A DNA stretch of 46,816 bases from Cryobacterium sp. (GTDB taxonomy: Bacteria > Actinomycetota > Actinomycetes > Actinomycetales > Microbacteriaceae): NCBI RefSeq assembly GCF_025463825.1, contig NZ_JAODBG010000123.1, positions 1 to 46,816 of the forward strand. Direction: 5' to 3'. Made by a program: the position numbers and the translations under genes. Numbering within the stretch: position 1 is the stretch's first letter; every line of letters starts with the position of its first letter. The notes beneath the pieces were generated by a model. That model ran no database searches. It saw only the letters and a list, made by a program, of their open reading frames with translations, and had not been told where the DNA came from. Shown piece after piece: positions 1 to 46,816 of the stretch.

Positions 1-942
1 CGAGCGCGGGGCGGCGGCCGCGGCCGCAGCGGCCGCCGCCGCGATAGCAGCCTGCCTGGCCCGCTCGGCTTCTTCAGCCGCGATCCTGGCGCGTTCGATC
101 ACACCGGCCTGGTAGGCCGCAGCGGTCGTTGCTTCCGCATCCTGCATGAACTGGAGCTGCGCCTCGAGCTCGATGCTCTTCGCCTCGGATTCGGCCAGGG
201 CCCCGGCCGCGGCGTCCGCGGCGTCCTGGGCGGCCGCCATGGCGGCTTCCGCGGCAATTCTGAGGGTTTCCCGCTCGGCCTGGGCGATCGCGGCCTGGTC
301 GCGGAGCGACTGCGCCGTGTTGTTGGCGGTCTGAGCCTGGTCGTAGACGTCGGTGCTGCGTTCGACGAGCTTGCTCATGCTGCCGAGCTTGGACAGGAGT
401 TCGTCGGCGCCTTCGCCGCTTTCCTGGCCGTCGATGAAGAGGTTCACGCTGAGGTCGGTTCCGCCGGTGCGGTAGAGCTGCGCGGCCAGCTGGCCGGCCT
501 GCCGGGTGGCCGCATCGGCCTGGGTCTTGCTGGCATCGGCCTGGGCCTGCAGGTCGGATGCGCGCAGGCTGGCATCGTCGAACTTCTCCTGGGCCACCTG
601 CAGTTCGAGGCCCCTGGCCTCTGCTTCGGCCTGGGTCCGAGCCACCTCGGCCTGCAGGCCGGCGATGGCGTTCTGGATCTCGGTGACCTGATTGGCGGCG
701 GCGGCGGTGTTCGACTTCGCCGCCTGGAGGTCTTCCCAGCTCGGGTAGTCGATGGCCATGGCGGGACTGATCGGGCTGGCGAGGGTCACCGCGAGGGTGA
801 GGGCGGCGACAAAACCGGTCACGCCCATTCCCAGTCGGCGTGACGGCGCCCTGCGGGTAGCGTGCTTCGTTCGAAGGGTCGGTCGCATCCGGTGCAGACC
901 AGCCTTGATGCCGCGGCTGATCACGGTTGCCGTGCTCTTCAT
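1..942 (-). CDS. Secreted coiled-coil cell-wall hydrolase-like protein (3' end outside window)
   Basis: The reading frame starts at ATG 942 and stays open to the window edge (314 codons). A basic N-terminal stretch is followed by a hydrophobic segment (near residues 40-63, ending SPAMA) that looks like a signal peptide. The rest is Ala/Gln/Glu-rich heptad sequence typical of coiled coils, including a SVNLFIDG-like hinge around residue 170. The ending is an Ala-rich run. This is the layout of actinobacterial coiled-coil proteins that carry a C-terminal NlpC/P60 peptidoglycan hydrolase domain (RipA/PcsB-like). The catalytic domain would lie outside the window, so hydrolase function is inferred. 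GGGGAG sits only 2 nt before the ATG, so a slightly different start is possible. Confidence 0.7.
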   Translation of the reverse strand, partial: MKSTATVISRGIKAGLHRMRPTLRTKHATRRAPSRRLGMGVTGFVAALTLAVTLASPISPAMAIDYPSWEDLQAAKSNTAAAANQVTEIQNAIAGLQAEVARTQAEAEARGLELQVAQEKFDDASLRASDLQAQADASKTQADAATRQAGQLAAQLYRTGGTDLSVNLFIDGQESGEGADELLSKLGSMSKLVERSTDVYDQAQTANNTAQSLRDQAAIAQAERETLRIAAEAAMAAAQDAADAAAGALAESEAKSIELEAQLQFMQDAEATTAAAYQAGVIERARIAAEEAERARQAAIAAAAAAAAAAAPRS

Positions 943-1191
943 AACTCCCCGATCGGGCTTTCGTTAGTCACATCCGTCACTGTGGCAACACTCGTCACAA
1001 TAACAAACCCGGCTGAGACCCGGGCTCCGCACAAAATCTAACCCGTGAACCTCGCAATACCCGGACCATTCGCGGGCGCGGTGAGAAGCGACACGCCGAA
1101 GCGGCAGAGCGCGCAAAACGGATTCAAGCCCGGAATGACGCGGCAGAAGGCCCCTCGGCGGCACGCGACGAACGGGCCAGGCGCGGCCGAT
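943..1191. other. Intergenic region between the cell-wall gene and the tRNA cluster
   Basis: No convincing gene was seen here. The part just upstream of the minus-strand gene holds three GTGAC copies (read on the minus strand within 963-1000). It also has a short CCGG...CCGG inverted repeat near 1008-1023. These may be regulatory, but nothing more can be said. Confidence 0.4.
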
Positions 1192-1221
1192 TTGGGCATT
1201 CCGGCTTTTCCATCTTATGAT
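1192..1221 (+). promoter_or_regulatory. Housekeeping-type promoter for the tRNA cluster
   Basis: TTGGGC (1192-1197) and TATGAT (1216-1221) are separated by 18 nt and lie about 35 nt upstream of tRNA-Glu. This fits a primary-sigma promoter with a start near 1228. Confidence 0.6.
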
Positions 1222-1256
1222 TATGCGTCGGAAGTTCTCAGCTTCCGCAGAAGCAC

Positions 1257-1329
1257 GGCCCCATCGTTTAGTGGCCTAGGACACCGCCCTTTCACGGCGG
1301 CAGCACGGGTTCGAATCCCGTTGGGGTCA
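1257..1329 (+). tRNA. tRNA-Glu (anticodon TTC)
   Basis: A cloverleaf folds with a 7-bp acceptor stem (GGCCCCA with TGGGGTC, one G-U pair). The anticodon arm CCGCC-CTTTCAC-GGCGG gives anticodon TTC, and the T arm ACGGG-TTCGAAT-CCCGT is canonical. The discriminator is A1329. CCA is not encoded. It is the first of three closely spaced tRNAs. Confidence 0.97.
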
Positions 1330-1399
1330 CGCAATACTGTAGGTTGTACAAGGCAAGAAAAAGCACCACGGATTCACCGCACGAAAAGCATTCCAGTTT

Positions 1400-1476
1400 G
1401 GCCCTGTAGCGCAGTTGGTTAGCGCGCCGCCCTGTCACGGCGGAGGTCGCCGGTTCAAGTCCGGTCAGGGTCGCCA
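1400..1476 (+). tRNA. tRNA-Asp (anticodon GTC)
   Basis: The acceptor stem GGCCCTG pairs with CAGGGTC (one G-U). The anticodon loop CTGTCAC gives GTC, and the T loop is TTCAAGT. The discriminator is G1473 and the next three bases are CCA, so the 3' end appears encoded, unlike the neighbouring Glu and Phe tRNAs. Confidence 0.97.
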
Positions 1477-1485
1477 AGGCGACAA

Positions 1486-1513
1486 GCCCTTTCGAAAGAA
1501 GGGGCTTTTCTCC
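1486..1513 (+). terminator. Rho-independent terminator after tRNA-Asp
   Basis: A 10-bp stem AAGCCCTTTC / GAAGGGGCTT (one G-U pair) with a GAAA loop is followed by TTCTCC. It could separate the Glu-Asp transcript from tRNA-Phe or act as a processing hairpin. Confidence 0.7.
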
Positions 1514-1543
1514 TTACAGAAGGTGCTCTCGTAGCCGCCTTCT

Positions 1544-1616
1544 GGCCCTGTAGCTCAGTTGGTAGAGCGTTCGACTGAAAATCGAAAGGTCACCGGATCG
1601 ACGCCGGTCGGGGCCA
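1544..1616 (+). tRNA. tRNA-Phe (anticodon GAA)
   Basis: The acceptor stem GGCCCTG pairs with CGGGGCC (one U-G). The anticodon stem TTCGA/TCGAA encloses the loop CTGAAAA with anticodon GAA. The T arm is ACCGG-ATCGACG-CCGGT, so position 54 is A instead of the near-universal T and position 60 is G. CCA is not encoded. All other identity features look normal. Confidence 0.95.
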
Positions 1617-1619
1617 CTT

Positions 1620-1658
1620 GGCCATCCCTTGGGCTTCTACCGGGGGGTGGCCTTTTTT
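1620..1658 (+). terminator. Rho-independent terminator of the tRNA cluster
   Basis: GGCCATCCC pairs with GGGGTGGCC across a loop of roughly 15 nt and is followed by six T (1653-1658). It lies directly after tRNA-Phe. Confidence 0.85.
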
Positions 1659-1747
1659 CATGCCCCGAACCGTGAGCTATACACCCGGAACTCCCGGATG
1701 GACGTACTCTTTTCACGGCTCGCGGATGTGTATGCGACGATGTGGGC

Positions 1748-2539
1748 ATGAATCGCTCCGCATCCGCCCATCTCGAGCTGGAAGCCCTCGGGCCCGCCCA
1801 GCTGGTCCTGTCCGTGACCGTCGCCGCGGATGCCAGCGCCACCGAAGTTCTGAGCATCGTCCAGGACGGCCTCCCGCTCCCCTACCGGGAGACTCTCGAC
1901 CAGCACGGCACCCGGTTGCAGCTGATCTCGGTGCGGGCCGGGCGGATCGACATCGACTACACGGTCGAGGTCACGGGTGAGGCCGTGGCGCCGGAGGTGA
2001 CCGACATCGACATCGTCCGCTACCTCCGCCCGAGCCGGTATTGCGAGTCCGACCACCTGTGGCCGACCGCCCAGGCGCAGTTCCGGGGGCTGAGCGGCAC
2101 CGAGCTGCTCACCGCCGTCACCGCCTGGGTCGGGTCACACCTGGCCTACGTACCCGGTGCGAGCCTCCCCACTGATGGCGCGGTGCGCACCCTGCTGGCC
2201 AGGCAGGGCGTCTGCCGCGATTACGCGCACCTGGTCATCGCGTTCCTCCGCGCCCACGACGTGCCCGCCCGACTGGTGTCGGTCTACGCGCCGGGGCTGT
2301 CGCCGATGGATTTCCACGCCGTGGCCGAGGCCTACCTCGACGGGGCCTGGCAGGTCGTGGATGCGACCGGACTCGCGCCCCGCCAGTCGCTCATGCGCAT
2401 CGCCACGGGCCGGGATGCGGCCGACACCGCGTTCCTGTCATCCGCGGGCGCCGCGGTGCTGCTGCGCGTTCTCCGGGTGACGGCCGTCGCCGAGGTGCTG
2501 CCCCGCGACGACGTCGGGCAGCCGGCCCGGCTGGGCTGA
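1748..2539 (+). CDS. Transglutaminase-like cysteine protease-fold protein
   Basis: This 263-residue protein has an N-terminal all-beta region, as in bacterial transglutaminase-like proteins (about residues 1-85), followed by a transglutaminase core. The catalytic triad is visible: Cys in GVCRDYAHL (about residue 156), His in DFHAVAEAYL and Asp in VVDATGLAP. There is no signal peptide, so it is probably cytosolic. Members act as amide-bond hydrolases or transferases, but the substrate here is unknown. ATG 1742 is two codons upstream and in frame, so the start could be either. It stands alone between the tRNA terminator and the decayed polysaccharide locus. Confidence 0.85.
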   Translation: MNRSASAHLELEALGPAQLVLSVTVAADASATEVLSIVQDGLPLPYRETLDQHGTRLQLISVRAGRIDIDYTVEVTGEAVAPEVTDIDIVRYLRPSRYCESDHLWPTAQAQFRGLSGTELLTAVTAWVGSHLAYVPGASLPTDGAVRTLLARQGVCRDYAHLVIAFLRAHDVPARLVSVYAPGLSPMDFHAVAEAYLDGAWQVVDATGLAPRQSLMRIATGRDAADTAFLSSAGAAVLLRVLRVTAVAEVLPRDDVGQPARLG

Positions 2540-2642
2540 CCGCCCGCGTCGTAGTCAATCCGGCCACGCCGGCCGAACCGGGGCATACTGAGGTCGACCT
2601 GACGCACTGACCCAGTCTGCACAACCATTCGGGACGGCACTC

Positions 2643-3245
2643 ATGACGCAAGAAACCGACCAGATCGCCCCCACCGCCGACGTGGGCCCTCGCGCGGTGG
2701 TCGGGACCGACGTGACCGTTTGGCACCTCGCGCAGGTGCGGGAGGACGCCCGCGTCGGGTCAGGGAGCAGCCTCGGGCGCGGCGCATACGTCGGCCCCGG
2801 GGTCATCCTTGGCGCCAACTGCAAGGTACAGAACTACGCGCTCATCTATGAGCCGGCGGTACTCGGCGACGGCGTCTTCGTCGGGCCGGCGGCTGTCTTC
2901 ACAAACGACGCGTTTCCCCGGGCCATCAACGTGGACGGCAGCCGCAAGAGCGCGGACGACTGGGATGCGGTGGGTGTCGTAGTGGGGACCGGGGCCTCGA
3001 TCGGCGCTCGGGCCGTCTGCATCGCCCCGGTCAGGATCGGCCGCTGGGCCCTGGTGGCGGCGGGCGCCGTCGTGACCCGGGATGTGCTCGACTTCGCCAT
3101 CGTCGTCGGGGTTCCCGCCCGCTAGGTCGGCTGGGTCGGGGAGGCGGGGGTCCCACTGGTTCGGGCTGGTGCCCTGTACAAGTGCCCGGTCACCGGGGCC
3201 AGCTATCGCGAGACCGACGGCGCACTCTCGGCCGCCCCCGCGTAG
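2643..3245 (+). pseudogene. Left-handed beta-helix acetyltransferase of nucleotide-sugar type, cut by an amber codon
   Basis: Hexapeptide-repeat acyltransferase resembling WbpD/WlbB enzymes that N-acetylate UDP-amino-sugar uronates for surface polysaccharides. Codons 1-160 give the beta-helix coil, with a His in VWHLAQVRE, QNYALIYE and FTNDAFPRA. A TAG at 3123-3125 follows GVPAR. The same frame then continues VGWVGEAG... and ...LYKCPVTGASY to a TAG at 3243-3245, giving a 200-residue frame whose tail matches the family C-terminus. A CAG-to-TAG change (Q161 stop) is the simplest explanation. The stub keeps the acyltransferase core and could retain activity. It is the first of several broken polysaccharide genes here. 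Confidence 0.75.
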
Positions 3246-3300
3246 ATCACCCCCCGAAGGGGCCACAGCGGCCGACCAGGAACGAGGTTAGTGTCGGCGA

Positions 3301-3329
3301 GCCGGAGCTGAGAATCAGTCAGCTCCGGC
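3301..3329. repeat. Perfect 11-bp inverted repeat upstream of a leader ORF
   Basis: GCCGGAGCTGA (3301-3311) and TCAGCTCCGGC (3319-3329) are separated by 7 nt. No T tract follows. The position, between the acyltransferase remnant and the leader ORF at 3366, suits a terminator of the first gene, an operator, or a hairpin in the 5' UTR. Confidence 0.55.
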
Positions 3330-3352
3330 GCCCGCCGAATCTGCACCGTCCC

Positions 3353-3380
3353 GCAGGGAACCATTGTGACTCCGTCCCTT
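3353..3380 (+). promoter_or_regulatory. Duplicated leader initiation element, copy 1
   Basis: A 28-nt stretch with 23 bases identical to 7142-7169. It contains GCAGGG as a Shine-Dalgarno, then ACCAnTGTGACT with GTG at 3366-3368 as the start codon of a short leader ORF. Confidence 0.55.
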
Positions 3381-3455
3381 CCAGGAACGCCCCACGCGCA
3401 CGGCGCACCGGACCCCACGGCGCTCGCCCCTGCCGGTCCGGATGGTCGCCGATGA
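3366..3455 (+). CDS. Putative 29-residue leader peptide of the decayed polysaccharide operon
   Basis: A GTG start sits 7-8 nt after a GCAGGG Shine-Dalgarno. The 29-codon frame begins MTPSLPGTP, is Pro/Ala/Gly-rich and ends in TGA 3453-3455, which overlaps ATG 3452 of the first Wzz-like gene in an ATGA junction. A second leader of the same design (7155-7280, beginning MTTSL) precedes the intact operon. The shared initiation site and identical coupling geometry support real translation. The peptide has no recognised domain, and its role is probably to couple ribosomes to the next gene. Confidence 0.45.
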   Translation: MTPSLPGTPHAHGAPDPTALAPAGPDGRR

Positions 3456-4154
3456 CCGTTCGCGAGATCCTGGCCGCCATGCTCCGACGGTGGTACATCC
3501 CGGTGGGAATACTCGCCTGCGCCGCGCTCGTCACCGTCATGCTCGCCCGGGACGGGGGCGTCTACACCGCCAGCACCGTGGTGACTTTAATGCGTTCGTC
3601 GTCGACCAGCTTGTCACCCAACAACGGAGCCGACGACTCCAGCGTCGTCGCGTATGCCGGTGCAGTCGTCAACGCCATCAACAACGGCCGGCCCCCTGCA
3701 CGGTACTCGATGGATGACGCCCCGTACTATGGCGCCGGGGTGCGCGAGGGGGTGCGCGTCGACCTGGCTGACGCGGGCAACCAATGGGTTTCCGCGTTCA
3801 GCAGGTCGGACGTTGAACTACAAATTGTCGGCCGCTCGTTGGATGGGGTCCGGTCGCAGCAGGATCAGCTGGTCGACCTCGTGCTCAGCTTCGCTGACGC
3901 CGAGCAGGCCGTGCTGATGATCCCGGAAGAAGACCGGATCACGGCGGTTGTGGCGCCGCTCACCACGCAGATCGAATACGTTCATGCGTCCCGCGACAGT
4001 CAGTTCGGAGCAGCCGGCGCAATGCTCGCCGCCGCCCTCATCTTGGGCGCATGGGGTTCAGTTGCAGGACCGTCTGCTCTCACACCGACGGGTTGCCACA
4101 CGCCCGCAAGGCCACGATTCGTCCCGTCGCATCCTGGAAGGAACCTCATCATGA
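3452..4154 (+). pseudogene. Wzz-like polysaccharide chain-length membrane protein, frameshifted
   Basis: It starts MTVREILAAMLRRWYIP, with a first membrane segment at about residues 14-32. An extracytoplasmic region and a second hydrophobic segment (FGAAGAMLAAALILGAW, about residues 190-206) follow, the topology of actinobacterial Wzz-like chain-length regulators. Just after GAW the frame is lost. The natural ending (DRLLSHRRV...LEGTSS) is read in another frame and stops at TGA 4152-4154, overlapping the next gene's ATG by ATGA. One inserted base in the G run near 4051-4055 would explain it. As it stands, the original frame runs on into the next gene, giving an accidental fusion. Confidence 0.7.
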
Positions 4155-4940
4155 ATCTCGCCGACACACTCCGGGGACTTTGGAGGCGCTGGTACATCGT
4201 GGTCCCGGGGATACTCATCGCCGCCGTGCTCGCCGTCAGCGTCTGGACAATGATCCCCCCCTGGCCACGAGCGTTCGTCGCCACAGCTCCTCATCCGCCG
4301 GTGCCGAAAGCATGCCGGAAGGTGCCAACCCCTACCTGTTTCTCGGTGGTCTCTCGCCGGCAGCCGACGTTATCGTCCGGGCGGTCGGCTCAGAGAACGC
4401 CACAAATGCAATCTTGGAGGACTACCCCGGAGCTGAGATCGAAGTATCGCGGGACACGAGCACTTCGGGACCGGTGATCCTCATAACTGTAACCGCGGCA
4501 AGCGACGGGGCGCGAAGGACGTCCTGGGGCTGCTCGTCGCACGAACCGCAACTGTGCTCGACGAGTTGCAGGAGACGGAAAAGATCGCTGCGGCGAATCG
4601 AGTGACCCTGCTGCCCATTACCGTTGACAGCCAGAGCGTCCTCGACCAGCGGATTCGGTTCATCGCGGTCGCCGCCACCGGTCTGGGCGGAGCGACACTC
4701 ACGCTGCTCGTCGCGGGTCTTGTTGACGGATTGAGCTCACAGCGGAAGCGGCGGAAAGATTTCGGCGCCGAGCAGGAGCTCGCCGACATCTCGTCGGGTC
4801 CGGATCTCGGACCGCGTGAGGACCGCGACCGCGACCCCATTCTCGCCACTGAGGCGACGAAGGCGACCACGTTGTTCGACCCGTCCAGCCGTGACAGGGA
4901 GCCAGACACGGCACCGACACCTGTCCGCAGCGCCCGGTGA
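4151..4940 (+). pseudogene. Second Wzz-like gene with two frameshifts
   Basis: It begins MNLADTLRGLWRRWYIVVPG with a membrane segment at residues 14-34. Homologous sequence then jumps frame twice. The first shift is in the C6 run at 4255-4260, where one extra C would restore IPPLATS...NPYLFLGGLSPAADV. The second is near 4506-4516, where one added base would restore SDGAAKDVLGLLVARTA. The last part (VLDELQETEK..., second membrane segment at TGLGGATLTLLVAGLV, acidic tail) ends at TGA 4938-4940. Paralogue of the preceding gene. The original stop overlapped the next start as GTGA, so these were once translationally coupled genes. Confidence 0.75.
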
Positions 4941-6273
4941 GCACAATGCTCGCTTCCCATCGGCGCCCGTGCCCGCGGCAGCATACGTCGGAGCCGCTGA
5001 TCGTCGAGATGTCGATGCCGTAACGATGCTCACGGTGTACCTGGTGCTGCTCTTGGCGATCCCCTCGGGGGTGGTGGTCAGTGCCCTCGGTGCGCTCGGC
5101 CACCCGTCTTTGATCTGGGGACTCGTCCTGCTGGTCTGGTGGGCGGTCTACCGGCTGCAGATGCCGGCCTCCGCGCCGGTGTCCCAGCCGGTGCGTTTCG
5201 CGTTCGTGGTGCTCCTGGTAGTCGTGCTTGTGAGTTTCGCCGCCGCCATGCTGCGTGGCCAGCCGGAGGACCAGGAAAGCCCAGCGGTCACGGCGGTCAT
5301 CCGGATGCTGTCGTGGGCAGGAGTGCTGCTCGTCGCTGTCGACGGAATCCGCACCCTGCACGATCTTGCCCGCATGGCGCGCCAGATCGGCATCGGCGCT
5401 GGCCTGCTGGCGGCCCTCGGTCTCGCACAGTTTCTCTCCGGGCAGGCGCTCGTCGACTTCTTCGGCACGATTCCCGGCCTGACAATGTCAGGCGGTATCG
5501 GAGAACGTGCCGGGTTGATCCGCTCGTCCGGAACGGCAATCCATCCGCTGGAGTACGCGACCGCGATCAATGCCGCCCTTCCGCCCGTCATCGCCGCAGC
5601 GATTTCGCGCGGGTTCCGGTCGGACCACCCGCGCGGGAGCTTGTGGTGGTGGCTGCCCGTCGGCTTCATCGTGGTCTCGTCCTTGGTTGCCGTCTCTCGT
5701 TCGGCCATCATCGGATGCGCGGTGGCGGTGATCTCGATGATTCCGGCGCTTCCGGTTCGGTATCGGGGCCTTGCCATCGGCACCGGAGCCATCGTCGCGA
5801 TAGTGACCTTTGCGGCGCTGCCGGGTCTAGCCTCCACGACCTTCCGCCTGTTCTCGGGCGCGGCGGATGATCCGAGTACTCTGTCCCGCACGAGGGCGCT
5901 GGAGCGGATTCCCGAATTCATGTCCACCTCGCCCCTCGTCGGTTCGGGGTTCGGCATTTTCCTGCCCAGATATTACTTTTTCGATAACCAATGGGTGCTG
6001 ATCGCCATCGAGTTGGGCATCCTGGGCCTGTAGGCCTTCGCCGCCTTGTTCGTTGCCGGAATCTGGAGTGCGCGTCAGGCGCGGCGCTCCGGCACGACCG
6101 ACCTACGACTGCTGGGATACGCCCTGGCCGCGTCGCTTTTCAACGTCGCCATTCTCTTCGCCTTTTTCGACGGGCTCTCATTCCCGATTGCCGGCGGAAT
6201 GCTATTCGTCCTGGCAGGGCTGTGCGGATGCGTCCGCACCGTCGTCGGGGCAGAGGCGGTGCCCCCCGGGTAA
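4937..6273 (+). pseudogene. O-antigen ligase/polymerase-like membrane protein, amber-interrupted
   Basis: A multi-span hydrophobic protein (about ten membrane segments) with a periplasmic loop containing SSGTAIHPLEYATA, as in Wzy/WaaL-type polymerases and ligases. The frame MLTVYLVLLLAIP from ATG 5026 runs to IELGILGL and meets TAG at 6031-6033. The same frame then continues AFAALFVAGIWSARQ with two more membrane segments to TAA 6271-6273. TGG-to-TAG or similar would explain the stop. The original start is probably GTG 4937 (GTGA overlap with the gene before). That frame is lost near 4965-4980, so a further single-base deletion is likely at the 5' end. Confidence 0.75.
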
Positions 6274-6299
6274 ACTGCCACCCCGGTGGAGACCTGACC

Positions 6300-6432
6300 A
6301 TGCGCCGCGGACTTCTTGTCGTCGTCGTCATCCTCGCCGCCGCCGCCGTCGCCGTCGTGGCCCTCATCATCCAGGACGACGACACCCAAACGGCAGCGAT
6401 TTCTGATGGCTTGAGCGGGATCGAGCCCGGCG
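6300..6432 (+). pseudogene. Truncated N-terminus of a membrane-anchored secreted protein
   Basis: ATG 6300 has a GGTGGAG Shine-Dalgarno 8 nt upstream. It encodes MRRGLLVVVVILAAAAV, a clear signal anchor, then about 25 ordinary extracytoplasmic residues up to about GIEPG. After roughly position 6432 the strand is the antisense of a decarboxylase fragment, so the rest of this frame (to 6575) is not original coding sequence. Family unknown because too little is left. Confidence 0.5.
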
Positions 6433-6958
6433 TGGTTGCCGACAGCGACCGGGTGCTTGCGGCGGATGGCCTGGCCGAAGTTCCCCGAGGCCGCCAGCTG
6501 ATGATGCATCCCCCCGTCGACGACGAGGAACGTCGTGCCGCGGGATTCCTGCGGTCGAGGATCCTGGTGACATAGATTCCGCACTCCCCCACGAGGTAAC
6601 GGCCGAGCTCGATGACCGGGCTGGCCTGGGGCATCCGGTCAAGAATGGGCCCGTCGACGAGTTCCTGGAGGTTCGCGGCAACCACCTCAAGGTCCAGCGG
6701 CTGGTCCTTGTCGACGTAGGGGATGCCGAACCCGCCGCCCAGATTGAGGTATCGCACCGGAGTGGGCAGGTGCTCCGCGAGGTCGCTGACAAGGTCGACG
6801 GTGCGCCGTTGCGCTTCGGCGATGACGACCGCGTTCAGATTCTGGGAGCCGGCGAACACGTGGAAGCCGAGCACGTTCGCTCCCGCCGTGGCGAACTCGC
6901 GCAGCAGCGCCGGCACCTGTTCCGCGTCGATGCCGAACTGCTGCGGCCCACCCCCCTG
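6433..6958 (-). pseudogene. Internal fragment of a PLP-dependent decarboxylase (ornithine/DAP decarboxylase fold)
   Basis: Read from about 6958 downward, the frame gives GGGPQQFGIDAEQVP, GFHVFAGSQNL, NLGGGFGIPY (PLP phosphate-binding Gly-rich loop), PVIELGRYLVGECG and, after a frameshift at about 6550, TFLVVDGGMHHQLAASGNFG...VAVGN. This is the middle of a fold-type III decarboxylase of the kind found in exopolysaccharide clusters. It lacks the N-terminal PLP lysine region and the C-terminal Cys-Asp region. A missing A in CGCAAGGAA would explain the frameshift. Both ends are abrupt, and the fragment is inverted relative to its neighbours. Confidence 0.75.
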
Positions 6959-7141
6959 TTCTGGTCACAGCGCTGACAACGAAATGCGGGCTATGGTCAC
7001 GTCGTGAGTTGCTGAGCATGGCTCAGGAGTTTCACACCCGCCCTATCCGCTGATCCGAGTCTTACCACCCGTGGGCCACCCACCCACAGGCCCGGCCGCA
7101 GCACCGCTCCATCACCCGTTCTGAACCTGTAAACCCGAACT
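6959..7141. other. Non-coding region upstream of the intact exopolysaccharide operon
   Basis: No gene was seen. It contains a 6-bp inverted repeat CTGAGC-ATG-GCTCAG (7012-7026) and probably the promoter of the operon starting at the leader ORF, but no clear -35/-10 pair stands out. Confidence 0.4.
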
Positions 7142-7169
7142 GCAGGGGACCACTGTGACTACGTCCTTG
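7142..7169 (+). promoter_or_regulatory. Duplicated leader initiation element, copy 2
   Basis: Same 28-nt element as 3353-3380 with five mismatches. GCAGGGG is the Shine-Dalgarno and GTG 7155-7157 the start of a 41-codon leader ORF. Confidence 0.55.
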
Positions 7170-7280
7170 ACGTGTCGACCCATCCGTCGACCCCAGAAGC
7201 GCCAGCTACCCTCTCAGGGCAGCTGGGGCCCGCACTCCGCCTGCCCGGTGATTCCCGCAACCAGCGGTGGCCACACGTGA
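7155..7280 (+). CDS. Putative 41-residue leader peptide of the exopolysaccharide operon
   Basis: It starts with GTG after a well-placed GCAGGGG and begins MTTSLTCRP. It is basic and Pro/Ser-rich and stops at TGA 7278-7280. The stop overlaps GTG 7277 of the glycosyl-phosphotransferase in a GTGA junction. This mirrors the leader at 3366-3455. It overlaps the N-terminal extension of the longer frame open from GTG 7172, so only one of the two readings can be the main one. The better Shine-Dalgarno belongs to this leader. Confidence 0.45.
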   Translation: MTTSLTCRPIRRPQKRQLPSQGSWGPHSACPVIPATSGGHT

Positions 7281-8857
7281 GCACGTCTGAGCCGCGGACT
7301 CCCTTCACCGGATCGGTTCCGGCTGCCGCCGCACGCACACCGTTACGCCTGGTCGGGCCTGCGGCCGCAACCGGTCCGGTCCCCGCCTCGGTCCCGGTTC
7401 CCCCGCCGGTCGGCGACCCCGTCAGCGGACTGTCAGGGGCAGCCTGGGCGCGGCAATACCGCGCCCGGCTTGCCTCAACCGACGCCACGGTCATCGGCTC
7501 GGCCGTCACTGTCGCCTTCCTCGCCCGGTTCGTGTTCCCGAACCCGCTGGCAGACGCGGCCCAGCTCCCGCTCGCCCTCTGGGCGATACCCGCAATCGTG
7601 GCGATGACCTGGATCATCACCCTCACCACCTTCCGCACCCGCGATGCCCGCATCGTCGGCGTCGGCGCGAACGAGTACAAGCTCGTCATCAATGCGAGCG
7701 CGCTGGCCTTCGGCATGTTGGCCATCGCATTCCTGCTGCTGCAAGTTGACTCTGCCCGCCCCTACTTCGTTTTCGCCCTGCCGTTGGGACTCGCCGCACT
7801 CATATCGGAGCGCTGGCTGTGGCGGAAGTGGCTGATCCACCAGCGCCGCTTCGGCCACTACCTGGCCAGGGCGATAGTCGTCGGCGGCCGGGAAGACGTC
7901 GAGTACGTGGTTCGGCAGATCAACGAAAAGTTTGGTGCCGCATACCAGGTCGTGGGGGCCGCTCTGGCGGGCAACAGCACCACAAGCGTCACCTCGGCCG
8001 GGCAGCGTGTTCCCGTGGTCGCCGACTTCGCACACGTGGCCAGCGCTGCCCAGTCGCTGGGAGTGGACGCGGTGATCGTGGCCGGGCATCCGAGCCTGGG
8101 CAGCACCTTCATCCGCAACCTCGGCTGGGACCTGGAGAAGACGTCCGCGGAGCTCGTACTCTCCAGCCGCCTGACCGACATCGCCGGCCCCCGTATCCAC
8201 TTCCGACCCGTCGAAGGTCTTCCGCTCATCCACGTGGAAATCCCTCAGTACGACGGGGCAAAGCACGTCCTCAAACGTGCCCTCGACATAACCGTGGGCG
8301 GCGCCGCCCTGATCATGATCAGCCCGATGCTCGCGGTGATCGGCCTGCTGGTCAAGTTGGACAGCCCAGGCCCGGTGTTGTTCCGCCAGGAACGGGTCGG
8401 CCGCAACGGTCGGACATTTCACATGCTGAAGTTCCGGTCGATGGTGCGCACCGCCGAAGACGACCTGGCCGGGCTGCTGGACCAGAACGAGGGCGCGGGG
8501 GTGCTGTTCAAGATTCGCAGCGACCCCCGCATCACCACGATCGGCCGGGTACTACGCAAATACTCCCTGGACGAATTGCCCCAGCTGTGGAACATCGTCG
8601 TCGGCCAGATGAGCATGGTGGGCCCCCGTCCGCCGTTGCCGACCGAGGTCGAGCACTACGAGTCGCACATGCACCGCCGCCTGTACATCAAGCCCGGGCT
8701 CACCGGCATGTGGCAGGTCAACGGGCGCTCGAACCTCAGCTGGGAGGAGAGCGTTCGGCTCGACCTCTATTACGTGGAGAACTGGTCATTGGCGGGCGAC
8801 CTCATGATCATCTGGCGAACCTTCAAAATCATCATCCGACCACTGGGGGCGTACTGA
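7277..8857 (+). CDS. Polyprenyl glycosylphosphotransferase (priming sugar transferase)
   Basis: This enzyme transfers a sugar-1-phosphate from a nucleotide sugar to undecaprenyl phosphate at the inner face of the membrane, the first step of exopolysaccharide repeat-unit assembly. From GTG 7277 it is 526 residues. It has a Pro/Ala-rich N-terminus, about four membrane segments (roughly residues 60-180), a Rossmann-like middle domain (AIVVGGREDVEYVV) and the catalytic domain from about residue 332. Catalytic-domain motifs are KRALDITVGG, SPGPVLFRQERVG, FHMLKFRSM, DELPQLWNIVVGQMSMVGPRPP and KPGLTGMWQVNGRS. GTG 7172 is an in-frame alternative start with no clear Shine-Dalgarno. GTG 7277 is preferred because of GTGA coupling to the leader ORF. 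Confidence 0.93.
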   Translation: MSTSEPRTPFTGSVPAAAARTPLRLVGPAAATGPVPASVPVPPPVGDPVSGLSGAAWARQYRARLASTDATVIGSAVTVAFLARFVFPNPLADAAQLPLALWAIPAIVAMTWIITLTTFRTRDARIVGVGANEYKLVINASALAFGMLAIAFLLLQVDSARPYFVFALPLGLAALISERWLWRKWLIHQRRFGHYLARAIVVGGREDVEYVVRQINEKFGAAYQVVGAALAGNSTTSVTSAGQRVPVVADFAHVASAAQSLGVDAVIVAGHPSLGSTFIRNLGWDLEKTSAELVLSSRLTDIAGPRIHFRPVEGLPLIHVEIPQYDGAKHVLKRALDITVGGAALIMISPMLAVIGLLVKLDSPGPVLFRQERVGRNGRTFHMLKFRSMVRTAEDDLAGLLDQNEGAGVLFKIRSDPRITTIGRVLRKYSLDELPQLWNIVVGQMSMVGPRPPLPTEVEHYESHMHRRLYIKPGLTGMWQVNGRSNLSWEESVRLDLYYVENWSLAGDLMIIWRTFKIIIRPLGAY

Positions 8858-8858
8858 G

Positions 8859-10109
8859 ATGACCGATCCAACCGGCGGGGCCGAGGCGTCGAACCCTGCC
8901 TCTGCCTTGCACATCGCCATGATCGGCACCCGAGGGGTGCCGGCAGCATACGGTGGTTTCGAAACCGCCGTCGAGGAGATCGGCCGACGACTGGTCGACC
9001 GTGGCCATGCCGTCACCGTTTATTGCCGGCCGGGCTCGCCCGGCCCGGGCCCTGCACCCACCGAGCACCTGGGGATGCGCCTGGTCCATCTCCCTGCCAT
9101 TCATCTCAAGGTTTGTGAGACGCTGAGCCACACCGCTCTCTCTGTGGCACATGTCGCCACGCACCGGCGCCCGGACGCCGCGTTCGTCTTCAATGCCGCG
9201 AACGCCCCGTTCGTTCCGCTGCTGCGCCAACACGGCATCCCGACGACGGTGCACGTGGACGGCCTCGAGTGGAAGCGCGACAAATGGGGCGGCACCGCCC
9301 GACGCTACTACCGGTGGGCTGAACAGCAGTCGGTGCGCACCGCCGACGCCCTCATCGCGGACGCGCAGGGCATCGTCGACTACTACCGAGACGAGTTCGC
9401 CATCCCGACCGAGCTGATCAGCTACGGCACCAGGCTGCTGCACGCCCCGGCCAGCGACCGGCTGGCCGAACTCGGCCTCGCTCCCAACGGCTACCACCTC
9501 GTGGTCGCCCGGTTCGAACCCGAGAATCACGTGGACGTGATCATCGAGGGGTTCCTGCGCAGCAGCTCCCGGCTGCCGCTGGTGGTGGTGGGTTCTGCGC
9601 CGTATTCCGGTGCGCACGGCCGCCGGATCGCGGCACTGGCCGCCGACCCGAGGGTGCGGTTGATCGGCGGGCTGTGGGACCAGGACCAGCTCGACCAGCT
9701 GTACGCCCACTCGGTGAGCTACCTGCACGGGCATTCCGTCGGGGGCACGAACCCGTCCCTGTTGCGGGCCATGGGCGCGCGCACGGCGGCGATCGCCTGG
9801 GACGTCGTATTCAACCGGGAGGTGCTCGGTGTCTACGGTGCGTACTTCCGGGACTCCGCCACCCTGGCGTCCCTGATCGAGGACGCCGAGTTCAACCCGC
9901 ACCACACCCAGGAGGTCGGTGCGGCGCTGCAACGCCGGGCCGGCGACATGTACAACTGGGGCCACGTCACCGACAGTTACGAAGACCTCGCCCGCCGCCT
10001 CGTCGCCGGCTACAGCACCCACGGCGTCAGCGCCGGCCGAACCGGCCGGTCCCCGTTGCACCGACCGGAGCCTGCCCATCGACCCGTCTTCGTCAGGGGA
10101 TCGCTGTGA
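8859..10109 (+). CDS. DUF1972-type family 4 glycosyltransferase (rhamnosyltransferase-like)
   Basis: A 416-residue cytosolic glycosyltransferase that adds a sugar to the lipid-linked repeat unit. The N-terminal half carries the DUF1972 signature IGTRGVPAAYGGFETAVEEIG (about residues 21-41), with HVDGLEWKRDKWGG near residue 130. The C-terminal GT-B half has VARFEPENHVDVIIEGF and the donor-site region HSVGGTNPSLLRAMG, where the expected EGT/EGF-type Glu is replaced by GGTNPSLLRAM as usual in this subfamily. It starts 1 nt after the stop of the priming transferase and ends in a GTGA overlap with the next gene. Confidence 0.9.
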   Translation: MTDPTGGAEASNPASALHIAMIGTRGVPAAYGGFETAVEEIGRRLVDRGHAVTVYCRPGSPGPGPAPTEHLGMRLVHLPAIHLKVCETLSHTALSVAHVATHRRPDAAFVFNAANAPFVPLLRQHGIPTTVHVDGLEWKRDKWGGTARRYYRWAEQQSVRTADALIADAQGIVDYYRDEFAIPTELISYGTRLLHAPASDRLAELGLAPNGYHLVVARFEPENHVDVIIEGFLRSSSRLPLVVVGSAPYSGAHGRRIAALAADPRVRLIGGLWDQDQLDQLYAHSVSYLHGHSVGGTNPSLLRAMGARTAAIAWDVVFNREVLGVYGAYFRDSATLASLIEDAEFNPHHTQEVGAALQRRAGDMYNWGHVTDSYEDLARRLVAGYSTHGVSAGRTGRSPLHRPEPAHRPVFVRGSL

Positions 10110-10918
10110 CCGGCGTGACGCAGGCCCGTCCCGTCTCCGTGGCCGCCGTCATCCGGCAGCTTGCCGGAGCCCAGAAGACCGCCGCCAGGGGCGCACCCGC
10201 GTACTCGCTCTTCGTGAACCGGCCGTTGGGCCGGGTGCCGGCGGCCGTGGCCTTCCGGCTCGGCTGGCCCCCCGACATGGTGACCGCGCTCAGCGCCGCG
10301 TTCAGCCTGGCCGGGGTGCTGATCCTCGCGCTGGCCGCCCCCGACTTCGCCTCCGGGACCGCCGTGTGGCTGCTGCTCGCCGCCGGTTATGTCCTCGACT
10401 CCGCCGACGGCCAGCTTGCCCGGCTCCGCGGCGGCGGCAGCCCCGCAGGGGAATGGCTCGATCATGTCGTCGACGCATGGAAGATTTCCAGCGTGCACCT
10501 CGCCGTGCTGGTGATGGCGTTCCGGCACCCCGTCGTACCCGACCCCGCCTGGCTGCTGATTCCCCTCGGATTCACCGTGGTTGCCGCTGTGGCCTTCTTC
10601 GCGATGATCCTCAACGATCTGCTCAAGGCCAAGTACGCCGCGACGGCCGCGACGGCCGGTTCGAGCTCGCCCCTGCGGGCCGTGCTCGGCCTGCCGACCG
10701 ACTACGGCGTGCTCTGCCTCTCCTTCGTGCTGCTCGGTGTCCCCCTGGTTTTCTTCGCAGTGTACACCGCGCTGTTCGCCGCCAACCTGCTCTACCTCAT
10801 GCTGGCGCTGGTCAAGTGGTTCAGGGATATGCGGGCCCTCGGCACGCCGGTCCGCCGGCCGGCGGCCGCTCCGCGGCATCGGGCCGAGGATTGGAGCGCC
10901 GGTGTCGATGCCCGCTGA
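10106..10918 (+). CDS. CDP-alcohol phosphatidyltransferase family membrane enzyme
   Basis: A 270-residue membrane enzyme with about six membrane spans. The family signature D-x2-D-G-x2-A-R-x8-G-x3-D-x3-D is complete in DSADGQLARLRGGGSPAGEW plus LDHVVD (about residues 93-117). These enzymes move a phospho-alcohol group from a CDP donor to an acceptor alcohol. Placement inside a glycosyltransferase operon suggests it decorates or anchors the polysaccharide through a phosphodiester, not that it makes ordinary phospholipid. The CDP donor could come from the cytidylyltransferase at 26816. The GTG start at 10106 is set by the GTGA overlap. The gene overlaps the next by 11 nt. Confidence 0.88.
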   Translation: MTGVTQARPVSVAAVIRQLAGAQKTAARGAPAYSLFVNRPLGRVPAAVAFRLGWPPDMVTALSAAFSLAGVLILALAAPDFASGTAVWLLLAAGYVLDSADGQLARLRGGGSPAGEWLDHVVDAWKISSVHLAVLVMAFRHPVVPDPAWLLIPLGFTVVAAVAFFAMILNDLLKAKYAATAATAGSSSPLRAVLGLPTDYGVLCLSFVLLGVPLVFFAVYTALFAANLLYLMLALVKWFRDMRALGTPVRRPAAAPRHRAEDWSAGVDAR

Positions 10919-11858
10919 CCTGGGCATCGTGGTGGTCAACTACGGTTACCCCACCTTGCTCGAGGAGAACCTCGTCCCGCTGGCGCGGCACCACCGCCCG
11001 GACCGTATCGTCGTCGTCGACAATTTCTCCGGTATCGCACAGCGAGCCGCGACGACGGCCCTCGCCCGGCGCGAAGGCTGGGCGCTCATCGCTCCGGCGC
11101 TGAACCTCGGGTTCGGCGCCGGCATCAACGCCGGCGCGAGCCACCTCATCGACAGGGGCTGCCAGCTCCTGTTGCTGCTGAACCCTGACGCCCTCATCGA
11201 CGAGGCCGGGGTGGGCGCGCTAGCCGATGGTTGCACGGCGAATCCGGCCAGCCTGCAGTGCCCCCGCATCGAACGCCCCGACGGCACGGTCTGGTTCGCC
11301 GGCGGCACGGTCAGGCTCGACACCGGACGCACCAGCACCCGCGTCGGCTCCGACAGCTCGGCCGCGAACGGTTGGCTCACCGGCGCGTGCCTGATGGTGC
11401 ACGCCTCGCTGTGGCAGTGGCTGGGTGGTTTCGACGAACGATATTTCCTCTACTGGGAAGATGTCGACCTGTCCTGGCGCTGCGCCGAGGCCGGCGGCTC
11501 CCTCGTGGTGCGCGACGACGTAACGGTCGTGCACGGCGTGGGCGGCACCCAGGCCGGTGCCGGGAAGTCCCCGCCCTACATGTACTACAACATTCGCAAC
11601 CGGATGCTGTTCGCCGCGACGCATCTGGACCGTCGCCGGCTGCTGCGCTGGTTCCTGCACAGCCCGGCCTATGCCATGGCGGTCCTGCAACGCGGCGGCC
11701 GGCGCGACCTGGCCCGCCATGGCGGTCCGCTCCTCCTGGCGGCGCTGCGCGGCACCGCACGCGGGATCGCGCTGACCGTGGCCGCCCTCACCAGCCCGCC
11801 CGACGCGCACAAGCTCAATCCGGGCCGACGACGCCAACCCGTCACGGAGGAACCATGA
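10908..11858 (+). CDS. Family 2 glycosyltransferase (rhamnosyltransferase-like)
   Basis: A 316-residue GT-A enzyme: GIVVVNYGYPTLLEENL at the N-terminus, VVVDNFSG, LNLGFGAGINAG, LLLNPDAL as the DXD-like site, WLTGACLMV, and FLYWEDVDLSWRCAEAG with the catalytic Glu-Asp. The pattern matches dTDP-rhamnosyl transferases of bacterial polysaccharides, though the donor cannot be fixed from sequence. No membrane spans were seen. GTG 10902 is an in-frame alternative start. The stop overlaps the next ATG (ATGA). Confidence 0.88.
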   Translation: MPADLGIVVVNYGYPTLLEENLVPLARHHRPDRIVVVDNFSGIAQRAATTALARREGWALIAPALNLGFGAGINAGASHLIDRGCQLLLLLNPDALIDEAGVGALADGCTANPASLQCPRIERPDGTVWFAGGTVRLDTGRTSTRVGSDSSAANGWLTGACLMVHASLWQWLGGFDERYFLYWEDVDLSWRCAEAGGSLVVRDDVTVVHGVGGTQAGAGKSPPYMYYNIRNRMLFAATHLDRRRLLRWFLHSPAYAMAVLQRGGRRDLARHGGPLLLAALRGTARGIALTVAALTSPPDAHKLNPGRRRQPVTEEP

Positions 11859-13117
11859 GCGCGCGCCACCGGCCGACAGCCGTACTTATCGCCCATCCCG
11901 GCGCCGAGCTCTACGGCTCCGACCTGGTGATGCTCGAATCCGTCAGCGCCCTCATCGAATCCGGCACGACCGTGACCGTAGCCTTGCCCGGCGACGGCCC
12001 ACTGGTCGGCGAGCTCGAACGGCGCGGTGCGACCACGGTGTTCTGCCGGACCCCGGTGCTTCGCAAGAGCATCCTGCACCCGGCCGGTGCCCTGGCCTTC
12101 CTCGGGGACGCTCTCGCCGGCACCGTCACCGGCATCGGATTGCTGCGCCGGACCCGCCCGGACGTGGTCTATGTCAACACCGTGACCCTCCCCTTGTGGA
12201 TCCTGCTCGCCCGGCTCCGCCACGTGCCGGTGATCGCCCACATCCACGAGGCCGAACGGAACGCCCCGGGCGTCATCCGCCGCGCCCTGGCGACCCCGCT
12301 GCTGCTCTGCCAGAGCGTCATCACCAACAGTGACCACTGCCGGAACGTGGTCTCAGAAACCTTCCCCGTACTCAGCTCACGGACCACCGTGGTGGCGAAC
12401 CCGATCGCCGGGCCCGAGCGGCCGGCGCCGGCCCGGGCCGATCTGGCGAATCGGGTGCGCCTCGTCTACGTCGGCCGGCTCTCCGAGCGGAAGGGTGTCG
12501 ACGTCGCCGTCCGCGCCGTCGCCCGGTACCGGGCGACCGGTCGACCGGTCGAGCTGCACCTCGTCGGGGACGTGTTCCCCGGCTACGAGTGGTACCTCAC
12601 CCGGCTGCACCAGCTGGTGCATGCCGAGGGCCTGGACAACAGCGTGTTCTTCCACGGATACCAGCGCAACGTCTGGCCGTTCCTGGCCGCATGCGACATC
12701 GTCCTGGTGCCGTCGATCCTGGAAGAAGGATTCGGGAACACCGCCGTGGAGGGCACCCTGGCCGCACGACCCGTCGTCGTGAGCGACACATCGGGACTGC
12801 GGGAGGCATCCGCCGGTTTCGCGTCGGCCCAACGGGTACCGCCCGGCGACGCCTCGGCTCTCGCGGACGCGGTGGCCAGGATCGTGCGGGACTGGCCGCA
12901 CGACCGGCTGGCGGCCGCGACCGACCGGATCCTGGCCCGCGATCGTCACGCGCTCGCGGGCTACCGGTTCGCCATCCGTACTGCGGTGTCGCAGGCGCTC
13001 CGCCCGGCCCCGGCCGGTTCCACCGTTCCCAGCCACCCGGCCGGCCGGCGTCCAGCACACGTTTTCAGTTCAGCACTCAATGAGGGGAAAGCACCATGGA
13101 ATCGGTCGACTATTTGA
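11855..13117 (+). CDS. Family 4 glycosyltransferase
   Basis: A 420-residue GT-B enzyme. The N-terminal acceptor domain begins AVLIAHPGAELYGSDLVMLES, and VIAHIHEAERNAPGV lies near residue 130. The donor-side signature is VRLVYVGRLSERKGVDVAVRA (about residue 200), with the E-x7-E element in EEGFGNTAVEG. Its last 22 nt overlap the start of the tyrosine-kinase gene, so the final residues (KAPWNRSTI) come from dual-coded DNA. Part of the coupled exopolysaccharide operon. Confidence 0.9.
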   Translation: MSARHRPTAVLIAHPGAELYGSDLVMLESVSALIESGTTVTVALPGDGPLVGELERRGATTVFCRTPVLRKSILHPAGALAFLGDALAGTVTGIGLLRRTRPDVVYVNTVTLPLWILLARLRHVPVIAHIHEAERNAPGVIRRALATPLLLCQSVITNSDHCRNVVSETFPVLSSRTTVVANPIAGPERPAPARADLANRVRLVYVGRLSERKGVDVAVRAVARYRATGRPVELHLVGDVFPGYEWYLTRLHQLVHAEGLDNSVFFHGYQRNVWPFLAACDIVLVPSILEEGFGNTAVEGTLAARPVVVSDTSGLREASAGFASAQRVPPGDASALADAVARIVRDWPHDRLAAATDRILARDRHALAGYRFAIRTAVSQALRPAPAGSTVPSHPAGRRPAHVFSSALNEGKAPWNRSTI

Positions 13118-14589
13118 GGTCAGTGCTCCGCCGGTGGCAGGTCGTCCTGCTGCTGGGGATCCTCGGCGGCCTCGGGGGCTTCGCCTACGCGTCCACGCTG
13201 CCCATGATGTACCGCGCGACGAGCAGCGTGTTCGTGTCCAGCCCTCGCGGCGAGACGACCAATGAACTCGTGCAGGGTTTCACCTTCACCGAGAAGCTCG
13301 TGCAGTCCTATTCCCAGTTGGCCACCATGCCCGCCGTGCTGCAACCGGTGATCGACGACCTGCAGCTGGACACCACCCCGGCCGCCCTGGGCGCGAAGGT
13401 GAGCGCCTCGACACCGCTGAACACCGTGATCATCGAGGTCACCGTGGTCAACCAGTCGCCGGAACAGGCCGCGCTGATCGCGAACGCGATCACCCGCTCC
13501 CTCGCCACGATCGGTCAGGACCTGGCCCCGGAGGGCCCGGCCGGGGCTCCGTCCATCGCTCTCGAAACCGTGTCGAAGGCCCAGCCGCCGCAGACCCCGT
13601 TCTCGCCGAATCTCCTGCTGCTCATCGCCACCGGAGGCCTGGTCGGGTTGGCGCTCGGGGCGGCCTTCGCCGTGCTGAGGGATCTGCTGGACACCCGGGT
13701 GCTCGACGAAAAAGACCTGGCCAGGGTCTCCGACGCCCCGCTTCTGGGCAAGGTCGGCCGGAAGCGCCGCCGGGATCCAGCCGGGATCGCGATGCGGGTG
13801 ATGCCCCGGAGCACCGTGGCGGAAGCCTACCGCCGTATCCAGACCAATCTCGAGTTCATCGATGTCGACCACCGGCCGCGCACCATCGTGGTCACCTCCT
13901 CGGTGACCAGGGACGGCAAGACCACCACTTCCGTGAACCTCGCGCTGGCCCTCGCTGAACGCTCCGCCCGGGTGCTCCTGATCGACGCCGACCTGCGCCG
14001 GCCGAGCATCGCCGATGTCTGCGGCGTCGACGGTGACGTCGGGCTCACCACGGTCCTGGTCGGTTCCATCTCCGCGGACGAGGCAATCGTGCCGCTCAGC
14101 CCGTCCCTGTCGGTGCTGTCAGCGGGCGCGTTGCCACCGAACCCCGGCCAGTTGCTCAGCTCGGAGGCCATGCGCGGCCTGATGCAGACCCTGGCGAAGG
14201 CCTACGACTACATCGTCATCGACTCACCGCCGCTCCTTGCGGCCACGGATGCCCTGGGCCTTGCGCATCTCGGCGACGGTGCCATCGTCGTCGCCCGGTA
14301 TCGCAAGACCCGGCGCAGCCAGCTCAAGGACACCGTCAGCTCGCTGGAGAACGTCAACGCCCGGGTCCTCGGGATCGTGCTCAACCAGGTCAAGGAGCGC
14401 GGCCAGCAGGCATACTACGGCGCCCAGGTGCTCCCGGAGCCCAGCGCGCCCACGCCCGCGGCGGATGCGTCGACCCCGGCCCCGCCGGCGATCGCCGTGC
14501 CTGCCGCCCCCCGCCCGGTTCGCACCGCACCCGTGCTCCCCGCCTCCCGCCGGGAGGCGAAAACGTCGGAAAAGACCACGGTCAGTTGA
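13096..14589 (+). CDS. Wzz domain-tyrosine autokinase fusion (polysaccharide chain-length and export control)
   Basis: A 497-residue protein. The N-terminal Wzz part begins MESVDYLRSVLRRWQ, with membrane segments near residues 15-33 and 172-192. The cytoplasmic BY-kinase domain has Walker A SSVTRDGKTTTS (about 266), Walker A' VLLIDADLRRP (about 294) and Walker B YIVIDSPP (about 372). Such kinases control polymerisation and export by autophosphorylating a C-terminal tyrosine cluster. Here only QQAYYGAQ supplies tyrosines, followed by about 60 Pro/Ala-rich residues without any. AGGGGA lies 8 nt before the ATG. The TGA overlaps the next ATG (TGATG). Confidence 0.93.
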   Translation: MESVDYLRSVLRRWQVVLLLGILGGLGGFAYASTLPMMYRATSSVFVSSPRGETTNELVQGFTFTEKLVQSYSQLATMPAVLQPVIDDLQLDTTPAALGAKVSASTPLNTVIIEVTVVNQSPEQAALIANAITRSLATIGQDLAPEGPAGAPSIALETVSKAQPPQTPFSPNLLLLIATGGLVGLALGAAFAVLRDLLDTRVLDEKDLARVSDAPLLGKVGRKRRRDPAGIAMRVMPRSTVAEAYRRIQTNLEFIDVDHRPRTIVVTSSVTRDGKTTTSVNLALALAERSARVLLIDADLRRPSIADVCGVDGDVGLTTVLVGSISADEAIVPLSPSLSVLSAGALPPNPGQLLSSEAMRGLMQTLAKAYDYIVIDSPPLLAATDALGLAHLGDGAIVVARYRKTRRSQLKDTVSSLENVNARVLGIVLNQVKERGQQAYYGAQVLPEPSAPTPAADASTPAPPAIAVPAAPRPVRTAPVLPASRREAKTSEKTTVS

Positions 14590-15764
14590 TGCGTGTCCTG
14601 GTGTCCTTTCCACTGGGCCGAAGCACCACCAATCCGTACCTCATCCAACTCAGCGACCAGCTCGCTCCCGAGCCGGTGGTGCTGGGGTTCAGTTGGCGCC
14701 GCGCGCTGACGGAGCAGTACGAGGTCTTCCACGCGCATTGGCCCGAGGCCCTGCTGCACGGCACCACCCCCCTCCGCAGCCGAGCCCGGCGGGTGCTGTT
14801 CCGAGCCCTGCTGCTCAGGCTGCGGCTCGCCCGCCACCAGATTGCGGTCGTGCGCACCGTGCATAACCTGCGCAGCCACGAATACGGTTCCCGAGTGGAG
14901 CGCCGGCTCCTGGAGCGCTTCGACGACGCCACGTCGTTGTGGATCACCCTGAATGCGACCACACCGACGCCGGCCACGGCTCCCGTCGTCACGATCGAGC
15001 ACGGCGACTACCGCGACTGGTTCACCGGCGTGAGCGTTCCGGCGTCGGTTTCCGGGCGGCTGGTCTACTTCGGCTTGATCCGGCCGTACAAGGGTGTGCC
15101 CGGTCTGATCCAGACGTTTGCCCGGCTGCCAGCCGGTCCGAACGGCGACGCGCTCTCCCTGCGGGTGGTCGGCCAGCCGGCGAGCGTCGACATCGGTGCG
15201 GAGGTGTTGCTCGCGGCGACCTCCGACGACCGCGTCAACGTGTCGCTGGGCCATGCCAGCGACGCCGACCTCGCCGCAGAGATCGGACGGGCCGAACTTG
15301 TCGTGCTGCCCTACCGGGAGATGCACAACTCGGGCGCCGCACTGCTCGCCCTGTCGCTCGCGCGACCGATTCTGGTGCCGTCGAACGCGGTGACCGAGGC
15401 CTTGAGTGTCGAGGTCGGTCCCGGCTGGGTGCACACCTACTCCACCGTGCTGACCGCCGAGGTGCTACTGGCCGCCCTGACCCGGGTGCGCGCGCTCCGC
15501 CCGCTCGATGCGGATGCCCGCCCGGACCTCACCGCGAGGGCGTGGCCGGCCATCGCCGCCGCCCATCGAGAGGCGTACACGCAGGCGCTGCGGACCCTCC
15601 GCCGGCCGGCCCCGGCGCCTCCGGTCCCCGAGGCCGCCGCGACCGTTCCGGTGGGCTCAGGATTCGGTGAACAACCAGTCGTCGGCAGCGAGTCGACCGT
15701 CGGTGGGGGGCAGGTCGCCGAGCACGGAGTCGGCGGAGCGGTTCTGCCTGAGGGCGGCCAGTAG
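14589..15764 (+). CDS. Glycosyltransferase (GT-B, mannosyltransferase-like)
   Basis: A 391-residue enzyme: MRVLVSFPLGRSTTNPY, VFHAHWPEALLHG, VRTVHNLRSHEYG, then donor-domain motifs VYFGLIRPYKGVPGLI and VVLPYREMHNSGAALLALSL with the conserved Gly-Ala-Leu element. It probably adds one sugar to the lipid-linked repeat. The last 35 or so residues (after about TVPVGSG) are low-complexity and are read from the opposite strand of the convergent gene's end, suggesting that the original stop was lost in a rearrangement. The two genes overlap tail to tail by 108 bp. Confidence 0.85.
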   Translation: MRVLVSFPLGRSTTNPYLIQLSDQLAPEPVVLGFSWRRALTEQYEVFHAHWPEALLHGTTPLRSRARRVLFRALLLRLRLARHQIAVVRTVHNLRSHEYGSRVERRLLERFDDATSLWITLNATTPTPATAPVVTIEHGDYRDWFTGVSVPASVSGRLVYFGLIRPYKGVPGLIQTFARLPAGPNGDALSLRVVGQPASVDIGAEVLLAATSDDRVNVSLGHASDADLAAEIGRAELVVLPYREMHNSGAALLALSLARPILVPSNAVTEALSVEVGPGWVHTYSTVLTAEVLLAALTRVRALRPLDADARPDLTARAWPAIAAAHREAYTQALRTLRRPAPAPPVPEAAATVPVGSGFGEQPVVGSESTVGGGQVAEHGVGGAVLPEGGQ

Positions 15765-16742
15765 CGCCCTGGCCAGGGCCTCGGCGGACTCGCCCGGGCG
15801 CACCAGGACGTGCCCGTGGGCGCCCAGCCAGTCGGCCAGTCCGGTTTCGGTGCTGGTGACGATGGTGCAGCCGTGCGCCAGGCCCTCGCAGATCGGCAGG
15901 CCCACCTGTTCCCGCCACCCGGGCACGGGTTGCGAGGGGAGCACCAGCACCCGGCTTTGCCGGAGCTGATGGTGGACGTCGGCCCGGCCCGGCGCGACGA
16001 TCAGCTCGATGGCCGGGTCGGCCGCGGCGGCGGCCCGAGCGTTCTCGGCGAAAGCACCGGTGCCGACGATGGTGAGGCGGGCATCCGGCAGCCACACCTT
16101 CAAATAAGGCCACGCTGCCAGTACCAGGGGGAAGCCCTTCCTCTGCGCGAGCGCACCCAGAAAGAGCACCCTGGGCGCATCGTCGACGGCGCCTGGTGGG
16201 CAGTCGCAGGCTGCGGGCACCGCCGGGATCACGGTGCTCCGGCCGGGGGCCGCAGCGCCCACCGGCAGTGCGGACGCGTAGGTGGTCCGTGCCGCCTCGG
16301 TGCCGAACGTGACCCTGTCGAGCGACCGCCAGAGGTATCGGGCCAGCAGGCGCTGCTCGACTCGGCGCAGCCGGGCCCCTGGGCCGGCCGGACCGCCGAA
16401 CGGGTTTCGGTTCTCGATCGCGTAGCTGACGATTCTCACCCGCGGTCCGCCCAGCAGGGCCCGCATTCGAAGCACGGCGATCGCGAGCGCGGTGCGACGC
16501 AGGCTCGACACCATGAGCGGTTCGTTGACTTCGAGTTGCCGCACGGACGACCGGGCCAACAACCAGGCCGCCCGCACCGGCCCCGCGGGCACCAGGTCGA
16601 GACCTTGGGCGAGGGCGCCATCGAAGTCGTACCGCCTGCCGCTGTAGAGGATCGTCGCCGCGGACAGGCGCCTGGCTCGTTCCAGGTGCGCGCTGCGGAT
16701 GGTTTGGTAGAGCCTGGCCCGGTCGGCGAGCGCGCCGGTCAT
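15657..16742 (-). CDS. Family 4 glycosyltransferase
   Basis: A 361-residue GT-B enzyme. Donor-domain features are RVLFLGALAQRKGFPLVLAAW, LTIVGTGAF and the E-x7-E element around GWREQVGLPICEGLAHGC. The acceptor half includes RIVSYAIENRNPFGG. It is the last gene of a minus-strand operon, and its start overlaps the preceding stop (ATGA at 16739-16742). It may extend the polysaccharide or glycosylate the large surface protein encoded in the same operon; sequence alone does not decide. Confidence 0.87.
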   Translation of the reverse strand: MTGALADRARLYQTIRSAHLERARRLSAATILYSGRRYDFDGALAQGLDLVPAGPVRAAWLLARSSVRQLEVNEPLMVSSLRRTALAIAVLRMRALLGGPRVRIVSYAIENRNPFGGPAGPGARLRRVEQRLLARYLWRSLDRVTFGTEAARTTYASALPVGAAAPGRSTVIPAVPAACDCPPGAVDDAPRVLFLGALAQRKGFPLVLAAWPYLKVWLPDARLTIVGTGAFAENARAAAAADPAIELIVAPGRADVHHQLRQSRVLVLPSQPVPGWREQVGLPICEGLAHGCTIVTSTETGLADWLGAHGHVLVRPGESAEALARALLAALRQNRSADSVLGDLPPTDGRLAADDWLFTES

Positions 16743-17662
16743 CGTCGGCTCCTGGCGTACTCGCTGTAGACCGAACCCAGCGAACCGGAGAGCATGCCAG
16801 CGCCGCGGGCGACGGTGCGCATTCCACGGGCGCGATGGCCGAGCCGGCCACTCAGCACACCGGCCAGGCAGCGCACGGCACCACCGGCCACCCGCACCGA
16901 ACCCCTGCCGAGTAAGCGCAGGCGCATCCGAAACCGCCGGCGCGGGGCGGTACCGTCCAACAGCACCCGGCTGGTGGCGTTGCCGATCCGGTAGGCCTTG
17001 CGCAGCACCCAGTCCCTGGTGAGCCGGTTGGCGGGAACGATGTCGATCACCACGGCCTCATCGCACCACAGCATCCGCCCGCCGCGCTCGTGCAGTTGGC
17101 GGGTGAACAGCGAGTCGGACCCGCCGCTGAGCCCGAAGCGGGTGTCGAAGCGCAAGCCGTTCCGGCGCACCCAGGCCAGGTCCAGCAGCAGGTTGTTGGT
17201 CGCGGCGATCGTCACTGTGGTGCCTGTGGGCATCCGGCGCCGGTCGAAGAACCGGCCGGCTTCCACCCACCGGCTCGGCGGTGTCTCGTAGCGGGAAACG
17301 ACCGGCCCCACCACCGCCTCCACCCGGTGCCTGTCGTGCACCGCCAACAGCCGGGCCAGCCACTGCGGGGTGGGGCGTTCGTCGTCGTCGATGAAAACCA
17401 GCAGTTCCGCCGTGGCCTCGTCGAGGGCCCGGTTTCTGGCCGCCGCGATGCCTGGCGCGGCTTCGTGCAGGTAGCGGATCGGCGCCCCGGCTGCCGCCTG
17501 TTCGACCTGCCGGCGGGCGCCGCCTGCCGGATCGTTGTCGACGACCACGATGTCGACGTCGGCGGCCACCTCGTGGACCTGGAGCACCAGGGCGGGAAGG
17601 AGCTCGGCCAGGTCATCCGGCCGCTGGTAGGTGAGGACCGCGATGGTCACCCGGTCTGTCAC
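16739..17662 (-). CDS. Family 2 glycosyltransferase
   Basis: A 307-residue GT-A enzyme with VTIAVLTYQRPDDLAELLPAL, VVVDNDPAGG, GIAAARNRALDEA and the DXD-type site VFIDDDERPTPQWL. SGGSDSLFTRQLHERGG lies further on. It has a basic C-terminal tail. The GTG start at 17662 overlaps the stop of the 1317-residue surface protein (GTGA), and its own stop overlaps the next gene, so all three are translationally coupled. Donor and acceptor are unknown. Confidence 0.88.
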   Translation of the reverse strand: MTDRVTIAVLTYQRPDDLAELLPALVLQVHEVAADVDIVVVDNDPAGGARRQVEQAAAGAPIRYLHEAAPGIAAARNRALDEATAELLVFIDDDERPTPQWLARLLAVHDRHRVEAVVGPVVSRYETPPSRWVEAGRFFDRRRMPTGTTVTIAATNNLLLDLAWVRRNGLRFDTRFGLSGGSDSLFTRQLHERGGRMLWCDEAVVIDIVPANRLTRDWVLRKAYRIGNATSRVLLDGTAPRRRFRMRLRLLGRGSVRVAGGAVRCLAGVLSGRLGHRARGMRTVARGAGMLSGSLGSVYSEYARSRR

Positions 17663-19190
17663 GGCACCGCCCCGGCGATCAGGTCATCGAAGCGCGCGGT
17701 GGCCGGCGCATTCGTCGCGGTGCCGCCGAGGTAGAGGGCGACGCCCACCCCGCCGGGCACCTGCATGGCCGGCGTGGCATCCGTTCCTTCGAGTTGCCAG
17801 GCCGACGGTTCGGTCTGGGCCGATGCCCACACCTTCGCGCGTACCGTGGTCGGAGCTGCCCCGGTGACCTGCAGCCGGATGGTGAGCTTGTCGCCGACCG
17901 CCGGGGTGAGACCGGCCACCAGCAGCGTTCGCAGGGCGGTCCCGCCACGCATGGTCTGCAGGGTCACCGTTCCGTCGGCGTTCAGCCGCACCCGGGCCCG
18001 ATAGTCGTCGCTGCCGACGGTGCGCCCGAGCAGCGACAGATAGGTGCCTGACCCGGTGGCCGGCTGTTGCACGGCCACGCCGATCCGCACATCCGTCGAC
18101 GTCGATTTCACCGCGGCGAGCTGCGCGGTCTCCATGGCTCCAGCCGCGGGCGAGCGCAGCGTCGCCGCGCCCTGCGTCACGGTGTAGTTCGACGCTGATC
18201 CCGTGGTGGTCCATGCGCCGCCGACCTCCGCCGAACCGAGCCCGGACACGACGGTGCGTTCGAACGCATCCCTGGCCACGGCTCCGCCGGCGGGGGGAGG
18301 ACTCACCGTGACCGATTGGGTGCTGGTTGCGGTGGCGCCGTCGTCGTCGGTGACGGTGAGGGTGACCGGGTAGGTGCCGCCCGCACTGTAGAGGTGGGAT
18401 TGTTGTGCCCCTGACGCCGTGCCGCCGTCGCCGAAGGTCCAGGCGTGGCCCGTGATCGTGCCGTCCGTGTCCCGGGAGGTCGCGGCGTCGACGTTGGCCG
18501 TCAGCCCGCTGGCCGACACCGTGAAGGCGGCGGTCGGGGCGACGTTCGCGGGCGGCGGTGGTGGCGGCGGCGGCGCCGTGGGCCCGGCCCAGAGGTCGTC
18601 GAATGCCGCCGTGACCGGCAGCGTCGTGGCGGTGCCGCCGAGGTACAGGGACAGCCCGATCGACCCGGCCTGTTGCAGCGCGGCGGTCCCGTCGGTGGTC
18701 GTGACCTGCCAGCCGGTGGGCTCGGTGGCGCCGACCCGCCAGACCTTGGCCCGCACCGTCGTCGGCGCGGTACCCGTGGCCTGCATCACCAGGTTGAGCC
18801 GGTCCCCGGTGGCGTAGGCCAGGCCCGGAATGCTGACCGACGTCAGGCTGGTGCCCCCGCGCAGGACCTGCAGTTGCACGGCTCCGGTCGAGGCCACCTT
18901 GAGCCGGGTCCGGTAGTCGTCGGTGCCGACCTTGCGGCCGAGGACCGACAGGTATGCGCCTGAGCCGGTGGCCGCCTGCTGCAGGGCAGCGCTCACCCGC
19001 ACTTCGGTGTCGGTCGAGGAGACATCCGGCAGTGTCGCCGTGACCGTGGCGCCGGCGGCCGCGGCCTTCAGCCGTGCGGCGCCGGCGGACACGGAGTAGT
19101 TTCCGGTGCTGCCGGTCACCGACCAGGCCCCGCCGACGGCGGCCGTGCCCAGGCCGGCAGCGACGGTGCGTTCGAAGGCATCCGTGGCGT
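17659..19190 (-). repeat. Duplicated DAFERTV domain separated by a PKD domain
   Basis: Two copies of roughly 195 residues, coded by about 18610-19190 and 17660-18280. They share DAFERTV..GLG.A.VGGAW, SGxYLSxLGRxVGxDDYR, APTTVRAKVW and LYLGGTAT. The copies are diverged at DNA level, so the duplication is not recent. Confidence 0.8.
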
Positions 19191-21612
19191 ACGCCGTATC
19201 GACCGGTGGTGGCTGGGCGCCATCCCGTCCGGAGGCCGAGTAGTGGTCGGCCACCTCAGCGGGAGTGAGGGGTGTCTCGTAGACCGCGACCTCGTCGATG
19301 TCGGCGGCGATGAAAGTGGCGGTGGGACGGTTGGGCCAGCCGCCCAGGTTGTCCCCGCCGATCCGCCAATACCCGGAATAGGCCTGTCCGGCGGTGACGT
19401 CGGCGCGGGACGCGGCCTTGGCGCCGTCCACGTAGAGCGTCATACCGGCGGGGCCGAGGGTGGCCACCACCTGGTGCCACTGGCCGTCGTTGTACGAGGC
19501 GGCGGTGTTCACCGTGCGCACGCTGCCGGGGTGGACGCCGAACCAGATGAGGCCGGCGTCATCCATGTAGACGTGCCGGTCGTAAGACGATGAGGTGCCG
19601 ATGTTGTTGGTACCGAAGCCGACGATCTTGCCGCCCTTGGTGCTGGTGGTCTTCACCCAGGCCTCGACGCTGAAGGTGTCCGTGGCCGGTTCGGTGGTGT
19701 TGGTGGCGGCGAAACCGGTGGCGCTGCCGTCGAAGGTCGAGGCGGTGCCGGAATCGCCGATCACTGCACCCGCCGCTTGGCGGCGGACGCCCGTGCCGAC
19801 GGTGGCATCAATGCCGGATGCCCAGTCGAAGGCTGTCATTCCGGCTGATTCACCCAGCGGCCAGTACGAGCGCGCGTCTTCGAGGACCTTCTGGGCGTAG
19901 GCGCTGTGGATGCCGGGCTGGGCGACGGTCACCGCGATCGAGTTGCCGGTGCGCTCGTTGCCGAATGGGTCTTTCACCCGCAATCGATAGGAATAGGACG
20001 CGCCGGGAGTGAGCCCGGTGTCGGTCCAGGAGAGGGCCGGCCGGTTCCAGTCCGTGGACGAGCCGAGCAGGGTTTTCACCGAGACGCCGTCGCGGAGGAC
20101 TTCGTAGCTGAGGTGTTCGTTGTCCCTGTCGAAGTTGGCCGGCCAGCTCAACCTGGCGTTGCCGGCCTCGAAGGACGCCACCGACGGCACGAAGTCGGCG
20201 CCGCTGAGGCGGGGGCCTTCCTTGTTCGGTGCGATCGCGGACGTCGCGAACCGCGCGAGCCCCTGCTGCTTTTTGTTGTTCACGATGGTGAATTCGCCGC
20301 CATACACGACGTAGGTGTTGTTGGCCGTCACGTTCCACGGCCCCTGGCTCTGCCCGGTGTACGTACCTGTGTTGATCTCCGGGTAGAAGGTGAGCAGGCT
20401 CGGCCGCGGGGCGCCGGCGAAGTTGTAGTAGCCGTGCGGGTCGGCGGTGATGGTTCCGGTGGCGGGCATGCCGAAGGTGAGGGTGCGGTGGAAGGTCCAT
20501 GGGTCGGTTTGCGGGAACCCGCCGATGTTGCCGCAGTAGTGCGGGTGCCCCGTCGTGTACACGACGCCCTGCGCTGGAACGGCGGAATAGGTGTCCCCGT
20601 GGCAATCCTCCAACCAGACCAGCGTTCCGTCGGCCCAGCTCGCGCGGAAGGTGCCCTCGAAGTTGCCGGCGCCCTTGAAGACGTAGCCGGTTCCGAAGAC
20701 ACCGTCCACGGACGACGTCAGGCTGAGAATGGCGGCATTCACTCCGCCGTTTCGCACCAGGGCATTCACCTTCCAGGGCAGCGAGGCGCCGGTGGCGGCG
20801 TCCGTCGCCGCCATGCCGTAGCCCGGGTCTGAACCGCCGTTGTACGCGGTGAAACTGCCGCCGATGATGACCTTGCCGCCATCAGGGGACACCGTGAGGG
20901 CGTTGACGCTTCCGCCGGTCGGGGATCCCGTCCAGGGTCGGATCGCCCCGTTCGAGGTCGCGAACGCGGCGATCTTCTCGCGTGCGACACCGTTCGCCGA
21001 CGTGAAGATCCCCCCGACGTACACCGCGGAGGCGGTGATGCCGAGCGCGTTCACGCGGGCGTTGACCTGGGGCACCCATGAGGTCAGCAGCGATCCCGTT
21101 GACATGCTGAGCGCGGCCAGCCGGTAACGGGCGACACCGCCGACGCTGGTGAACGCTCCCCCGATGTACAGCCGGCTGCCGTCAGGCGATGCCACGAGGG
21201 CCCGCACCGACCCGTTCACGTTCGGGTTGAAGGATGCCTTCAGCACTCCGGTGGTGAGATCGTAGGCCAGCAGGTTGTTCCGCACCACCTCACCGGTTCC
21301 CGCGGCAGCGCCGGCCGGGCGGGCCGAGGTAAACTCGCCGCCGACGTACACGGTGGTGCCCACGATCAGCTGCGTCCACGCCACTCCGTTGATCTGCGTG
21401 GTCGGTAAGGCGTCCGCCGCCGCCGTCGCCGGGGTGGAGGCGGCGGGGGCGGTGTCGGCCTGCGCCGGTGCCGCGCCGAGCGAGGTGCCGAGCGGTGTTG
21501 CCCCCAGCAGCCCGCCGACCAGGGCCACGACGGTGCCGACCGCGATCAGCAGCCGACGGACGGCAGGCTGCGGCGGAGCGGAACGGAACGAGAGAGCGGA
21601 GTGAGCACCCAT
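17659..21612 (-). CDS. Large secreted multidomain surface protein (propeller, Fn3-like, LamG, PKD, duplicated beta domain)
   Basis: 1317 residues with a signal peptide ending near GAAPAQA (about residue 52). Order: repeated SPDGSRLYIGGAFTS-type strands suggesting a beta-propeller (about 60-460); Fn3-like domain (about 466-570); LamG-like jelly roll with FSVEAWVKT (about 580-795); a beta domain beginning DAFERTV (808-1000); PKD domain with WTFGDGG (1022-1104); then a second copy of the DAFERTV domain (1113-1317). No LPXTG motif or C-terminal membrane segment, so it is secreted or held by the polysaccharide. The propeller and Fn3-like parts are paralogous to the gene at 22417. Likely an adhesive or matrix protein; ligand unknown. 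Confidence 0.82.
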   Translation of the reverse strand: MGAHSALSFRSAPPQPAVRRLLIAVGTVVALVGGLLGATPLGTSLGAAPAQADTAPAASTPATAAADALPTTQINGVAWTQLIVGTTVYVGGEFTSARPAGAAAGTGEVVRNNLLAYDLTTGVLKASFNPNVNGSVRALVASPDGSRLYIGGAFTSVGGVARYRLAALSMSTGSLLTSWVPQVNARVNALGITASAVYVGGIFTSANGVAREKIAAFATSNGAIRPWTGSPTGGSVNALTVSPDGGKVIIGGSFTAYNGGSDPGYGMAATDAATGASLPWKVNALVRNGGVNAAILSLTSSVDGVFGTGYVFKGAGNFEGTFRASWADGTLVWLEDCHGDTYSAVPAQGVVYTTGHPHYCGNIGGFPQTDPWTFHRTLTFGMPATGTITADPHGYYNFAGAPRPSLLTFYPEINTGTYTGQSQGPWNVTANNTYVVYGGEFTIVNNKKQQGLARFATSAIAPNKEGPRLSGADFVPSVASFEAGNARLSWPANFDRDNEHLSYEVLRDGVSVKTLLGSSTDWNRPALSWTDTGLTPGASYSYRLRVKDPFGNERTGNSIAVTVAQPGIHSAYAQKVLEDARSYWPLGESAGMTAFDWASGIDATVGTGVRRQAAGAVIGDSGTASTFDGSATGFAATNTTEPATDTFSVEAWVKTTSTKGGKIVGFGTNNIGTSSSYDRHVYMDDAGLIWFGVHPGSVRTVNTAASYNDGQWHQVVATLGPAGMTLYVDGAKAASRADVTAGQAYSGYWRIGGDNLGGWPNRPTATFIAADIDEVAVYETPLTPAEVADHYSASGRDGAQPPPVDTAYATDAFERTVAAGLGTAAVGGAWSVTGSTGNYSVSAGAARLKAAAAGATVTATLPDVSSTDTEVRVSAALQQAATGSGAYLSVLGRKVGTDDYRTRLKVASTGAVQLQVLRGGTSLTSVSIPGLAYATGDRLNLVMQATGTAPTTVRAKVWRVGATEPTGWQVTTTDGTAALQQAGSIGLSLYLGGTATTLPVTAAFDDLWAGPTAPPPPPPPPANVAPTAAFTVSASGLTANVDAATSRDTDGTITGHAWTFGDGGTASGAQQSHLYSAGGTYPVTLTVTDDDGATATSTQSVTVSPPPAGGAVARDAFERTVVSGLGSAEVGGAWTTTGSASNYTVTQGAATLRSPAAGAMETAQLAAVKSTSTDVRIGVAVQQPATGSGTYLSLLGRTVGSDDYRARVRLNADGTVTLQTMRGGTALRTLLVAGLTPAVGDKLTIRLQVTGAAPTTVRAKVWASAQTEPSAWQLEGTDATPAMQVPGGVGVALYLGGTATNAPATARFDDLIAGAVP

Positions 21613-21614
21613 GG

Positions 21615-22349
21615 TCAGCGCGGACCGGCCCCCTCGAACACGACAATCGGAACGCCGACGGTGTAGTCGACCCCGATCTTGACCTGGTCACGTTCCTCGG
21701 GCGGCACGGTGAAGATGAACACCCCGGTGACGGTGGCGCCGCCGGCGACCTCGTCGGGCAGCGGCACGCCACCGGGCCCGCGCAGGTCCACTGCGGGTGC
21801 CTGGTCCTGACCGTAGTACACCGTAACCACCGTCGACGCCAGGGACACCGGGGCGTCGCCGTCGTTGCGCATGGTCAGGGTGAAGCGCAGTGCGGGTCCG
21901 CCCACTTCGCCCGGACCCTGGGCTTCGCCCTCCACTGCCTCGAGGGCGTCGATGCTGACGACCACCCCGGGCACGGGGGCGACCTCGTCGGTGAGGGGCA
22001 CCGCCGGCAGTTCCGGCAGCGGAGCCACCTCGACGGGGGTCACGGCGGCCGGCGGCTCGGCCGGCGGCTCGGCCGGAGCCTCGGGCTCGGGCTGCTCGCT
22101 GGGCGGCGCCGGCTCCTGGACGGCCGGATCCACGGGAACCTCGGTGATCGGCTGCTCCTCCGTCGGCGTGGCCGCGGACGTCGGGCTGCTCGCACCGGTG
22201 GCACCGACCAGCGGCAGCCCGCCGCCCTGGGACACCCAGAGAGAGGCCCCGAACAACAGCACTGCCGCGGTGACGACGGAGGCCAGGCCGAGCCAGCGCC
22301 AGGTGCGGCCGCTATGCTTGCCGGGGGTGGTGGGGTCCTTTAAATCCAT
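21615..22349 (-). CDS. Membrane-anchored protein with Pro-rich stalk and extracytoplasmic beta domain
   Basis: A 244-residue protein. It has a short cytoplasmic N-terminus, one membrane segment (about residues 19-38), a Pro/Glu/Ala-rich stalk (about 60-115) and a C-terminal beta-sandwich-like domain (about 128-244, RFTLTMRNDGDAPVSL, VFIFTVPPEERDQVKIGVDYT). This resembles DUF4352-type extracellular domains. No enzyme motif was seen. It has an AGGAG Shine-Dalgarno and lies 2 nt upstream of the 1317-residue surface protein, so it may anchor or present that protein; this is inference. Confidence 0.7.
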   Translation of the reverse strand: MDLKDPTTPGKHSGRTWRWLGLASVVTAAVLLFGASLWVSQGGGLPLVGATGASSPTSAATPTEEQPITEVPVDPAVQEPAPPSEQPEPEAPAEPPAEPPAAVTPVEVAPLPELPAVPLTDEVAPVPGVVVSIDALEAVEGEAQGPGEVGGPALRFTLTMRNDGDAPVSLASTVVTVYYGQDQAPAVDLRGPGGVPLPDEVAGGATVTGVFIFTVPPEERDQVKIGVDYTVGVPIVVFEGAGPR

Positions 22350-22416
22350 GGTCGCGCTCCTAACGCTGGTGCCGCTGGTGTCGCTGATGTCGCTTCGCTC
22401 AGTGGTTGCACGGGCA

Positions 22417-24660
22417 CTACACCTCCGGCTTGGCGGCCGGGACCTGCGCCGGCGGCGCTTTCTCCGCGGGCACCGGGACCGGCGCTTCCTTCACCGGCGC
22501 CGGAACCGGCGCCTTCACCACGGGTGCCGGAACCGGCGTCTCGGCCTCTGGCGCGGGAACGGGTACCTCCGGCACCGGCGTCTCCTCCACGGGCGCGGGT
22601 GTCGGCGTCTGCGGTACCGGTGCCTCCTCCACAGGAGCGGGAGTCGGGGTTTCCGGAGCCGGAGCGGGCTCCTCGGGCGCGGGTGCGGGCTCTTCGGGCG
22701 CCGGAGCGGGCTCCGCGGGCGCCGGCGTCGGGGATGGGGTCGGCTCCGGAGTCGGGGCAGGCGGGTCTGTCACCTCGACCGACTGGGTCTGGGTGTGGGT
22801 TGTCCCGGCCGCGTCGGTGGTCGTGAGGACCACCTGGTAGGTGCCGGCTTGTGTGTACGCATGGGTCGCGGAGACGCCGGTGCTGCTGGAGCCATCACCC
22901 CACGACCAGCCGTAGGAGCCGATCGTGCCGCCCGGAGAGGTCACCGCAGCGGCGTCGACGGCCACGTTCAGCCCCGTCACCGTGGTGGTGAAGCTCGGTC
23001 CGGCCGGCGCCGCGAGGCGGTTCGCGGCTGCGCCGCTCACGGTGATGGTGACGGCGTTACCGGTGACGACGTTGCCTCGGGGGTCGGTCACCCGGATCCG
23101 ATAGGAGTACGTGCCGCCGGACAGGCCGGTCTCGGTCCAGGTCAGGGTCGGCCGCTTCCAGTCCATGGAGCGTCCGGTGACAGTCTTGACCGTCATCGTG
23201 CCCCGTTGCACCGAGTAGGTGAGCAGTTCGTTGTCCCTGTCGTAGTTGGACGTCCAGGTGACCTTCACCGATCCGGCCGCCGGAGAGGCCAGGGTGGGCA
23301 CGAAGTCGGCACCGGTGACCCGGGGACCCTGCTTGTTCGGCGCGATCGAGGGGATCGCGAATCGCACCAGGCCCTGCTGCTGCTTGTTGTTCACCACGGT
23401 GAACTCGCCGGCGTAGAGCACGTACTGCGAATTCGCGGTGACATTCCACGCGCCCTGGTTCTGCCCGGTGAACGTGCCGGCGTTGATGTCCGGGTACCAG
23501 GTCAGCACGGACGGTCGCGGCTTGCCCTCGAAGTTGAAGTACCTGTCCACGGTGTTCCTGGCGACGGTTCCCGTCGCATTCATCGTGAACGACAGGGTGC
23601 GGTGGATCGCGCGGGGCTTGGTTTCCGGATGCCCGCCGATGGTCCTGCAGTCGTGCGCATGGCCGGCCGTGTAGACGACGCTGGCGGTGGGAACGGCGGA
23701 ATAGGTATCGCCGTGGCAGTCTTCCAACCAGATCAGCGTGCCGTCCGCCCAGGAGGCCCGGAAAGCACCCTCGAAGTTGCCCTCACCGTAGAATCCGTAC
23801 CCGGTGCCGAAGACCCCGGCACTCGTCGACGTGAGGCTCAGGATGGCCGAATTCGCACCGGCGTTGCGGATCACGCTGTTCACCTTCCAGGTCAGCGACG
23901 CGCCTGAGTACGAGCTGGTGGCAGCCATGCCGTAGCCGGGGTTGCTCTTGCCGTTGTAGGTCGTGAACGAACCGCCGATGATGACCTTCGTACTGTCGGG
24001 CGACACGGTCAGGGTGGTGACGGTGCCGCCGGCCGGCTTGCCCTTCCACGGCTGCACCGCACCGTTGGAGATGGCAAAGCTGGCCATATAGGTGCGCGCC
24101 TGCCCCCCGGCCTGGGTGAAGGTCCCGCCGGCGTACACGGCGCCGCCGCTGATGCCCAGCGCGGCCACCCGCCCGTTGAGCGAGGGCGCCCAGGAGGTCA
24201 CCAGCGCGCCCGTCGACGTGGTGTACGCCGCAATCCGGTAGCGCGTCGCGCTGCCCGCCTTGGTGAAGTTGCCGCCGACGTAGATCCTGGAGCCGTCCTT
24301 CGCGGCGACCAGTGCCCGGACTGCGGCGTTCAAGTTGGGATTGAAGGAGGTGAGCACACCGGTGGTGAGGTTGTACGCGAGCATGTTGTTGCGGGAGACC
24401 TCGTTGGTGCCCGGCGCCGAGCCGGCCGGCCGGGCCTTCGTGAACTGGCCGCCGACATAGACGGTGTTCCCGACGATCACCTGCGCCCAGACCACGCCAT
24501 TGATTTGCGGGGTCGGCAGCGCGTCGGCCGCGACCGTGGCCGGTGTGCCTTCCGCCGGCGAGGTGTCGGCGATCGCGGGCGCGCTGGCCAGGGTGGCTGT
24601 GGCGGCAAGCGCCACGGCGGTCACCAGCGCGAGGAAAGCGTTTCGGGCACCAACAAGCAT
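22417..24660 (-). CDS. Secreted propeller-Fn3-PKD surface protein with Pro-rich tail
   Basis: 747 residues with a signal peptide ending around SAPAIA (about residue 31). The propeller-like region (about 45-440) and Fn3-like domain (445-543) closely follow the 1317-residue protein, with near-identical motifs such as DCHGDTYSAVP, ASWADGTL.WLEDC and YDRDNE. A PKD domain (about 557-630, YGWSWGDGSS) and a Pro/Ala/Glu/Val-rich tail (634-747) follow. LamG and the duplicated domain are missing. The tail could span or bind the cell wall. GTGAGG precedes the ATG. A 67-nt gap separates it from the following membrane-anchored gene at 22349. Confidence 0.82.
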   Translation of the reverse strand: MLVGARNAFLALVTAVALAATATLASAPAIADTSPAEGTPATVAADALPTPQINGVVWAQVIVGNTVYVGGQFTKARPAGSAPGTNEVSRNNMLAYNLTTGVLTSFNPNLNAAVRALVAAKDGSRIYVGGNFTKAGSATRYRIAAYTTSTGALVTSWAPSLNGRVAALGISGGAVYAGGTFTQAGGQARTYMASFAISNGAVQPWKGKPAGGTVTTLTVSPDSTKVIIGGSFTTYNGKSNPGYGMAATSSYSGASLTWKVNSVIRNAGANSAILSLTSTSAGVFGTGYGFYGEGNFEGAFRASWADGTLIWLEDCHGDTYSAVPTASVVYTAGHAHDCRTIGGHPETKPRAIHRTLSFTMNATGTVARNTVDRYFNFEGKPRPSVLTWYPDINAGTFTGQNQGAWNVTANSQYVLYAGEFTVVNNKQQQGLVRFAIPSIAPNKQGPRVTGADFVPTLASPAAGSVKVTWTSNYDRDNELLTYSVQRGTMTVKTVTGRSMDWKRPTLTWTETGLSGGTYSYRIRVTDPRGNVVTGNAVTITVSGAAANRLAAPAGPSFTTTVTGLNVAVDAAAVTSPGGTIGSYGWSWGDGSSSTGVSATHAYTQAGTYQVVLTTTDAAGTTHTQTQSVEVTDPPAPTPEPTPSPTPAPAEPAPAPEEPAPAPEEPAPAPETPTPAPVEEAPVPQTPTPAPVEETPVPEVPVPAPEAETPVPAPVVKAPVPAPVKEAPVPVPAEKAPPAQVPAAKPEV
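22436..22760 (-). repeat. Imperfect Pro-rich codon repeats
   Basis: Short repeats coding for PAPxPEEP and PxPAPVEExPVP units make up the last 110 or so residues of the 747-residue surface protein. The DNA repeats are imperfect and could change length by slippage. Confidence 0.7.
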
Positions 24661-24785
24661 CAGTGAGCCTCACCGGTCATGGCCACGCTTCGGGTACGTG
24701 GCACGATTTCGTGAGTATATGTCGATCGTCGACACCCACCGACCCCTTTTCAGGGGTGTAATTCCCCGTCAGTCACCGCGAACGA

Positions 24786-24824
24786 CGACAGGACCCCGCG
24801 TGCGCTGCACGCGGGGTCCTGTCG
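24786..24824. terminator. Perfect 18-bp hairpin between surface-protein genes
   Basis: CGACAGGACCCCGCGTGC pairs without mismatch to the other arm across a 3-nt GCT loop. It sits 29 nt after the stop of the minus-strand beta-helix gene and upstream of the 747-residue gene. No T tract on either side, but strong GC hairpins of this kind serve as terminators in actinobacteria. Confidence 0.7.
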
Positions 24825-24852
24825 ACTCCCGGATAGCCGGGTTGATCGAGCC

Positions 24853-26565
24853 TTAGCCCTTCCGGACGGCTACCGGGGCCATGTCGGGCACGTAGAAGTT
24901 ACGGGCCGCGCTGACCGGGGTGGTGGTCGGGGCGATCACTGCGCAATCGGCGTGCTTGGTGTCGCGGCCGAAGGTGTTGTCGGCGATCTTGACGCCCTGG
25001 ACCGGTCCGTAGGTCTTCTCCGCGATGTTCACGGTGCAGCCTCCGCCGTTGGCGTAGTTGCCCGTGAAGGTGAAGTTGGAGACCTTTCCGCGGTCCTGGG
25101 TGATCTGGACACCGGAGTTGAACGCGCCGCTGATGCTGCTGTTGGTGATGCTGATGTTGCTGCCCACCTGGATCTGGATCGAGTCATCGTGGCTCGGCGT
25201 GCCGTTGTGGTTCGGGTCGCTCGTGTAGTGCAGGTTGTCGTGCAACCAGGACTTGTCGATCGAGACATTGCCGCCGGTGAGGTGGATGCTGTCGATCACG
25301 CCGTGGATGTTCACGCGAGTGGCGGTGAAGTTATACCCGTAGATGCCCATGGCGTACGGTGACGCGACGGACGGGAAGAGCTCCGTGTCGACGATCTTCA
25401 GGCCGGGCTGGCCACCGAGGTTGTTGATCAGCGGGGCGACGCCGGAAAGCGCCTTGCCGCGGATGATCGAGTTCTTGATGGTGACGTTCGGGGCGCTGAT
25501 CTTGACCAGGCCGCGGATGTCGAGGCCGTCGATGACGGTGCCGGCGGTGCTGATGTTGAGGTCGCCGTTGTGCACCTTGAGCTGCGTGCCGGCCGGGACA
25601 CCGGTGTTGCCCTTGCCGGGAGTGCCGGTTGCCGCGGGAGCCGTGGTGGCTGCGGGCGCCTTGGTGGGGGCGGGGGCCGGGGCCGGAGCGGGGGCCGGGC
25701 TGGAGCCGAAGCTCACGACGGTGGTCTTCAGTTCGACACTGGCCTGGCTGCTGGTGAGCGTGAGCTTGCCGTTGTGGCCGGCGTGCAGTGGCAGCGTGAT
25801 GGTGGCGGTCGGCTTCTGGTCGAGGGATGCCGTGAACACGGCGAGCTGGCGCCCATCCGGTCCGATGGAGGCCTTCACAGCGGTGTCGCGCCAGGCGCCT
25901 TTACCGGTGATGGTGAGCTTGACCGAGGTCGCGCCGGCTGGGATGTTGCCCAGCGACATGGTCTTCTGACCGCTCGGCGGAACCACGACGGTCGCCAGGG
26001 CGCCGGTCGTGGACGCAGTCGCGGTGGCCGCCGTGGCGGTCGGCACGGTGAATCCGGTGATGGTGGTCTTCAGCCGCACGCTGGCCTGGGTGCTGGCGAG
26101 GGTGAGCTTGCCGTCGTGCCCGGCCTGGAGCGGCAGGGTGACGGTGGTGCTGGGCTTCTCGTTGAGCTTGGCCGTGAAGATGGTCTTCTGGGCGCCGTTC
26201 GGGCTGATGGACGCCTTCACCTCGGTGTCGCGCCAGGCGCCGGCACCGGTGATAGTGAGCTGCACGGCGGTGGCGTTGGCCGGCACGCTGCCCAGTGAGA
26301 TGGTCTTGCTTCCGCCGGGAGGTGCGACGACCTCCTCCAGGGCGGTGGAGATGGCGGTTTTCACGGCAGAGCTGGCTGCCGTCGCCGGAGCGGCCTGGGC
26401 GGGAACCGCCGCGAAGCCGGTGAGGCCGATGACCACGGCCAGGGCCGCGGACGCGAACATGGCGGGTCGCTTGTTGAATGATGCCCCGGTTCCGGACGTA
26501 GCCAGGTCGGGGACGGACGGGGTCGTCTTGCTCGACGACGTGGAACGCTTAAGAGAGGAAAGCAT
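24853..26565 (-). CDS. Secreted right-handed beta-helix protein with duplicated N-terminal domain
   Basis: 570 residues from ATG 26565. A signal peptide lies around residues 35-60 (ending AAVPAQA). Two copies of a roughly 98-residue domain (about 74-172 and 185-285) share PPxGxKTxSLGxxPA, GAWRDTxVKASI and GHxGKLTL. A Pro/Ala linker follows, then a right-handed parallel beta-helix (about 325-570) with VIDGLDIRG, VTIKNSIIRG, SIHLTGGNVSIDKSWLHD and DDSIQIQVGSNISI. The fold suits pectate-lyase-like or other polysaccharide-active proteins, so it may trim or bind the exopolysaccharide; catalytic residues are not assignable. A longer frame to 26637 exists but lacks a signal-peptide-compatible start. 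Confidence 0.8.
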   Translation of the reverse strand: MLSSLKRSTSSSKTTPSVPDLATSGTGASFNKRPAMFASAALAVVIGLTGFAAVPAQAAPATAASSAVKTAISTALEEVVAPPGGSKTISLGSVPANATAVQLTITGAGAWRDTEVKASISPNGAQKTIFTAKLNEKPSTTVTLPLQAGHDGKLTLASTQASVRLKTTITGFTVPTATAATATASTTGALATVVVPPSGQKTMSLGNIPAGATSVKLTITGKGAWRDTAVKASIGPDGRQLAVFTASLDQKPTATITLPLHAGHNGKLTLTSSQASVELKTTVVSFGSSPAPAPAPAPAPTKAPAATTAPAATGTPGKGNTGVPAGTQLKVHNGDLNISTAGTVIDGLDIRGLVKISAPNVTIKNSIIRGKALSGVAPLINNLGGQPGLKIVDTELFPSVASPYAMGIYGYNFTATRVNIHGVIDSIHLTGGNVSIDKSWLHDNLHYTSDPNHNGTPSHDDSIQIQVGSNISITNSSISGAFNSGVQITQDRGKVSNFTFTGNYANGGGCTVNIAEKTYGPVQGVKIADNTFGRDTKHADCAVIAPTTTPVSAARNFYVPDMAPVAVRKG

Positions 26566-26815
26566 TGAGTTATTGAGTGATTTCTGGTGATGCACAACGT
26601 TCGGGACATGCGGGATGGAGCAACCGTAGGGGGCCACCGATCGTGCACCAAGCTTCTCCTACTATCCCGAATACGTCAAACGCTTACACCACACTCCAAG
26701 GTTCGACCGTCGCGACACTAGCCGGATCGGAACTCCCCAGCTACAGTCCCCATCGACATCTCTACCCGACTTTTCCGGCCAACGGCCGTGAACTGAGAGA
26801 AAACGAGCTGGCCCG
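26566..26815. promoter_or_regulatory. Divergent promoter region between beta-helix and cytidylyltransferase genes
   Basis: 250 nt without a gene, between divergent starts. It is clearly less GC-rich than its surroundings and should hold promoters in both directions. No -35/-10 pair could be assigned with confidence. Confidence 0.4.
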
Positions 26816-27283
26816 ATGCCTGTTGAGCGACCCGGATTCCCACCTCTTCGCGTTGGTTATGCTGCCGGCGCCTTCGACCTCTTCCACGTGGGCCATCTCA
26901 ACATCCTGCGGCAGGCGCGCAGCCGCTGTGACTACCTGATCGCCGGGGTGGTGTCGGACGAAATGCTGGTCCTGACCAAAGGCGCGCCGCCGATTGTGCC
27001 GCTGGCCGAGCGGCTCGAGATCGTCCGCCACATCGGCTTCGTCGACGAGGCCGTCGCCGAAACCGTACCGGACAAGCTCGACACCTGGCGCACCATCGGC
27101 TTCGACGTGTTCTTCAAGGGCGACGATTGGCGCGGAACCGCCCGGGGCCAGAAGCTCGAGCGCGAGTTCGCGAAGGTCGGCGTCGACGTGGTGTATTTCC
27201 CCTATACGGTGCACACGTCAAGCACGGCTCTACGCCGCGCGTTGGAAGCGCTTTCTCCCCAGATTGGCGATATTCGGGCCTAG
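26816..27283 (+). CDS. Cytidylyltransferase-like nucleotidyltransferase (TagD type)
   Basis: A 155-residue enzyme of the HxGH nucleotidyltransferase family: GYAAGAFDLFHVGHLNIL (about residues 14-31) and a C-terminal HTSSTALRRAL in place of the RTxGISTT element. Glycerol-3-phosphate cytidylyltransferase is the usual assignment at this length. It would make a CDP-alcohol, a plausible donor for the CDP-alcohol phosphotransferase at 10106. It is the only plus-strand gene in its neighbourhood. It ends at TAG 27281-27283, sharing a CTAG palindrome with the stop of the convergent polymerase gene. Confidence 0.82.
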   Translation: MPVERPGFPPLRVGYAAGAFDLFHVGHLNILRQARSRCDYLIAGVVSDEMLVLTKGAPPIVPLAERLEIVRHIGFVDEAVAETVPDKLDTWRTIGFDVFFKGDDWRGTARGQKLEREFAKVGVDVVYFPYTVHTSSTALRRALEALSPQIGDIRA

Positions 27284-28629
27284 CCCCGCCTTGCTCGAAT
27301 GATCCGCGCCGGTTGCCGGAGTCCGTCAGGGGGGCCCGCGGGTGGCGGCAGGTGGCGGAGGACGACCAGTCCGACCGCGAGGATGATCAGCGTGGACGAG
27401 CTGTACACCGGACCGAAGGGCAGCGCCCAGAACAGCTTGATCACCAGGTAGACCGCCACGGCCGAAGCCGTGCCGCTGGCGATTCCGGAAGCGACCCCGC
27501 GGAGCACCACCGCGACCAGGACGGCCGTCAGCAGGAGACCGGGGATCCCGAACCAGGCCCACAGGTCCCCCACGATGGAATGCAGTTCGATCTGCCCGCC
27601 GAACATGTAGATGTCCACGTAGTTGTTGTTCGGGTCGTAGCCGATTCGGCTGAGGCCGGACTTCGCGGCCAGGATGTCTTCACCGCTCGGTACCGTGCCG
27701 GTGCCGAACCCGTAGGGCTGATGGAGCATCAGCGCGGCCGTCGCGGCGGCCTCTGGCCGACCCCCGAGGATCAGCGAGCCGGACGTCTGCAGCTGGGCGT
27801 CACTGCGCAACTGGGTCTCCTGACCCAGCGCGCCGTCCAGGATGAGCGCCTGGGCGACGAGGTACACCACGAGCGTGAGGAAGCCGACCACCAGCACCAG
27901 CCAGGCGGCCGACACCGTGCGGGTGCGGTGTCCCGGCCGCATCTGCCAGAGCACGATCACCGCGGTCAGCAGCAGGATGGCGAACGCGGAGCGGGCATCC
28001 GTGAAGGCGGCGATGAGCGTGAAGCCGGAGACGGCGACGAGCTCCAGCCAGCGGCGACCGGACTGCCGGGCGAGGGCCAGCACTATCAGCGTGAGCGCGA
28101 AGGAATAGCCGAACTTCCACGGGTTGGTGAGGTACAACTCGCTGGTGGGCGTCACGCCGAGCAGCAGGCCGATCCCGAACCAGAGCGCCACCTGGGCGTC
28201 GGTCAGCACGGTGCGGCACCAGAGCACGAATCCGATCCCGCACAGAATGCCCACCAGGCCGACCGTGAGGGCCACCATCTGGCCGACGCTGGTCTCGTGG
28301 GTTGCCACGAACGACTGGGTGAGCCAGAGGCCGGATCCCACCGCGAAGACACCCACGACCAGAAGCAGCCGGGCGCCCCGGAAGAGGCGCAGCGTGGGAA
28401 TCCAGAGCGGAGCGAGGACCGCAGCCAGCAGGTACCCGACGGTGAGGCCGGCCTGGATCTCGGTGCGCATGGCCAGGAGCACCAGCACGATGGTCGCAAC
28501 CGCGCCGCCGAGCAGGCGGGTGCGCTGCGATTCGGCCAGCCGAGCTGCCGACAGCGGATTCCGGCCGGCCGGGCCTGGGAAGGCCGCGCCCGGCCCGCCG
28601 ACGGGCGTTGACCCCGTGTGTACCGCCAT
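27280..28629 (-). CDS. Wzy-like polysaccharide polymerase / O-antigen ligase-like membrane protein
   Basis: About 449 residues with roughly eleven membrane spans and a long extracytoplasmic loop (about residues 270-350, GQETQLRSDAQLQ, YGFGTGTVPSGEDIL, DPNNNYVDIYM), the topology of O-antigen polymerases and ligases. It would join flipped repeat units. This is the intact counterpart of the broken gene at 4937. GTG 28638 is an in-frame alternative start; ATG 28629 has GGTGG at better spacing. The gene is divergent from the flippase at 28886. Confidence 0.82.
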   Translation of the reverse strand: MAVHTGSTPVGGPGAAFPGPAGRNPLSAARLAESQRTRLLGGAVATIVLVLLAMRTEIQAGLTVGYLLAAVLAPLWIPTLRLFRGARLLLVVGVFAVGSGLWLTQSFVATHETSVGQMVALTVGLVGILCGIGFVLWCRTVLTDAQVALWFGIGLLLGVTPTSELYLTNPWKFGYSFALTLIVLALARQSGRRWLELVAVSGFTLIAAFTDARSAFAILLLTAVIVLWQMRPGHRTRTVSAAWLVLVVGFLTLVVYLVAQALILDGALGQETQLRSDAQLQTSGSLILGGRPEAAATAALMLHQPYGFGTGTVPSGEDILAAKSGLSRIGYDPNNNYVDIYMFGGQIELHSIVGDLWAWFGIPGLLLTAVLVAVVLRGVASGIASGTASAVAVYLVIKLFWALPFGPVYSSSTLIILAVGLVVLRHLPPPAGPPDGLRQPARIIRARRG

Positions 28630-28885
28630 GCCCACCACCGCACCGGGCCGGCACGACGAGTCGGATTTCTCGCCGGTGTCCAGGCCGCTTCGACGACACC
28701 ATAGAGCGCGGGTCGGGTGCCGACAAGGGCGCGGAGGGGCTCAGGAGGCCGATGCCCCCCGAAGGTGGGCGGTATCGGCGTCCGGGGCGCCCGAGTACTG
28801 TGTGCACCCTCAGGGCAGGCCTCACGCGGGCGGACCGTGTCGGCCGCACCGACAAGCCGCCCGACACCAGGGGAGGTCCATCGAC

Positions 28886-30283
28886 GTGATCGGCCGTCCC
28901 GGGCGAACGCAGCGTGTCCGCGAGGTTGCGCAGCCGACCCCGGTCGCCACGGCCGCCGGGCCGGGTACTCCGCGAGCGGGGTCGGTGTCCCGCAACATGT
29001 CGATTGCGCTGCTGGGGAATGCCTTCCCGCCGTTGGTGGCCCTCTTCTCCGGTCCGATCCTGGCGCAGGCGCTCGGTGTGGAGGGCCGCGGTGCTGTCGC
29101 CGCCGCCACCGCGCCACTGGCCCTCGTGGTGACCCTGGCCACCTTCGGAATTCCCGAGGCGGTCACCTGGGTCGTTGCCCGGTCGCCGCACCTGGCCCGA
29201 AACGCCGCCGGCCGCGGCTTGGTCTTGCTTAGCGTTGCCGGGCTCCTGGCGATGGCCGCCGTGGGGCTGTCCGCCGGCTGGTTGAGCGGCGGCTCGTCGG
29301 AGGTCGCCCAGTTGATCCTGGTCGCAGGGCTCGCGATCGTGCCCAACCTGCTGGTGGGGGTGTTGCGGGGTGTTGCGTCCGCCACCCAGACCTGGCGGCT
29401 GGTCGCGATCGAGCGCATCCTGACGTCCTCCCTCCGCTTGCTGGTGCTCATCCCCTTCTGGCTGACCGGCACCCTGACGCCCCTGGTCGCGACGATCACC
29501 GTCGCGGCGATGCCCGTCGCCGGCGCCGTGGTCTATCTCGGCCGCATGCGCACGCTCCCGGCGCGCGCCAGTGAGGTCCCGCCGGTCGCCAGGACGAGCG
29601 GGTTGCTCGGTTATGGGATGCGTGTGTGGATCGGCGCGATCTCCGGCATCCTGCTCTCCCGCATCGATCAGGTTCTGATGACTCCGCTGGCGGGCACCTA
29701 CCAGCTCGGACTGTACGTGGTCGCTGTCAGCGTGAGCGAGCTGCCGCTGATCATCCACCAGGCGGTGCGCGATGTCACCTTCGTCAACGAATCAGCCCAA
29801 TCGGTGGACGAGCGGCTGAGTTCGTCGGCCCGGATCTCGACACTCCTGAGCGGATGGGCCGCCCTGTTCCTCGGCGTGAGCATGCTCTGGTGGCTGCCCT
29901 TCCTCTTCGGCGAAGATTTCCGGGCCTCACTGCCGGTCGCGGCGGTGTTGCTCACCGCCGTGGTACTCAATACCCCGGGATCGATCGCCGGCTCCGGGCT
30001 CAGCGGTCGCGGCCGTCCGGGCTTGCGCAGCGTGTCGCTCACTGTCGCCTGCCTGGTGAACATCGGCCTGCTCGTGCTGCTCGCTCCCGTGCTGGGCGCG
30101 ATGGGAGCGGCGCTGGCCACGCTGGTGGGAAACCTGATCTCCAGCAATCTCAACCTGGTGTTCCTGGCCCGGGTGTTCGGCATCAACCCTCTCGAGTTCT
30201 ACGGGCTACGCCGCACGGATCTGGCGACGCTCGCCCGCTTCGTCCGTCGGTTCACCGACCGGCTCAGCCGGCGGGGCCGCTGA
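28886..30283 (+). CDS. Wzx-type polysaccharide flippase (MOP superfamily)
   Basis: A 465-residue integral membrane protein with about 12 to 14 spans. Typical features are SVSRNMSIALLGNAFPPLVALF near the N-terminus, GVEGRGAVAAATAPLALV, ATFGIPEAVTWVVAR, the middle repeat start LGYGMRVWIGAISGILLSRIDQVLMTPL and YVVAVSVSELPLI. It would flip lipid-linked repeat units to the outer face. The start is GTG 28886, chosen because of AGGGGAGG about 9 nt upstream; the frame is open much further upstream but without homology. A 250-nt intergenic region separates it from the divergent polymerase gene. Confidence 0.88.
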   Translation: MIGRPGRTQRVREVAQPTPVATAAGPGTPRAGSVSRNMSIALLGNAFPPLVALFSGPILAQALGVEGRGAVAAATAPLALVVTLATFGIPEAVTWVVARSPHLARNAAGRGLVLLSVAGLLAMAAVGLSAGWLSGGSSEVAQLILVAGLAIVPNLLVGVLRGVASATQTWRLVAIERILTSSLRLLVLIPFWLTGTLTPLVATITVAAMPVAGAVVYLGRMRTLPARASEVPPVARTSGLLGYGMRVWIGAISGILLSRIDQVLMTPLAGTYQLGLYVVAVSVSELPLIIHQAVRDVTFVNESAQSVDERLSSSARISTLLSGWAALFLGVSMLWWLPFLFGEDFRASLPVAAVLLTAVVLNTPGSIAGSGLSGRGRPGLRSVSLTVACLVNIGLLVLLAPVLGAMGAALATLVGNLISSNLNLVFLARVFGINPLEFYGLRRTDLATLARFVRRFTDRLSRRGR

Positions 30284-30315
30284 CCGGAGGAGCACCGGAG
30301 GGTCGGCCGCGGCCG

Positions 30316-31272
30316 CTATCCGGCGAACCGGTCGGTGGCGTCGAGCAGGGCGGCGCGGATGCCCGGCTCCTCGAAGGAGTGGCCGGCGTCGGGGATGATC
30401 TGGAAATCGGCCTCCGGCCAGGACTGGTGCAGCGCCCAGGCGGTGAACGCCGGGGTGCACATGTCGTAGCGGCCCTGCACGATGACACCGGGGATGTCCT
30501 TCAGCTTGCCGGCGTCGCGGATGAGCTGCTCCGGCTCGAACCAGCCCTTGTTCATGAAATAGTGGTTCTCGATCCGGGCGAAGGCCACGGCGAAGGCCGG
30601 CTCGGTGAATCGTTCGATGGTCGCCGGGCTCTGCAGCAGGGTGATGGTGGAGGACTCCCAGGTGGACCAGGCGACGCCGGCGCGTTCCCGGACGGACTGG
30701 TCCGGGTCGTGCAGTAGGCGGCTGTACGCCTCAATCAGGTGGCCGCGCTCGTCGACGGGCACCGGCGCGATGAACCCCTCCCACAGGTCGGGGTAGATCG
30801 CCGCGGCGCCGCCCTCGTAGAACCAGTCCAGTTCGATCGGGCGGAGCGTGAAGATGCCGCGCAGGACCAGTTCGGTCACCTTCTCCGGGTGGGTCTCGGC
30901 GTAGGCCAGGGCGAGCGAGCTGCCCCAGGAACCTCCGCATACCAGCCAGCGGTCGATGCCGAGATGCTCACGGAGCCGCTCGATGTCGGCGACCAGATGC
31001 CAGGTTGTGTTGTGCGTCAGGTCAGCGTCGGGTTCGCTGGCGTGCGGGGTGCTCCTGCCGCAGCCGCGCTGGTCGAACAGCACGATCCGGTACTTCGCCG
31101 GGTCGAACACCCGGCGCTGGGTGGCGCTGGAGGCGCCGCCAGGCCCGCCGTGCAGGTACACCGCGGGCTTGCCGTCCGGGTTTCCGGACACTTCGTAGTA
31201 GAGGCTGTGGCCGTCCCCGACGTCGAGCATGCCGGTGTCGTACGGTGCGATCTCGGGGTAGAAATCTCTCAT
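30316..31272 (-). CDS. pip: Proline iminopeptidase
   Basis: A 318-residue alpha/beta hydrolase that removes N-terminal proline from peptides in the cytosol. Diagnostic motifs: HGGPGGASS (oxyanion hole), LFDQRGCGRSTPHA, nucleophile serine in VCGGSWGSSLALAYA (about residue 115), Asp in QGRYDMCTP (about 270) and His in AGHSFEEPG (about 300). Length is typical for the family. No clear Shine-Dalgarno; TAGGCT lies 7 nt before the ATG and could be a -10 box of a leaderless transcript. A longer frame to 31509 has no homology. Confidence 0.93.
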   Translation of the reverse strand: MRDFYPEIAPYDTGMLDVGDGHSLYYEVSGNPDGKPAVYLHGGPGGASSATQRRVFDPAKYRIVLFDQRGCGRSTPHASEPDADLTHNTTWHLVADIERLREHLGIDRWLVCGGSWGSSLALAYAETHPEKVTELVLRGIFTLRPIELDWFYEGGAAAIYPDLWEGFIAPVPVDERGHLIEAYSRLLHDPDQSVRERAGVAWSTWESSTITLLQSPATIERFTEPAFAVAFARIENHYFMNKGWFEPEQLIRDAGKLKDIPGVIVQGRYDMCTPAFTAWALHQSWPEADFQIIPDAGHSFEEPGIRAALLDATDRFAG

Positions 31273-31334
31273 GCGTGTCAGCCTACGGCCCCGGCCGGCG
31301 CGAGGACCGCGGCTCCCCCTCCGCTCTGCCGTCG

Positions 31335-32162
31335 CTACGCGTCCCGGCGGCGGAGCAGCACCCCGGCGCCGCCGAGCGACACGGCAACCCAGCCGAGCAC
31401 GACGAGCACGTTCTGCCACACCTCGGCGAGGGGCGGACCGAACGCATTGAGACCGAAGATGCCCAGGCCGGCGGTGGAGATCAGGTACGGCATCGGATCG
31501 GCGGCCCAATCCGCGGGGATCATCAGCAGCGCGATCGGCAGCAGCAGCAGGATGCCCAGGGCCGCGGCGATGCCGCCGGCGCTGCTGCGCAGGATCGCGC
31601 CGTTGCCGAGGGCGAAGACCGAGACCAGGGCCAGGTAGAGGGCCCCGCCGAGCAGCGGCAGGAACAGGTCGGGGTCGGTGATGCTCGCGGAAACACCCGT
31701 GCCGGCCAGAATCGGCGACGCCACCAGGTAGGAGGCGACGGTGCTGACCAGGCCGACCACGAAGGTGCAGACAAGGAGCACCACGGCTTTGGCAGCCAGC
31801 ATGGGCAACCGCCGGGGTGCCGCGGTGGCGCTCGAACGAATCATGCCGGTCGTGTACTCACCGCTGATGGCGAGCACGCCGAGCACGGCGACGACCAGTT
31901 GGCCGAAGAAGACGCCGAAGGTGGCGGCCTGGGAGACGAACGCCACCTGTGCATCCGCCGGTATCTGGCTGCCGCCGGCGCCGAAGGAGGCCGCCATGAG
32001 CGCGGCCATGCCGACCGAGATCAGGATGACGGTGGCGTACGACCAGAGGGTGGAGCGAACCGTGCGCAGCTTGATCCACTCCGAGCGGAGCAGCCCGGCG
32101 AAGCTCAGTCCGGAACCCGAGGCCACGAACGTGGGGGCGATGGTGGGGGCACTGGTGCTCAT
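31335..32162 (-). CDS. ABC-2 type transporter permease
   Basis: A 275-residue protein with about six membrane spans (segments near residues 40-65, 80-105, 125-155, 165-190, 195-220 and 245-268) after a short cytoplasmic N-terminus. This is the usual arrangement of actinobacterial ABC-2 permeases such as DrrB-like and antibiotic or lipid exporters. The ATG overlaps the stop of the ATPase gene (ATGA at 32159-32162), so both subunits are coupled. Substrate unknown. Confidence 0.88.
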   Translation of the reverse strand: MSTSAPTIAPTFVASGSGLSFAGLLRSEWIKLRTVRSTLWSYATVILISVGMAALMAASFGAGGSQIPADAQVAFVSQAATFGVFFGQLVVAVLGVLAISGEYTTGMIRSSATAAPRRLPMLAAKAVVLLVCTFVVGLVSTVASYLVASPILAGTGVSASITDPDLFLPLLGGALYLALVSVFALGNGAILRSSAGGIAAALGILLLLPIALLMIPADWAADPMPYLISTAGLGIFGLNAFGPPLAEVWQNVLVVLGWVAVSLGGAGVLLRRRDA

Positions 32163-33058
32163 CGGACTCTCTCCATCAGGTCAGTGGCGGACCGCGGGTC
32201 TACGGCCCCGGGGTCATCCGTGGTCGTGCCGGTGCGGTACTCCACGTCGTTCTGGGTGAGGGCCAGGTAGGCCTCCTCGAGGGATGCGCTGACCGGGGTG
32301 AGTTCGTGTAGGGCGATCCCGGCCCTGGCGGCCTGGTTGCCGATGTCCGCGGCGGAGACACCAACGATCTCGAGCAGATCGGCACCGCTGCGGGTGACGC
32401 TCACGTCTGGGCGCACGAAGAGCGCGGCCAGTTCGGGGGCATACGGGGTGCGCACCCGCACCGTTTTGCCGGTCGCGGCGCCGATGAGCTCGGCCACCGG
32501 TGCATCCGCGATGACCCGGCCGCGGCCGAGGACGATGAGGTGGTCGGCGGTGACGGCCATCTCGCTCATCAGGTGCGAGGAGAGCATGATCGTGCGGCCT
32601 TCGCCGGCCAGGCGGCGCACGAGCTGGCGAACCCATTGCTCCCCCTCGGGGTCGAGCCCGTTGACGGGTTCGTCCAGGATCAGCGTGGCCGGGTCGCCGA
32701 GCAGGGCGGCGGCGATGCCGAGGCGCTGGCCCATTCCGAGCGAAAACCCGCCGACGCGCTTGCGCGCGACGGTCTCGAGGCCGGTCAGGCTGATGACCTC
32801 CCGCACCCGGCTGGCCGGGATGGAGGAGGTGGCCGCCATGGCGAGCAGGTGGTTGTAGGCGCTCCGGCCGGTGTGAATGGCCTTGGCGTCCAGCAGCACT
32901 CCGACTTCACGCAGCGGAGCCTTGTGGTCACGGTAGTGCTTGCCGTTCACGGTGACGGAGCCGGAGGTCGGGCGGTCCAGCCCCACGACCATGCGCATGG
33001 TGGTGGATTTGCCGGCGCCGTTGGGACCGAGGAACCCGGTCACCCTGCCGGGCTGCAC
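32159..33058 (-). CDS. ABC transporter ATP-binding protein, remaining ORF after an amber at codon 3
   Basis: Walker A GPNGAGKST, Q-loop region, signature FSLGMGQR, Walker B LILDEPVNGLD and H-loop LSSHLMSEM are all present, as in drug or lipid export ATPases. The natural start is ATG 33127, with GGAAGAGG 6 nt upstream. Codon 3 is TAG (33119-33121), giving MI-stop-AQSLTKRYGSKTAVDG. Translation could only resume at GTG 33058, which would drop the first strand and the A-loop tyrosine of KRYG that stacks on ATP. The rest of the frame (299 codons) and the partner permease are intact, suggesting a recent lesion or a sequencing error. Confidence 0.85.
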   Translation of the reverse strand: MQPGRVTGFLGPNGAGKSTTMRMVVGLDRPTSGSVTVNGKHYRDHKAPLREVGVLLDAKAIHTGRSAYNHLLAMAATSSIPASRVREVISLTGLETVARKRVGGFSLGMGQRLGIAAALLGDPATLILDEPVNGLDPEGEQWVRQLVRRLAGEGRTIMLSSHLMSEMAVTADHLIVLGRGRVIADAPVAELIGAATGKTVRVRTPYAPELAALFVRPDVSVTRSGADLLEIVGVSAADIGNQAARAGIALHELTPVSASLEEAYLALTQNDVEYRTGTTTDDPGAVDPRSATDLMERVR

Positions 33059-33127
33059 CGTGAAGTCGATTCCGTCGACCGCCGTCTTGCTTCCGTAACG
33101 TTTGGTCAGGGATTGTGCCTAGATCAT
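33059..33127 (-). other. Interrupted 5' end of the ABC ATPase gene
   Basis: Contains the Shine-Dalgarno-linked ATG 33127, the codon-3 TAG and 20 further in-frame conserved codons (AQSLTKRYGSKTAVDG...). GAG or CAG to TAG would account for it. Confidence 0.8.
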
Positions 33128-33296
33128 CCGTTGCCTCTTCCCGCATCTGAGGGGACGGACGAATGCCGCGACGACCCCACCTCCGACACTAGGGGCGTGC
33201 CCGACCCGGAAGCATCCGCCCAGCGGATGGTTTCCGCCCGTCGGACCTGCTCCGTGAGGCCGAACCCACCCCCAGTCCAGGTGTGGCGCGGGTGGG
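33128..33296. other. Intergenic region between acyl-CoA oxidase and ABC transporter genes
   Basis: No gene. A CCCACC...GGGTGGG inverted repeat at about 33267-33297 follows the oxidase stop and could be its terminator; the ABC promoter should lie between it and 33127. Confidence 0.4.
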
Positions 33297-35393
33297 CTAG
33301 GGGCGACGGACGGGCTTTTCGGGGACGGGGGTGGTGCCGGCGGCGCGCTGGGCACGGTAGTACTCGCGGGCCTCGACCTGGCGCTCTCGCTCGGCGCCGG
33401 AGGCGATCGGCGCCCGCAGGTGCTCCGGCGCGTAGCCGAACGCGTCGACGAGGTCGACGGCGTGCGGGCGCAGCCGGGCGATGATCCGGTCGATGTATGC
33501 GGTCACGGCCTGGGCGCGCTTACCCGAGAGCCGGCCGTTGATGAGGTACCACGCGGCATGCTCCTCGATCAGGCGCAACCCGAAGAGGTCGCGCAGCCAG
33601 GTGAGCACCTGCCGCGTGCCCGCGTGGGTGGTCGACTCCACCGCCCGGGTGAATGCCTCCCACTGCAGCAGCTCGGCGTGCGCGCGGGCGGCCTCGATCA
33701 GCTCGTTCTGGTGGGAGTTGAAGAGGTCGGCCGCCTCTTTCTTCGGTAGCTTGGTGGCGTTACGGAGGGCCTGGGCGACGCCGGCGATCATGGTCTCCAC
33801 CCGGTCGGTGAGCAGGGCGCGCTGGGTTCCCGTCTCCCGCAGCGCACCGACGCTGCGGGCGGTGGAGCCGAAGTCGGCGACCGACTGGCCGAGGGTGCGC
33901 AGGCCCGTGCCGTGATAGGCGCGGCCCGCGGTCTGCTGCACGACGTACCGGGCGAGAGCCCCGGCGTCCGCTCCGGCGAACTTGCGGTTGTAGTCGGTGA
34001 GGAGGCGCTTGGCCACGAGCTGCAGCAGCACGTTGTTGTCGCCCTCGAAGGTGGCGTACACGTCGAGGTCGGCACGGAGGCCCACGAACCGGTTCTCGGC
34101 GAGGAATCCCGCGCCGCCGCAGGCCTCGCGCGCCTCCTGCAGGGTGTCAAGGGCGTTCCAGGTGGACAGCGGCTTGAGCGCCGCAGCGAGGGTCTCCAGG
34201 TCCTGCCGGTCGATATCCGTCGCCGCCGCGCCGCTGAAGACCTGGTCGAACTTGACGAGGAACTCGTCGTGCGCGAACGTTTGGGCGTAGGCGGTGGCCA
34301 GGCGCGGGATCAGTCGGCGCTGGTGCCGTTGGTAGTCGAGGATGACCTCTTCGTCGGTGTCGCTGCCCGCGGTGAACTGACGGCGTTCGCTGCCGTACCG
34401 GATGGCTATGGCCAGCGCCAGGGCGGACGCCTGGGTGGCGGCGCCGTCCAGAGACACCCGGCCCTGCACCAGGGTGCCGAGCATGGTGAAGAAGCGCCGG
34501 CCGGGGCTGCCGATCGGGCTGGTGTAGCTGCCGTCTGGGGCGACGTCCCCGTACCGGTTGAGCAGGTTCTCGCGCGGGACGCGCACCTGGTCGAAGTGCA
34601 GCCGGCCGTTGTCGATGCCGTTCAGGCCGCCCTTGAGGCCGTCGTCCTCACCGCCGATGCCGGGGAGGAACTCGCCGGACTTCTCGCGGAGCGGCACATA
34701 GAACGCGTGCACACCGTGGTTGACCCCGAGGGTGATCAGCTGGGCGAACACCACGGCGGCGATGCCGTCGATGGCGGCGTTGCCGAGATAGTCCTTCCAG
34801 GCCGCCCGAAACGGGGTGTGCAGCACGAAGTTGCCGGTCTCCACGTCGAAGGTGGCGGTGGTGCCGATGGCCGAGACGTCGGAGCCGTGCCCGGTCTCGG
34901 TCATGGCGAAAGCCCCCGGCACCTCCAGGCTCATGATGCCGGGCAGCCACTTCTCGTGGTGCGCCGAGGTGCCCAGGTGCAGCACGGCGGCGCCGAACAG
35001 GCCCCACTGCACGCCGGCCTTGATCTGCAGGCTCGGGTCGGCGGTGACGAGTTCCTCGAAGCCGGCGATGTTGCCGCCGTGGTCGTCGGAGCCGCCGACG
35101 GAGACGGGGAAGGCCCGGTGCACGTGGCCGTTGTCGGCGAGGATCTTGAGCTGGCCGAGCACCCGGGCCCGGTGGTCGGCCATGGAGAGACCTTCCATGC
35201 GCTGCAGCTCGGGCCCTGCGGTGAGTTCGCGGGCCTTGATCCGGACGTCGGCCCAGGTGCCGAGCAGCGAGCGGGTGAGGGCGGCCGGGTCGATGCGCGG
35301 GGCATCCGGGTCTCCCGCGACCCGAACCGGTCCGGTATCGGTACCGACCGGGTTGGGCGGCATCGGGGTGGGGCGCTGGACAGTGTCAACCAT
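33297..35393 (-). CDS. Acyl-CoA oxidase (acyl-CoA dehydrogenase superfamily)
   Basis: About 698 residues, the length of peroxisome-type acyl-CoA oxidases, which start fatty-acid beta-oxidation by making trans-2-enoyl-CoA with FAD and O2. Motifs: FAMTETGHGSDVSAI (flavin/substrate region, about 160), GRVSLDGAATQASALA (about 315), CGGAGFLAENR (about 425) and YATFEGDNNVLLQL, with the catalytic Glu near 445. A C-terminal ACOX helical domain follows. ATG 35396 and 35393 are adjacent; AGGA upstream favours the second. It stands alone between recQ and the ABC genes. Confidence 0.93.
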   Translation of the reverse strand: MVDTVQRPTPMPPNPVGTDTGPVRVAGDPDAPRIDPAALTRSLLGTWADVRIKARELTAGPELQRMEGLSMADHRARVLGQLKILADNGHVHRAFPVSVGGSDDHGGNIAGFEELVTADPSLQIKAGVQWGLFGAAVLHLGTSAHHEKWLPGIMSLEVPGAFAMTETGHGSDVSAIGTTATFDVETGNFVLHTPFRAAWKDYLGNAAIDGIAAVVFAQLITLGVNHGVHAFYVPLREKSGEFLPGIGGEDDGLKGGLNGIDNGRLHFDQVRVPRENLLNRYGDVAPDGSYTSPIGSPGRRFFTMLGTLVQGRVSLDGAATQASALALAIAIRYGSERRQFTAGSDTDEEVILDYQRHQRRLIPRLATAYAQTFAHDEFLVKFDQVFSGAAATDIDRQDLETLAAALKPLSTWNALDTLQEAREACGGAGFLAENRFVGLRADLDVYATFEGDNNVLLQLVAKRLLTDYNRKFAGADAGALARYVVQQTAGRAYHGTGLRTLGQSVADFGSTARSVGALRETGTQRALLTDRVETMIAGVAQALRNATKLPKKEAADLFNSHQNELIEAARAHAELLQWEAFTRAVESTTHAGTRQVLTWLRDLFGLRLIEEHAAWYLINGRLSGKRAQAVTAYIDRIIARLRPHAVDLVDAFGYAPEHLRAPIASGAERERQVEAREYYRAQRAAGTTPVPEKPVRRP

Positions 35394-35602
35394 CATTGGT
35401 CCTAACGTCTACGGCTACGCGCGGCTGTGAGTGTTCGACCACGTTAGGTCGAGGGACTCCACGGCGGAAATAGTGCGTGACGTGGCTACAAAGAAGGGTG
35501 CGGGGCTCCGCCCTCGGCCTGTAGCTCTTCTACAACAACGAGGGGCCAGCAGGTGCGGAGGCCGACAAAGATCGCCGGGGATCTTCGCGGCCCGCCGATG
35601 GG

Positions 35603-37642
<2,040 letters not shown>

Positions 37643-37717
37643 CCGCCAACTCTACCCGCGCCCGCCGACCCCGCCGCTCTGGGCGGACCTTGTGGTTGAT
37701 GCGCCCCCGGTTTCGCG

Positions 37718-37769
37718 AGAGCGGCGCTGTGGTCACCTCCGCGTGCTGAGGTGACCGTTGGACCGCTCT
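37718..37769. terminator. Two-tier hairpin downstream of the copper gene cluster
   Basis: An inner perfect stem GGTCACCTC / GAGGTGACC (37731-37756) is enclosed by an outer stem AGAGCGG / CCGCTCT (37718-37724 and 37763-37769) with a 6-nt internal loop on each side. It lies between the stop of the CopC gene and the start of recQ, so it probably terminates the copper operon. Confidence 0.6.
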
Positions 37770-37802
37770 GGCGAGATGCCGCTTCCGCGGCCCGGGAGGC
37801 GG

Positions 37803-38432
37803 TTAGGGGCGCTTTCGCAGGAGGAGAAGGGTGAGGCCGATCGCGGCGAGGATCGCCACCAGTGCTCCGCCGATCCAGATCAGGTCGGTGGCATCCACCG
37901 CAGCGCCGGCGCCGTCCGAGGTCGCCGCGTCGGTGTCCGCGACACCGGAGGAGCCGGCGTCGGCGGCGCCGCAGGCCGTCGGGGTCGCCGACCCGGCGTC
38001 GAGCACCTGGTTCGCGTCGGGCTGCCAGGTGAAGGCGAAGGTACCGGAGATGGAGTGCCCGTCGGTCGATACGGTCTGCCACACCACGGTGTACTCGCCC
38101 GGCTGGCCGAGCTGAACCTCGGCCTCCAGGGTCGGCCCGGCCACAGTTGCGCAGCCGTCGCCGTAGTAGCGCGGCGCATCCGTCGGGCCGCTCACCTGCA
38201 TGGCGCTGCCGGCGCCTTCCCCGGAGAGGTCGAGCAGGTTGTCGTTGGTGGTGATCGTGATCGTGCCGGGCTGTTCGGTCACCACCGAATCGGCCGCAGG
38301 TACGGTGCCGAGCACCGAGTTGTGGGCGAACGCCGGCGCCGCCGGGATCCCCAGCGTGAGGGCGCCCAGGAGGAGCGCGGCCAACGCCGAGCGCCGTAGC
38401 AAGCGCGGTGGACGGGAACGGATGGGGTTCAC
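37803..38432 (-). CDS. CopC-domain copper-binding protein, membrane-anchored
   Basis: 209 residues: signal peptide ending PAFA, mature start AHNSVLGTVPA with the N-terminal His typical of CopC copper sites, DGHSISGTFAF with the second conserved His, a linker and one C-terminal membrane segment (IWIGGALVAILAAIGLTLLLL). It would bind Cu(II) outside the membrane for uptake or tolerance. GTG start 8 nt after the YcnI-like stop, with TAGGA as Shine-Dalgarno, so the two genes form an operon. Confidence 0.9.
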   Translation of the reverse strand: MNPIRSRPPRLLRRSALAALLLGALTLGIPAAPAFAHNSVLGTVPAADSVVTEQPGTITITTNDNLLDLSGEGAGSAMQVSGPTDAPRYYGDGCATVAGPTLEAEVQLGQPGEYTVVWQTVSTDGHSISGTFAFTWQPDANQVLDAGSATPTACGAADAGSSGVADTDAATSDGAGAAVDATDLIWIGGALVAILAAIGLTLLLLRKRP

Positions 38433-38440
38433 CGGGAGTC

Positions 38441-39154
38441 CTAGGCCGCGGTCTTGCGTCGTGAGGCCAGCGCCACGACGAGGCCGACGGCGCCGACGAC
38501 GAGTCCGCCGATGCCCAGGATCCTGGCCAGGACATCGTCAGTGGCCGTCGTCTCGGTCGAGGCGGCGGCATCCGCTGCGATCACGTCGGCGTCACCGTGC
38601 CCGTGGCCGGACTCGGCGGTGGCCGCGGTGACGGTCAGGGCCGGGGCCGGGTGGGCCGGTTCGTCCTCACCCTCGACGACCGCTTCGCTCCAGTCGGTCT
38701 CGCCGACCTCACAGGACTGCAGCACCGGGAAGGCCAGGGTCTCGCCGACGGCGTCCTCGGGGATCTGCAGGCTGAGCACGAAGGTGGTGCGCAGGCCGTC
38801 GGCGAGCGGAGACTGGGCCGTGTAGCTGACCTGGCCGACGCGGGTGGCGGGGGTCTCGCCCTCGGCGTCCTCCGTCGGGGCGGCCTGGTCGACCGTCACC
38901 TTGTCGATGTCCCAGCCGGGGTTGACGGTGGGGGTGACGCTGGTGATCGTCTCGGGGATGTCGATGGTGATTCCGGTGGTGGCCGACCCGTCGCAGCCGT
39001 GGCCGAGCGAGAAGGTGAGCAGGCTGTAGGAGCCGGCGGCGGTCGACGACGGGTCGACCTCGACGTGGGCGCTGGCGGCCAGTGGGGCGGACAGTGCGAG
39101 CAGGGTGGCGCCGGCCAGGGTGGTGGCGGCGAACAGGGGGGTGGAAAGCTTCAT
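38441..39154 (-). CDS. YcnI-family (DUF1775) copper-binding membrane protein
   Basis: 237 residues. The signal peptide ends AASA, leaving HVEVDP with the N-terminal His used by YcnI to bind copper. The DUF1775 core includes TFSLGHGCDGSATTGITIDIP and NPGWDIDKV. Then come a His-rich GHGHGDAD segment and a C-terminal membrane anchor ending in basic residues. Family members pair with CopC/CopD proteins in copper handling, as here. AAGGA Shine-Dalgarno upstream of ATG 39154. Confidence 0.93.
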   Translation of the reverse strand: MKLSTPLFAATTLAGATLLALSAPLAASAHVEVDPSSTAAGSYSLLTFSLGHGCDGSATTGITIDIPETITSVTPTVNPGWDIDKVTVDQAAPTEDAEGETPATRVGQVSYTAQSPLADGLRTTFVLSLQIPEDAVGETLAFPVLQSCEVGETDWSEAVVEGEDEPAHPAPALTVTAATAESGHGHGDADVIAADAAASTETTATDDVLARILGIGGLVVGAVGLVVALASRRKTAA

Positions 39155-39276
39155 GGTGGGTCCTTGGAGTCGTGGTTGACCGGGTGCGCGGCACGGCGCG
39201 CGCGGAGGCACGGCCGGCTCGGGCACCGCTCGGTCACGTGAAAGAGGGGGTGCGAAACGAGGGTGAGAGGGGACTC

Positions 39277-39891
39277 TCAGGCGACGAGACACACCGGCGG
39301 ACCACGATGGCGCATGGGGCTGAGCGGAGCGAGGCGCGGCCGGTGCGGCGCCCGGGTGACGAAGTCCGCGCCGCCGGACCGGCGGTGCGGGATCGGAACG
39401 ACCGCGGGCAGACGTAGGAGGGCGTGCGCGGCAATCCTGGCCGTGCTGAACAGGCCCCAGAAGGCGCATTCGCCGTAGCGGAGTGCCAGGATGGTGACGA
39501 TCGCGGCGAGTACGTGCGCGGCGGTCATCATGGCGCCGTGGTCACCGGCCATCGGCGCGGCCCCGGCCGGCATCAACACCACGGCCGGGCCGGCGTCGTG
39601 GGCGTGGCCGGCCAGCGCATCCGTGCCGGCCAGACGGCCGCCGGCGCCGCCGATGGAGAACAGACCGTGGAAGATCAGCTGGCTCACTAGCACGGCTGTT
39701 GCGAGCCGGCAGGTGGAGAGGGTGCGGCCGGAGAGGGCGATCGAGACGATCCCGGCGAAGGCCAGGGACACCACTACGGCGAGCGGGCCGGGCACGGCGC
39801 CGCCGCCCAGGGTGTGTGAGAGGGCGGCAACGAAGGTCGAGAAGCCCGCGACGATCCACCCACGGGCGAAGCGCGCCCAGCGTGTGGTCAT
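39277..39891 (-). CDS. Membrane protein of the copper cluster, Met/His-rich loop
   Basis: 204 residues from ATG 39891 (GGGAGA Shine-Dalgarno). About four to five membrane spans, a segment rich in Met and His (AGHAHDAG, LMPAGAAPMAGDHGAMM, AAHV) that could bind copper, and a basic C-terminus. No named family recognised. It is the first gene of the three-gene copper cluster, so a metal role is likely but inferred. The frame to 39915 adds eight codons without support. Confidence 0.7.
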   Translation of the reverse strand: MTTRWARFARGWIVAGFSTFVAALSHTLGGGAVPGPLAVVVSLAFAGIVSIALSGRTLSTCRLATAVLVSQLIFHGLFSIGGAGGRLAGTDALAGHAHDAGPAVVLMPAGAAPMAGDHGAMMTAAHVLAAIVTILALRYGECAFWGLFSTARIAAHALLRLPAVVPIPHRRSGGADFVTRAPHRPRLAPLSPMRHRGPPVCLVA

Positions 39892-39996
39892 AATTCTCCC
39901 TCTCAGAGCCTGCACCGAATCTACCAGCCCGGGCCTGCGCGGGGTTTTCCGGTGGGCACGGAGCTCGGGTCAGGCAGAATGGGAACCGTGATTGTT

Positions 39997-41070
39997 ATGA
40001 AGAGGCACCCCGCTGTACTCCTTGGCGCCGGAGTCACCGTGGCCACACTGCTCCTGTCCGGCTGCGCCGCGAATGAGGTCGGCCAGGGGACCAGCGACCT
40101 GTCCGGCACCCTGGACGGCGCCGGGTCGAGCGCGCAAGCCTCCGCGGAAGACGTGTGGGTGTCGCAGTTCCAGCGGGCCAACGCCAGCGTGACGATCAAC
40201 TACGACCCGACCGGCTCGGGTGCCGGCCGGGAGCAGTTCATCGGCGGCGGCGTCGACTTCGCCGGCTCCGATTCCGCCCTCAGCGACGAGGAGCTGGCCG
40301 GCGAGTTCGCGGCTTGCGCGCCAGGCTCTGCCGCCATCGATCTGCCGGTCTACGTGTCACCGCTGGTGTTGGTTCACAACGTCGACGGGGTGGACGACCT
40401 TCGGCTGGACCCGGCCGCCATCGCGAACATCTTCTCCGGCGCGATCACCCGGTGGAACGACCCGGCTCTCGTGGCCCTCAACCCCGACGCGACACTGCCC
40501 GACGAACAGATTTCCGCCGTGCACCGCTCCGATGACTCCGGCACCACGAAGAACTTCGCCGACTACCTGTTCCAGAACGTGCCGGAGATCTGGACGCACG
40601 AACCCGCCGACGCGTTCCCATACGCCGGCGAGGGCGCCCAGGGCAACTCCGGCGTGGTCAGCGCCGTCGCCAACGGCAACAACACCATCGGCTACGCGGA
40701 TGCGTCGCGGGTCGGCGACCTGTCCGTGGCGGCCCTCCAGGTCGGGGACGAGTTCGTTGACTACTCCACCGAGGCCGCCGCCGCGATCATCGACGCGTCG
40801 CCCCTGGTGGAGCGGGACAATCCCAACGACCTCGTGGTCGATGTCGACCGCACTTCCACCGCCGCCGGCGTGTACCCGCTGGTGTTGGTGAGCTACCTGA
40901 TCGCCTGCGAGGAATACCCGGACGCCGACCAGGGCGAACTCGTCGAGGCGTACCTCGCCTACGTGGCCAGCCCCGAAGGCCAAGCGGCCGCCGCCGAGAG
41001 CGCCGGCTCCGCTCCGCTCTCCGACGAGTTCTCCGACCGGGTCCAGAAGGCGGTGGCCAGCATCCGTTAA
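39997..41070 (+). CDS. pstS: Phosphate ABC transporter substrate-binding lipoprotein
   Basis: 357 residues with a lipobox LLLSGC (about residues 19-24), then PstS motifs: GAGSSAQASAEDVWVSQF, YDPTGSGAGREQFI, FAGSDSAL, AIANIFSGAITRWNDPAL, AVHRSDDSGTTKNFADYL and QGNSGVVSAV. It delivers phosphate to the PstCAB permease. No pstC, pstA or pstB follows: the next gene is convergent, so either those lie elsewhere or this is a solo copy. GTG 39988 is an in-frame alternative start. The gene diverges from the copper cluster across about 100 nt. Confidence 0.93.
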   Translation: MKRHPAVLLGAGVTVATLLLSGCAANEVGQGTSDLSGTLDGAGSSAQASAEDVWVSQFQRANASVTINYDPTGSGAGREQFIGGGVDFAGSDSALSDEELAGEFAACAPGSAAIDLPVYVSPLVLVHNVDGVDDLRLDPAAIANIFSGAITRWNDPALVALNPDATLPDEQISAVHRSDDSGTTKNFADYLFQNVPEIWTHEPADAFPYAGEGAQGNSGVVSAVANGNNTIGYADASRVGDLSVAALQVGDEFVDYSTEAAAAIIDASPLVERDNPNDLVVDVDRTSTAAGVYPLVLVSYLIACEEYPDADQGELVEAYLAYVASPEGQAAAAESAGSAPLSDEFSDRVQKAVASIR

Positions 41071-41075
41071 TGAGT

Positions 41076-41108
41076 GCAGGGCACCCGCCGGAACGGCGGA
41101 TGCCCTGC
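41076..41108. terminator. Bidirectional hairpin between pstS and the RNA helicase
   Basis: GCAGGGCACCCGCC pairs with GGCGGATGCCCTGC (one mismatch) across a 5-nt loop. It sits between two converging genes, 6 nt after the pstS stop and 16 nt after the helicase stop. Confidence 0.8.
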
Positions 41109-41123
41109 AAGAAGTGCTGGGTG

Positions 41124-43064
41124 TTACAGGTTCGCGAGCGCGCTGATCGATGCGTCACCCGGCGTGGCCGTGGTGAAGCTGGACTCGATCTCGGCCCGGT
41201 CGAGCAGGTCTTCCATGCGACGACGACGCTGCTTGGGGATCAGCGTGACGACGGTACCGGACTTGCCGGCGCGGCCGGTGCGGCCGGCGCGGTGCAGGTA
41301 GGTCTTGTACTCGTCGGGCATGTCGGCCTGGATCACCAGGTCGATGTCGTCCACGTGGATGCCGCGCGCGGCGACATCCGTGGCAACGAGGACGTTGACC
41401 CGGCCGCTGGTGAGCATCTGCAGGTTGCGCGTGCGGCGGGCCTGGTTGAGGTCGCCGTGCAGGCTGGTGGCCTTGACGCCGGCGTCTTCGAGCTGGTCGG
41501 CGAGCTGCTCAGCGTACGCACGGGTGCGGCTGAAGATAAGCGTCTTGCCCTGGCGGTCGACGAGCTGGCCGATGATGGAGGCCTTGTCGCGGTGCTCGAT
41601 GAGGAGGACCTTGTGGTCGATCGTGCTGGAGGCCTGGTCTTCACCGGCGACCTCGTGCACGGCCGGGTTTGTCAGGAACTCCTTGACCAGCGAGGCGACA
41701 CCCTTGTCGAGGGTGGCCGAGAACAGTAGGCGCTGGCCACCCTTTTTGGTGAGGCGCAGGATGCGCTGGACCGGCTCGAGGAAGCCCAGGTCGCACATGT
41801 AGTCGGCCTCGTCGAGGACCGTGATGACAACCTCGGACAGGTCGAGGCGCCCCTGTTCGACGAGGTCTTCGATGCGGCCGGCAGTGCCGATGATGATGTC
41901 CACACCGCGCTGAAGGGCGCTGACCTGGCGGTACTGCGGAACGCCGCCGTAGATCTGGGTGGTGAAGAGGCCGACGCTGCGGGCGATGGGCTGCACGGTG
42001 CGGTCGATCTGCAGCGCGAGCTCACGGGTCGGGGCCAGGATGAGCGCGCGGGGCTTGCGGGCCATCTTGCGGTCCTTGGCGCCGTTGTTCTCCATCAGCT
42101 TCTCGATCATGGGAGCGGCGAAGGCGATGGTCTTGCCGGAGCCGGTCTTGCCACGGCCGAGCACGTCGCGGCCGGCGAGGACATCGGGGATGGTCGCGGC
42201 CTGGATCGGGAACGGGGACGGAGCGCCGAGCAGAGCGAGCTCGCGCACGATGTTGCCACCGAGGCCGAGGTCGCCGAAGGTCACGCCGACAACATCCGCT
42301 GCAGTCGTGGCGATGGCCTCGAGGCGCTCGAGCACCACGTCGTCGCCGGCGGCGAACTTGGGCTTGGAGTCCCGGTCCGGGTAGAAGTTGCTGGAGTGGC
42401 CGCCGTCGGAGTACGAACGGTCGTTACGGGCCGGGCGGTCGTTGTTCCGGTCGTTGTAGGACGGACGCTCGGTGCGGGCCGGGCGGTCGCCGTAGGACGG
42501 ACGCTCGGTGCGAGCCGGGCGGTCGTTGTTGTACGCCGGACGGTCGGTGCGCGGGGCACGGTCGCCGTACGACGGACGCTCGGTGCGGGCCGGACGGTCG
42601 TTGTTGTACGCCGGGCGATCGGTGCGCGGGGCACGGTCGCCGTAGGACGGGCGGTCGTTGTTGTACGACGGACGATCGGTGCGCGGGGCACGGTCGCCAT
42701 ACGACGGACGCTCGGTGCGAGCCGGGCGGTCGTTGTTATAGGAGGGACGGTCCGTGCGCGGCGCGCGGTCGTTGTAGGCGGGACGCTCGGAGCGCTGCCC
42801 GGTGGCCGGACGCTCGGTGCGGTTGCCGTACGCGGGACGGTCGCCGTAGGCGGGACGGTCGGAGGAGGAACGCTCCCCTGAACGCGCGGCGCGCTCGTCG
42901 GCATTCCAACGCTGCTTCTTGGGGGCACCCTCGTCTGCGCGGTAACCGCGGTGTCCGGGGCTCTTGCTGCCACCCTTGGGTGCGCCCTTCGGGCCGCCCT
43001 TGGAATAGCTCGGGTCGTAGTTCTTGGCTGCGCGGCCGACGGCCGGCTTCTTGCTAGTAGGCAT
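41124..43064 (-). CDS. DEAD-box RNA helicase with repetitive disordered N-terminus
   Basis: 646 residues from ATG 43064 (MPTSKKPAVGRAAKNY). Residues 1-235 are basic and disordered, dominated by DRPxY, TERPSYGDR and APRTDRP repeats. The core follows: Q-motif region, Walker A GRGKTGSGKT, PTRELALQ, TAGRIEDLV, DEADYMCDLGF, SAT, LIFSRTRAYAEQLA, ATDVAARGIHV and HRAGRTGRAG. It remodels RNA, likely rRNA or cold-induced structures. The Arg/Tyr-rich repeats recall RNA-binding condensate-forming tails, unusual at the N-terminus. No strong Shine-Dalgarno; ATG 43094 is an alternative. Confidence 0.93.
   Translation of the reverse strand: MPTSKKPAVGRAAKNYDPSYSKGGPKGAPKGGSKSPGHRGYRADEGAPKKQRWNADERAARSGERSSSDRPAYGDRPAYGNRTERPATGQRSERPAYNDRAPRTDRPSYNNDRPARTERPSYGDRAPRTDRPSYNNDRPSYGDRAPRTDRPAYNNDRPARTERPSYGDRAPRTDRPAYNNDRPARTERPSYGDRPARTERPSYNDRNNDRPARNDRSYSDGGHSSNFYPDRDSKPKFAAGDDVVLERLEAIATTAADVVGVTFGDLGLGGNIVRELALLGAPSPFPIQAATIPDVLAGRDVLGRGKTGSGKTIAFAAPMIEKLMENNGAKDRKMARKPRALILAPTRELALQIDRTVQPIARSVGLFTTQIYGGVPQYRQVSALQRGVDIIIGTAGRIEDLVEQGRLDLSEVVITVLDEADYMCDLGFLEPVQRILRLTKKGGQRLLFSATLDKGVASLVKEFLTNPAVHEVAGEDQASSTIDHKVLLIEHRDKASIIGQLVDRQGKTLIFSRTRAYAEQLADQLEDAGVKATSLHGDLNQARRTRNLQMLTSGRVNVLVATDVAARGIHVDDIDLVIQADMPDEYKTYLHRAGRTGRAGKSGTVVTLIPKQRRRRMEDLLDRAEIESSFTTATPGDASISALANL
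42430..42790 (-). repeat. Tandem repeats inside the RNA helicase gene
   Basis: Near-identical units of about 75 bp coding DRPxYNNDRPARTERPSYGDRAPRT (25 residues), with one 57-bp short unit, arranged head to tail. High DNA identity implies recent expansion and possible length variation between strains. Confidence 0.85.
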
Positions 43065-43291
43065 AGAAGTATTTCTGGGTTGTGTTGAGTACATGGCAGT
43101 AGTACGTCGCACAGCGACGCAGCCTGAGAACCCGGGCAGTCTATGGCCGGGGCCGTTCACATACAGTGATTTTTCACCAGCGGATTACTGGGAAACCGGC
43201 CCATCCTGACTTACAAACCCATCCGCGCACACAATGAAACACGCGGTGTCAAGAGCCGACTTGTCTACGTTACCTGATCGAGTCCCAAAAG
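43065..43291 (-). promoter_or_regulatory. Long upstream region of the RNA helicase gene
   Basis: 227 nt with no gene between the helicase start and the pseudogene's end. It is less GC-rich than its flanks. A long 5' UTR would fit the cold-responsive helicases, but no conserved element was recognised. Confidence 0.35.
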
Positions 43292-44030
43292 TCACGGGTG
43301 ACTTTGGCCGCGGACCTCGCGGTCGAGCCACTGCCGGAAGGACACGACGCCGCGTTCGGTGCCCCGAGACGGCAACAGGCCGCCGTCGCGCATCGCCGAT
43401 CCCATCCCGCCGGGCAGCCGGATCTGGATGACCCGGGTGCGGGAGCGCATGGCCCGGGCGTAGGCGCGCACCATGTCGACGAGGAGTTCCTCGCCGGGGC
43501 CGGCCAGGTCGGGCACGGCGCCGCGCGGTGCGCCGAGAACCAGCTCGACGAGCCGGTCCGCGACCTCCGCCGCCGCGATCCGGCGCCAGCTTTCCCCGGG
43601 ACTGCCGGCCCAGCGTTTGCGCCGCGAACTCGTGGAATTGGGTGGACCGCAGGATGGTCCAGGGCACCGGGCCGCGTTCCACCCGGTCCTCCTGCAGGGC
43701 CTTGCCGGCGTAGTAGCCGGCGGCCACTCTGGCAGCGTTCACGATCGAGAGGGCAACATGGTGCCGCACACCGGCAGCCGCTTCTGCGGTGAGCAGGGTG
43801 GCCGTGTTGGTGCCGAAGAACCGTTTGGAGGCCCTCGCCGACAGGGCGGCGGTGTTGACGACGTCGATGACTCCGTCGACGCCGTCGAGTGCGGCAGCGA
43901 GGCCATCTCCGGTCAGGAGGTCGACTCCGGTCGACCAGCTGAGGACGACGGGCTCGTGCCCGTGCTGCCTGATCCGGTCGGTGATGTGACGCCCCACAGT
44001 GCCGGTTCCTTCCGCGACTCCAATCTTCAC
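43292..44030 (-). pseudogene. NmrA-like NAD(P)-binding oxidoreductase, frameshifted
   Basis: GTG 44030 has a perfect AGGAGG Shine-Dalgarno. The first 145 or so codons give a Rossmann fold: KIGVAEGTGTVGRHI, DGVDGVIDVVNTA, HHVALSIVNA, YYAGKALQE and WTILRSTQFHEFAAQ. At about 43585-43610 the frame changes. The family C-terminus (IAAAEVADRLVELVLG, VPDLAGPGEELLVDMVRAY) continues in another frame to the stop at 43292. Spacing between the two halves is also a few codons short, so a small deletion is likely. Read straight through, the original frame gives an Arg-rich nonsense tail to 43185. Confidence 0.78.
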
Positions 44031-44192
44031 GGCGCCTCCTTAGCCGGCGCCTTCCTCGCGGGGCTGTCCGCGCGCGCCCGCCCCCCGAGGGTGCCGGGTC
44101 CGGGTGATGCCGCGAGTCTATTCCGTTGCGGGCTTCACCGTCTTGGCGAGGGTCAGTCCGGAGCGTCCCGGTTTGGGCGGGAGGCCGGGGTC

Positions 44193-45314
44193 ATGCACAA
44201 TCGATCGATGCGCACTCCCGATCTATCCCCGCGTGCGACCGGCGGGCTGATGAAATCCGCTGCCGTGCACCCCCGGCTTCTGCAGGCCGTGAAGACGGCC
44301 GTCGCCGTGGCGATCGCCTGGAAGCTGGCCCCGCTGATGCCCGGCGTTGCCGACGAGTACCCCTATTACGCTCCGCTGGGCGTGATCGTGGCCAGTTATC
44401 CCACCCTGATGGGGTCGGTCAAGAACGCGATGCAGACCCTGGCAGGCCTGGTCATCGGCGTGGCCCTGGCCGCCGCGGTGATCCTCTTCAGTGAGCCCAG
44501 CGTGCTCACGGTCTCCCTTGTCGTGGGTATCGGGATGCTGATCGGCGGCATCCGCCAACTCGGCGCCGGCCGGGAGTACGTGCCGATCGCGGGTCTGTTC
44601 GTCTTGATCGTCGGCGGGCCGAACGCCGACGGCTACTCCATCGGCTATATCTCGCAGATGACGCTCGGCGTAGTGCTCGGTCTCGCGGTGAACCTGCTGG
44701 TGGCACCGCCGCTGCGGGTCACCGCTGCGGTGAAAGGACTGTCCCGGCTGCGGGGCGCGCTCGGTGACCACCTCGGGACGGTGGCGGATGCGCTGGACGC
44801 GAATTGGCCGCCGGAAGAGGGCGAGTGGTCCAAGCAGGGCGCCACGCTGGCGGGGACGACGACGGCGGTGCGGCGCGCGCTGGCCGAAGCCGACGAAAGC
44901 CGTCGGATCAACCCGCGGGCGCGCATCCGGCCGCACGATCTCAGAACTGACTACGACGACCTGGCGGCGCTGGAGAACGCGACCTTCTACGTGCGCGACC
45001 TGACCGATGTGCTGGCCGGGGCAGCCTGGGGCACGCCCGTGCCCGTCGAGCTGCCGGCAGCGCTCCGGCCGCCGCTGGCCGCGGCGGCTCGGGCGACGGG
45101 AGCGGTGGTCCACGAATGGGACACCGGCGAGACGAGCCTGGCCTCGCTGGAGACGGCGGAAGCCGCCGTCGCCGCTGTGACCCAGGCGATCCATGACCAT
45201 CGGGAGCTGGGTGCGGAGGCCATCGTCGCGGCCAGCGCCGCGACGCTCGACCTCACCCGGCTGTTGGCAGCGCTCCGGCCCGGGATCGAGCGCGACGTCC
45301 CCGTTCCGGCCTGA
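44193..45314 (+). CDS. FUSC/aromatic-acid-exporter family membrane protein
   Basis: 373 residues from ATG 44193, with GGGAGG about 8 nt upstream. The N-terminal half has about five to six membrane segments (AVKTAVAVAIAWKLAPLMPG, YYAPLGVIVASYPTL, TLAGLVIGVALAAAVI, VLTVSLVVGIGMLIGG, YVPIAGLFVLIVGG, TLGVVLGLAVNLLVAPPLRV). The C-terminal half is a cytosolic helical region. The layout fits DUF939/ArAE proteins, thought to export aromatic acids or similar compounds. ATG 44208 is an in-frame alternative. It diverges from the frameshifted oxidoreductase. Confidence 0.85.
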   Translation: MHNRSMRTPDLSPRATGGLMKSAAVHPRLLQAVKTAVAVAIAWKLAPLMPGVADEYPYYAPLGVIVASYPTLMGSVKNAMQTLAGLVIGVALAAAVILFSEPSVLTVSLVVGIGMLIGGIRQLGAGREYVPIAGLFVLIVGGPNADGYSIGYISQMTLGVVLGLAVNLLVAPPLRVTAAVKGLSRLRGALGDHLGTVADALDANWPPEEGEWSKQGATLAGTTTAVRRALAEADESRRINPRARIRPHDLRTDYDDLAALENATFYVRDLTDVLAGAAWGTPVPVELPAALRPPLAAAARATGAVVHEWDTGETSLASLETAEAAVAAVTQAIHDHRELGAEAIVAASAATLDLTRLLAALRPGIERDVPVPA

Positions 45315-45320
45315 CCCGCA

Positions 45321-45381
45321 CGTCCGGCAGCCGGACGCGCGTCGCGACCGGTTTCCCGCGACGCGCCCGGCGCGCGCCGGG
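45321..45381. terminator. Three consecutive GC hairpins after the FUSC gene
   Basis: CGTCCGG-CAG-CCGGACG (45321-45337), GCGCGTCGCG / CGCGACGCGC (45337-45366) and the palindrome CCCGGCGCGCGCCGGG (45366-45381) lie end to end. No T tract. Most simply a strong terminator between two genes in the same direction. Confidence 0.6.
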
Positions 45382-45457
45382 ATGCTCGTCGATTAGCAGC
45401 CCCGGCCCCGGCGTTCTATTCTCGGGGGTACCCGCACCCAGCGCATTCAGGAGATTC

Positions 45458-46609
45458 GTGAGCACCGGTCGCCCCGCCATCGGACTTGGCTCCCGACGCT
45501 TCCGCCTACTCTTCATCAGCTATGTCATCGGGATGGGCCTGGCGGTCACGGTGCTGCTGTCCGGCTTCCACTGGAACCTGCGCCCGGTGGCCCCCGCCCA
45601 GGCCGGCGGCACCGCGAGCGAGGTCGACACGACAGCGGTGGTCGGCATCCGCACCTTCGTCGCGCCCGGAGACGCCGTGGTCGAGGAAGACGTGGTCTAC
45701 GCCACCGAGCCGGACGGCACCCAGCTGACACTGGATGTGTGCTCCCCCGCTGACACCACCGAGCCTGCGGCTGGATCGGCAACGGATGCGGCGACCGGGA
45801 CGCCGGCCGCCGAGATAAGCGCGACCGACGAAGCCGGCCTCAGCGACGAGGTCGATTCGGCCGTGGCGGCCCCTGGGGGCACCGATGCTGCCACGGAGGC
45901 GGCGGTGGAGCCGGCCCTTCGCCCGGCCGTCATCTCGGTGCATGGCGGCAGCTGGGCCCGCGGCGACAAGGGCAACAGCGACTGGCGGAACGTGTGCGAG
46001 TGGTTGGCCTCTGAGGGGTTCGTGGCGTACTCGGTGAACTACCGCCTGGTCCCACTGGTGAGCTTTCCCGCGGCGATCGACGATGTCGGCCGTGCGGTCG
46101 AGTGGATGCGCGCCAACGCCGGCAGCTATGACGTGGACCCCGACCGGATCGGCGCGTTCGGGGGCTCGGCGGGCGGAAACCTCGCGGCGCTGCTGGGCAG
46201 CCGCGGTCACGGATCCCTCACCGAAGGCAGCCGGGTCGCGGCCGTCGCCGAACTCTCCGGCCCGGTCGACCTCAGTTACGACGGAATCGTGGTGGTCGGC
46301 GGATCGTCCGGACTGGAGCAGATCGCGCTCGACTACCTCGACTGCTCCTCCCTGTTGGACTGCCCGGCGGCGGTCGACGCTTCGGCCGTGAACACGCTGG
46401 ACAGCACCGACCCGCCGGTATTCATCGGCACCTCGAGCGAGGAATTCATTCCGCTCAGCCAGTCGACGGGATTCGCTGCCGACCTGGACGGTCTGGGGAT
46501 CACCAACCAGCTCGTGACGGTGCCGGGAAGCCTGCACTCGATCGGAATCCTCGACGCCGCGATGCGAGTGCAGGTCTCCGAATTCCTCCATCTCCATCTC
46601 GGAACCTAG
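45458..46609 (+). CDS. Membrane-anchored alpha/beta-hydrolase (esterase/lipase-like)
   Basis: 383 residues. GTG 45458 follows AGGAG at good spacing. An N-terminal membrane segment (about residues 15-33) puts the rest outside the cell. The hydrolase core is split by an Ala/Thr/Glu-rich insert (about 100-150). HGGSWARGDKGNSDW is the oxyanion-hole motif, YRLVP follows, and the nucleophile is serine in GAFGGSAGGNLAALLG (about 237). Asp and His candidates lie near FIGTSSEEFIPL and PGSLHSIG. It resembles carboxylesterases of the hormone-sensitive-lipase/BD-FAE group. Substrate unknown. Confidence 0.88.
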   Translation: MSTGRPAIGLGSRRFRLLFISYVIGMGLAVTVLLSGFHWNLRPVAPAQAGGTASEVDTTAVVGIRTFVAPGDAVVEEDVVYATEPDGTQLTLDVCSPADTTEPAAGSATDAATGTPAAEISATDEAGLSDEVDSAVAAPGGTDAATEAAVEPALRPAVISVHGGSWARGDKGNSDWRNVCEWLASEGFVAYSVNYRLVPLVSFPAAIDDVGRAVEWMRANAGSYDVDPDRIGAFGGSAGGNLAALLGSRGHGSLTEGSRVAAVAELSGPVDLSYDGIVVVGGSSGLEQIALDYLDCSSLLDCPAAVDASAVNTLDSTDPPVFIGTSSEEFIPLSQSTGFAADLDGLGITNQLVTVPGSLHSIGILDAAMRVQVSEFLHLHLGT

Positions 46610-46700
46610 CAGGCCGGCCGGACTCGCCGAAGGCCGGTTAATAGCGTCTGAAAAGTTCTCCACAACCGTGCTTTTTCCACACAAAGCTTCGACATCGGGC

Positions 46701-46706
46701 TACATT
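46701..46706 (+). promoter_or_regulatory. Possible -10 box of a leaderless transcript
   Basis: TACATT ends 6 nt before ATG 46713, which places the expected transcription start at the A of the ATG. No good -35 was seen at the usual distance. Confidence 0.4.
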
Positions 46707-46712
46707 GTCTGC

Positions 46713-46816
46713 ATGTCCACCATCGCAGACACTTCCGCCCCCGGCACCCCGCCTGGACCGGGTGTGCCCGCAGATTCACTGGTCGCCGCGGTCGAAGCCG
46801 TTGAACATTTGGGGGC
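46713..46816 (+). CDS. 5' end of a gene, possibly a DUF222 HNH endonuclease (cut by window edge)
   Basis: The frame MSTIADTSAPGTPPG...LVAAVEAVEHLGG is open to the window edge (34 codons). The Ala/Val-rich amphipathic start and leaderless-looking promoter are common for the DUF222-HNH endonuclease families that are abundant in Microbacteriaceae. No diagnostic motif lies inside the window, so the name is a guess. Confidence 0.4.
   Translation, partial: MSTIADTSAPGTPPGPGVPADSLVAAVEAVEHLG

Follow-up and report, generated by a model that had tools for sequence, protein, structure and literature searches.

In the 5' leader of ppe2 from Mycobacterium tuberculosis a B12 riboswitch controls an upstream open reading frame, uPPE2, which is joined to the main gene by an AUGA overlap, and ppe2 is, according to the part of the report cited here, expressed mainly by termination-reinitiation (PMC11260477). 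Termination-reinitiation has also been described for pairs of genes that overlap (Huber et al. 2019, PMC6728339). The locus considered here lies in a stretch of 46,816 nucleotides from Cryobacterium, hereafter the window. It resembles uPPE2-ppe2 in possessing an actinobacterial 5' leader, a short ORF with a predicted RNA structure at its ribosome site, and an overlap of that ORF's stop codon with the main start, and by analogy uPPE2-ppe2 may be taken as a precedent for the relay proposed below. It differs, as far as the cited part of that report extends, in that several polysaccharide operons are concerned instead of one operon and in that the element contains no known aptamer, since no Rfam family matches it. 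The ATGA and TGATG overlaps are shared with the pairs treated by Huber et al. (PMC6728339), which in the cited part are general gene pairs, whereas here a short leader ORF is preceded by a conserved RNA element. We consider it fairly probable that this arrangement is a cis-regulatory translation cassette common to polysaccharide operons of Microbacteriaceae, consisting of a hairpin-gated leader ORF and a termination-reinitiation relay.

Two copies of the element in the window

An earlier note on this DNA had described a 28-nt element at 3353-3380 and 7142-7169 with 23 of 28 bases identical, each copy opening a short ORF from a GTG codon (29 codons, MTPSL; 41 codons, MTTSL) that ends in a 4-nt stop/start overlap, and all of this was confirmed upon recomputation (Table 1). 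The match alone is weak evidence: outside one repeat block the window holds 49 distinct pairs with at least 23/28 identities, and one to six such pairs arose by chance in each of six first-order Markov sequences of window length. An estimate of zero expected occurrences is circular because the pattern tested was built from the two copies. Their significance comes from their position and from the relatives. A covariance model built from 46 relatives and copy 2, with copy 1 left out, ranks copy 2, itself inside the model, first in the window, at 7114-7163 (63.9 bits, E 4e-16), and copy 1 second among the 43 matches listed, at 3334-3374 (16.5 bits, E 0.015). Copy 2 (7126-7280) is canonical and copy 1 (3340-3455) has drifted.

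The upstream half of the element, a hairpin at 7126-7146 and at 3340-3357 in copy 1, had been overlooked earlier, as had the broken genes in the operon behind copy 1. The idea of two polysaccharide operons led by the element holds in that both are headed by a copy, but one of them contains broken genes. By tblastn over residues 1-219 of 233, the Wzz-like gene of this operon shares 64% identity with the gene led by an orthologous element (L117), where the stop/start overlap is present too.

Table 1. Coordinates of the features of both copies in the window
Feature	Sequence or description	Position	Strand	Basis
Candidate promoter, copy 1	CCCCCCGAAGGGGCCACAGCGG ... TTAGTG	3250..3293	+	layout as in copy 2
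Strong 5'-end hairpin, copy 1	GCCGGAGCTGA-GAATCAG-TCAGCTCCGGC	3301..3329	+	-22.0 kcal/mol
Drifted hairpin A, copy 1	TCTGC - ACCGTCCC - GCAGG; loop motif lost	3340..3357	+	covariance model; sequence
Leader ORF, copy 1	29 codons; stop in ATGA 3452-3455 with Wzz-like start	3366..3455	+	
Wzz-like chain-length gene		3452..4111	+	tblastn
Candidate promoter, copy 2	C-run, GGTCACAGCG (6963-6972), TATGGT (6992-6997)	6951..6997	+	recurring layout
5'-end hairpin, copy 2	CTGAG-CATGG-CTCAG	7012..7026	+	similarly placed hairpins in many relatives; in predicted fold
Hairpin A, copy 2	CCTGTA - AACCCGAAC - TGCAGG	7126..7146	+	exact pattern match; covariance model; predicted fold
Shine-Dalgarno-like sequence, leader ORF copy 2	AGGGGA	7144..7149	+	sequence; joined by 3' arm of hairpin A
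Leader ORF, copy 2	41 codons (MTTSLTCRPIRRP...); stop in GTGA 7277-7280 with GPT start	7155..7280	+	
Hairpin B, copy 2	GTCGAC - CCATCC - GTCGAC; within leader ORF from +19	7174..7191	+	
Priming glycosyl-phosphotransferase (GPT, Bac_transf)	start = overlapping GTG 7277	7277..8857	+	Pfam; overlapping starts in relatives

Upstream of both copies a promoter is possible, as suggested by a layout that recurs in 53 of 94 sequences under an automatic rule into which the TTAGTGT variant of copy 1 had been written. A scan of 3200-7400 for a sigma-70 consensus gave no site.

Hairpin A and its distribution

The element was surveyed in 57 Cryobacterium genomes, in 299 sampled genomes of the family and in 396 genomes across the order. 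The covariance model located it at 78 places in 54 of the 57 Cryobacterium genomes (E <= 0.0014) and in 41 of the 299 family genomes (E <= 0.01), six of these 41 being Cryobacterium. It is conserved in this genus and in others, and the lack of conservation that the earlier note had named as grounds for refutation was not seen; the pattern CCTGTAAACCCGAMYTGCAGG occurred at 25 places in 18 of the 57 Cryobacterium genomes and its reversed control at none. Two of the 41 matches, in genomes outside Cryobacterium (G246 and G253), were judged to be false. Order-wide, 12 of 396 genomes gave matches at E <= 0.01, four in the family and eight outside (E 3e-4 to 0.007); because about four are expected by chance, spread beyond the family is not claimed.

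In the relatives, the cassette combines an inverted repeat and a Shine-Dalgarno sequence with the start codon of a short leader ORF, which ends by overlapping the start of the following gene. The repeat, CCTGTA-(A)ACCCGA-A-TGCAGG, is near-invariant, its 3' arm passes directly into the Shine-Dalgarno sequence and the leader start codon follows 6-11 nt downstream in the 90 elements measured, a range that the model itself narrows. Conservation had been thought to centre on the initiation site; the most conserved part is instead the hairpin 5' of the start codon. Its arms are paired in 99.6% of 476 cells, the fifth pair being a near-constant U.G wobble (86 UG and 7 UA of 93). Among 98 distinct rows no pair is changed on both sides and pair counts do not exceed those of shuffles; an initial covariation count was empty by construction because the pattern used for picking rows fixes both arms. 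By eye, U-A replaces C-G as the outer pair in four elements (L226, L227, L241 and L242), and a helix pair is broken in two (L213 and L223). The predicted fold of the 5' region of copy 2 holds hairpins A and B with a stability no better than that of shuffles (z -0.31). Support for the putative hairpin A comes mainly from sequence identity, and conservation is mainly one of RNA sequence and geometry.

Were the CCTGTA...TGCAGG repeat to act at the DNA level, it would be the operator of a DNA-binding protein, a reading consistent with the presence of an inverted repeat and of a separate C/G-rich palindrome further upstream. However, in 86 of 93 rows T/G stands at the fifth pair in place of T/A or C/G, which is odd for a DNA dyad, and the tight spacing to the start codon stands against a loose distance between TANNNT box and element (44 to 189 nt in the 53 sequences fitting the promoter rule). 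We regard an operator as very improbable. A known Rfam element was rejected, as no family matched the element in positions 1-12000 of the window or in 12 related loci, nor is it described in the open literature among the matches listed, as judged from titles and abstract openings. The nearest Rfam match in positions 1-12000 was M23, sub-threshold and on the other strand (7301-7373, E 0.21); in another locus (L184) a sub-threshold cspA match lies 5' of the element.

The leader ORF and the stop/start overlap

The leader ORF has 17-92 codons and its own putative ribosome site, a G-rich Shine-Dalgarno-like run before GTG or ATG. In 78 of 94 unique elements it ends on the start codon of an ORF of at least 100 amino acids, in an ATGA, GTGA or TGATG overlap (4/94 and 13/94 for frames +1 and +2), so that the overlap reported for the window is kept in relatives; 16 of the 94 do not end in an overlap. 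A large ORF is opened directly by the start codon of the element in some of these (L222, L205 and L234) and by a TTG only in another (L207). The presumed link to polysaccharide genes was borne out: relatives of polysaccharide-type proteins from four families follow 81 of 93 unique elements (GPT 61, hexapeptide transferase 16, Wzz-like 3, DUF1972-type 1), and 12 remain without assignment.

The GPT of the window matches Pfam PF02397 (E 3e-68, computed on the translation of 7172-8854). Position 7172, chosen by the ORF caller, was rejected as its main start since it is the overlapping one (-4 or -8) that relatives keep. Among 45 long main genes with overlap, 12 including this GPT have an in-frame upstream start within the leader; in 19 the main frame is stopped within the leader, and because of these the possibility that the leader is a frame-shifted N-terminus of the GPT was rejected. 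Independent initiation at main genes is possible, as a GGAG/GAGG core lies close to the main start itself in 24 of the 77 overlapping ones (in the control, at 7% of 8338 ATG/GTG codons).

In 12 leaders, pN/pS in codons 2-16 is 0.60, with 1.27 and 1.45 for the two alternative frames, and in the rest of the leader 0.86 versus 1.02 and 1.05; judged by this ratio, the leader frame is under coding-like constraint in codons 2-16 and under hardly any beyond. The earlier note had put forward a conserved leader peptide, but conservation of its residues is no more than loose (R8 in 58 and C/R7 in 54 of 85 leaders). Leader peptides are rich in Arg and Pro, for which we know of no link to polysaccharide synthesis.

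Hairpin B (GTCGAC-N6-GTCGAC) is paired in 65.9% of cells, as compared to at most 46.5% in slid registers and at most 62.4% in 1000 shuffles, and 43 cells are changed on both sides (shuffles at most 42, slid registers 33-41); in several sequences it varies in a paired manner. Folding energy was dropped as support because leaders (mean -6.5 kcal/mol, 91 leaders) and control segments (about -6.4) are nearly equal, so that only register and paired variation speak for this hairpin. These bases matter for a further explanation, according to which rare CGA codons in the motif CR(P)..RRP pause the ribosome at codons 8 and 12 and thereby set coupling or attenuation. In fact, 48 of the 58 arginines at codon 8 are encoded by CGA, as are 35 of the 54 found at codon 12 in 85 leaders, while CGA makes up only 7% of 2285 Arg codons in main genes, and slow reading of CGA is documented in the cited part of a bacterial his-leader study (PMC4046918). 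On the other hand, the CGA codons may be a side effect, because the same bases form hairpin B with its paired variation, and a group of Cryobacterium GPT leaders, along with others, lacks the motif. A stalling peptide appears quite unlikely to us; the overlap of the motif with hairpin B and its absence from that group also weaken a reading based on the peptide only.

The composition of the leader bears on transcription attenuation, in which leader translation would shield a C-rich, G-poor leader from Rho, a closed site would result in Rho termination before the first polysaccharide gene and the overlap would be a by-product. C exceeds G in all 88 leaders measured. Their mean (C-G)/(C+G) is 0.231, whereas the main genes reach 0.078 over their opening 300 nt and 286 long ORFs from the loci 0.057 over their opening 120 nt. 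Neither window leader holds an intrinsic terminator; the sole terminator-like site in the scanned interval 3200-7400 (5938-5955) falls within a Wzy-like gene. Rho-linked control by mycobacterial uORFs has been described, although mutants in M. tuberculosis uPPE2 spoke against Rho in the cited part of the same work (PMC11260477). The C-richness is moderate, moreover, and may follow from the use of Arg/Pro codons, and the position of the stop on the next start is left unexplained. We think termination by Rho an unlikely basis for the arrangement.

Proposed mechanism and known systems

For the cassette, we favour the following sequence of events. The mRNA would form a hairpin CCUGUA/UGCAGG with the loop (A)ACCCGA, its 3' arm continuous with the Shine-Dalgarno sequence of the leader, and when closed would occlude the leader's ribosome site. 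Opening of the hairpin, or its binding via the near-invariant loop by a protein, a small RNA or a ligand, would allow initiation at the leader GTG; translation of the leader would then terminate in the ATGA, GTGA or TGATG overlap and lead to reinitiation at the first polysaccharide gene. So understood, the cassette looks like a shared, hitherto undescribed translation switch. Regulation is what we infer from sequence, and the same parts might constitute a strong constitutive ribosome site plus leader ORF, duplicated between operons of one locus and merely boosting translation of polysaccharide genes. In genomes with several elements these often share a contig within some 30 kb, as duplication would give, but a plain enhancer does not require that a hairpin arm reach into the Shine-Dalgarno sequence or that the loop ACCCGA be near-invariant, and we deem purely constitutive action improbable.

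More tentatively than the switch itself, we suggest that a single factor acting in trans, be it an RNA-binding protein, a small RNA or a metabolite, might read the ACCCGA loop on several mRNAs and switch the whole polysaccharide locus together, the leader ORF being an interchangeable relay that lets one ribosome-site switch drive unrelated first genes; this would be a new class of post-transcriptional regulon. The near-invariance of the loop makes the search for such a factor directly testable.

The ilvB-II motif of Corynebacterium, a uORF attenuator with a peptide enriched in branched-chain residues for which attenuation was proposed, is likewise conserved as an actinobacterial RNA motif, part of which forms a short ORF (PMC10272879); unlike it, the present leaders follow no pathway amino-acid logic that we know of, and the two in the window are free of intrinsic terminators. 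With the epsC and wcaG RNAs the element shares its place in the 5' region of exopolysaccharide genes, where these are structured UTR elements, and with the actinobacterial msiK RNA a hairpin including the ribosome site, predicted in our case (PMC2864571, part cited). The Rfam matches listed up to E 5 for positions 1-12000 of the window include none of the three. The UNCG loop of the LoaP hairpin, as given in the cited part of its description (PMC12691694), is absent from hairpin A. Exactly one NusG-family match was present in 56 of 57 Cryobacterium genomes (none in G033; a fragment in G043) and a NusG paralogue in none of the 57, and because NusG is single, antitermination of the RfaH/LoaP type was rejected. 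With JUMPstart/ops-RfaH and LoaP the cassette has in common that several long operons are each headed by the same short recurring 5' element. If our reading is right, Microbacteriaceae share one means of controlling exopolysaccharide production post-transcriptionally, in a role comparable to that of JUMPstart/RfaH in enterobacteria but acting at translation, and possess a dedicated and repeatedly used leader ORF that would relay ribosome access to the next gene.

Distribution of the element among Microbacteriaceae

The element preceding the polysaccharide genes consists of a hairpin at the ribosome-binding site (hairpin A), a Shine-Dalgarno (SD) sequence, a start codon and a short leader ORF usually overlapping the next gene. 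It is real and conserved, and it probably acts in cis, at the level of translation, as a regulatory cassette for polysaccharide operons of the Microbacteriaceae. Sequence comparison confirmed the two 28-nt copies with 23 identical bases described in an earlier note, together with the SD-like run and the GTG in each copy, from which a short ORF starts that ends in a 4-nt overlap. Taken alone, a 23/28 match is not special. The window is a contig of 46.8 kb; the genome it belongs to (G000) measures 3.53 Mb and has Cryobacterium as its closest named relatives. Outside one repeat block, the window holds 49 separate pairs of this quality, versus between 1 and 6 for six Markov sequences. The proposed conserved block was indeed present in Cryobacterium relatives upstream of the gene for the priming glycosyl-phosphotransferase (GPT), but it is longer than the 28 nt originally assigned to it and follows the consensus CCTGTA-(A)ACCCGA-A(C/A)-TGCAGG-G(G/A)A, then GTG.

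Among 57 Cryobacterium genomes, 18 contain the pattern CCTGTAAACCCGAMYTGCAGG with up to two mismatches, at 25 places in all, and its reversed control had no match in the same genomes. Covariance model R1, which was built from 47 sequences (46 relatives and copy 2) and overstates the invariance of the arms because its rows were chosen by pattern, matched 55/57 Cryobacterium genomes at E <= 0.1 and 54/57 at E <= 0.0014 (78 places, seven weaker ones being left out). Several genomes carry two or three elements, frequently on one contig. At the family level (E <= 0.01), 41 of 299 genomes from 17 of 85 genera matched, including six of Cryobacterium and two (G246, G253) whose matches were judged false, against a chance expectation of about three genomes. 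In the order sample, eight genomes outside the family matched weakly where about four were expected by chance. The element is therefore treated as a family trait.

The tblastn comparison of the first 1.1 kb after each of 93 unique elements identified a relative of the window's GPT in 61 cases (37 from Cryobacterium and 24 from other genera), of a hexapeptide transferase in 16, of a Wzz-like protein in three and of a DUF1972-type glycosyltransferase in one, the reference itself. Twelve elements had no match to these four families; among the unassigned downstream genes, Pfam gave no match at loci L210, L150, L146 and one L211 copy and a sub-threshold match at L222. At L209 and L214, an element precedes the Wzz-like gene as well.

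Hairpins, leader ORF and stop-start overlap

Hairpin A is paired in 99.6% of 476 cells, almost all through identity (UG 86, UA 7, one UG in place of CG), and 98 distinct rows contain no change on both sides. Four sequences gapped in the model alignment show a paired change (TCTGTA...TGCAGA). Its 3' arm, TGCAGG, is continuous with the SD sequence and ends 6-11 nt before the start codon (90 elements, the range being narrowed by the model's fixed length). Both the near-constant U.G wobble pair and the hairpin's fixed distance from the start codon favor an RNA structure over a DNA operator. For 7012-7200, the predicted fold includes hairpin A and a second hairpin, B, and its stability does not exceed that of shuffles (z -0.31). 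Hairpin B (GTCGAC-N6-GTCGAC) starts at about +19 in many leaders and is absent from many others. In 90 distinct leaders, 65.9% of its cells are paired; sliding the register gives no more than 46.5%, and 1000 block shuffles no more than 62.4%. Both-side cells number 43, compared with 33-41 after sliding and a maximum of 42 among the shuffles. For the 61 leaders that lack the dominant arms, pairing is 49.7%, versus no more than 38.8% after sliding.

The start codon at the expected place is GTG in 83 and ATG in 12 of 101 matches. The overlap survey covered 106 of 123 distinct places from the genus and family searches. Counted broadly, 87 of 105 leaders with a start codon end -20 to +3 nt from the start of an ORF of at least 100 aa. 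The strict count, which drops duplicates, the five weakest places (L237, L238, L243, L244, L245) and L196, L198 and L207 with no start at the expected place, gave 78/94 versus 4/94 and 13/94 for the same positions in frames +1 and +2; L196 and L198 overlap if their ATG is used. In 77 overlapping cases the leader has 17-92 codons (median 40), and the stop-to-start offset is -4 in 62, -8 in 10 and -1 in five. Among the exceptions (16/94), the leaders of L172, L241, L242 and L229 stop a few nt before the next start, and no overlap was found in the strict survey for L162, L223, L195, L240, L235, L212 and one of two copies each in L211 and L214. Long frames replace the overlap in L222, L205, L231 and L234; in L222, L205 and L234 a large ORF begins directly at the element's start codon, as though these loci had lost the leader or never acquired it.

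Residues shared by the 85 leaders compared (C/R7 in 54, R8 in 58, R12 in 54, P13 in 45) coincide with hairpin B, and R8 is encoded by CGA in 48/58, a codon making up 7% of 2285 arginine codons in the main genes, i.e. the first genes after the leaders. Twelve close GPT leaders measure 123 nt (11) or 126 nt (one); pN/pS is 0.60 in codons 2-16 (other frames 1.27 and 1.45) and 0.86 in the remaining codons (other frames 1.02 and 1.05). From this comparison across frames, translation of the leader is probable.

The two copies in the window

Features of the window associated with the two copies, and further landmarks
Feature	Position	Remarks
Three tRNA genes	1257-1616	upstream of polysaccharide region
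Hexapeptide transferase gene	2613-3236	stop at 3123-3125 (vs L014)
C/G-rich palindrome (CCCCC..GGGG) + (T/C)ACAGCG + TANNNT	3250-3293 and 6951-6997	also at many related loci
Hairpin near presumed mRNA 5' end	3301-3329 and 7012-7026	stems vary in relatives (e.g. L149, L215)
Copy 1	3340-3455	ahead of Wzz-like gene
Split in second chain-length gene	around 4512-4533	matches in two frames (vs L014)
Wzy-like gene	4990-6246	stop at 6031-6033 (vs L014)
Copy 2	7126-7280	ahead of GPT gene
GPT gene	7277-8857	Pfam Bac_transf
Short-repeat block	42456-42740	near-identical copies 36, 57 or 75 bases apart; within long minus-strand ORF 41124-43160

Copy 2 is canonical (63.9 bits) and is the only place in the window that outscores copy 1 (16.5 bits). 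At 10094-10110, where the glycosyltransferase ORF 8859-10109 ends, the ribosome-site part of the element has a weak look-alike (CAGGGGATCGCTGTGAC, 13.4 bits). The arms of copy 1 still pair (TCTGC/GCAGG), with C-G replacing the U.G of the others, and its loop motif is gone. Copy 1 corresponds to the Wzz-linked element of L014/L117 (C. fucosi), whose gene is 64% identical to the Wzz-like gene following copy 1. Compared with L014, the operon around copy 1 (region 2613-6280) has broken genes and reads as what is left of a second polysaccharide operon. The breaks may be due to sequencing error. Because the surrounding operon is broken, copy 1 is probably decaying, and decay would account for the two copies resembling each other mainly near the initiation site. 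Between the two operons, a minus-strand open frame (6140-6916) matches the end of the decarboxylase PLP-binding domain with its first 109 residues (PF02784, E 1.6e-11, profile 143-246 of 247) and looks like a gene fragment.

A recurrent arrangement precedes the elements and resembles a common promoter or promoter-operator: CCCCC..GGG(G)T(C/T)ACAGCG, a gap of about 21 nt, TANNNT and then a hairpin that in many cases has the form CTGAG...TCAG. An automatic rule for it picked out 53 of 94 sequences including both window copies, copy 1 only because the rule also allowed a variant box. A sigma-70 consensus scan of 3200-7400 returned no site.

Proposed mechanism and related systems

Most likely, hairpin A would occlude the leader's ribosome site, a putative loop-reading factor would relieve or enforce this occlusion, and translation of the leader would be followed by termination-reinitiation onto the first gene. 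Rho-dependent attenuation within the leader is possible given its C-richness, C exceeding G in 88/88 leaders; neither window leader contains an intrinsic terminator. Control of the RfaH/LoaP type is unlikely because NusG is single, with one match in 56 of 57 Cryobacterium genomes.

Rfam scans of window positions 1-12000 and of 12 related loci gave no family at the element, and no paper on it was among the matches listed in the literature search. The arrangement as such, a structured leader with a coupled uORF, is of a known kind, of which the element is a variant. The relay from leader to main gene proposed here resembles that of uPPE2/ppe2 (PMC11260477), a tested actinobacterial precedent.
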